Source: Bacteroidaceae bacterium (GTDB taxonomy: Bacteria > Bacteroidota > Bacteroidia > Bacteroidales > Bacteroidaceae). Taken from it: a stretch of 39,158 bases of DNA. Location of the stretch: the NCBI GenBank assembly GCA_017530735.1, contig JAFXMB010000049.1, positions 1 to 39,158 on the forward strand, read 5' to 3'. This document shows positions 1-39,158 of this stretch, piece by piece. Position 1 is the stretch's first letter, and each line of letters starts with the position of its first letter. The translations under genes and the position numbers were made by a program. The notes under the pieces are model-generated. The model saw only the letters and a list, made by a program, of their open reading frames with translations. It was not told the origin of the DNA and ran no database searches.

Positions 1-2
1 CA

Positions 3-53
3 CAGGCAGCTCTTGACAATGCAAAAACACTGATTGACAGCAATGGAAGATGA
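3..53 (+). CDS. C-terminal end of an unidentified upstream gene (partial)
   Basis: Reading from base 3 gives a short open tail, QAALDNAKTLIDSNGR, ending in TGA at 51-53. Its helical, Ala/Leu-rich character resembles the end of a tetratricopeptide-type protein, but 16 residues cannot identify a family. It would overlap the first codons of rlmB by 11 bases, which fits the tight packing elsewhere in this window. Another frame also stops at 31-33, so the assignment is tentative. Confidence 0.35.
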   Translation, partial: QAALDNAKTLIDSNGR

Positions 54-774
54 AATGATATTCGGCATACGTGCCGTGATTGAAGCAGTTCAGGCAGGTA
101 AGGAGATTGACCGCCTTCTCATAAAGAAAGACATGCAGGGAGACCTCTCAAAAGAACTCTTTGCAGCCATCAAAGGATTGGATATTCCCGTCCAGAGAGT
201 TCCCGTGGAGCGTCTTAACCGCATTACCCGCAAGAACCACCAGGGCGTGATTGCCTTCACCACCCAGATAACCTACCAGCATGTAGAGGATCTGGTCCCC
301 ATGCTCTTTGAAGAGGGCAAGGATCCCTTCTTCGTACTTCTGGACGGCGTGACCGATGTCCGCAACTTCGGAGCCATTGCCCGCACGGCCGAGTGCGCCG
401 GCGTGGATGCCATCATCATCCCCTCCAAGGGCAGCGTAAGCGTGAATGCCGATGCCATCAAGACATCGGCCGGAGCATTGCATACCCTGCCCGTCTGCCG
501 CGAGAATCAGATAAGTTCTACCATCAAATATCTCAAAAACTGCGGAATCCGCATTGTAGGAGCCACCGAGAAGGGTGACAAGGACTACACCAAGGGTGAT
601 TACCGCGGTCCCGTATGCCTTATCATGGGAGCCGAGGACAAAGGCATCCCTCAGGAACATCTGGCACTCTGTGACGAATGGGCACGCATTCCCATCCTGG
701 GCAAGATAGAATCACTGAACGTATCGGTTGCCGCAGGTGTCCTCATGTACGAAATCGTCAAGCAGAGACTCTGA
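43..774 (+). CDS. rlmB: 23S rRNA 2'-O-methyltransferase, RlmB/TrmH (SpoU) family
   Basis: A 243-residue SpoU-class RNA methyltransferase, by family expected to methylate a ribose 2'-O in 23S rRNA using SAM in a trefoil-knot fold. Seen in sequence: an N-terminal substrate-binding part beginning FGIRAVIEA, then the three SpoU motifs, namely DVRNFGAIARTAE (with the conserved N and R), LIMGAEDKGI, and IPILGKIESLNVSVAAGV near the C-terminus. Length is normal for RlmB. ATG at 43 was chosen over the upstream TTG at 34; an ATG at 55 is also possible because FGIRAVIEA follows directly. It overlaps the tail of the preceding gene. Assignment to RlmB rather than another TrmH paralogue is by overall resemblance. 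Confidence 0.85.
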   Translation: MEDEMIFGIRAVIEAVQAGKEIDRLLIKKDMQGDLSKELFAAIKGLDIPVQRVPVERLNRITRKNHQGVIAFTTQITYQHVEDLVPMLFEEGKDPFFVLLDGVTDVRNFGAIARTAECAGVDAIIIPSKGSVSVNADAIKTSAGALHTLPVCRENQISSTIKYLKNCGIRIVGATEKGDKDYTKGDYRGPVCLIMGAEDKGIPQEHLALCDEWARIPILGKIESLNVSVAAGVLMYEIVKQRL

Positions 775-843
775 CAATTTGTCGCAAAACAGCGTTTGGT
801 CTGTTTGTTGCGTGTCATTCCATAGAAATAAAAACTTAAGACT

Positions 844-3000
844 ATGGAATACAACCAGAACAATCAGAACAAACCGCAGAACCTTGAGCAGTTCGCCATC
901 AATCTGAATGAGCGGGCGCGTAAGGGCAAGCTCGATCCGGTCATAGGCCGTGACGAGGAGATAAGGCGTGTCTTGCAGATTCTGAGCCGCCGAACCAAGA
1001 ACAATCCTATCCTGATAGGTGAACCGGGAACCGGTAAGACCGCCATAATAGAGGGTCTCGCCCAGCGTATCGTGCGCGGCGACGTACCTGAGAACCTTAA
1101 ATCCAAGACCGTCTATTCACTTGACATGGGCGCGCTCGTAGCAGGCGCCAAGTACAAGGGTGAATTCGAGGAGCGTCTTAAAGGCGTAATTAATGAGGTG
1201 ATACAGTCCGACGGCAGTTTCATCCTCTTCATAGATGAGATTCACACTCTGGTAGGTGCCGGAGCCGGTGAGGGCGCCATGGATGCCGCAAACATCCTCA
1301 AACCCGCCCTGGCCCGCGGTGACCTGCGCGCCATAGGTGCCACCACCCTGAACGAGTATCAGAAATACTTTGAGAAGGACAAGGCACTGGAACGCCGGTT
1401 CCAGACCGTCATGGTCGACGAACCCGATGTTCAGAGCTCAATCTCAATACTGCGTGGACTTAAGGAGCGTTATGAGAACCACCACAAGGTGCGTATCATG
1501 GATGAGGCCGTAATAGCCGCCGTGGAACTCTCAAACCGTTACATAACCGACCGTTTCCTGCCCGATAAGGCCATAGACCTTATGGATGAGGCAGCAGCCA
1601 AACTGCGTATGGAGCGTAACTCCGTCCCCGAGGAACTGGATGAGATAACCCGCCGGCTCAAGCAACTTGAGATAGAGCGTGCCGCCATCAAGCGTGAGAA
1701 CGACACAGTAAAACTCAAGCAACTCAATGCTGAGATTGAGGAACTCCAGAAACAGGAAAAGGATATTCGCGGCAAATGGGAGTCCGAGAAAGCCCTGGTA
1801 AGCAAGATCCAGCAGGACAAGCAGAGAATAGAGCAACTCAAGATAGAGGCCGACAACGCCGAGCGTGACGGCAACTACGGCCGCGTAGCCGAAATCCGTT
1901 ACGGCAAACTCAAGGAGTTGGAGGCCGATATCGCCAAAATACAGGAGGAACTCCACTCCAGGCAGGGTGACAGCGCCCTTGTAAAAGAGGAGGTTACCGC
2001 CGATGACATAGCCGAAGTGGTATCCCGCTGGACAGGCATACCTGTAAACCGTATGCTGGAGAGCGAGCGCGAGAAACTGCTGCACCTTGAAGAGGAACTG
2101 CACAAACGTGTAGTCGGCCAGGAGGAGGCCATAAGCGCTGTAGCCAACGCAGTACGCCGCAGCCGTGCCGGACTGCAGGATCCCAAACGTCCTATTGGCA
2201 GTTTCATATTCCTGGGTACTACCGGCGTAGGTAAGACAGAACTTGCCAAGGCTCTGGCCGAATACCTGTTCAATGATGAGAAACTCATGACCCGAATAGA
2301 TATGAGTGAATACCAGGAGAAGTTCTCAGTGACACGTCTTATCGGAGCCCCTCCCGGATACGTAGGTTATGACGAGGGCGGCCAGTTGACTGAGGCAGTA
2401 CGCCGCAAGCCCTACTCCGTCGTTCTGTTTGATGAGATAGAGAAGGCTCATCCCGACGTATTCAACATTCTGCTGCAGGTACTGGATGACGGCCGTCTGA
2501 CCGATAATAAAGGCCGTACGGTCAATTTCAAAAACACCATAATAATCATGACCAGCAATCTGGGAAGTGATTACATACGTGAGAAATCGGCACAGATAGG
2601 ACAAACCGATGCCCAGCGTCAGGAGTGGCTTGACGAGACACGCAAGCATCTGCTTGAAATGCTTAAGCAGACCATCCGCCCGGAGTTCCTGAACCGAATA
2701 GATGAAACAGTGGTATTCATGCCTCTGCGTGAATCAGAGATCCGACAGATAGTAAAACTGCAGACAGATGGCGTATGCCGCATGCTTGCCGAAAACGGAA
2801 TAAATCTGACAATAGACGAATCGGCCGTTGACCTTATATCAAAAGCCGGATATGATCCTGAATTCGGTGCACGCCCTGTGAAACGTGCATTGCAGACACT
2901 GCTGCTCAACAACCTCTCTACGATGATACTTTCGGGCCAGGTGGACCGCAGCAAGCCTGTAACGGCTACAGCCAGGGATGGAGAACTGATTTTCAGCTGA
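844..3000 (+). CDS. clpB: ClpB-type disaggregase lacking the N-terminal Clp_N domain
   Basis: A 718-residue Hsp100 AAA+ protein that by family remodels protein aggregates in the cytoplasm together with DnaK. Seen: first AAA domain with Walker A GEPGTGKT (59-66) and Walker B around D131-E132; a long coiled middle domain rich in Glu/Lys/Gln at about 260-385, the mark of ClpB rather than ClpA or ClpC; second AAA domain with GTTGVGKT (458-465) and [11 protein letters not shown]; and the usual ClpB C-terminal small domain. Full-length ClpB is about 860 residues. Here the protein starts about 145 residues late, directly at the linker before AAA1. Only 69 bases separate it from rlmB, so no Clp_N domain is encoded upstream. 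It resembles the short ClpB isoform other bacteria make from an internal start. A strong terminator follows. Confidence 0.93.
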
Positions 3001-3010
3001 TTATAAAAAA

Positions 3011-3053
3011 CGTCCCCGCGTGACTACAATCAAATCACGCGGGGATCGTTTTC
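3011..3053 (+). terminator. Rho-independent terminator after clpB
   Basis: A perfect 10-bp stem, CCCCGCGTGA (3014-3023) pairing with TCACGCGGGG (3035-3044), with an 11-base loop, followed by a T-rich tract (3049-3053). It lies 13 bases after the clpB stop codon. Confidence 0.9.
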
Positions 3054-3286
3054 TATCAATTATTGGAAAAGGTATAAGATTAAATAATTTTTTATCGTCT
3101 TTTGCTGTGACAAAATTACTTACCAAATTATTCATGACTTTATTAATTGTTCCCAAATTGATTAATTATTGTTCCATGCCAATGGCTGAAACAGCAAATT
3201 CACATTTTTTAAAGAACAGCCCATTCTGAATGGCATTTTTTTCTAAATAAAACGGGATACTATTAAGGTGGTATCAAAAAATCAAT
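3054..3286. other. AT-rich intergenic region with no supported gene
   Basis: The stretch between the clpB terminator and the tRNA promoter is markedly AT-rich. A 69-codon open frame at 3020-3229 begins inside the terminator hairpin and has no recognisable protein features. No hairpin, repeat or conserved RNA was recognised. Confidence 0.5.
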
Positions 3287-3294
3287 TACCTTTG
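3287..3294 (+). promoter_or_regulatory. Bacteroidetes -7 promoter box for tRNA-Cys
   Basis: TACCTTTG matches the Bacteroidetes sigma-ABfr -7 consensus TAnnTTTG and lies 17 bases before the tRNA 5' end. No convincing -33 TTTG was seen. Confidence 0.65.
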
Positions 3295-3311
3295 CAACCG
3301 CAAAAGCAAAT

Positions 3312-3385
3312 GGTACCTTGACCGAGCGGCTAGGTATCGGTCTGCAAAACCGAGTACGGCGGTTCGAGTCCGCCAGGTACCTCCA
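3312..3385 (+). tRNA. tRNA-Cys (anticodon GCA), CCA end encoded
   Basis: A complete cloverleaf can be folded by hand: acceptor GGTACCT (3312-3318) with AGGTACC (3375-3381); D arm ACC/GGT (3321-3323, 3333-3335); anticodon stem TCGGT/ACCGA (3337-3341, 3349-3353) with loop CTGCAAA placing anticodon GCA at 3344-3346 if the loop is 3342-3348 and read as CT-GCA-AA; four-base variable loop; T arm GGCGG/CCGCC with loop TTCGAGT (3363-3369). The discriminator T3382 is followed by an encoded CCA. Anticodon GCA reads UGC/UGU, giving cysteine. It has its own promoter and terminator. Confidence 0.95.
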
Positions 3386-3388
3386 GGT

Positions 3389-3420
3389 AAAAAGTCTGAC
3401 CCAAATGGGCCAGACTTTTT
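3389..3420 (+). terminator. Terminator after tRNA-Cys
   Basis: A 14-base arm AAAAAGTCTGACCC (3389-3402) pairs with GGGCCAGACTTTTT (3407-3420) around an AAAT loop, with one mismatch, and ends in five T residues. It begins four bases after the tRNA CCA end. Confidence 0.88.
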
Positions 3421-3452
3421 ATCTGAAGGTACCTAGAGGCCTTATTTTATTA

Positions 3453-3460
3453 TAACTTTG
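3453..3460 (+). promoter_or_regulatory. Bacteroidetes -7 promoter box for menA
   Basis: TAACTTTG is an exact TAnnTTTG match 17 bases before the menA ATG, implying a very short 5' leader of about 10 bases. Confidence 0.7.
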
Positions 3461-3477
3461 CGTCACATTTTTAGATT

Positions 3478-4374
3478 ATGACTGCTAAAGCTGTTGTTCG
3501 ATCGATGCGACTTAGAACTCTTCCTCTATCTACTGCTGGAATTGTTCTTGGTATTTTTATGGCTTGTAAGGGACATCAGGTTTCTTGGTATGTAATCCTT
3601 TTGACTATACTGACAACTATCTCTTTGCAGATTCTTTCAAATATGTCGAATGAGTTGGGAGACTTTCTCAGCGGCGTGGACGGAGAAGGACGCGAAGGAC
3701 CCCAATACAGCATGAATGAAGGAGGACTTACAGAGGATGAGATGCGTTCCTGTATCAGGATTATGGTCCTGGCATGCATGATCCTGGGACTGGGAATGAT
3801 AAGAGCGTCATTCAAGACCATTCTCTGCATACAATCCGAATGCCTTGTAATTCTGGGAGCCGCAGCCATATGGGCGGCAATGCACTACACACTTGGCAAA
3901 AAGCCTTACGGCTACCGCGGTCTTGGCGATGTATTCGTATTCATTTTCTTCGGACTTGTTCCGGTTGTCGGCGGATATTTCGTATGCTCACACCAGATAG
4001 ATTTCAGCACCCTTATTCCGGGAGCAGCCATCGGCCTGTTCAGCGTAGGAGTCCTGAACGTGAACAACATACGCGATATGAAATCAGATGCAGCCAACCG
4101 TGTTACAGTCCCCCTGAAACTGGGAGAACACAGGGCCAAGATATACCACACGATACTGATAACAGGCGGATGGGTGCTCATGCTCCTTTACACAGTTCTG
4201 TTTACCGCCGGCTGGACACCATACCTTTTTATAATCACGCTCCCACTCTATGCAAAGCATCTTGCCGGAGTCTGGAAACGCTCCGGACGGGAACTTGACC
4301 CGATGCTGCCCATGCTGGTAATTTCAACATTCATCTTTGCCCTGCTTGCAGGCACAGGTTACATTCTGCAATAA
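3478..4374 (+). CDS. menA: 1,4-dihydroxy-2-naphthoate polyprenyltransferase (MenA)
   Basis: A 298-residue integral membrane UbiA-family prenyltransferase. MenA attaches the polyprenyl tail to 1,4-dihydroxy-2-naphthoate to form demethylmenaquinone, the quinone precursor of anaerobic respiration. Seen: eight or so hydrophobic segments; first Asp-rich motif N58-ELG-D62-FLS-G66-V-D68, the MenA/UbiA NxxxDxxxGxD form; second motif around NIRDMKSDAANRVTVP near residue 200. It sits two bases upstream of the menG-type methyltransferase that catalyses the next step, which supports MenA over other UbiA members. The first 60 or so codons are richer in A/T and T-ending codons than the rest of the gene. 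Confidence 0.92.
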   Translation: MTAKAVVRSMRLRTLPLSTAGIVLGIFMACKGHQVSWYVILLTILTTISLQILSNMSNELGDFLSGVDGEGREGPQYSMNEGGLTEDEMRSCIRIMVLACMILGLGMIRASFKTILCIQSECLVILGAAAIWAAMHYTLGKKPYGYRGLGDVFVFIFFGLVPVVGGYFVCSHQIDFSTLIPGAAIGLFSVGVLNVNNIRDMKSDAANRVTVPLKLGEHRAKIYHTILITGGWVLMLLYTVLFTAGWTPYLFIITLPLYAKHLAGVWKRSGRELDPMLPMLVISTFIFALLAGTGYILQ

Positions 4375-4376
4375 TT

Positions 4377-5066
4377 ATGCCCAAGAAAGAAGGAATACGC
4401 GAACTTTTTGACGACATTGCGGTCAAGTACGACCGTTTCAACCATATCTCATCATTCGGAGCCGACCGCTCATGGCGCCGCAAGGCCGTTCGCGCCATTG
4501 CCGATACAGACCGGCCCATTGAGGTCCTGGATGTGGCCACCGGCACCGCCGATTTCGCCATCGCGGTATCCAGAAAAGCAGCCCCCGGCTCACATATCAC
4601 AGGAATTGACCTCTCTGAAGGCATGCTTGAGGTCGGAAAGACCAAATGCCAGGGATTGCCCATCGGCCTTGAAACAGGAGATGCCGAGAACCTGCGTTTT
4701 GCCGACGGTACGTTTGACCGCGTCTGCGTGGCATTCGGAGTAAGGAATTTTGAAAACCTCATGAAGGGCCTCAAGGAGATGCACAGGGTTCTCAAGCCCG
4801 GAGGAAAACTCGTCATCCTGGAACTATCCTACCCCAAGAACCGCCTGATATTCAGTTTCTACAAGTTCTACTCGCTTAAGATTCTGCCCAGAATAGGCGC
4901 ATCAATGACAGGCAACACCGGCGCCTTCACATATCTTCCGGATTCAATCCTAAAGTTCCCGCTGCCGGAAAAATTCCTGCCCATGCTCAAGGAGGCCGGC
5001 TACTCCCAGGCCAGCGCACGCCAGTTCATGTTCGGCGTCTGCCGCATGTATTGCGCCATAAAATAG
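4377..5066 (+). CDS. ubiE: Demethylmenaquinone methyltransferase (UbiE/MenG)
   Basis: A 229-residue SAM-dependent class I methyltransferase expected to methylate demethylmenaquinone to menaquinone. Seen: SAM-binding motif I VLDVATGTADF (about 50-60), the acidic strand end GIDLSEGML, the post-motif region CVAFGVRNFENL typical of UbiE, and the UbiE signature KPGGKLVILELSYP followed by the SFYKFYSLKILPRIG segment. The start lies two bases after the menA stop, so the two are almost certainly co-transcribed. Because the partner is menA and no ubiquinone genes are visible, the menaquinone role (MenG) is preferred; the gene is usually called ubiE or menG. Confidence 0.93.
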   Translation: MPKKEGIRELFDDIAVKYDRFNHISSFGADRSWRRKAVRAIADTDRPIEVLDVATGTADFAIAVSRKAAPGSHITGIDLSEGMLEVGKTKCQGLPIGLETGDAENLRFADGTFDRVCVAFGVRNFENLMKGLKEMHRVLKPGGKLVILELSYPKNRLIFSFYKFYSLKILPRIGASMTGNTGAFTYLPDSILKFPLPEKFLPMLKEAGYSQASARQFMFGVCRMYCAIK

Positions 5067-5141
5067 TGCCTCAAAGATAACGGACCTACTTTTTTTATAT
5101 ATTCGCAATCTGAAAGCATAACTAAAAAATTTAAAAATAAA

Positions 5142-5897
5142 ATGAGATTACAGACCTTATCTTTAGCCATTGGTGCTTTATTAACTGTTTGCCTGACCGG
5201 ATGTGAAAAGAAAGACAAAGAAGCCATTTCCATGGATGATGTCAACAAAGGCATTATTACCGTTCCCGGAAAGGACGGCAAGGAATACCAGGTAGTTGAC
5301 CTTGGAATAGGCGTATATTTTGCAACATGCAACATAGGTGCCACCAGTCCGGAACAGCCCGGATTAATGTTTGCATGGGGAGAACTCCAGCCCAAGGAAT
5401 ATTACCGCTGGACCAACTACGCATGGAACAAGGAGAACGAGCCGTCGGCCGATCTAACCAAATACGCAACCAGAGATTCAACAAAGCTTGAAAAAGCCGA
5501 TGACGCCGCCGCATTCATAATGGGCGAAGACTGGGCCATTCCCAGAGAAGCGGATTTCAAGAAACTGTTCACCAAAAAGAACTGCACCTCAAAATACTGC
5601 AAGCTGAACGGTGAAGGAGGTTTCCTCTTTACCAGCGTTGTAAAAGGATATGAGGGCAACAGCGTCTTCTTCCCTCTTTCAGGCAAAATTGACGGTGATG
5701 ATTACAAATTCTTCAAGCAGTACGGATGGTTCTGGTGCAACTCACTCTACACAAATCCCGAGAACCAGAAGCTGGACCTCAAAAGCGGCAGTACAATGCG
5801 CATTCAGCACACTGACGGCGTAGAGAACCACACCATCGAAGGTATGCAGCGCAGCCAGGGTATTCCAATCCGCCCCGTATACAAAGGCGAAATATAA
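5142..5897 (+). CDS. Lipoprotein with FISUMP-like domain
   Basis: A 251-residue predicted lipoprotein. The N-terminus has a hydrophobic signal ending in the lipobox LTGC with C21 as the lipidated residue, followed by a lysine-rich stretch. The body begins with a segment of the form VDLGxxVYFATCNIGAxxPEQ and FAWGE, the pattern found in the Fibrobacter succinogenes major paralogous (FISUMP) domain that is widespread in Bacteroidetes surface proteins. It ends with GIPIRPVYKGEI, also typical of that family (IRPV near the C-terminus). Function is unknown; the family is often extracellular and may bind ligands. It stands alone between menG and marC; a weak TACTTTTT box occurs at about 5087-5094. 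Confidence 0.7.
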   Translation: MRLQTLSLAIGALLTVCLTGCEKKDKEAISMDDVNKGIITVPGKDGKEYQVVDLGIGVYFATCNIGATSPEQPGLMFAWGELQPKEYYRWTNYAWNKENEPSADLTKYATRDSTKLEKADDAAAFIMGEDWAIPREADFKKLFTKKNCTSKYCKLNGEGGFLFTSVVKGYEGNSVFFPLSGKIDGDDYKFFKQYGWFWCNSLYTNPENQKLDLKSGSTMRIQHTDGVENHTIEGMQRSQGIPIRPVYKGEI

Positions 5898-5935
5898 TTT
5901 AACGCAAAATCATACGCAAAATATACACAATTTAC

Positions 5936-5943
5936 TACTTTTG
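5936..5943 (+). promoter_or_regulatory. Bacteroidetes -7 promoter box for marC
   Basis: TACTTTTG fits TAnnTTTG and lies 24 bases upstream of the first ATG of the MarC-family gene. Confidence 0.65.
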
Positions 5944-5967
5944 CGGCCGATTTAAAGAACTACGGAA

Positions 5968-6549
5968 ATGGAAATGAACATAAAGGAGATAGCAGGAGCT
6001 TTCGTTGTGCTGTTCGCTATTCTGGATATAACCGGGTCAATACCCATCATCATTGACCTGCAGCACAAGACGGGTAAGGTTCCCGCCTTGAAGGTTACCC
6101 TTATATCCTGGATCCTGCTTACCATCATCTATTTCCTGGGTGACGGTGTCCTTTCGCTGTTCGGTGTCGATGTAGAGTCATTCGCCGTGGCCGGTTCAAT
6201 AATAATACTCGCCATAGGCTTTGAAATGACGTTTGACATCACCATTTTCAAATATGACGCCGGTCCCAAAGAGGTTTCATCATTTGTTCCGCTGGTGTTC
6301 CCGCTCATAGTAGGAGCCGGTTCGTTCACTACCCTGCTGTCACTGAAGGCCGAATATGCCGCCATCAACATTATGATAGCCCTGTTCCTGAACATGGTTT
6401 TCATATTCTTTGTACTCAAATCCATTGACCGCATCGAGAAGATTCTCGGTCCCGGGCTGATATATGTGCTGCGCAAATTCTTCGGAATAATCCTTCTTGC
6501 CATAGCAGTAAAACTGTTTGTCAGCAATATAGGTCACCTGATAGGTTGA
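5968..6549 (+). CDS. MarC/YchE family integral membrane protein
   Basis: A 193-residue protein made almost entirely of about six hydrophobic helices. Seen: an N-terminal helix with FAILDITGSIPIII, resembling the MarC family pattern around F..l.P.g..pi, polar turns with GAGSFTT after a VFPLIVGAG helix, and a C-terminal helix ending NIGHLIG. MarC proteins are widely distributed; despite the name, no role in multiple antibiotic resistance has been established. ATG at 5968 was used; ATG at 5974 is possible. It has its own promoter and terminator and is therefore probably monocistronic. Confidence 0.85.
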   Translation: MEMNIKEIAGAFVVLFAILDITGSIPIIIDLQHKTGKVPALKVTLISWILLTIIYFLGDGVLSLFGVDVESFAVAGSIIILAIGFEMTFDITIFKYDAGPKEVSSFVPLVFPLIVGAGSFTTLLSLKAEYAAINIMIALFLNMVFIFFVLKSIDRIEKILGPGLIYVLRKFFGIILLAIAVKLFVSNIGHLIG

Positions 6550-6568
6550 GACACACCTGGCAAAGCAT

Positions 6569-6599
6569 AAGGCGGCTCCTTTCAGGGGTCGCCTTTTTG
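6569..6599 (+). terminator. Terminator after marC
   Basis: An 11-bp stem (6569-6579 with 6585-6595), including two G-T pairs, and loop TTTCA, followed by TTTTTGTT. It lies 20 bases after the marC stop. Confidence 0.85.
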
Positions 6600-6646
6600 T
6601 TGATAAATAATAACATGTGCCATATCCCGGATACGCAATAATTGGG

Positions 6647-6654
6647 TAACTTTG
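6647..6654 (+). promoter_or_regulatory. Bacteroidetes -7 promoter box for the phoH-purM operon
   Basis: TAACTTTG, an exact TAnnTTTG match 21 bases before the phoH ATG. An AAGGA sequence directly precedes the ATG. The five following genes have no comparable box between them, so this probably drives the whole group. Confidence 0.72.
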
Positions 6655-6675
6655 CACCATATTTAAAAACAAGGA

Positions 6676-7656
6676 ATGATAGAAAAGCACCTCGTCCTTA
6701 ATGATGCAGACCCCGCAGTGTTCTACGGAGTCAACAATACAAATCTGCAGTTGCTCAAGGCTCTGTTCCCCAAGCTCCGCATAGTGGCCCGCGGCAATGT
6801 GATCCGCGTCATGGGCGATGAGGACGAGACCTCACGCTTTGAGCAGGCTGTACGCCAGATTGAGATGTACTGCGCCAAGTACAACTCACTCAAAGAAGAG
6901 GTTATAGTTGACATTGTAAACGGCGATGAGCCCAACGGCGAGAAGAGTTCTGACGTAATCCTGTTCGGAGTTACCGGACGCCCCATCATGCCCCGCAGCG
7001 TCAACCAGAAGAAACTGGTGACTGATTATGCCGACCATGACATGCTCTTTGCCATCGGCCCTGCCGGATCCGGAAAAACATATACAGCCATCGCACTGGC
7101 AGTACGTGCTCTCAAGAACAAGGAGGTAAAGCGTATAGTGCTGTGCCGTCCTGCCGTTGAGGCCGGTGAGAAACTGGGATTCCTGCCCGGCGATATGCGT
7201 GAAAAGATTGATCCGTTCCTGCAGCCCCTTTATGACGCTCTCCAGGATATGATTCCCACGGCCAAACTGAAGGAGTACATGGACCTGAACATAATACAGA
7301 TTGCGCCTCTGGCATTCATGCGCGGCCGTACCCTCAACGATGCGGTTGTCATATTGGACGAGGCTCAGAACACCACCCCGCAGCAGATCAAGATGTTCCT
7401 TACCCGCATGGGCTGGAACACCAAGATGATTGTAACGGGTGACCTGACGCAGATAGACCTTCCGCCCACACAGATATCGGGTCTGGTCCAGGCGCTTGAC
7501 GTTCTGGAGGGAATTGAAGGTTTGAGCATCATCCGCATGACCAAGAAGGATATCGTACGTCATAAACTGGTTACCCGTGTAGTAGACGCTTATGACCGAT
7601 ACGAGCAGGCACACAAGACAGATAAAAGAACCAAAAAACAAAATAGCAATGAGTAA
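6676..7656 (+). CDS. phoH: PhoH family ATPase
   Basis: A 326-residue PhoH/YbeZ-type P-loop ATPase of the cytoplasm. In other bacteria relatives associate with YbeY and RNA metabolism, so a role in RNA turnover or ribosome quality control is likely but not proven. Seen: an N-terminal RNA-binding-like region of about 75 residues; Walker A GPAGSGKT at 128-135; Walker B/DEAQN motif ([21 protein letters not shown]); the sensor-like [13 protein letters not shown]. The end overlaps purC by eight bases. A lysine-rich tail closes the protein. Confidence 0.92.
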
Positions 7657-8596
7657 CGCACTTACAAGAACCGACTTCAACTTCAAAGGACAGAAGAGTG
7701 TTTATCACGGTAAAGTCCGTGACGTGTATAACATTGACGACGACCTGATGGTAATGGTTGCCACTGACCGTATATCGGCCTTTGACGTTATCCTGCCCAA
7801 GGGTATCCCCTTCAAGGGCCAGGTGCTCAACCAGATTGCAGCCAAGTTCCTGGACGCTACCGCAGACATCTGCCCCAACTGGAAACTGGCTACTCCCGAT
7901 CCTATGGTTACCGTAGGTCTTAAGTGTGAGGGGTTCCGCGTTGAGATGATTATCCGCGGCTATCTGACCGGTTCAGCATGGCGTGACTACAAGAACGGCT
8001 GCCGTAACCTTTGCGGTAACATCCTGCCCGAGGGCATGAAGGAGAACCAGAAATTCCCCGAGCCCCTGATCACCCCTACCACCAAGGCTGAGGAGGGTCA
8101 TGATGAGAACATCTCCAAGGAGGAGATCATCGCCCAGGGTCTTGTAAGCAAGGAGGATTACGAGGTTATGGAGAAGTATACCCGTGCCCTCTTCAAGCGC
8201 GGCACCGAGATCGCTGCCCAGAAGGGTCTTATCCTGGTTGATACCAAGTATGAGTTCGGCAAGCGTGACGGTAAGGTTTACCTGATCGATGAGATTCACA
8301 CTCCCGACAGTTCACGTTACTTCTACGCAGACGGCTATCAGGAGAAGTTTGAGAAGGGTGAGCCCCAGAAGCAGCTCTCCAAGGAGTTTGTACGTCAGTG
8401 GCTCATAGAGCACAACTTCATGAACCAGCCCGGCCAGGTTATGCCCGAGATTACAGATGCTTACGCCGACACCGTTTCAGAGCGTTACATTGAGCTTTAC
8501 GAGCACATTGTTGGCGAGAAGTTCGTTAAAGAGAGCGGCACAGACCTTGCTGCCCGCATTGAAAAGAACGTAACAGCCTGGTTGGCAAAAAGATAA
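7649..8596 (+). CDS. purC: SAICAR synthetase (PurC)
   Basis: A 315-residue phosphoribosylaminoimidazole-succinocarboxamide synthase, joining CAIR and aspartate with ATP in de novo purine synthesis. Seen: GKVRDVY near the N-terminus (ATP loop), [20 protein letters not shown], the [16 protein letters not shown] signature, and LVDTKYEFG with [14 protein letters not shown] (metal and substrate site). It is the longer PurC type of about 300 residues, not the 240-residue E. coli type. The start was placed at ATG 7649, giving [10 protein letters not shown], because the open frame further upstream lies inside phoH. Translation is probably coupled to phoH. Confidence 0.95.
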
Positions 8597-8606
8597 ATAA
8601 TTGATT

Positions 8607-9644
8607 ATGGTATTCCCTTTCCTTGTTGTTCTTACCATCATTTTTCTTGCACTGGTAAAGAACGTAAACTCCAAGCTTAACAATCCCGATGACACATCAT
8701 TCGGGAGTGAAACCAGTGGCTCCCAATCAGAGGAGAATAAAGATGATGATTTCCCGCCTGTAGACGAGGTATTCCAGAACAACAAGGAACCCGAAAGGGA
8801 GTCCGAGCCCGTATTTACCCAGACTCAGGAGCCCGAGCCGGAACCCCAGCCCGAGCCCAAGCCGGAGCCAGAGCCCGTAGTTCCGCTCAAGACTTACGAC
8901 AGCCTGTACGGACTGATAGGCAAGCCTCTGGCCCACTCCACATCAATGGTCCGCTTCAACAAGTTCTTCCGTGAGCAGCATATCAACGCCCACTACAACA
9001 ACTATGAACTTGAGAGCATTGAGGATGTGACAAAACTGATTGAGAAATATCCCAATCTGCGCGGCTTCAACGTGACGATACCCTACAAACAGGATATCAT
9101 CCCCTACCTGACCCGCCTGGACGAGACCGCACAGTCCATCGGCGCAGTCAACACCGTTAAGGTGCTTCACCGCGACGGAGGCGTTGAACTGATAGGTTAC
9201 AATACTGACTGGACCGGATTCACCAAGTCATTCGGCGAACTTCTTGAGGGCCACAGCAAGGCGCTCATCCTGGGAACCGGAGGCGTATCCAAGGCCGTCA
9301 AGTACGCTCTTGACAAGATGGGAATTGAGAACAGGTTCGTATCACGCAACTCAAACTTTGAGATCATGGGCTATTATGAGCTCTCACCCTCAGTAATGGA
9401 TGAGTTTGACGTGATAGTCAACTGCACTCCCATGGGTATGTGGCCCGATGTAAACCAGTGCCCCGACATTCCTTACGGATTCCTGTCCGAAAAGCACCTG
9501 CTGCTTGACGTGATAGCAAATCCCGACGAGACCATGTTCATGAAAAAGGGACGCGAGCACGGAGCCACAGCCAAAGGCGGCAAGGATATGCTTGAGCAGC
9601 AGGCTGTTGCCGCATGGGAGATTTGGGACAGAATAGGAGAATGA
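8607..9644 (+). CDS. aroE: Shikimate dehydrogenase with N-terminal membrane anchor and Pro/Glu linker
   Basis: A 345-residue protein. The C-terminal 250 residues are shikimate dehydrogenase (3-dehydroshikimate to shikimate with NADPH, aromatic amino acid pathway): GLIGKPLAHSTS (shikimate binding), NVTIPYKQ with catalytic K161, NTDWTG with D201, and the nucleotide loop LGTGGVSKA. Before it lie about 95 extra residues not found in ordinary AroE: a hydrophobic helix (about 3-18), an acidic/Ser-rich stretch, and a (Glu-Pro)n-like repeat at about 75-90. The helix has lysine after it and would orient the enzyme to the cytoplasm. Ten bases separate it from purC, and its stop overlaps the next start. 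A TTG at 8601 is a less likely start. Confidence 0.9.
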   Translation: MVFPFLVVLTIIFLALVKNVNSKLNNPDDTSFGSETSGSQSEENKDDDFPPVDEVFQNNKEPERESEPVFTQTQEPEPEPQPEPKPEPEPVVPLKTYDSLYGLIGKPLAHSTSMVRFNKFFREQHINAHYNNYELESIEDVTKLIEKYPNLRGFNVTIPYKQDIIPYLTRLDETAQSIGAVNTVKVLHRDGGVELIGYNTDWTGFTKSFGELLEGHSKALILGTGGVSKAVKYALDKMGIENRFVSRNSNFEIMGYYELSPSVMDEFDVIVNCTPMGMWPDVNQCPDIPYGFLSEKHLLLDVIANPDETMFMKKGREHGATAKGGKDMLEQQAVAAWEIWDRIGE

Positions 9645-10543
9645 GAATGAAAAGAATAGCACTCGTAACAGTTCTGGTATTAGGCTGCCTGATGGCTGCC
9701 GCCAAGGTTTACAAGCCGTCCGATATCAGGCCGGTTCACCTTGAAGACAGGAACCGTTACGTATGCAACCCTGACGGAATACTCTCACAGGAGGCTGTAA
9801 ACCGCATTGATGCGATATTCCGTACCATCGAGGACAGCACCGGCATCCAGACTCTCGTGGCAGTGGTACAGGACATCGACCCTGATGACTGCTTTGAATT
9901 TGCCCACCAGTTGGGTGAGACAGTCGGCGTAGGCCGTTCAAGTTCGGACAACGGTCTGGTGATACTGCTCAGCACCGGCGAGCGCTGCATACAGTTTGCC
10001 ACCGGTTACGGCGTTGAGGGTGTACTGCCCGATGCCCTTTGCAAGCGTGTTCAGGAGCGTTACATGAACCGTTACTTTGCCGATGACAAATGGGATGAAG
10101 GAATGGTTGCAGGCGTCCAGGCTCTTAAGGACATTTTGCTCAAGGGTGAGTATGACGATGATGACAAGTTTGACCGGAAAGCAGTCCTTGCATCACTGTC
10201 AGTTGTGGCCGGGGTATTCTTATTCATTGCCATACTGATAATCTATATTGACCGCAGGAGCCGCAAATGCCCCAAATGCGGACATATAGCCTTGAAACAG
10301 GTAAGCGTATCGACCATCTCCAGGAAGAACGGAGTCAAGAAGGAGGCGGTAACGCTCAAATGTACGCACTGCGGTTTCATAACCAGCAGGGAACGTACAT
10401 CATACTACTCTACCGGAGGTAACGGCGGAGGATCACATATGGGAGGCGGATTCGGAGGAGGCCGCGGTTTCGGTGGCGGAGGTTTCGGCGGAAGCTACGG
10501 AGGCGGACATTTTGGCGGCGGAGGTGCCGGATCACGCTTCTGA
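9641..10543 (+). CDS. YgcG-type TPM domain membrane protein with zinc ribbon and Gly-rich tail
   Basis: A 300-residue envelope protein. Seen in order: a signal-like hydrophobic N-terminus (VLVLGCLMAAA); a TPM (formerly DUF477) domain of about 130 residues starting RYVCNPDGILSQEAVNRID, with the typical GLVILLSTGERCIQFATGYGVEG; a transmembrane helix near residue 190-210; a zinc ribbon with CPKCGH and CTHCGF; and a strongly Gly/Phe-rich C-terminus ending in SRF. TPM proteins are found beside LemA genes in many bacteria, as here; the pair's function is unresolved (membrane stress or complex assembly have been proposed). The ATGA overlap with aroE and an AGGAG just upstream support ATG 9641; ATG 9647 is an alternative. 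Confidence 0.85.
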   Translation: MRMKRIALVTVLVLGCLMAAAKVYKPSDIRPVHLEDRNRYVCNPDGILSQEAVNRIDAIFRTIEDSTGIQTLVAVVQDIDPDDCFEFAHQLGETVGVGRSSSDNGLVILLSTGERCIQFATGYGVEGVLPDALCKRVQERYMNRYFADDKWDEGMVAGVQALKDILLKGEYDDDDKFDRKAVLASLSVVAGVFLFIAILIIYIDRRSRKCPKCGHIALKQVSVSTISRKNGVKKEAVTLKCTHCGFITSRERTSYYSTGGNGGGSHMGGGFGGGRGFGGGGFGGSYGGGHFGGGGAGSRF

Positions 10544-10571
10544 ATTGAAAATTGAAAATTGAAAATTGAAA
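10544..10571 (+). repeat. Four tandem copies of heptamer ATTGAAA
   Basis: Directly after the ygcG stop codon, ATTGAAA is repeated four times without interruption. It occupies most of the 38-base gap before lemA, with the last copy ending ten bases upstream of the lemA ATG. Confidence 0.95.
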
Positions 10572-10581
10572 CCATAATAAG

Positions 10582-11166
10582 ATGAAAAAGAAAAGTATTT
10601 GGATTATTATTGCTGCTATTGCAGTGATCATCATTTGGGCTATCAAGGTTAACAACAGGATGGTGACAATGGAAGAGGGTGTAAACAAGGCATGGAGTAA
10701 CGTAGAGAACGTTTACCAGCGTCGTGCCGACCTAATCCCCAACCTTGTAAATACAGTAAAGGGCTATGCCGCACATGAGACTTCAACCTTTGAGGCTGTA
10801 GTCAACGCACGTGCCAAGGCAACATCAATCACAGTCAATCCCGAGAACATGACTGCCGATCAGTTAAAGGAGTTCCAGAAGGCTCAGAACGAGGTAGGCG
10901 GTGCGCTTGGCCGTCTGATTGCCGTCAGCGAGGCCTATCCCGAACTCAAGGCCAACGAGAACTTCAAGGAACTGCAGGCACAGCTTGAGGGTACCGAGAA
11001 CCGCATCTCTGTTGAGCGCCGCAACTTCAACGAGGCTGCAAACCAGTACAACACTTATATCCGCAAGTTCCCGCAGAGCATCATTGCAGGAATGCGCGAT
11101 TTCGAGAAAAAGCCCTACTTCGAGGCTGAAGAGGGTGCAAACCAAGCTCCAAAAGTAGAATTCTGA
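10582..11166 (+). CDS. lemA: LemA family protein
   Basis: A 194-residue LemA-type protein: one N-terminal transmembrane helix (SIWIIIAAIAVIIIWAIK) followed by a long helical domain. Conserved family features are seen: VNKAWSNVENVYQRRADLIPNLVNTVKGYA, then FEAVVNARAKA, and LIAVSEAYPELKANENFKELQAQLEGTENRI (broken here only for description), and an ending with YNTYIRKFPQSIIAGMRDF. Function is unknown. It is coupled in the operon to the TPM protein, the usual partner. The stop overlaps purM by one base (TGATG). Confidence 0.92.
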   Translation: MKKKSIWIIIAAIAVIIIWAIKVNNRMVTMEEGVNKAWSNVENVYQRRADLIPNLVNTVKGYAAHETSTFEAVVNARAKATSITVNPENMTADQLKEFQKAQNEVGGALGRLIAVSEAYPELKANENFKELQAQLEGTENRISVERRNFNEAANQYNTYIRKFPQSIIAGMRDFEKKPYFEAEEGANQAPKVEF

Positions 11167-12335
11167 TGGAATCAAACGAACGTTATATGCTGCGTGGCGT
11201 ATCCGCATCCAAGGAGGATGTGCACAACGCCATCAAGAACATTGACAAAGGTCTTTATCCCAAGGCCTTCTGTAAGATCATTCCCGATATCCTGGGCGGT
11301 GACCCCGAGTACTGCAACATAATGCACGCCGACGGTGCAGGTACTAAGTCATCACTGGCATATGCCTACTGGAAAGAGACCGGTGACCTCTCAGTATGGA
11401 AAGGCATTGCACAGGATGCGCTCATCATGAATATCGATGACCTGCTCTGCGTAGGTGCAGTCGATAACATCCTGGTAAGTTCTACCATCGGCCGTAACAA
11501 GAACATGGTACCCGGCAGCGTAATCAGTGCCATCATAAACGGTACCGATGAACTTCTGGCCGAACTCCGCGAGATGGGTGTAGGTGCATATGCCACAGGC
11601 GGTGAGACTGCCGATGTAGGTGACCTGGTACGCACCATAATCGTGGACAGCACCGTAACCTGCCGCATGAAGCGCAGTGACGTGATCAACAACGCCAATA
11701 TCCGTCCCGGTGACGTGATTGTAGGTCTGGCATCTTTCGGCAAGGCCACATATGAGAAGGAGTACAACGGCGGTATGGGCAGCAACGGTCTTACCAGCGC
11801 CCGTCACGATGTATTCGGCAAGGATATCGCCAGGAAGTATCCCGAGACATATGACCACGCAGTTCCCGAGGAACTGGTTTACTCCGGCGGTCTGAACCTG
11901 ACCGATACTGTCAAGGACTCACCCCTGGATGCAGGCAAACTGGTACTCTCTCCCACCCGCACCTACGCACCCGTGGTAAAGAAACTCCTGGATGCACTGC
12001 GTCCCCAGATTCACGGAATGGTACACTGCTCAGGCGGTGCACAGACCAAGATCCTGCACTTTGTAGACGGAGTACACGTAATCAAGGATAACCTCTTCCC
12101 CATCCCGCCGCTGTTCCGCACCATTCAGGAGCAGAGCAAGACAGAATGGAAGGAGATGTACAAGGTATTCAACTGCGGTCACCGCTTTGAGGTCTATCTG
12201 CCTAAGGAATACGCACAGCAGGTTATAGACATAAGCAAATCATTCGGCATAGACGCGCAGATAATAGGACGCATAGAACAGTCCGATCACACGCACCTGA
12301 CAATTCACAGCGAATACGGAGTATTCGAGTATTGA
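11166..12335 (+). CDS. purM: Phosphoribosylformylglycinamidine cyclo-ligase (PurM, AIR synthase)
   Basis: A 389-residue AIR synthase-like protein converting FGAM to AIR with ATP in purine synthesis. Seen: HADGAGTKSSLAY (catalytic/phosphate region), MNIDDLLCVGA, the Gly-rich ATGGETADVGDLVRT ATP loop, GLASFGKATYEKEYNGGMGSNG, and HCSGGAQTKI. It is somewhat longer than the E. coli enzyme (about 345 residues) and of the Bacteroidetes type. It is the last gene of the phoH operon, which therefore contains two purine enzymes (purC, purM). A hairpin follows. Confidence 0.92.
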   Translation: MESNERYMLRGVSASKEDVHNAIKNIDKGLYPKAFCKIIPDILGGDPEYCNIMHADGAGTKSSLAYAYWKETGDLSVWKGIAQDALIMNIDDLLCVGAVDNILVSSTIGRNKNMVPGSVISAIINGTDELLAELREMGVGAYATGGETADVGDLVRTIIVDSTVTCRMKRSDVINNANIRPGDVIVGLASFGKATYEKEYNGGMGSNGLTSARHDVFGKDIARKYPETYDHAVPEELVYSGGLNLTDTVKDSPLDAGKLVLSPTRTYAPVVKKLLDALRPQIHGMVHCSGGAQTKILHFVDGVHVIKDNLFPIPPLFRTIQEQSKTEWKEMYKVFNCGHRFEVYLPKEYAQQVIDISKSFGIDAQIIGRIEQSDHTHLTIHSEYGVFEY

Positions 12336-12342
12336 ATAAATG

Positions 12343-12373
12343 AAACGGCTGACGGATTTCCGCCAGCCGTTTA
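12343..12373. terminator. Hairpin between convergent purM and the DUF2807 gene, probable two-way terminator
   Basis: AAACGGCTGACGG (12343-12355) pairs with CCGCCAGCCGTTT (12360-12372) around ATTT, with one A-C mismatch. A T-rich region follows on both strands, and it lies between two convergent genes. Confidence 0.75.
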
Positions 12374-12408
12374 TATCGATTGTTAACTTTATCCTTTATC
12401 CTTTTTAT

Positions 12409-13212
12409 TTACCAATCGATATCTCCGCTTCCGGTCTTGACTTTCGTGATATGGTCGTATGATATGCGACCGGAGATATCACCTGAGCCTGCAACTTTTG
12501 CTGACACGCTGCCGGCATGACCACTTGCCTGTATGTCACCGCTACCTGCGACGCTTGCTGACAGAACATCGTAAATGTCAACGTTGGTTATATTCACGTC
12601 GCCTGATCCGGCTACAGTAATTGTCAGATTGTCTGCTTTCACGCGAGGTGAGTACCAGTCGCCGCTTCCGGCAACACTCACTTTGGCATCTTTTGCTTCA
12701 ACACGGCCCGCCTTAAGGTATCCGGAGCCTGATACAGAAGAGTTCAAGTCGCCGCATGTGATCTTTTGAGTTACCAGGTCACCGCTTCCCGCTACTCTCA
12801 GGGCCAGTTCTCCGTCTGTAACTATATCTGATTTGCAGATTATGCTTCCGCTTCCGGCCATTGTAAGCTGGCTGATCTCAGGTGAGCCCACCCTTACTCT
12901 CAGACGTACGTTACGGTAACGTGCCGGATCAATTGAGATCTCAAGTACACCGCGCTTGACATCGGTATGGAGACGGCCAAACACCTCCTTGTCGCCCTCT
13001 ACAATGACGTACATTTCATCGCATTGTTCATAATACACGTCAAACGGGCATTCATTTGATATTCCGTCAAACGGTCTTACAGTGCGCTCCTCGACATCGC
13101 AGTCAGTGAAATCGGCATTCTTGGTTGAAAGCCATACCACCTGTGCGTCAACAAGGTTGCACGAATACAAAAGTGCGCACAGCGAGTAAATCAGAAAAGA
13201 TCTTGTTTTCAT
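12409..13212 (-). CDS. DUF2807 (head-GIN) domain protein, putative cell-envelope lipoprotein
   Basis: A 267-residue exported protein. The N-terminus has a hydrophobic signal and a cysteine in LYSC (C18) that could be a lipobox, although Tyr at -2 is unusual and cleavage after VDA is an alternative. The body is a repeating beta-strand pattern with eight GSG turns, five of them exactly VAGSGD, ending KTGSGDIDW. This is the pattern of DUF2807 (putative auto-transporter adhesin, head GIN domain), expected to form a right-handed beta-helix-like stack. Function is unknown. It is 58 bases downstream of metA; a near-consensus TGTATTTG box lies in that gap, so separate transcription is possible. Confidence 0.8.
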   Translation of the reverse strand: MKTRSFLIYSLCALLYSCNLVDAQVVWLSTKNADFTDCDVEERTVRPFDGISNECPFDVYYEQCDEMYVIVEGDKEVFGRLHTDVKRGVLEISIDPARYRNVRLRVRVGSPEISQLTMAGSGSIICKSDIVTDGELALRVAGSGDLVTQKITCGDLNSSVSGSGYLKAGRVEAKDAKVSVAGSGDWYSPRVKADNLTITVAGSGDVNITNVDIYDVLSASVAGSGDIQASGHAGSVSAKVAGSGDISGRISYDHITKVKTGSGDIDW

Positions 13213-13270
13213 TTCTATAGTGTTTTGTTTTTATCAAATACACCATATAGACGAAGCAACGTCTGATTTG

Positions 13271-14188
13271 TTAACCTATATCCTGCAAATTATACGGAGT
13301 TTCCTGATAAACGTAGTAATTGAGCCAGTTGGCGTAGAACAGATTGGCATGTGCACGCCAGCGGTCTTTAGGTCCCTTGGCAGGATCATCATCCTTATAA
13401 TAGTGCCTGGGCATCTCAATGGGAAGTCCCTTGGCAAGGTCCCTTTTATACTCATTGTCAAGGGTATACGGAGAATACTCCATATGACCTGTTATGAATA
13501 TCTCCCTACCGCCGCGGGCCGATACCATAAAGACGCCGGCCTCATCGGACTCTGAAAGGAGTTTGAGTTCGGGATGTTTCAGGATATCCTCCCTGCGTAC
13601 CTCCGAATGACGGCTGTGCGGGGCATAGAACTCATCGTCAAAGCCACGGAAAATAGGCAGCGGCTCATCAATTGTGGTATGCTTGAATATGCCGAACTTC
13701 TTTTCAGGCAGCGGGTACTTGGGCACGCCATAGAAATGGTACATTGCAGCCTGTGCGGCCCAGCATATATATAAGGTCGATGTCACATGGGTGCGGGCCC
13801 AATCAAAAATCTCCTTGAGCTCATCCCAGTAAGATACCTCCTCAAACTCCATCTGCTCCAGCGGGGCACCGGTCACAATGAATCCGTCAAACTTCTGGTC
13901 ACGCATGCTCTCAAAAGTCTCATAGAATACCTTCATATGCTCTACTGGGGTATTCTTGGAGGTATGGCTGCGCAGTTTCATCAGCTTGAGCTCAATCTGA
14001 AGAGGTGTGTTGGAGAGCAGACGTATCAGGTCCGTCTCGGTTGTAATCTTGATGGGCATCAGGTTGAGCACCACAATGCGCAGCGGACGTATATCCTGGC
14101 TGGTGGCGCGGCTGGTGTCCATTACAAAGATATTCTCCCCTTTCAGGATCTCTATCGCAGGCAGTTTATCGGGTAATTTAAGAGGCAT
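13271..14188 (-). CDS. metA: Homoserine O-acyltransferase MetA, predicted acetyl-CoA specific
   Basis: A 305-residue homoserine transacylase of the MetA (class I glutamine amidotransferase-like) fold, the first step of methionine synthesis from homoserine. Seen: [23 protein letters not shown], catalytic C142 in [10 protein letters not shown], and the His/Glu pair in ITGHMEY. The family residue at 111 decides the acyl donor: Gly in E. coli MetA gives succinyl-CoA, Glu gives acetyl-CoA. Here it is E111 ([12 protein letters not shown]), so O-acetylhomoserine is the predicted product, matching the O-acetylhomoserine-using MetY upstream. The start was placed at ATG 14188 ([10 protein letters not shown]) by alignment with MetA; the longer open frame covers the leader. 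It has its own promoter box. Confidence 0.94.
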
Positions 14189-14220
14189 AACCGGACTGAT
14201 TATTATAAAACCGAAATATC

Positions 14221-14244
14221 CACAGCCCCAATCAAGGGACTGTG
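14221..14244 (-). promoter_or_regulatory. Hairpin in the metA leader
   Basis: On the minus strand CACAGTCCC and GGGGCTGTG flank a short loop (nine pairs possible with one mismatch). It lies just after the predicted metA transcription start and 33 bases before the ATG. It does not match the SAM-II (metA) or SAM-I riboswitch patterns I know and has no T-run, so its role is uncertain. Confidence 0.4.
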
Positions 14245-14254
14245 AATACACCGG

Positions 14255-14262
14255 CAAAATTA
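14255..14262 (-). promoter_or_regulatory. Bacteroidetes -7 promoter box for metA
   Basis: The minus strand reads TAATTTTG, a TAnnTTTG match, giving a predicted leader of about 60 bases before metA. It lies in the 104-base gap after metY. Confidence 0.55.
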
Positions 14263-14292
14263 GCTAAAACTTAAAACAACTTGGTATATAAA

Positions 14293-15579
14293 TCATATTT
14301 TGGCAAAAGCCTGGTCAAGGTCTGCAATGATATCATCAATATGCTCAACACCGATTGAAAGACGTACTGTCGTGGGAGTGATGTGCTGCTCGGCCAACTC
14401 CTTTGAAGTCATCTGAGAGTGTGTGGTGGTGTAAGGATGTATAACAAGGCTCTTTACATCGGCCACGTTGGCCAGCAGTGAAAATATCTGCAGTGAGTCA
14501 ATGAACTTCCAGGTATCCTCCTGGGTTCCGTTGACCTCGAATGTGAAGATTGAACCGCCGCCGTTCGGGAAATACTTTTGATAGAGTGAATGGTCCGGAT
14601 GGTCGGGGAGTGAAGGATGGTTAACCTTGGCAACCTTGGGGTTCTTAGCCAGGTAGTCAACTACCTTGAGTGCGTTCTCAACGTGACGCTCTATGCGCAG
14701 AGGAAGTGACTCAACACCCTGCAGCAGGATCCATGCGTTGAAGGGGCTGATGGCTGCACCGGTGTCACGCAGGATGACGGCGCGGATACGGGTTACGAAT
14801 GCGGCTGCACCGGCTACATCGGCAAATACTGCACCGTGGTATGAGGGATCAGGCTTGGCAAGTGTGGGATACTTGTCGGGGTTGGCCTTCCAGTTGAAAG
14901 TACCGCCGTCAACGATAACGCCACCCAGTGATGAGCCGTGACCGCCGATGAACTTGGTTGCGGAATGAACCACGATGTCTGCTCCGTGCTCCAACGGACG
15001 GATAAGTATGGGAGCGAATGTGTTATCCACGATAAATACGATGCCGTGCTTGTGAGCGATGGCTGCTACAGCCTCCAGATTGGTAACATCACTGTTGGGG
15101 TTACCGAATGTCTCGGCATAGATTGCCTTGGTGTTGGGGCGGATGGCTGCCTCAAGAGCCTCCAGGTCATTCACCTTAACTATGGTGTTGCTGATGCCCT
15201 GGGTTGAAAGTGTGTGTGTTATCAGGTTGAATGAACCGCCGTACAGGTTATCGGCTGCCACGATGTGGTCACCGGCCTGAGCAATGTTCTGCAGAGCGTA
15301 TGTTACTGCGGCTGCACCCGATGCAACTGCCAGACCGGCTACACCACCCTCAAGAGCGGCAATGCGCTTCTCAAGTACATCCTGTGTGGAGTTGGTCAGA
15401 CGGCCATAGATGTTACCGGCATCACGCAGACCAAAACGGTCGGCAGCATGCTGTGAGTTGCGGAACACATAAGATGTGGTCTGATAGATAGGTACTGCGC
15501 GTGCATCGGACGCGGGATCGGGCTGCTCCTGGCCTACATGAAGTGCCAGAGTCTCAAGATGAAGTTTGTTGTTTGCCAT
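14293..15579 (-). CDS. metY: O-acetylhomoserine sulfhydrylase (MetY; PLP enzyme)
   Basis: A 428-residue Cys/Met-metabolism PLP enzyme. By family it makes homocysteine from O-acetylhomoserine and sulfide. Seen: YGRLTNSTQDVLEKRIAALEGG, SGAAAVTYAL, the TFGNPNSDV active-site segment, DNTFAPILIRP, and the PLP lysine K209 in HSATKFIGGHG. Length (about 425-430) matches MetY/O-acetylhomoserine aminocarboxypropyltransferase rather than the 380-400-residue MetB/MetC enzymes. Its neighbour metA carries the acetyl-specific residue, so the two make a coherent two-step route. Its start codon faces the divergent Lrp-type regulator. Confidence 0.93.
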   Translation of the reverse strand: MANNKLHLETLALHVGQEQPDPASDARAVPIYQTTSYVFRNSQHAADRFGLRDAGNIYGRLTNSTQDVLEKRIAALEGGVAGLAVASGAAAVTYALQNIAQAGDHIVAADNLYGGSFNLITHTLSTQGISNTIVKVNDLEALEAAIRPNTKAIYAETFGNPNSDVTNLEAVAAIAHKHGIVFIVDNTFAPILIRPLEHGADIVVHSATKFIGGHGSSLGGVIVDGGTFNWKANPDKYPTLAKPDPSYHGAVFADVAGAAAFVTRIRAVILRDTGAAISPFNAWILLQGVESLPLRIERHVENALKVVDYLAKNPKVAKVNHPSLPDHPDHSLYQKYFPNGGGSIFTFEVNGTQEDTWKFIDSLQIFSLLANVADVKSLVIHPYTTTHSQMTSKELAEQHITPTTVRLSIGVEHIDDIIADLDQAFAKI

Positions 15580-15627
15580 AGTTGTATATTTTTATTTGTT
15601 CGTTATCGTTTTGTTCTTTTGTCGATG

Positions 15628-15659
15628 CAAAGTTACGACCGATAGAAAATTCCACCAAA
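15628..15659 (-). promoter_or_regulatory. Promoter of metY (-33 TTTG and -7 TAACTTTG)
   Basis: The minus strand carries TTTG (15659-15656), a 20-base spacer, then TAACTTTG (15635-15628), close to the full Bacteroidetes consensus. It is 48 bases before the metY ATG. Confidence 0.8.
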
Positions 15660-15687
15660 CACATTGCATTATTAAGGAAAAACTTCC

Positions 15688-15695
15688 TACCTTTG
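15688..15695 (+). promoter_or_regulatory. Bacteroidetes -7 promoter box for the Lrp-type regulator
   Basis: TACCTTTG with a possible -33 TTG at 15664-15666 and a 21-base spacer. It is divergent from the metY promoter, with about 50 bases between the two -7 boxes, leaving room for a shared operator. Confidence 0.7.
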
Positions 15696-15738
15696 CGCAA
15701 ATTCAAAGAAAATAAACCAACAAAAACAACAATAAACT

Positions 15739-16239
15739 ATGGAAAAGGAGAATATTTCAACTATGATTGAGCCCAAAGCCGGTGAACTGGATGCCACAGA
15801 CATCAAGATCCTGACTTGCCTGCAGGACAATTCACGCCTTACTACCAAGGAATTAGCCGCCAAGGTACACCTGTCCACCACCCCGGTATTCGAGCGCCAG
15901 AAACGTCTGGAGCGCGAGGGCTATATCAAGAAGTATATAGCAGTGCTGGACCCCGAGAAACTCAACCTGGGATTCGTAGTGTTCTGCTGCGTCAAGCTGC
16001 GTGAAATGACCCGCGATACCGCCCACAGCTTTGAGGAGGCCGCCCGCAACATGAAAGAGGTGGCAGAATGCTACAACATCTCCGGAGAATTCGACTACCT
16101 GCTCAAGGTCTACTGCCCCGATATGCGCTCCTACAAGGAGTTCATCATGAACGTCCTGGGCACCACCGATACCGTGGGCTCCATCCAGTCCATGTTCGTT
16201 ATGAGTCCCATCAAAAAAACCTTCGGCCTCTCTATATAA
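15739..16239 (+). CDS. Lrp/AsnC family transcriptional regulator
   Basis: A 166-residue feast/famine regulator: an N-terminal winged helix-turn-helix (LDATDIKILTCLQDNSRLTTKELAAKVHLSTTPVFERQKRLEREGYIKKYIAVL in family terms spans about residues 17-70; motif shown by ATDIKIL, TKELAAKVHLS and RLEREGYI), then an AsnC ligand-binding ferredoxin-like domain with CYNISGEFDYLLKVYCPDM. Such proteins bind amino acids and DNA as oligomers. Divergent placement from metY suggests control of methionine synthesis genes and itself; this is inferred from position only. It ends shortly before an inverted-repeat element and a shared terminator. Confidence 0.9.
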   Translation: MEKENISTMIEPKAGELDATDIKILTCLQDNSRLTTKELAAKVHLSTTPVFERQKRLEREGYIKKYIAVLDPEKLNLGFVVFCCVKLREMTRDTAHSFEEAARNMKEVAECYNISGEFDYLLKVYCPDMRSYKEFIMNVLGTTDTVGSIQSMFVMSPIKKTFGLSI

Positions 16240-16244
16240 CAAGG

Positions 16245-16423
16245 AAATTTGGGGTTATTGACGTCAAAACTACGCGCTTCGCGCTATCCCTCCCATCCCC
16301 AATAAGACGCTCTGAAAGGCATGAGTAAACTCCTACCTTCCAGAGCATCTTCTTGAGCACGGGCCCCTCCCGTTCACAAGCCCACGGGCGGCCATGGTTT
16401 TGCCTGCCAATAACCCCAAATTT
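16245..16423. repeat. 179-bp element bounded by 16-bp perfect inverted repeats
   Basis: AAATTTGGGGTTATTG (16245-16260) is repeated exactly in reverse complement as CAATAACCCCAAATTT (16408-16423), and similarity continues inward imperfectly (GTCAAAAC against GGTTTTGCC). Inside lie a 38-base imperfect hairpin (16309-16346, 17 pairs with three mismatches and loop TAAA) and a G/C-rich segment with short hairpins. It has no supported gene and resembles a miniature inverted-repeat or REP-like element in a convergent intergenic gap. Confidence 0.75.
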
Positions 16424-16426
16424 CTG

Positions 16427-16460
16427 AAAAAACCTCGATCCTTTCGGACCGAGGTTTTTT
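16427..16460. terminator. Bidirectional terminator between the Lrp regulator and pepD
   Basis: AAAAAACCTCGATCC (16427-16441) pairs with GGACCGAGGTTTTTT (16446-16460), loop TTTC, one mismatch. The arms give a T-run on either strand, so it can end both the plus-strand regulator and the minus-strand pepD, whose stop is 11 bases away. Confidence 0.92.
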
Positions 16461-16470
16461 CTTTGCTGAA

Positions 16471-17952
16471 TCACTTCTTTGGAATAGCTGCGAGAACTGC
16501 TTTGAGGTAGTCCCAGACCTTTTGAACGGAGGGGATGTAGCAACGCTCATCAGGTGAATGCGGGCTCATGAGTGTGGGTCCGAACGATACCATATCCCAG
16601 TTGGGGTATGCTCCGCTCAGGATACCGCACTCCAGGCCGGCATGGATAGCCATAACCTTGGGCTCGGTGCCGAACATCTTCTGATACTCCTGCTTCATAA
16701 CGTGCAAAATGGGTGATGCGGCATTGGGTGCCCAACCTGAATAGCCGCCGGTAAGTTCAATCCTGCAACCGGCCAGTTCAGCAACGCTGCGAACGCGCAG
16801 AGCCAGAAGTTCCTTGGCGCTGTCTACCGAGCTGCGCAGCAGGTTACCGATAAAGAACTCACCCTTATAGATCTTGACCATAGCCATGTTGTTGGATGTC
16901 TCAACAAGACCCGGCATCTGGTCACTCATACGCTCCACACCGTCCGGGCAAGCCAGGATAGCCTGAATATAACGCAGTGCAGTACCCTCCTCTACATACA
17001 GGCACTCATCGGGATCACATGTCTCACCCGGAGCGCACTGATAAGGCTCAAATACATAGTTGCAGCCGGGATCAGTTGCAGCATACTCGGCCTTGACCTC
17101 GGCAAACACATCGGCCACAACCTTCTTGGCCACATCCACCTTGGCGGGATCAACGTAAACGGTGGCAAAGCACTCACGCGGGATAGCGTTGCGCAGTGTG
17201 CCGCCCTCCATATCTATGAGCTTGACATCGGCCTTGGTAAGCAGAGCGTACATTACGCGCGCGCCTACCTTATTTGCATTGGCACGGCAAAGGATGATAT
17301 CCATACCTGAATGACCGCCCTGGAATCCCTTTACGGCCAGGCTGTAGCAGAGCCAGCCCTTAGGCTCGGGCTTACGCTCATAAGTACCCTTGATTGATGC
17401 GTCCAGACCACCGGCGCAACCTACGTAGATCTCGCCCTCGGTCTCAGAGTCAAGATTAAGCAGAATCTCACCCTTGAGCACACCCGGCTTGAGAGCCTGT
17501 GCGCCTGTCATACCGGTCTCCTCATCATAGGTAACCAGCAGTTCCAGCGGGCCGTGCTTGATATCGTTTGACTCAAGAACAGAGAGAGCCAGGGCCACGC
17601 CCAGACCGTTATCAGCACCCAGAGTGGTACCTTTTGCTTTGAGCCACTCACCATCTACCCAGGTCTCGATGGGATCCTTCTCAAAATCATGCTTTACATC
17701 GGCATTCTTCTGAGGAACCATATCCATATGGCCCTGCATGATGACACCCTTCAGGTTCTCCATGCCGGGAGTTGCGGGCTTGCGCATGATAACATTACCT
17801 GTCTCATCGGCAAAAGCCTCAATATTATGCTGTTTGGCCCAGTCCAGAAGCCATGCACGGATCTTCTCCTCATGCTTTGACGGACGCGGCTGACGGGTAA
17901 TGCCATAAAAATTATCCCAAACGATCTTGGGCTGTAAATCCTTGATAGTCAT
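16471..17952 (-). CDS. pepD: Aminoacyl-histidine dipeptidase (PepD, M20 family)
   Basis: A 493-residue cytosolic metallodipeptidase of family M20 (Xaa-His dipeptidase/beta-alanyl-histidine dipeptidase). Seen: zinc ligands and catalytic residues in QGHMDMV (H75, D77), LGADNG (D114, bridging), DEETG (E144/E145), LDSE (D168), and the C-terminal AIHAGLECG histidine; the lid domain carries GGHSGMDI. Length matches the long PepD type, not carboxypeptidase G2-type M20 enzymes. It is expected to take part in peptide use. It appears monocistronic, with its own promoter box and the shared terminator. Confidence 0.93.
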   Translation of the reverse strand: MTIKDLQPKIVWDNFYGITRQPRPSKHEEKIRAWLLDWAKQHNIEAFADETGNVIMRKPATPGMENLKGVIMQGHMDMVPQKNADVKHDFEKDPIETWVDGEWLKAKGTTLGADNGLGVALALSVLESNDIKHGPLELLVTYDEETGMTGAQALKPGVLKGEILLNLDSETEGEIYVGCAGGLDASIKGTYERKPEPKGWLCYSLAVKGFQGGHSGMDIILCRANANKVGARVMYALLTKADVKLIDMEGGTLRNAIPRECFATVYVDPAKVDVAKKVVADVFAEVKAEYAATDPGCNYVFEPYQCAPGETCDPDECLYVEEGTALRYIQAILACPDGVERMSDQMPGLVETSNNMAMVKIYKGEFFIGNLLRSSVDSAKELLALRVRSVAELAGCRIELTGGYSGWAPNAASPILHVMKQEYQKMFGTEPKVMAIHAGLECGILSGAYPNWDMVSFGPTLMSPHSPDERCYIPSVQKVWDYLKAVLAAIPKK

Positions 17953-17994
17953 ATTCTATTCTTTTTAATTGGTTATACGGAAAAAATACATTTT

Positions 17995-18002
17995 CAAAGG
18001 TA
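17995..18002 (-). promoter_or_regulatory. Bacteroidetes -7 promoter box for pepD
   Basis: The minus strand reads TACCTTTG, 42 bases before the pepD ATG. No good -33 element was seen. Confidence 0.6.
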
Positions 18003-18026
18003 TAAAAAAACTCAACAAGTACGTAT

Positions 18027-18536
18027 TTATTCCGAATATCCTGATGTCACTGAATACCATTTATGATTGATTGAGTCCGGTTTGAACTTTATCTCACTCC
18101 AGCCTATCTGATTATTGTCTTTCAATACTTCAACCCTGACAGTGCCTGTGCCGCCTTCTATATAATTGTCAACAAAGACTAATGGATCTGTCGTAAAAAA
18201 GTGTACAACATATTCATCAGAAGTATCATATCCGTCTACAGACATCGTCTTTAAATCAGTTTTTGTGGTGTCTGTGACATACAGGCAGGTACAGGAAAAC
18301 AGTTCACCATTCTTTACATATCTCCACGTGGTATCTGACAGTTGGACATAGCGGTCTTTAGTTTCAATATCTCTGCCCTCCAATACCTGGTGAAACTCTC
18401 TCCGTTTATTATCTAACAAGCGATAGCCGTATTTATAGGCAAGACCTTTTGCATTATACTTTCTGTATTCATGATCTACTGAAATACATGAATGGAAAAG
18501 CGCAACTATTGCAAGTATTATAAATGTTCTTTTCAT
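18027..18536 (-). CDS. Hypothetical lipoprotein
   Basis: A 169-residue protein I do not recognise. The N-terminus has a lysine/arginine, a hydrophobic stretch and a possible lipobox FHSC with C17, so it is probably a lipoprotein. The rest is mixed alpha/beta with many Asp, Tyr and Thr residues and no familiar motif. It starts five bases after the stop of the beta-barrel-like gene and is probably co-transcribed with it. Codons are clearly more A/T-rich than in the pump genes upstream. No terminator was seen after it. Confidence 0.7.
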   Translation of the reverse strand: MKRTFIILAIVALFHSCISVDHEYRKYNAKGLAYKYGYRLLDNKRREFHQVLEGRDIETKDRYVQLSDTTWRYVKNGELFSCTCLYVTDTTKTDLKTMSVDGYDTSDEYVVHFFTTDPLVFVDNYIEGGTGTVRVEVLKDNNQIGWSEIKFKPDSINHKWYSVTSGYSE

Positions 18537-18541
18537 AATCG

Positions 18542-19204
18542 TCAGAATCTATATCCTACACCTAACTTCATACCTGGCATTACTCCCACCATACAGTAAT
18601 CGGTTCCCCATCCGAATTCGCCGGATGCAAACAGTTTCTTTCCGAATGACAGTCCCAATCCTGTTATCTGAAAAGCCACATAACGGGTCGCATCTGCCCC
18701 CAATCTCGAACAAATAATATCCCAGTAATGGGAATTATCATGTATACAGAATCCTATTGTTGCCTGCGAATACAAACGGAAAGAATTCTTTATGACGTGA
18801 TACCTTCTCACTCCAGCCTGAAGATCAAAGGAATATGAATGGTCCTTTGATAATTCCTGGTCTGTAAAAGGATCAAAATAGGTTATGTCTACTGTTGAAT
18901 AGCCTGCACTTGCACAAAAATCCCAGCGATTTTTGAAATGATAGGCGAATTCAAGGGAATAAGTCATTGAATAAGTCGCATCATAACAATAGTCATACAT
19001 ATCATGAACTGACTCCGGTCCATTGTACCATATATCCATAGCTCCAATCCCAGTGTCATAATATGCGTGAATGGGAACAAGACCGAATCCGCCGATTATC
19101 TCATAACGGTTATCGGTAAAATCAGTTTCTAAATAATTCTTTGCCTGAACAGTCAAGGAGAAAACAGCAAGGAATAACAAGAGAAGAATAGGTTTTTTTC
19201 TCAT
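18542..19204 (-). CDS. Predicted outer-membrane beta-barrel protein
   Basis: A 220-residue exported protein: signal peptide (KKPILLLLFLAVFSLTVQA), then alternating aromatic/polar strands rich in Tyr, Phe and Gly, ending in GVGYRF with the C-terminal Phe common in outer-membrane barrels. No named family was recognised; size suggests a small eight-stranded porin-like barrel. It lies 19 bases after the ABC-2 permease gene and 5 bases before the lipoprotein gene, so it may be the distal part of the long efflux operon. It is A/T-richer than the genes upstream. Confidence 0.65.
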   Translation of the reverse strand: MRKKPILLLLFLAVFSLTVQAKNYLETDFTDNRYEIIGGFGLVPIHAYYDTGIGAMDIWYNGPESVHDMYDYCYDATYSMTYSLEFAYHFKNRWDFCASAGYSTVDITYFDPFTDQELSKDHSYSFDLQAGVRRYHVIKNSFRLYSQATIGFCIHDNSHYWDIICSRLGADATRYVAFQITGLGLSFGKKLFASGEFGWGTDYCMVGVMPGMKLGVGYRF

Positions 19205-19223
19205 AATCTGTTACAATTATTGG

Positions 19224-19940
19224 TTATCCAAGGAATTTGCCTCGGTTCTGCAGGCCAAGCAATCCCGACATCAGGAAAATGATGGCCGCAACAGCCATTA
19301 TGATGCGGTTCTTGAGCAGAGTAAGGCTCCAGATTGCAGCGTTGATGTTCTCAGGCTCCTCATATGGATTGATGGTCACATCCCACATCTTGTTCTCAAC
19401 CAGCGGAATACTGCCCAGGATCATAGCCAGTATAACCGTGAGCACCGACATAACGGCAGCGGCGTTTCCGTTGCGGATCAGGGTTGAGTACAGGAATGCC
19501 AGGTTGCCGAACAGTGTGACCGGAAGCATAAGCTGTCCCGCCATGGAGAAAGGCTCCACAGGGAACAGCAGGATCCTGGCCAGGAAGGCGTAAACCACAA
19601 GAATCAGATATACCTCGACGTATATCATGACCAGGCGGAACAGCCATACCTTGTACATATAGTTCGGGATACCGAAAAGAAGTTCCAGAATGCGGTGATC
19701 GGCATCATTCTGAATGCCGAAGCATGACGGATAGAACACCAGAAGAAGGCCCGGTATGATAAGTTGGCTGTATACCATACCGTGACTCAGTGACGTACCA
19801 CGTGCTGCAGCGGTGTACATGAGGAAGAAGAACAGGACCAGGCCCACCAGCAGGAACCATATGAACTTGCCGGCAAAAATTATCCTCATATTGTAACCGC
19901 ACAACTTGGCGAATGATTTTGTTGTCTGTAATACTGACAT
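19224..19940 (-). CDS. ABC-2 type transporter permease (small, six-helix)
   Basis: A 238-residue membrane protein with about six transmembrane segments: helix around FIWFLLVGLVLFFFLMY, then paired helices, ending MAVAAIIFLMSGLLGLQNRGKFLG. The arrangement and the ABC-2-like segment GIQNDADHRILELLFGIPNYMYKVWL fit an ABC-2 export permease without its own ATPase domain. The neighbouring upstream gene, 12 bases away, ends in an ABC ATPase domain, so this is the likely permease partner of that domain. ABC-2 permeases move lipids, polysaccharides or drugs outward; the substrate is unknown. Confidence 0.8.
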   Translation of the reverse strand: MSVLQTTKSFAKLCGYNMRIIFAGKFIWFLLVGLVLFFFLMYTAAARGTSLSHGMVYSQLIIPGLLLVFYPSCFGIQNDADHRILELLFGIPNYMYKVWLFRLVMIYVEVYLILVVYAFLARILLFPVEPFSMAGQLMLPVTLFGNLAFLYSTLIRNGNAAAVMSVLTVILAMILGSIPLVENKMWDVTINPYEEPENINAAIWSLTLLKNRIIMAVAAIIFLMSGLLGLQNRGKFLG

Positions 19941-19952
19941 CGGTCTACTTCT

Positions 19953-22900
19953 TTAAAGGTTCTTCAATAGGCAAAGGTATGCATCCTCCAGATTGGGCTC
20001 AGCCAACTCGGCACCCGGCCACGGGCATGTGGGAGAGATATAACGTACCTTGATCATTCTGCCGTCCTGGATGTGGTTGGCAATGAGTTTTTCATCGAGT
20101 TCACCCAGACGTGAAGCCTCAATATCAAACAGCCATACCTTGTCCTTAGCCATCTTTACCATATCATTGGGCTCACCGAAGTACTTGAGAGAGCCCCTCT
20201 CTATAACCACAACCTGGTTACATGAACTTGCTATATCCTCAATGATATGGGTTGAGAATATCACGATACGGTCACGGCTAAGTTCAACCAGCAGGTTACG
20301 GAACCTGATACGCTCACGCGGGTCAAGACCTGCGGTAGGCTCATCGACCACAAGGATACGCGGCAGGTTAAGCAGTATAAGCGCAATACCTATACGCTGC
20401 TTCATACCGCCTGAGAACGATCCGATGGCCGAGTTGCGCTGCTCATACATATGAACTGATGTGAGCACGTACTCAAGTCTCTCGTTACGCACCTTCTCAT
20501 CGGTAATACCCTTAAGGATGGCCTGATAGTTCAGGAAATCCCATGCGCTCATGGACTCGTACATACCGAACTCCTGAGGCAGGAAACCAATCAGACTCTG
20601 CAGTTCCTCCCTGTACTTGAGGGTATCCATACCGTTTATGAACACGGTTCCGTAACTCTGACGCAGGATACCGGTCACGATACGCATGAACGTGGACTTA
20701 CCGGCACCGTTAGGTCCAAGAAGTCCGAACATACCGCTGTGGATCTCGAACGTAACGCCACGCAGGGCCTTGAACGGCTTCTTGCGCTTGCCGATGATGG
20801 GAATGCTCTTTACGAACAGGAACCATCCACGGCGGATACCTGCGGTCTCACCCTTCAGTCGCTCCACATTGATATTGTTCTCGTACAGATAGTCGGCAGT
20901 CTTGCTGATGCAGAGTCCCAGTATCCATACTACCACAATGAATACCATGAATCCCTTGCTCTCTATGCGTGAACTCAGGAATATCATGGCGCATACCGGA
21001 AGTGCCCAATAAAGGATCTTACGGATAATTGTCACTGCTCCGGCACCCTTCTTGAACTTGTATGCTATATACTCAAGAACAGCCTTGAGGATATTGTTGA
21101 CACCGGCCAGGGTAATGATGGTCATAAGCAGAATCCAGCCCTGCTTTTCAAAATACCATCCGGCCAGATAACATGTATATCCGAACACAACCACCTGCCA
21201 CAGAAGGCTTACAAAGTCTTTTGCATGATGGAATGTGCGTGCCAGTCCAAGACGGCGGCGAATATTCAGGCCGCTGCGCCACTGGCGCAGGAACAGGCTG
21301 TACCAGTCATAGACCTTAACCAGGTTGCGCACCTCAATTACAATCGGCTCGTCGGGTTTGACAATATCCTTGCGTGCAAACCTTACTGAACTCTTTATGA
21401 AGTACGTAATTCCCGGAACGGCAATTGCCAGCACGATAATGTAAATGAGTATGCGGAAAATGCCGTGTACGGTGGTAAAGATCACAATAAGGCCCACGCT
21501 GAACAGAACTGCGTGCAGAATATGGGTGTAACGGCCCAGTTTCCTGTACCATGCCCTCATGTTCTCAAACGATATGTAGAGCGTAGGTATGAGCAGCAGC
21601 GTAAGCACGGCCGAGAATGTCAGACCGCCTATCACAGTCAGCGCGAACGGAGCACCTATGGCACCTGCGTACTCATTGTCACCCATTGCCATCGGGATAA
21701 GCGTGACAATGGTGGTGATGGTAGTGATGCAGATAGGTCTCAGACGCGAATAACCGCTGTTCATGATTGCCCTCATACGGTTGTAGCCACGGCGGCGCAA
21801 CGTAGTTGAGTAGTCAATCAGAATGATTCCGTTGTTCACCACTATACCCAGCAGGATAAGGAATCCTGTCAGCGTATTGGCGTTCATCAGGCTGTTGCCC
21901 GACAGGAGCAGTGCCAGCAGCGATCCTATGGCAGCAAGCGGAATGGAGAACAACAGTACTATAGGCGTGGTCAGTGACTCAAAGGCCGATGCCAATATCA
22001 TGAATATGAGAATGATAGAGGCCAGAATCAGGAACTTGAACTCACTGGTTGAGTCATCACCGCGCTGAACCTCGAGTGCCAGTCCCGATGGCAGGTTGTA
22101 ATTGGCGATCAGGTCATCAATCTGGTCATGATAGCCGTCAAGCACATCCTTAGGCAGTTCCTCACTCTGTGAGATTGAATAGGTCACGTTCACGCGGCGG
22201 TCACGGTTCACACGACGTACCTCTGACGGTCCGCGGCTCAGACGGATATTGGCCAGCTGCTGCAGTTCATGGGTGCCGCCGTTTGCATCGGTCACGATTA
22301 CGCGGCGCAAATCATCCATGGTCTTCTCCCAGCGGCCCATCTCCTCCTCTTCCTCGGTCAGGTCATCCATTATGATAATGTCATACTCATCGGTACCCAC
22401 CTTGAAACTGGCTCCGGTACTGGTCGCACGGTTCAGGGAGTTCAGGGCCTGTGTTATGGCCGATGTGGATATGTTGTACGATGCCAGCGTGACAGGATCA
22501 AAGGTAAGCTGAACCTCACGGCGGCCGCCCGGGTTGTCAACCCTGACGTTACGTACAAACTCCAACTGCTCCAGATAGTATCTGAGGTTGTTTGAAACCA
22601 CACGCATGGTCTCTGTATCGGAACCCTTTACAACTATTCTCTCGGTATTGTCACCCATACCCAGCACGCTCATGAAACGGGTCAGGGAACTCAGGCCCGA
22701 TGCGCTCTGGTTGCCACGGGCATAACCGGGAGTGACACGGACGTCAATCTCATTCTCCAGGGCCAGGCTCTCAGAGAGTTCCTCAACAAGCTGGCTGATG
22801 GTAGGACCACCCTTCTTGTTGTATCCCTCCTGCAGAGTCACGGTGATTGATGCCTGATCCTCCTGGATACGGCTTATCACATCTTTCTTCTGAGGCAGAC

Positions 22901-24650
22901 TGTCCAGACGCTCCTCCAGCTTGGCGGTAGCCTCATCGGTATTCTCAATAGTGCTGCCGCTGGGCATGGTTATGTTCACGTTGATACGGTCACTGTCAAC
23001 CTGACGGTTCTGACCGGTATCGCGCGACAGGGCGAATATAAAGGCTATGACCAGAACTGCCACGGCTATGCCGATAGTCGGTCCGGGCTTTCTGAGACAG
23101 GTCTTGAGCAGAGTTGAATACATCTGCAGAGGACGGTCATGTATGGACATCTTCTTGAAGAAGACGCTGTTGCTGCCGCCTCCACGCTCCATCATTGCTG
23201 CCGTAGCCATAGGAATGAAGGTCACGGCTACCAGGAGCGAGAATATCAGGGTCGATATGATGGAGAAACCTATGTTCTTTCCCAGCAGCTTGATCATGGG
23301 CTCATCCGAGAACACAAACGGCAGGAACACCGTTATCGTGGTGAGCGTAGATGATATAAGGGCTTTACGCACCTCCTTGACGCCCTGAAGCGCAGCCAGA
23401 CGGGGCGGCATTCCCATTGATGCCAGTCGGTAGATATTCTCCAGCACAACGATACTGCTGTCCAGCAACATACCCACAGCCAGCGCCATACCTATAAGGG
23501 TAAGGGTGTTTATGGATATACCGGCTGCGTAGAACACGTTGAAGGCCGATAATATGGACACAGGTATTGACAGCGCGATAAAGAACACCAGGCTCAGGTT
23601 GCGCAGGAAGAACCACAGCACCAGAACAGCCAGCAGACCACCTATCAGAGCCAGTCTGACTATCTGTGATATGTTGTTGCTTATCTGGTCGGCCGAATTT
23701 GACTGAACCACAAGCTGCAGGTCCTGTGCGGCCACCTCCTTGTTTATCTCATCGATACGCTTCAGTGTACGGTTGGACAGGTTCAGAAGGTTCTCACCTG
23801 CTCCGTTCACCAGAGACACCGAGATGGCGTCCATTCCGTTCACACGGCTGATGGTTGTCTCCTCCCTGTAGTCAAAGAACACAGTGGCTACATTCTTCAG
23901 ATATACGGGGCCCGGTGCCACCACCAGATTCTCCACCTGCGACACGTCATCATAGTTGGCGTCAAGCTGAACATAATACTTGCGGTCAGGCTCGCTTATG
24001 AATCCCAGGAACGTACGCTCCTGGTTATACTGGTTCAGCGCCTGGCTTATCTGCGCATTGGATATTTTCAGTGCCTGCATTGCCTCGGGATTGGAACGTA
24101 TCTCGATTGACTTGACACGTCCGCCGTACACCGTCACGCCGGCTATTCCGTCTATACTCTCCAGGCGCGGCACCACATCCTTGTCCACGATGGCTCTCAG
24201 ACGGTCTACGCCACCCGATCCGCGCACCTGAAGTGACATGAACTGGTTGCTTATACCTGTCAGGTTGGCCTGTTGGACATTGACTGTGACATCGCTCGGA
24301 AAATCACCCCTTATGGAACTTATCTTCTCCTGCAGCTTCACGGTGGTCATCTTGAGGTTGGTTCCGCGTTTGAAATCAACCCTGATGGAACCCTGTCGGC
24401 CCGATGCCGTCGATTCCATGTTCTCCACACCGCCAACAGCGCTTATTGCTCCCTCGAGCGGAATCACCACCTGCTGCTCCATGTAAGCCGGAGTAAGGTC
24501 GCTTCTGGACGAGCAGGTTACGTATAACTGGGGCAGTTCCGTATTAGGCAGCAACTCAACAGGCAACTGCTTGTACGAGAAATAGCCCAGCAGCGTCATC
24601 GCCACCAGAAGCATGCAGATAGTTACTCTACGGTCAATAAATGACTTCAT
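19953..24650 (-). CDS. RND efflux pump fused to a split ABC transporter ATPase domain
   Basis: A 1565-residue single open frame. Residues 1-1030 are a full RND pump: TM1 (9-27), VELLPNTELP, TM2-6 (about 330-487) with proton-relay-type D397 in VGMLLDSSIVVLEN, TM7 (about 523-542), second porter region, and TM8-12 (about 871-1026) with GIVVNNGIILIDY. Two further helices follow (about 1042-1088). Residues 1102-1114, PIVIEVRNLVKVY, look like the first strand and A-loop of an ABC ATPase. A membrane-rich stretch (about 1145-1255) then intervenes, and the ATPase resumes with KALRGVTFEIHSG. The ATPase has Walker A GPNGAGKST (1312-1320), Q1359, signature FSGGM (1412-1416), Walker B ILVVDEP (1432-1438), GLD and H1468, all intact. 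The start overlaps the preceding RND gene by one base. Substrate unknown. Confidence 0.9.
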   Translation of the reverse strand: MKSFIDRRVTICMLLVAMTLLGYFSYKQLPVELLPNTELPQLYVTCSSRSDLTPAYMEQQVVIPLEGAISAVGGVENMESTASGRQGSIRVDFKRGTNLKMTTVKLQEKISSIRGDFPSDVTVNVQQANLTGISNQFMSLQVRGSGGVDRLRAIVDKDVVPRLESIDGIAGVTVYGGRVKSIEIRSNPEAMQALKISNAQISQALNQYNQERTFLGFISEPDRKYYVQLDANYDDVSQVENLVVAPGPVYLKNVATVFFDYREETTISRVNGMDAISVSLVNGAGENLLNLSNRTLKRIDEINKEVAAQDLQLVVQSNSADQISNNISQIVRLALIGGLLAVLVLWFFLRNLSLVFFIALSIPVSILSAFNVFYAAGISINTLTLIGMALAVGMLLDSSIVVLENIYRLASMGMPPRLAALQGVKEVRKALISSTLTTITVFLPFVFSDEPMIKLLGKNIGFSIISTLIFSLLVAVTFIPMATAAMMERGGGSNSVFFKKMSIHDRPLQMYSTLLKTCLRKPGPTIGIAVAVLVIAFIFALSRDTGQNRQVDSDRINVNITMPSGSTIENTDEATAKLEERLDSLPQKKDVISRIQEDQASITVTLQEGYNKKGGPTISQLVEELSESLALENEIDVRVTPGYARGNQSASGLSSLTRFMSVLGMGDNTERIVVKGSDTETMRVVSNNLRYYLEQLEFVRNVRVDNPGGRREVQLTFDPVTLASYNISTSAITQALNSLNRATSTGASFKVGTDEYDIIIMDDLTEEEEEMGRWEKTMDDLRRVIVTDANGGTHELQQLANIRLSRGPSEVRRVNRDRRVNVTYSISQSEELPKDVLDGYHDQIDDLIANYNLPSGLALEVQRGDDSTSEFKFLILASIILIFMILASAFESLTTPIVLLFSIPLAAIGSLLALLLSGNSLMNANTLTGFLILLGIVVNNGIILIDYSTTLRRRGYNRMRAIMNSGYSRLRPICITTITTIVTLIPMAMGDNEYAGAIGAPFALTVIGGLTFSAVLTLLLIPTLYISFENMRAWYRKLGRYTHILHAVLFSVGLIVIFTTVHGIFRILIYIIVLAIAVPGITYFIKSSVRFARKDIVKPDEPIVIEVRNLVKVYDWYSLFLRQWRSGLNIRRRLGLARTFHHAKDFVSLLWQVVVFGYTCYLAGWYFEKQGWILLMTIITLAGVNNILKAVLEYIAYKFKKGAGAVTIIRKILYWALPVCAMIFLSSRIESKGFMVFIVVVWILGLCISKTADYLYENNINVERLKGETAGIRRGWFLFVKSIPIIGKRKKPFKALRGVTFEIHSGMFGLLGPNGAGKSTFMRIVTGILRQSYGTVFINGMDTLKYREELQSLIGFLPQEFGMYESMSAWDFLNYQAILKGITDEKVRNERLEYVLTSVHMYEQRNSAIGSFSGGMKQRIGIALILLNLPRILVVDEPTAGLDPRERIRFRNLLVELSRDRIVIFSTHIIEDIASSCNQVVVIERGSLKYFGEPNDMVKMAKDKVWLFDIEASRLGELDEKLIANHIQDGRMIKVRYISPTCPWPGAELAEPNLEDAYLCLLKNL

Positions 24651-27600
24651 TACTTTCCAGTGATTCTTATTTTGGCGCTTTCAAATACATAATAAACACA
24701 CGGTATCACCACAAGACTCAGAAGAGTCGAGGTAACCAGACCGCCTATCACGGCAATGGCCATGGGCGAACTCAGGGATGCCCCCTCGCCTATTCCCAAA
24801 GCCATAGGCACAAGTGCCAGGATTGTGGTAAGACTGGTCATAAGGATAGGACGGATACGCTGCTGACCTGCCTCGGCTATGGCGTCGGTAAGGCTCAGAC
24901 CGGAATCCTTGAGCTGTCCTATGCGGTCCACAAGGATAATGGAGTTGTTGACCGCGATACCGGCCAGCATAACCATACCTATGATACCCATTATATTCAC
25001 GGTTATACCTGTAATCAGGAACATCAGTACAGCACCCACCAAAGCCAGAGGAATGGTGAGCAGGATGGTGAACGGATGCAACAGTGATTCAAACTGCGAT
25101 GCCATCACCATATAAACCAGTACTATTGACAGAACAAGTGCCAGAAGCAGGCTGTTCATTGACTCGGCACGACGCTCCTCCTCACCGGTCACGGTTATGG
25201 AGTAGTTCTGCGGCAGTTCAATGCCCGATACTGCTTCTCTGACACGCTGAGCGGCCTTGTCCAGTGATACCGACTCGTCAATCTCGGCAGTGACGCGTGT
25301 CACACGGTTCTGGTTCAGACGTGATATCTCCTTAGGTGCGGTGCTCTCACTGATCTGGGCAATCTCCACCAGACGGAAATCCTTCTGGCCCGATGTAATT
25401 ACCATATTGTTCAGATCGGACAGAGAAACGCCGGGAACCTTGATGCTGATATCTCTCATGTCACCCTTGTAGTCCATCTGACCGGCTTCACGTCCGGCAA
25501 GATGCTGCTGTATCTGGGTGATTATGGTAGATACGTTAATGTTGTTCATACCGGCCAGGGCACGGTCAACCGTGATGATGATCTCGGGTGCGCCGCCTGC
25601 CAGTGAACTCTCAACATTATAAAGGCAGTCAATAGAGTCAACCGCAGCCTTTACCTGTGATGTAAGAGCAGACAGAAGGTCCAGCTCCTCACCCTTTATC
25701 TCCACTACCAGAGGAGCATCCTCGGTACCCATCATCGAACTCAGGGAGTTGTCATCCTGAACGAACGAGATTTCCATACCCTCTACGCCCTCAATATAGG
25801 CTGCAAGAACCTCGGTAAGGTAATCGGGAGTAACGGCCGATGCCTTGGAAAGCTGTATCTTCATAGAAGCGGTGTTCTCACCCTCAAAGTCCATATTCTG
25901 AGCCGATGCACCCGGTCCCACATGTGTGTAGATTACAATATCGGGATCTTCAGTCAGGTCAAAAACCAGATTCTCAAGACTCTCAACTGTGGACGATGTA
26001 CGGTCCAGGCTGGTACCCTCGGCCATACGCACCTTCACGTTGATGGTACCCTCATCGGTCTTGGGCATAAACTCGGTACCTACATACGGCAGCAGGAACA
26101 CTGTTCCGGCAACCAGTACAACCGATGCGCAGATAACCCACCAACGTTTCTCTACAAGACGTTTCAGGAATGAGCTGTAACCCTTGATGTTCACTGAACT
26201 GAAACTCTTAAGTGGAACGGCTTTCTTACGTCCGAATATCTTGTCATAGAGTGTAGGTATCACAAGAATAGCCACCAGAAGTGAAGAAACCAGCGAGAAC
26301 GTTACCGTCCATGCCTCATCCTTGAACAGTTCACCGGTAGCACCGTGCAGATATACTATAGGCAGGAACACCACGATGGTGGTAAGGGTCGATGCCGATA
26401 CCGCGCCGGCCACCTCGGATGTACCGGTCACAGCGGCGTCACGCACCGAAAGGCCGCGTTCCTGGTTTCGGAATATACTCTCAATAACCACGATGGCGTT
26501 ATCCACCAGCATACCCGCACCCAGCGCAAGACCTCCCAGCGTCAGGATGTTTATGGTCAGTCCGCTGAAGAACATCAGGTTGAAGGTTGCTATAATGGAA
26601 ACCGGTATTGAAACGGCCACGATCAGAGTGGTACCCACCCTGCGCAGGAACACGAACAATACTATGACAGCCAGCAGCACACCCAGCAGGGCGCTGTTCT
26701 TTACCTCACCGATAGAGTTATTGATGAAGGTAGCCTGGTCGCTGATGATCTTGACCTCATAACCGGGCAAAGACTTCTGTATCTTGGCAAGGCTTGTCTT
26801 GACGCCCTCAACCGCCTTGACGGTATTGTAGTCCATCTCCTTGAATACGGAGATGCCGATGCTTCGCTTGCCGTTCACCCTTACGATATTCTCGGGCTCA
26901 CGGTTCTCAAAGTGAATGTCGGCCACGTCACGAAGGTAGATGGGTGCCATGCTGGCCGATTCAAACTCGCCTATTTGCCCCTGACTGGTCTCGGTATTGC
27001 GGTAACCCACGATGATATTGCCGAACGCAGACTCATCGGTCAGGGTATTGGAACCTGTTACCAGATACTGGAATCCCTGTTCCGATATTCTGCCGCCCGA
27101 TACCCTCTGGTTGCTCTCCTGGATACGTGACGATATGTTGTCGACAGTGACATTGAAAGCCTGGAGCTTGTAGGGATCGGCCTCGATGACCAGGTTGGTG
27201 AACTCGTCACCCGCCAGGGATACATCGGCCACACCCTCAACACGCATAAGTTCGTTGCTCACATATGAGTCAGCCACCTTACGCAGTTCGGCCATATCGG
27301 TTATGTCCGGGTTGGAGAAACCTATTATCATAATAGGTGCGGTAGTGGGGTCCTTCTGTGATATACGCAGGTCGGTCACACGGCTGTCCTGGCTGAAACT
27401 GCTCATGGCCTTCTCCAGATCCAGGAACGCCTCGTCCATATTCTTACGCCATGCGTACTCAACCGTGATGCGGGCAGTACCCACCTTTACGACCGATGAT
27501 ACCGAACGTACGTCACTCTGACGCGCAATCTGGGACTCCATGCTGCGCACGAACTGCTTCTCTATCTCTTCGGGCGGACGCTCGCCGGCATCGATTTCGA

Positions 27601-27742
27601 CAAACAGGCGGGGGCTGTTCATGCTTGGAAGCAGTTCCACGCTCAGCCTGTCATATGCTATTTTTCCGAGCAGCAGGATAGCCAGCACTCCCATGGTGAC
27701 AGTGACCGGATTCCTGACCGCCCAACTTACAAGTTTTTTCAT
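24650..27742 (-). CDS. RND efflux transporter permease (AcrB/MdtB-like)
   Basis: A 1030-residue proton-driven RND pump of the inner membrane, expected to form a trimer with the adaptor and TolC-type channel encoded just upstream. Seen: TM1 with NPVTVTMGVLAILLL and VELLPSMNSP; periplasmic porter domains; TM4 with D414 in GAGMLVDNAIVVIESI, the proton-relay Asp (one Asp where AcrB has two); second half with GTEFMPKTDEG, then ASQFESLLHPF and AGIAVNNSIILVDR in TM8-10. Sequence resembles the hydrophobe/drug (HAE) class more than heavy-metal CusA. The gap to the adaptor gene is 15 bases. It pairs with the fused RND next door, so a heteromeric pump (as in MdtBC) is possible. Confidence 0.93.
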   Translation of the reverse strand: MKKLVSWAVRNPVTVTMGVLAILLLGKIAYDRLSVELLPSMNSPRLFVEIDAGERPPEEIEKQFVRSMESQIARQSDVRSVSSVVKVGTARITVEYAWRKNMDEAFLDLEKAMSSFSQDSRVTDLRISQKDPTTAPIMIIGFSNPDITDMAELRKVADSYVSNELMRVEGVADVSLAGDEFTNLVIEADPYKLQAFNVTVDNISSRIQESNQRVSGGRISEQGFQYLVTGSNTLTDESAFGNIIVGYRNTETSQGQIGEFESASMAPIYLRDVADIHFENREPENIVRVNGKRSIGISVFKEMDYNTVKAVEGVKTSLAKIQKSLPGYEVKIISDQATFINNSIGEVKNSALLGVLLAVIVLFVFLRRVGTTLIVAVSIPVSIIATFNLMFFSGLTINILTLGGLALGAGMLVDNAIVVIESIFRNQERGLSVRDAAVTGTSEVAGAVSASTLTTIVVFLPIVYLHGATGELFKDEAWTVTFSLVSSLLVAILVIPTLYDKIFGRKKAVPLKSFSSVNIKGYSSFLKRLVEKRWWVICASVVLVAGTVFLLPYVGTEFMPKTDEGTINVKVRMAEGTSLDRTSSTVESLENLVFDLTEDPDIVIYTHVGPGASAQNMDFEGENTASMKIQLSKASAVTPDYLTEVLAAYIEGVEGMEISFVQDDNSLSSMMGTEDAPLVVEIKGEELDLLSALTSQVKAAVDSIDCLYNVESSLAGGAPEIIITVDRALAGMNNINVSTIITQIQQHLAGREAGQMDYKGDMRDISIKVPGVSLSDLNNMVITSGQKDFRLVEIAQISESTAPKEISRLNQNRVTRVTAEIDESVSLDKAAQRVREAVSGIELPQNYSITVTGEEERRAESMNSLLLALVLSIVLVYMVMASQFESLLHPFTILLTIPLALVGAVLMFLITGITVNIMGIIGMVMLAGIAVNNSIILVDRIGQLKDSGLSLTDAIAEAGQQRIRPILMTSLTTILALVPMALGIGEGASLSSPMAIAVIGGLVTSTLLSLVVIPCVYYVFESAKIRITGK

Positions 27743-27757
27743 GCCTTTAAGCTCTGT

Positions 27758-28828
27758 TTATCTTTGGATCTTCACCTTTGAACCGTCTCTCAGGGTCTCA
27801 AAACCGCGGACAATCAGCTGATCGTCTCTTTCAAGACCGCCCAGCACCTCGACCATGTTCTTCTCTTCCAGACCAAGTCTTACCTGCTTTGCCCTGGCTA
27901 TACCCTGGTCAACCACAAATACGATACGTCTGTTACGCTCGGGGCGGACAATGTTCTTGGGAATGACGATGGTGGAACTGTGGCTCTCGGTAACGATATC
28001 GGCCTTTACGAACATACCCGGTCTGATGAGCAGGTCCTTATTGTTTATCATAAGTTTGCCCTTGAATGTACGGGTCTCGGCGCTGATGGCCGGAGAGAGT
28101 TCGGTGATCTCGCCCATGATGGTGTCCTTGGGGAGAGTATAATGGGTGATGTATGCTTTCTGGCCTACCTTAACTTCGGTGATGGCGCTCTCCGGGAGGT
28201 TGATCTCAAGCAGCATCTGGCTGTAATCCATGATGGTTACCACCGATGTTCCGCTGTTGACCTTTGCCTCCTCCGAGAAGTGAGGAAGGTTTACAATCAC
28301 ACCGTCAAACGGAGCGCGGATGTTCATCTTCTCCAGATTCATCTCGGCGTTCTCATAATCCAGACGTGAGTTCATGATCTTGACCTCCGAGTTCTTGACC
28401 TCGGTAAGAGTGGCACCACCCTTGTCGTAAAGAGACTTTGTCTTGACCTGCTCCTGCTCGGCAAGCTCCAGATTAAGACGTTTGGTTTCGATGGATATGC
28501 CGTTCTCGTAAGACTTATCCTCGATACGTACAATCAGGGCACCTTTCTTAACCTTGTCACCCAGTTTGTAAGGCTTGCCTGTAGCGGGATTCTTCTGCAG
28601 ATGGTACTTGCCGGCCATCTCGGTTGACAGTTCAGCCTCGGCACTTGATATAGCAGTGCTGTTGGTTGTGAATACCCTGCTGATAGAACCGTAGGTTATG
28701 TCCGATACGGATACCGGTGTGGGTATCTCGGCACGGTTCATTGTGTTCTCTTGTCTGCACCCTGCCATAAGGACTGTCAGGGCAGCCAGTGTAAGTACGC
28801 TGATTCCTTTTTTCATATGCTGTTTCAT
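27758..28828 (-). CDS. Periplasmic adaptor (membrane fusion) lipoprotein of RND efflux
   Basis: A 356-residue AcrA/HlyD-type adaptor linking the inner-membrane pump to the outer-membrane channel. Seen: signal with lipobox LMAGC (C24) anchoring it in the membrane; two lipoyl-half segments flanking a short helical hairpin (KGALIVRIEDKSYE and MNIRAPFDGVIVNLP), beta-barrel domain with VGQKAYITHY and RPGMFVKADIV, and a membrane-proximal domain ending RGFETLRDGSKVKI. The hairpin is short (about 60 residues). It starts five bases after the TolC-like gene's stop. ATG at 28816 is an alternative start. Confidence 0.92.
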   Translation of the reverse strand: MKQHMKKGISVLTLAALTVLMAGCRQENTMNRAEIPTPVSVSDITYGSISRVFTTNSTAISSAEAELSTEMAGKYHLQKNPATGKPYKLGDKVKKGALIVRIEDKSYENGISIETKRLNLELAEQEQVKTKSLYDKGGATLTEVKNSEVKIMNSRLDYENAEMNLEKMNIRAPFDGVIVNLPHFSEEAKVNSGTSVVTIMDYSQMLLEINLPESAITEVKVGQKAYITHYTLPKDTIMGEITELSPAISAETRTFKGKLMINNKDLLIRPGMFVKADIVTESHSSTIVIPKNIVRPERNRRIVFVVDQGIARAKQVRLGLEEKNMVEVLGGLERDDQLIVRGFETLRDGSKVKIQR

Positions 28829-28833
28829 TTTTA

Positions 28834-30339
28834 TTATTTCTTCTTTTTGTCTTTTGTCTCTTCATAGGTTATGGGAACCACAGGCTCATCCTTTTCAAAA
28901 TCGTAAAGGGTCAGGATCTTGATGTTCAGAAGCTGTACCTTATAGTTGATTATGGCCTGAGTATAAGACATCTTGCTGTTGGAAAGCTGTGTCTGGAACT
29001 GGTTCATCTGCATACCTGTCAGTTCACCGTTACGGTAACGCTCCTCGTTGAGGTCATAGGTCATCTGAGCGTTCTGCTGGCTCTGCTCGGCAATAGAAAT
29101 CTGCTGGAGCAGGTTATCCAGGCTGCGGCATGTGCTGCGCAGGTTTATCTCTATGCTCTTGATTTCCTCCTCTGCGCTGAGTTCAAACATCTGGCGCTCA
29201 ATCTGGGCGGCGCGGATACGTGCCTTACGGGCACCCCAGTCAAAGATAGGAACGCTGAACGATACTGACACACGCGGGTTATTGGTAGGATTATCGTAGA
29301 TATTGGGGAACTGGGGATCATCGCCCATGATACCTACCGACAGTGATACGTTACCGTTGAAACTGTCATTGTCCTTAACCTGGATCATCGACATCTCCTG
29401 CTGCTCACGTGATATCTGACGCTGACGGAGTTCAAGTCTGCTTGACATGGCGCTTTCAAGAGCCTTGTCAAAGTCCACCAGTACCGGCTCAGCCTCAATG
29501 TCACATACAACCCTGATATCCTCCTCAAGAGGTATGCCCAGGGCCTGCTTGAAATTGTCCTTGGAGTTCTCCAGGCTTACCCTCTGGTTCTCCAGGCTTG
29601 AACGAGACTGTGAAAGGTTCAGCTGGGCCTGATAGAACTCGTCCTTGGTAACCAGGTCGGCCTCAACCTTATCCTTGATGATATTGAAGTTCTTCTCGGC
29701 ATTCTCCAGTTCCTTCTCACTGATCTCAAGGTTCTGCTGGGCAGTGAACAGACTGTAGAACTGGCTTGTGATGTTACGCTCCACGTTAAGCATCTGCAGG
29801 GCATAACTGATACGTGCGTTCTCATAGTTCATCTCTATCTGACGCATGTTCATTTTGGTCCTGTTGTAAGTGAACAGGGGCTGGGTCAGACTCAGGTAAA
29901 GACTGTTACTGAATGCGCGGTTGCTGTTGGTGGTACCGCCTATGGTAGACTGGTTGTTCTGCCATGACAGACTGTTGTTCAGAGACAGCGTGGCATCAGT
30001 CCAGATGATGGGCTGCGATATGCTGAACGTACCCGACGATGACAGCGAACGGTTGGTGTACCAGTCAGAGAAACGGCTGTCAAACTGACGTGACTGCGAG
30101 TATGATACAGGAGTCAGATTAAGTGAGAACCTTGACTTGAGCGATGCCCTCTGTGCAATCAGGTTCTGCTCGTAACGTTCCATACTCATGCGGGAGTTAA
30201 TCAGATCCGGATTATGCTCTGCACTGTACTGCAGGGCCTCTTCCATGGTCATGACAATCTGCGCCTGGGCACCGGTTGAAAGAACCGATGTCACTGCAAG
30301 CGCAAGTACTGCCCCAATTACTGTTTTTCTTTTCTTCAT
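28834..30339 (-). CDS. TolC family outer-membrane efflux channel
   Basis: A 501-residue outer-membrane factor. Seen: signal peptide ending TGAQAQ; MTMEEALQYSAEHNPDL at the mature N-terminus, characteristic of the family; two long heptad-rich helical repeats with the second half beginning near QRQISREQQEMS and carrying FDWGARKARIRAAQ; and YRNGELTGMQMNQFQTQL near the end. TolC trimers form the trans-periplasmic tunnel used by RND and some ABC exporters. ATG at 30339 was preferred; an upstream in-frame TTG at 30363 would overlap the permease gene stop. It is the only outer-membrane channel in the operon, so both pump types may share it. Confidence 0.92.
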   Translation of the reverse strand: MKKRKTVIGAVLALAVTSVLSTGAQAQIVMTMEEALQYSAEHNPDLINSRMSMERYEQNLIAQRASLKSRFSLNLTPVSYSQSRQFDSRFSDWYTNRSLSSSGTFSISQPIIWTDATLSLNNSLSWQNNQSTIGGTTNSNRAFSNSLYLSLTQPLFTYNRTKMNMRQIEMNYENARISYALQMLNVERNITSQFYSLFTAQQNLEISEKELENAEKNFNIIKDKVEADLVTKDEFYQAQLNLSQSRSSLENQRVSLENSKDNFKQALGIPLEEDIRVVCDIEAEPVLVDFDKALESAMSSRLELRQRQISREQQEMSMIQVKDNDSFNGNVSLSVGIMGDDPQFPNIYDNPTNNPRVSVSFSVPIFDWGARKARIRAAQIERQMFELSAEEEIKSIEINLRSTCRSLDNLLQQISIAEQSQQNAQMTYDLNEERYRNGELTGMQMNQFQTQLSNSKMSYTQAIINYKVQLLNIKILTLYDFEKDEPVVPITYEETKDKKKK

Positions 30340-30359
30340 ATTATGTTGTTTTATCTTTT

Positions 30360-33300
30360 TCAATCCCTTACTCTCTTTACCAGTCTCACAGCATCTGCAA
30401 CGATAACACTCACGCCTGACCGGTTGTTGAGTGACACCTTCACGGTATCGGCCTCAAAGCGGAATGTTCCAAGCAGGTTCCAGCCCTCCTCGGCACGCAA
30501 CATGTTCAGTGACACGCGGTCCTGCATGTTGAACTGCTCAATCTCAAAGTTGTAGTCATTGGTTACCCTGCGGCCGTTGTTATTGTTGTAGTTATTGTTA
30601 TTGTTCCACCTGCGGTTTCGGTTATTGTTGTTGTACATGTCAGGTGACGTGTAGAAATAGACGTCATATACTCCGGCATCATCCAAAGGCACCTTCCAGC
30701 GGGCATACTGCGAGCCGTCACCCGGAGATATGATGTATGCCGAACGGATGTAGTCACCGTACAGGTTCTGCTCTGTCACCAGTGTCCACAGGGTGTAGGT
30801 ACGCCAGTCAGAGAAGCCCTCGTAGATGAACTCGTTCTTTTTTTCACGTGACTTGTCTATCCACTTGGAAAGGTAACCGGTACGTATGGGTTTGGAGAGT
30901 GAGAACAGTTCACTGTCCTCATTATCCACTATGATCTCACCCGGAAGAGTGTTGTCAACACCGCTGCGCAGCGTGTATATACCCTCGGGAGTAAGTTCAG
31001 TCCCGGTATAAATGCTGTAGTTGGAGTTGTCAAGCCTTACATTATGCGGCAGGTTTGACGATAGCATGGTATTTATGTTTATCATGCTCGGGGTGTTGAA
31101 CCAGTGAGTCACTATCTTGCGGGTCTCATGGGCATCCAGACTTATCATCATACGGGTGGGTTTATCCTCGTCGCCGGCATTCTCCTGTTCATAGAATACA
31201 AACTCTACTGACACATAACCCGGATAGTCCGATATGTTCTCAAAGGCTATCTCAGCCTGGTAGATATCGGCCGTATCGGTGGTTACGGTGGTCACCTGCG
31301 GATTGCCTATCTTGAAGCAGGCCAGACGTACGGGCTCGTCCCAGGCATCGATCTTTTCCTTCAGGCTCACTCCCGAGAATGTCTGCAGCCAATCCAAAAT
31401 GGAATCAAACGAAACGTTCGAGAACTCCTTCTCACGGGTTTTGGCAGTGATGGAGTCAATCATAGCCTCATAACCCATAACGGCCGATACGGGAGCAAAG
31501 AAATCCTGAGTCTTGAGTGCCAGGGCATTGTCGGCCAGGTCTTCCCATTCAGGATCGGACATGATACGGTTAAAGTCGTATTTGCCCATCAGTATCAGCG
31601 CCTTCTCATCTTCAGAGAGACCGTTCATTCTACGTATCCAATCTCCGTTTCCGTTGTTGGTGTTCGTGTTGGTCAGGGACTCCACCATACGCTTGGCCAT
31701 GGGCCAGGCAGACGAGTAGATGTTGTATCTGAAGTTGTAGAACAGAGGCCTGTAGTAATACGGGTTGTCCGTCTGCGTCATGGTAAACTGTCCGCCACGG
31801 CTGGAACCCGCGAAACTGCCCTGCTGCATCATGAAATAGATTGCCGTCTGGAAGACGCTTGAGAGTATCTCCTTTTCGGACATGTTGCTGTTAGCCATCC
31901 GGCGGTTCCGGTTATTTCCGTACATGCGCATCTGGTTATCAAACTGGAACGCACGCATGTCACAGCCTTTCTCATGTATCAGCGCCATCTCAGGCTGAAG
32001 TTGCTCGTAGGCCGATGTCCACACACGCTTGTATGATGTAAAGTTGACGGGAACCTCCACTAAAGAGAAACGCTTGAACGGATACTTCATATCGGCCTGG
32101 TACTCCATAGTCCTGAGTGTGCTGCGCACAAAGTTGGGCAGGGTGTCGCGTATGGAATCAAACACAGAGAACCTGTCATCCCACTCGCCTATCTCCCATA
32201 CGGTGTACAGAATAGAATCCACCATCATGGACTTGGGGGTATAATCACCTATAATAAGAGATACCGACGGAAGTGAAGATTCGGGTGTGAACGTGTAATT
32301 GGTAGAATCCGCATTTACCGAGCACATGCCCTGCGATATGGGTGTCAGTCCGGGATTGGGAGTGACATTGACATTGAAACCTGTAAAGTAGGACCTCTCC
32401 CACTCCGGGCTTTCGTTGCTGAAAGCCACACCGGGACGCGGGTACCAGTAACTCTCAGGGGTGAGCATCGTATAATCCCTGCTCTGGAACAGGTAACGCT
32501 TGGGAACGTTCAGCATGGAGAGCATTTTGGTATTCTCAACCATCTTCTCATCCGTTATGTCCAGATAGCAGATGCGTTCATCGGCCATACCTCCGTACTC
32601 GATTGTAAGATTTACAGGCTCGTCGGCAGTAAGAGTCTTGGCAAATGTGAGCACAAGCAGATGAATCAGGCGTTTGCTCTTTACTTCATGACCGGGAACT
32701 GTGACATTGCTGATACGGAATCCGGGGTTAAGGGTGAATACCAGTGTCTGCTGATCCTCCCTGGGTCTTACGGTCATATCGGCCGTAACCCTGATAGAAT
32801 CACCTTCCTGGGTCACTGTCAGATTGCACACATCGGCCACCGAACCGCCCTGATTGACATACCTGTTGTCAAGTTCAACCATATCGGCCCTGAACTTCTC
32901 ATCTATCTTGTACACTTTTACGTGCCAGTATCCCGAGAACAGGCCGGCTATCAGGAACAGTCCTGCGGCGATACGCCAGGGCAGAAGGCTGTATCTGGAA
33001 TTTGCCAGACGGTGGAACAGTGAGATATCTGTAAGAATCAGGCCTATACCCAGCAGCAGATAGCACAGACGGTGGTTGATCAGTCGGGAAAGTCCGCTGA
33101 AACCGGTCACTGTTGATTTGAGCATGGGCAGGTTGAAACCTATGTAGTCAAACAGATAATAGTACAGGTCATCAATGTAGAAAAGCGTTACGCCGATATA
33201 TGCCAACAGGATCACCATGGTGATAGCCTGGTTGTTGAGTATCAGCATCAGTGTGGTTGAAAGACCTACTATGAATACCAGTGTCGGTACCGACAGCAGC

Positions 33301-33746
33301 AGGAAATACCATATATAACTCAGGTAATCCAGATCTACACCGTATTTGATAAGGCTCATTATGAGCGCAATACCTGCAACCACCAGGTCAAGCATGAAGA
33401 ACACCTTGAGAGTGGCCCACATCTTGCCCAGCAGATACTCCGCATTACTCAGCGGACGGGTATAGAACACCTCCGACGTGTCAAGCTGTTTGTCACGCTT
33501 CAGATACTCCGATGCAAGGAATACCGATACTACGGCCTGTCCCACATTCATTACCAGCATGAATAGATAAGGGATTACAGACCTGTTCACCATCTCGGGC
33601 TGCTGAAAGGGCTGGAGGATATAAATAGATCCCAGAATCACTGCGGCCAATATTGACAGAACCGCAAAAACCTTGAAGAACCAGCCTCGTACAAGCAGTT
33701 TAGTCTCGTACTTTGAAACTATGCGTATGTTAGTTATTCCCAGCAT
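30360..33746 (-). CDS. ABC-2 permease fused to an inactive M1-peptidase-like domain and golvesin-like C-terminus
   Basis: A 1128-residue protein. Residues 1-275 hold about seven transmembrane helices of an ABC-2-type permease. Residues about 295-800 form an extracytoplasmic part like family M1 aminopeptidases fused to ABC permeases in Bacteroidetes: a beta domain (VTADMTVRPREDQQTLVF), then FSLVEVPVNFTSYKR. No HExxH zinc motif occurs anywhere; the nearest, HEKGC at 591-595, lacks the second His. Residues about 980-1124 match the golvesin C-terminal-like domain (ARWKVPLDDAGVYDVYFY, WNLLGTFRFEA, VIVADAVRLV), interrupted by an Asn-rich loop (1039-1060). The start ATG overlaps the ATPase stop by one base, so the two are coupled. 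Function of the outer domains is unknown, possibly binding or sensing. Confidence 0.82.
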   Translation of the reverse strand: MLGITNIRIVSKYETKLLVRGWFFKVFAVLSILAAVILGSIYILQPFQQPEMVNRSVIPYLFMLVMNVGQAVVSVFLASEYLKRDKQLDTSEVFYTRPLSNAEYLLGKMWATLKVFFMLDLVVAGIALIMSLIKYGVDLDYLSYIWYFLLLSVPTLVFIVGLSTTLMLILNNQAITMVILLAYIGVTLFYIDDLYYYLFDYIGFNLPMLKSTVTGFSGLSRLINHRLCYLLLGIGLILTDISLFHRLANSRYSLLPWRIAAGLFLIAGLFSGYWHVKVYKIDEKFRADMVELDNRYVNQGGSVADVCNLTVTQEGDSIRVTADMTVRPREDQQTLVFTLNPGFRISNVTVPGHEVKSKRLIHLLVLTFAKTLTADEPVNLTIEYGGMADERICYLDITDEKMVENTKMLSMLNVPKRYLFQSRDYTMLTPESYWYPRPGVAFSNESPEWERSYFTGFNVNVTPNPGLTPISQGMCSVNADSTNYTFTPESSLPSVSLIIGDYTPKSMMVDSILYTVWEIGEWDDRFSVFDSIRDTLPNFVRSTLRTMEYQADMKYPFKRFSLVEVPVNFTSYKRVWTSAYEQLQPEMALIHEKGCDMRAFQFDNQMRMYGNNRNRRMANSNMSEKEILSSVFQTAIYFMMQQGSFAGSSRGGQFTMTQTDNPYYYRPLFYNFRYNIYSSAWPMAKRMVESLTNTNTNNGNGDWIRRMNGLSEDEKALILMGKYDFNRIMSDPEWEDLADNALALKTQDFFAPVSAVMGYEAMIDSITAKTREKEFSNVSFDSILDWLQTFSGVSLKEKIDAWDEPVRLACFKIGNPQVTTVTTDTADIYQAEIAFENISDYPGYVSVEFVFYEQENAGDEDKPTRMMISLDAHETRKIVTHWFNTPSMININTMLSSNLPHNVRLDNSNYSIYTGTELTPEGIYTLRSGVDNTLPGEIIVDNEDSELFSLSKPIRTGYLSKWIDKSREKKNEFIYEGFSDWRTYTLWTLVTEQNLYGDYIRSAYIISPGDGSQYARWKVPLDDAGVYDVYFYTSPDMYNNNNRNRRWNNNNNYNNNNGRRVTNDYNFEIEQFNMQDRVSLNMLRAEEGWNLLGTFRFEADTVKVSLNNRSGVSVIVADAVRLVKRVRD

Positions 33747-34627
33747 CAATCCTTATCCTTAATCTCAGTAAAATAAACATATGCATGCTCCAGATTTGGA
33801 GGATAGTTCACTGCACCGTATCCGGGGTTCTCCTTTGACACAACCTGCAGATCCCATCCCAGGCCATGCGGAATTGTCGATATCACGGCATACTTCTGAT
33901 TGATCTCAGCATACTGCTCATTGGTAACCTGGAGACGCCATACTTTACCCTCTGTCTCGCTGAGCATACCTGCGGGCGAACCGCGGAACATGACCTGGCC
34001 CTGGTTGAGCATGGCCATCTCGGTACATGAACTTGATATGTCACCTACAATATGGGTTGACAGGATGATTGTGGTATCCTTTGAACTGGCTTCGCTCAAC
34101 AGGTTACGGAACCTGATACGCTCCTCAGGGTCAAGACCTGTGGTAGGCTCATCCACAACCAGGACCTTGGGCTTGTGAATAAGAGCCTGGGCAATACCCA
34201 GACGTCTCTTCATACCACCCGACAGATTCTGAGCGTATCGGTCACGGGCCTCATAGAGACCCACCTGCTCCAGCATCTCGTCAACAGCCCTTCCGCGCTG
34301 GGAGGCATTTGTCATACCCGTAAGCGCAGCTGCATACTCCAGAAACTCACGAACCTTGTACTTGGCAAAGAACCTGAAATCCTGAGGCAGATAACCCAGA
34401 ATGCGGCGCACCTCCTTGCGTTGTGTGCGAATATCATAGCCGCATACGTCTATCTGACCCTCGGTAGGTTCCATCAGTGTTACCAGGATACGCATCAGCG
34501 TGGACTTTCCGGCGCCGTTAGGCCCCAGAAGTCCAAACATCCCTGATGGTATCTCAAGGTTGATATCGGTCAGCGCTCTCTTCCCGTTGGGATAGTAGTG
34601 GCTTAACCCTTTAATACTTATCGACAT
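33746..34627 (-). CDS. ABC transporter ATP-binding protein (ABC-2 type)
   Basis: A 293-residue cytoplasmic ATPase, partner of the ABC-2 permease whose start overlaps its stop by one base. Seen: Walker A GPNGAGKST (35-43), Q-loop Q82, signature NLSGGM (134-139), Walker B VLVVDEP (155-161), D-loop GLD, H-loop H192, and a C-terminal extension ending in a LEHAYVYF motif. It closely resembles the ATPase end of the RND-ABC fusion (shared FGLLGPNGAGKST, LPQ-F, IRFRNLL and STHI, and a similar tail). The start lies 31 bases after the GH9 gene with no promoter box in that gap. Confidence 0.95.
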   Translation of the reverse strand: MSISIKGLSHYYPNGKRALTDINLEIPSGMFGLLGPNGAGKSTLMRILVTLMEPTEGQIDVCGYDIRTQRKEVRRILGYLPQDFRFFAKYKVREFLEYAAALTGMTNASQRGRAVDEMLEQVGLYEARDRYAQNLSGGMKRRLGIAQALIHKPKVLVVDEPTTGLDPEERIRFRNLLSEASSKDTTIILSTHIVGDISSSCTEMAMLNQGQVMFRGSPAGMLSETEGKVWRLQVTNEQYAEINQKYAVISTIPHGLGWDLQVVSKENPGYGAVNYPPNLEHAYVYFTEIKDKD

Positions 34628-34658
34628 TTCGTGTCAAACAGGACTACAATTACAAACT

Positions 34659-37289
34659 TTACTTTTTGTTTAACGCTGCGGCAATCTCCTCGGCACCGAT
34701 TGAAAGGGTCACGTATGACGGTACGGTACGGGTGCAGCACTCATTCTCACCCCACAGGAACGGGTAATCGTCCTTGTGCTCAAGCAGGTCAGGCTGCAGG
34801 AGTACCAGTCCGGGTGCCACGCCGCCGGGTATGAATGTGTAATCCGCACGGTTGTTTCCGTATGCGACCTTCTTGGTGTTTACGCCTACAGCGGTCACGA
34901 ACGATACATTAGAGTACGGATGGTTGCCGTATATAAAATTAAGGCCTGACAGTACCAGCTCGGGATCAATCAGATCCGGATAGTAACGCCATACCATATA
35001 ATTATTCTGAGCCCAACTGATCACACGCTCGCTTCCGCCCCATGTGCCGCCTGCTACGGGAACACCGTAAGGAGTGGATTCGGCTGTACGCTTGGCATCC
35101 TCAACGAATACTGGGATAACCTCACGGAGGCTGGCCTTGAAGTCATCATCCATATAAGGAAGCAGCGAGAGTGCAGTTGTAATGTTCACACGGGGAGCAC
35201 GCATTGCGCTGCCGCCGCCGGTGCGGTTGTCTTCAACGCCCTGGGGAGCATTCTTGGCTGCCTCTATCTGTCTCATCACCATAGGCAGGAACATCTCCTT
35301 GTACTTGTCATCACCGGTAAGGAGCCACAACTGGATGGCTGCAGCGGAACGGTCTCCGCCAAAGCCACGGCCGCCGCGCTGCTGGTTGGCCTGCTGCTGT
35401 TGCGGACGGTTGCCCTGACGTGCCTGGAACTCATCCATCTCCTTCCACAGCTTGAGGGCGTTCTTTTTGCAACGTTCCGCAGTTTCGGGAATGTAGGGAG
35501 CAAGTACGCGGGCGGCATGTGCCAGAGCGGCGCATACATTTGAGTTACCCATGGGATTTCCGCCGTTGTTGGTGAATGCAAAACGGTCATCGAGTGTACC
35601 TGAACGGTTTCCGCGAACCTCATAAGGTTTGAGGCTGGGATCATATATGTAACCGTCAGTGATGGTTACGGCATCACCCAGATGGTGATACTGGTGCATG
35701 GTTCCCTGAACTATACCGCCGGCTATGAATCCTATGTTCTCAATCTGGGCGCAAAGGTTCAGAGCGCCGTGTTCAACCTGCTGGATAACATCGGGCAGAC
35801 CGTCCGGGCGGTGTATGTCAACGAACTGGGTCTTCTGGTCAATGAATGTCTGGTCACGCTCGGGACGCAGCACATCCCACATTTCAGCCAACTGGTTGGT
35901 CAGACCCACAACGGTACCTGACTGGATGTCAAAATCACCGGCGTCATACCATGCGCCTACTGCCAGGCCGGGTATGTGCTCGTAGGGTTTGTATTTTGTA
36001 TTTGTGGTGTTACCCATGCGGTAACCGTCCTGCTGCTGATAGTTGGTGGGAGCCTGAACGGCGTCATCCATATGGGAACGGCCATGCCATACGCGGTATG
36101 CCTCGTTGACCATCATATGATCCATCTGAACGGGCAGCCACACATCCATTGTGTTGTACCACTTGCCGTCATATACGTTCACATTGATGGGGAACGGATT
36201 TGTCTTGACGCCCTTGTACTCTATGTAATATGTACCGGGCTCGCGTACGTCACTGAAATCACACTGGGCGTAGTTGTATCGGTCATAGAACACACCCCAC
36301 TCCTTCACTGCGGGAGTAAGCGCCAGAGTGTGGCTGCCGTCGGCATTTACACGCCATATCTTGGCTTTGGCTGCAACCTTGTCGTTGCGGTCCAGTTCAA
36401 TGACTGCCACCTTCTTCTGGGCGGGAGTATAACCTATCTGTGAGAATCCTACGTTGGGCTCACGTATCCACTCTGCATTGGGAGTAGGCTCAACCAGCCA
36501 TTCCAGCACCTTTCCGGTCTTACCTCCGGGCAGATAGGAACGTACCACGAACGTTCCGTTCTGAGAAAGGTCACGTCCGTCAAACAGATTGATTTCAGCC
36601 TCGGAACTGAATGCCACGCGCAGAGCCTCGTCCTCGGGAGCCAGAACCAGGTTATGACCCTTTGAAATGGGTTTGGGAACGATGAACTCGTCACGTCCGC
36701 GGTCATCGAAAGTGGAGAGTCCGTAGAACTGGGTTATTTTCTCCGAGTTGGGACGCATCTCGGTATCGCTTGACGGATAGCGCGGGAAAATCTCCGACTG
36801 GCCGTCCATCAGATAAGTCTTGCCGAAATAGGTTGCGGGGAAGAACTCCATGTTCAGTCCGGCCTTACCCACAAGATTCCCGGGAACAGGATTGTCCAGT
36901 TCAACCCACATGCGGAATCCGGTACCCTCCTCCTTTACCTTGAGGTCATACTCGAATTCATAGTCCTGATACTTGAAATGGCAGCTGATAACACCGCCAA
37001 GCGTATCAATGGTACGCTCCGTGAGCGTGGAATAGATATCCCACTGCTCAGGGGTGTTCATCAGACGAACGCCACCGCCGGTGGCAATACGTACACCGCG
37101 CTGGATAAGTTCCACGCCGGCTGTCTTCTCGTCACAGAAAACGCCCTGATAACGGTTGGAGTAAACCAGAACGTTGACACCTTGGGTTTCAAAATAGCCC
37201 CTTTCGTTGATCTCGAGCTTCCCGGGCTCCGTCCTGGAACAGGAAGCAAATGCACATAATGTGGCAATAATCGGCAGTATTCGTCTCAT
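34659..37289 (-). CDS. Glycoside hydrolase family 9 (endoglucanase-type) lipoprotein
   Basis: An 876-residue secreted glycan hydrolase. Seen: signal with cysteine C17 in FASC, a likely lipobox, so it is probably surface- or membrane-anchored; an unassigned beta-rich N-terminal part (about 25-275); a cellulase-N-type Ig-like domain starting FSQIGYTPAQKKVAVIE (282-298); and the alpha/alpha-barrel catalytic domain with nucleophilic-water Asp in WYDAGDFD (D449, D452) and the general acid in GENE (E848/E850). HPYSNVSFVTAVG is the third GH9 signature. A Gln/Gly-rich loop at 624-646 is unusual. GH9 enzymes cut beta-1,4-glucans; the exact substrate is not evident. It heads the ABC/RND gene series, only 31 bases upstream. 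Confidence 0.88.
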   Translation of the reverse strand: MRRILPIIATLCAFASCSRTEPGKLEINERGYFETQGVNVLVYSNRYQGVFCDEKTAGVELIQRGVRIATGGGVRLMNTPEQWDIYSTLTERTIDTLGGVISCHFKYQDYEFEYDLKVKEEGTGFRMWVELDNPVPGNLVGKAGLNMEFFPATYFGKTYLMDGQSEIFPRYPSSDTEMRPNSEKITQFYGLSTFDDRGRDEFIVPKPISKGHNLVLAPEDEALRVAFSSEAEINLFDGRDLSQNGTFVVRSYLPGGKTGKVLEWLVEPTPNAEWIREPNVGFSQIGYTPAQKKVAVIELDRNDKVAAKAKIWRVNADGSHTLALTPAVKEWGVFYDRYNYAQCDFSDVREPGTYYIEYKGVKTNPFPINVNVYDGKWYNTMDVWLPVQMDHMMVNEAYRVWHGRSHMDDAVQAPTNYQQQDGYRMGNTTNTKYKPYEHIPGLAVGAWYDAGDFDIQSGTVVGLTNQLAEMWDVLRPERDQTFIDQKTQFVDIHRPDGLPDVIQQVEHGALNLCAQIENIGFIAGGIVQGTMHQYHHLGDAVTITDGYIYDPSLKPYEVRGNRSGTLDDRFAFTNNGGNPMGNSNVCAALAHAARVLAPYIPETAERCKKNALKLWKEMDEFQARQGNRPQQQQANQQRGGRGFGGDRSAAAIQLWLLTGDDKYKEMFLPMVMRQIEAAKNAPQGVEDNRTGGGSAMRAPRVNITTALSLLPYMDDDFKASLREVIPVFVEDAKRTAESTPYGVPVAGGTWGGSERVISWAQNNYMVWRYYPDLIDPELVLSGLNFIYGNHPYSNVSFVTAVGVNTKKVAYGNNRADYTFIPGGVAPGLVLLQPDLLEHKDDYPFLWGENECCTRTVPSYVTLSIGAEEIAAALNKK

Positions 37290-37315
37290 ACCGGTAAGTT
37301 TCGTTGGTTAGTATG

Positions 37316-37323
37316 CAAATTTA
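37316..37323 (-). promoter_or_regulatory. Bacteroidetes -7 promoter box for the GH9/efflux gene series
   Basis: The minus strand reads TAAATTTG, a TAnnTTTG match 26 bases before the GH9 ATG. No other clear box was found down to the last gene of the group, so it may drive most of it. Confidence 0.55.
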
Positions 37324-37367
37324 AAATAAAGCTCCTGATTTAGAGCTCTTGGAAATGCATTCTTAAG

Positions 37368-37392
37368 TATCTTTAAGCTTTGCTTTAAGATA
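37368..37392. promoter_or_regulatory. 25-base palindrome between divergent promoters, candidate operator
   Basis: TATCTTTAAGC and GCTTTAAGATA (37368-37378 and 37382-37392) form an imperfect palindrome with ten pairs, one mismatch and a TTT centre, lying between the divergent GH9 and dehydrogenase promoters. It has no T-run, so it is more likely a protein site than a terminator. Confidence 0.4.
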
Positions 37393-37448
37393 ACTGAACC
37401 GGTGGATAAAAAATAAGTTAACAATTTTATTCTCCGCTCCGCAAGCAG

Positions 37449-37456
37449 TATCTTTG
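37449..37456 (+). promoter_or_regulatory. Bacteroidetes -7 promoter box for the dehydrogenase-prfA pair
   Basis: TATCTTTG fits TAnnTTTG and lies 19 bases before the ATG at 37476. No -33 TTTG was identified. Confidence 0.62.
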
Positions 37457-37475
37457 CGCGATAACCCAAACAGGT

Positions 37476-38456
37476 ATGAAAAAACGCGTTTTAGTAACAT
37501 ACAATATGTTCCGCACGGGATATGCGGAACTCATGGAGAAGTACGACGTAACATTCCCTCCCGAAGGCCGTGAGACCTTCACCTACGATGAGGTTTATGA
37601 GATGCTCCCCGAGTATGACGTACTCCAGTCCATGTTCAACTTCCCGGTTGACCGCAAGCTCATGGAGCGCGGTCTTCCACGCCTGGAACTGGTGAGCAAC
37701 TACGCTGTAGGATTTGACAATATTGACATACCCACAGCCACAGAGCTGGGAATAGCCGTGACCAACACCCCGGGCCCCGTAACAGAGCCCACAGCCGACC
37801 TGGCATTCGGCCTGATGCTGGCCGTAGCACGCCGCATCACCGACGTAGACCGCCGTCTGCGCATTCCCGGAGCACTGGAATGGACACTTCTGGCCAATCT
37901 GGGCTACTCCCTGGGAGGCAAGACGCTGGGAATCCTGGGCATGGGACGCATAGGTCAGGCACTTGCACGCCGCGCCAAGGCCAGCTGCATGAACGTGATC
38001 TATCACAACCGTCACCGCGTGAGCCCGGAAATCGAGAAACAATACGATGCCAGATACGTTGAGTTTGAGGAACTCTTAAAGACATCCGATTTCATATCGG
38101 TCAACGTCCCCTACTCCAAGGATACATGGCACCTGATAGGCAAGGAGCAGATTGAACTCATGAAGCCCACCGCCATCCTGGTAAATACCGCCCGCGGACC
38201 TATCGTGGATGAACTTGCACTGGCCGATGCACTTAAGAACAAGCGTATCTGGGGTGCAGGTCTGGATGTGTTCGAGTTCGGCGACAAGGTGAGCCCCGAG
38301 ATACTGGCATGCGATAACGCCGTCATCACCCCGCACGTAGGCACACAGACTTACGATGTGCGCAACGAGATGGCAGAATTCGTATCACGCAACATCATCA
38401 ACTTCTATGAAGGCGGTCCTGTTGCATACGTCAACAAGGTAGAAAAGAGAAAATAA
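37476..38456 (+). CDS. D-isomer 2-hydroxyacid dehydrogenase
   Basis: A 326-residue NAD(P)-dependent D-2-hydroxyacid dehydrogenase of the cytoplasm. Seen: VGFDNIDIPTATELGIAVTNTPG and EPTADLAFGLMLAVARRI; Rossmann loop LGILGMGRIGQALARRA; catalytic Arg in NTARGPIVDE, Glu in GLDVFEFGD, and His in ITPHVGTQT. The family includes D-lactate, phosphoglycerate and glyoxylate/hydroxypyruvate reductases; the VTNTPGPVTEPTAD pattern and length favour a glyoxylate/2-ketoacid reductase type, but the substrate cannot be assigned. It is divergent from the GH9 gene, and its stop overlaps the prfA start by one base. Confidence 0.9.
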   Translation: MKKRVLVTYNMFRTGYAELMEKYDVTFPPEGRETFTYDEVYEMLPEYDVLQSMFNFPVDRKLMERGLPRLELVSNYAVGFDNIDIPTATELGIAVTNTPGPVTEPTADLAFGLMLAVARRITDVDRRLRIPGALEWTLLANLGYSLGGKTLGILGMGRIGQALARRAKASCMNVIYHNRHRVSPEIEKQYDARYVEFEELLKTSDFISVNVPYSKDTWHLIGKEQIELMKPTAILVNTARGPIVDELALADALKNKRIWGAGLDVFEFGDKVSPEILACDNAVITPHVGTQTYDVRNEMAEFVSRNIINFYEGGPVAYVNKVEKRK

Positions 38457-39158
38457 TGGCTACGGAGAGTCTGCTACAGAAACTTGATGACCTTGAGGCC
38501 CGTTTCCACGAGGTCAGTCTGCTCATAACAGACCCTGCCGTCATAGCCGATATGAAACGGTTCGTCAAACTGAACCGTGAATACCGCGACCTGGAGCGCA
38601 TATCCCAGGCCCGCGCCGAATATGTAAGCCTGCAGTCAAACATCAGCCAGGCCAGGGAACTCCTGGGTGAAAGTGACCCCGACATGCGCCAGATGGCCCG
38701 TGAGGAACTGGACAGTTCAACAGCCCGTCTGGAGACACTTGAGGAGGAGATCAAGCAACTGCTTATCCCGGCCGATCCGCAGGATGAGAAGGATGTGGTG
38801 ATGGAGATACGCGGAGGCACAGGCGGTGACGAGGCTGCATTGTTTGCCGGTGACCTGTTCCGCATGTACTGCAAATATTTTGAGACAAAAGGTTGGAAAT
38901 ACGCAGTTTCATCATGCACAGAGGGTACTGCAGGCGGATTCAAGGAGATCATATTCACCGTTACGGGTGAGAAAGTATACGGCACGCTCAAGTATGAATC
39001 GGGCGTACACCGTGTGCAGCGCGTTCCGGTAACCGAGACACAGGGCCGCATACACACATCGGCAGCCACTGTTGCCGTACTGCCCGAGGCCGATGCCTTT
39101 GAAGTTGAGATAAACGAGGGCGAGATCAAGTGGGATACGTTCCGCAGCGGCGGTGCCG
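38456..39158 (+). CDS. prfA: Peptide chain release factor 1 (partial, runs off window)
   Basis: The first 234 codons of RF1, which reads UAA and UAG stop codons and triggers peptide release on the ribosome. Seen: a coiled N-terminal domain, RGGTGGDEAALFAGDLFRMY, HRVQRVPVTETQGRIHTSAATVAVLPE containing the RF1 stop-codon tripeptide in PxT form (PVT), and an end at FRSGGA just before where the universal GGQ motif is expected. RF2 would have SPF instead. The ATG at 38456 overlaps the dehydrogenase stop (TAATG). The large minus-strand open frame over this region is a shadow. Confidence 0.95.
   Translation, partial: MATESLLQKLDDLEARFHEVSLLITDPAVIADMKRFVKLNREYRDLERISQARAEYVSLQSNISQARELLGESDPDMRQMAREELDSSTARLETLEEEIKQLLIPADPQDEKDVVMEIRGGTGGDEAALFAGDLFRMYCKYFETKGWKYAVSSCTEGTAGGFKEIIFTVTGEKVYGTLKYESGVHRVQRVPVTETQGRIHTSAATVAVLPEADAFEVEINEGEIKWDTFRSGGA

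Follow-up and report, generated by a model that had tools for sequence, protein, structure and literature searches.

A conserved, probable RND-ABC-2 hybrid exporter subunit whose ABC ATPase domain appears to be split by a membrane insert

RND pumps are taken to be driven by protons and ABC exporters by ATP, and a single export machine may combine both. Among the described systems closest to the locus reported here, the HAE-1 pumps MdtABC and MuxABC are encoded by operons that contain two adjacent RND genes and an adaptor gene, and we know of no ATPase and no permease partner in either. MacB carries an ATPase and a membrane part in one chain and has an adaptor and a TolC partner, GldA is a free-standing protein, and the pairing of DrrABC with MmpL7 involves, to our knowledge, neither an adaptor nor an OMF. 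According to one report on that pairing, DrrABC is a group V exporter, MmpL7 is an RND protein in which the canonical proton relay is missing, and both are needed for lipid export; its authors think it likely that the RND protein acts as a scaffold with the ABC exporter, for which they see no direct evidence yet (PMC11539658). Two further papers describe MdtB2C as a mixed RND trimer (PMC12802153) and place the ATPase of MacB N-terminal of its permease domain (PMC8277102). Descriptions of an RND-ABC fusion were absent from the matches listed for the open-access literature, in titles and the beginnings of abstracts, subscription papers and preprints lying outside that search.

The window, that is, the whole stretch of 39,158 nucleotides analyzed here from a Bacteroidaceae bacterium (contig JAFXMB010000049.1), encodes a conserved RND-ABC-2 hybrid exporter subunit, P0001 (Table 1). 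Each part of the fusion belongs to a known family. A preliminary description of the DNA had reported one frame of 1565 codons at 19953..24650; these coordinates were correct, and the strand, which had not been named, is minus, the same frame of the plus strand over 19953-24650 containing many stops.

Table 1. Positions of the fusion gene, its parts, and the other genes of the operon in the window
Feature	Positions	Strand	Details
P0001, RND-ABC fusion gene	19953..24650	minus	single open frame, 1565 aa
P0001 residues 1-1030, RND permease part	21561..24650	minus	ACR_tran 2-1028; 12 hydrophobic segments (hydropathy)
P0001 residues 1040-1088, extra transmembrane hairpin after RND part	21387..21533	minus	hydropathy; model helices
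P0001 residues 1102-1115, putative ABC ATPase first strand and A-loop	21306..21347	minus	Y1114 invariant
P0001 residues 1116-1289, membrane insert between ATPase strands 1 and 2	20784..21305	minus	about 174 residues; four hydrophobic segments
P0001 residues 1290-1565, remaining ABC ATPase and C-terminal part	19956..20783	minus	catalytic motifs intact
P0003, small permease	19224..19940	minus	238 aa; NosY/ABCG-like predicted fold (type V, ABC-2 class)
P0002, second RND permease	24650..27742	minus	1030 aa; Pfam
P0004, periplasmic adaptor (MFP)	27758..28828	minus	TIGR01730 above cut-off
P0005, outer membrane TolC-type factor	28834..30363	minus	OEP
P0009, ABC-2 type permease region, degenerate M1-peptidase-like part, golvesin C-terminal domain	30360..33749	minus	
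P0010, free ABC ATPase	33746..34627	minus	42% identical to fused ATPase

A Pfam search found both ACR_tran (residues 2-1028, 553 bits) and ABC_tran (residues 1296-1440, 88.1 bits) in the one frame, and the full ACR_tran match together with 12 transmembrane segments identified the first part as an RND permease of the HAE-1 class. Hydropathy revealed two further segments, 1044-1062 and 1067-1085. Within the insert, 1173-1191, 1206-1224, and 1234-1252 exceeded a threshold of 1.55, and lowering it to 1.2 added a fourth segment, 1146-1164; residues 1030-1217 alone gave no Pfam match up to an E value of 10. Pfam and hydropathy bore out the 12 RND helices, two extra helices, and hydrophobic insert that had been proposed. 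The residues that we take to be the Walker A lysine (K1318), the Q-loop (Q1359), the signature (S1413-G1415), Walker B with its glutamate (D1436 and E1437), the D-loop (D1443), the H-loop (H1468), and the A-loop (Y1114) were invariant in all 41 aligned fusion proteins, i.e., the window's protein and those of 40 loci, of which 38 are distinct (L029/L138 and L060/L108 being the same places, so that two loci duplicate another). The ATPase motif set of P0001 was complete, in agreement with the earlier statement that every catalytic motif is intact.

The same description had proposed a nucleotide-binding domain split by membrane segments, with an early strand, PIVIEVRNLVKVY, at residues 1102-1114. 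Mean column conservation was 0.73 across the early strand and A-loop tyrosine and 0.42 across the membrane insert. In 39 of 40 fusion proteins, the segment at residues 1102-1115 was the best match to a first-strand profile of 14 free ATPases of the operon, namely P0010 and those from 13 loci with upstream DNA; four more of these 17 loci did not pass the sequence filter. An AlphaFold model of residues 1030-1565, made from a 38-sequence alignment (mean pLDDT, 83.7; pTM, 0.70), showed a pair of helices (1040-1060 and 1064-1088), a strand (1105-1114), four long insert helices (1143-1166, 1170-1198, 1200-1228, and 1232-1257), and a following strand (1293-1303). Model residue 72-75 (residue 1101-1104 of the protein) aligned with chain residue 1-2 of several solved free ABC ATPases, and in the predicted model P0001 had the ABC fold including strand 1, with residues 1102-1114 placed within the ATPase fold. 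When the ATPase model was submitted to Foldseek, ABC ATPases ranked first; TM-scores over the whole model were only 0.3 to 0.4 because the membrane part finds no counterpart. Conservation, strand profile, and model alignment support the view that the early strand belongs to the ABC ATPase, whose domain the membrane insert would split. The profile score of the window's protein alone was not significant against shuffles, as might be expected if residues 1102-1115 were an unrelated or leftover strand rather than strand 1 of the fused ATPase; nevertheless, the first rank in nearly all homologues, the invariant A-loop tyrosine, and the structural alignment make such a strand very improbable. In the model, the nucleotide site of P0001 is bracketed by membrane segments.

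The insert varied among homologues. Counted from 1115 to 1282, its length was 155 to 217 aa in all but two of the 40 homologues. The exceptions, L128 and L129, have 101 aa, and in them the search alignment stopped at approximately 1131-1142 and restarted at approximately 1209-1212; the remaining stretch held two hydrophobic segments in L128 and one in L129. These two are natural short-insert fusions, apparently without one of the two inserted hairpins, and L127 and L130 have long additions of low complexity that separate the A-loop from the first inserted helix. By a crude count at hydropathy threshold 1.2, the segments in 1031-1100 and in 1116-1289 numbered 2+4 in 26 of the 41 proteins, 2+3 in 11, 2+2 in 2, 1+4 in 1, and 2+1 in 1, i.e., 15 proteins did not have the 2+4 pattern; the window's protein had four insert helices in the AlphaFold model. 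An even number of helices in the insert would leave the ATPase cytoplasmic. The findings suggest that an ABC ATPase tolerates membrane insertion between strands 1 and 2 over much of the phylum.

The window's genome is a draft (161 contigs, 83% complete), in which an assembly artefact, a frameshift, or chance joining of separate genes might mimic a fusion. Such an origin has a negligible probability, however, since the fusion occurred in 19 further genomes of the same genus (although contig edges truncate it in G009), in metagenome-assembled genomes that carry different isolate names, and across 24 family labels of the order sample; this recurrence in independent assemblies, among homologues 42 to 98% identical, ruled out an assembly artefact or frameshift, and with it the join of separate genes that the preliminary description had considered. 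Its search for homologues was likewise answered by full-length relatives with the same architecture. Within the genus, the fusion was found in 20 of 25 genomes, the window's own included, and the others were 85 to 98% identical to the window's; the distribution was patchy, with the fusion not found in G001, G002, G013, G023, and G024, some of which are incomplete. None of the five genomes from other genera of the family (g18 to g20) had it.

A total of 54 of 393 genomes in the order sample, including the window's own, matched P0001 at an E value of ≤1e-125. Nearly the whole query lay in one frame of 1560 to 1602 aa in 40 of them, four more were fusions whose insert was short or long (frame lengths, 1515, 1536, 1627, and 1640 aa), and 10 were partial. 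Among the partial genomes, the frames of G302 (contig 7257) and G284 (contig 7954) ran off the contig, that of G038 reached the end of its locus, and most others (G211 aside) began a few bases from a contig end. In the phylum sample, 10 of 395 genomes matched at the same threshold: six with the fusion (the window's own, G129, and, outside the order, G480, G574, G532, and G759) and four with unfused RNDs of 29 to 31% identity. A contig scan, whose genomes overlapped with the same-genus set, yielded 32 loci. Two (Sporosarcina and Pseudoflavonifractor) matched only in the ATPase; the other 30, which contained all or part of the protein, came from metagenome-assembled genomes with sources that included rumen, other ruminants, and horses. 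In searches with the membrane module (A4, residues 1030-1292), 52 of the 384 genomes in the order sample and 7 of the 385 in the phylum sample matched, the two samples having some genomes in common. Except for G484 (E value, 5.9e-5; three stops), which was judged spurious, every match lay in a frame of at least 1515 aa or in a 504- to 1334-aa frame of a partial genome. The module was not seen apart from the fusion in these 384 order and 385 phylum genomes, nor were split-gene versions seen in searches with the whole protein and with the module. The module had no matches among 72,556 plasmid records, and none among 149 genomes of the phylum of locus L069, where the lack of a positive control means that the result shows little.

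The fusion RND parts formed one clade (SH-aLRT, 100), as did the neighboring RNDs, in a midpoint-rooted tree whose root does not tell whether the two groups are sisters. Five locus pairs recurred in both the fusion-RND and the neighbor-RND trees, and one pairing differed. A single origin with joint inheritance of the fusion and the neighboring RND is the simplest reading of these sequences.

The seven-gene cluster is a conserved operon, transcribed in the order free ATPase (P0010), large permease (P0009), OMF (P0005), adaptor (P0004), second RND (P0002), P0001, and small permease (P0003). In the window, adjacent genes overlapped by 1 to 4 bases or sat 5 to 15 bases apart. A different, P0002-type RND gene directly before the fusion and a small permease gene after it, on the same strand, were present in all 40 loci; the median gap was 9 bases on the RND side and 9.5 on the permease side (extremes, 927 and 878, respectively). 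The full run from large to small permease lay on one strand in 36 of 40 loci, the other four loci being short, and the free ATPase preceded the large permease in 17 of 17 loci with upstream DNA; genes beyond the operon varied from locus to locus.

P0003 has a NosY/ABCG-type permease fold by predicted model, and with the gene for such a fold adjoining the ATPase gene, P0003 and the fused ATPase would be classed as type V; Pfam support for P0003 was weak, and a PDB profile search with its family returned only two chance matches (E values, 0.22 and 0.53). The fused ATPase probably has P0003 as its partner. Profile comparison did not support homology between the two permease families. The three-part makeup of P0009, with an ABC-2 permease region, an M1-like part without the usual HExxH, and a golvesin domain, was conserved in the operon; an active M1 peptidase was rejected, HExxH being present in only 1 of 19. 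In the ATPase tree, the fused and free ATPases grouped against six other ATPases of the same genome (99/95), which were motif-filtered from 11 stretches and have long branches and a placement flagged as unsure, and the free ATPases by themselves were not a supported clade.

The best reading is a tripartite pump with two RNDs to which a module for ABC-2 export is tethered. With a probability of about 0.55, P0001 would be one subunit of a trans-envelope exporter acting as RND pump and ABC exporter together and handing its substrate to an RND/OMF conduit, as suggested by gene content and predicted structure. The operon's pairs of ATPases, ABC-2 type permeases, and RNDs fit a single ABC exporter of the heterodimeric kind joined to an RND heterotrimer, although homodimers may form instead. 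The fused ATPase would pair with P0003, and P0010 and P0009 would perhaps supply the second half-transporter and so complete a heterodimeric ABC-2 exporter; the RND proteins of P0001 and P0002 could form a heterotrimer like MdtB2C. The insert would fix the position of the ATPase beside the RND helices. ATP hydrolysis would move a substrate, possibly lipid- or peptide-like, from the inner leaflet or the cytoplasm directly to the RND porter domains, and the substrate would then leave the cell through the RND/adaptor/OMF conduit. Of the two functional guesses in the preliminary description, permease tethering is the better supported because a NosY-like permease gene comes after the fusion in every one of the loci; the other, by which ATP would drive or gate the RND cycle, is the less probable.

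Beyond the pair of RND genes and the adaptor gene shared with MdtABC and MuxABC, the window's operon also has an OMF gene; furthermore, one of its RNDs carries an ABC ATPase, and ABC-2 type genes are added. By sequence, the best PDB relative of P0001 was MdtB. MacB, whose adaptor and TolC partner have counterparts in the window's operon, differs in having no RND part, and NosF, of the NosFY and ABCG-type exporters, is a free ATPase, whereas the fused ATPase sits in an RND pump and is split by membrane helices. DrrABC with MmpL7 is the closest published idea to the fusion, since there too an RND protein and an ABC exporter of type V work together (PMC11539658); in contrast to P0001, those are separate polypeptides, and the RND is of the MmpL family. 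By analogy, the fusion would be a covalent form of that proposed action in trans and a fixed-stoichiometry version of the ABC-RND partnership proposed for mycobacterial lipid export. Among NCBIfam ABC models, GldA (TIGR03522) ranked first for the fused ATPase at 173.8 bits, far below its cut-off of 402.6, and drrA (TIGR01188) ranked second at 166.1 bits, below its cut-off of 312.45.

A purely structural role for the tether, serving co-assembly and fixed stoichiometry only, with the RND pump and ABC-2 exporter mechanically uncoupled and handling different or successive substrates, would suit the observations that both halves of P0001 look complete alone and that the operon parts suffice for two systems. 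Occasional split versions might then be expected, but none were seen in the order and phylum genomes searched, and strand 1 preceded the membrane insert in all 41 aligned proteins, so that we consider this role unlikely.

The converse possibility is that the fused ATPase itself drives or gates the RND cycle, the inserted helices moving the RND transmembrane part and replacing or assisting the proton relay. The membrane helices after the RND part anchor the ATPase on both sides of strand 1, and MmpL7, which is said to act together with an ABC exporter, is likewise reported to have no canonical relay (PMC11539658). The relay residues themselves also bear on this possibility. Equivalent positions were assigned from AcrB D407, D408, and K940, the canonical proton relay, which is not preserved in the fusion RND parts. 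The D407 equivalent, D397, was kept in 40 of 40, whereas neither D408 nor K940 was retained in any: the D408 position held N in 30, T in 5, S in 4, and C in 1, and the K940 position held N in all 40. In all 38 neighboring unfused RNDs, the D408 position was likewise N, and the K940 position was N in 36 and S in 2; the D-N/N-N variant also occurred in 5 of 12 other unfused RNDs (a 13th frame, which was spurious, was left out). Relay replacement cannot signal ATP drive because unfused RNDs, neighboring and other, have it too; relay loss as a hallmark of the fusion was rejected on the same grounds, and the variant may be an alternative proton relay. With, in addition, a NosY-like permease next door in all loci as an ordinary partner for the ATPase, direct drive of the RND cycle by the fused ATPase is doubtful. 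The broader proposal of a trans-envelope exporter energized twice in one polypeptide, its split ATPase mechanically coupled to the RND cycle and ATP hydrolysis driving or gating it, is a tentative one to which we give slightly more credence while still thinking it improbable. If ATP hydrolysis did drive the RND cycle, P0001 would represent a new class of exporter. A conserved covalent hybrid in one operon is a natural system for testing RND/ABC energy coupling directly.

Several minor observations were made. The P0001 and P0002-type RNDs both lacked the D-D/K pattern, having D-N or D-S, and N-N. Two genes after the operon, P0006 and P0007 (18027-19204, minus strand), had no Pfam family at an E value of 0.001; P0006 may, as a guess from its sequence, be an outer membrane barrel. 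Directly upstream of the operon, 34659-37289 (minus strand) encodes a glycosyl hydrolase family 9 protein with a CelD_N domain, and 844-3000 (plus strand) encodes a ClpA-type AAA+ protein (AAA_2, AAA_lid_9, and ClpB_D2-small).
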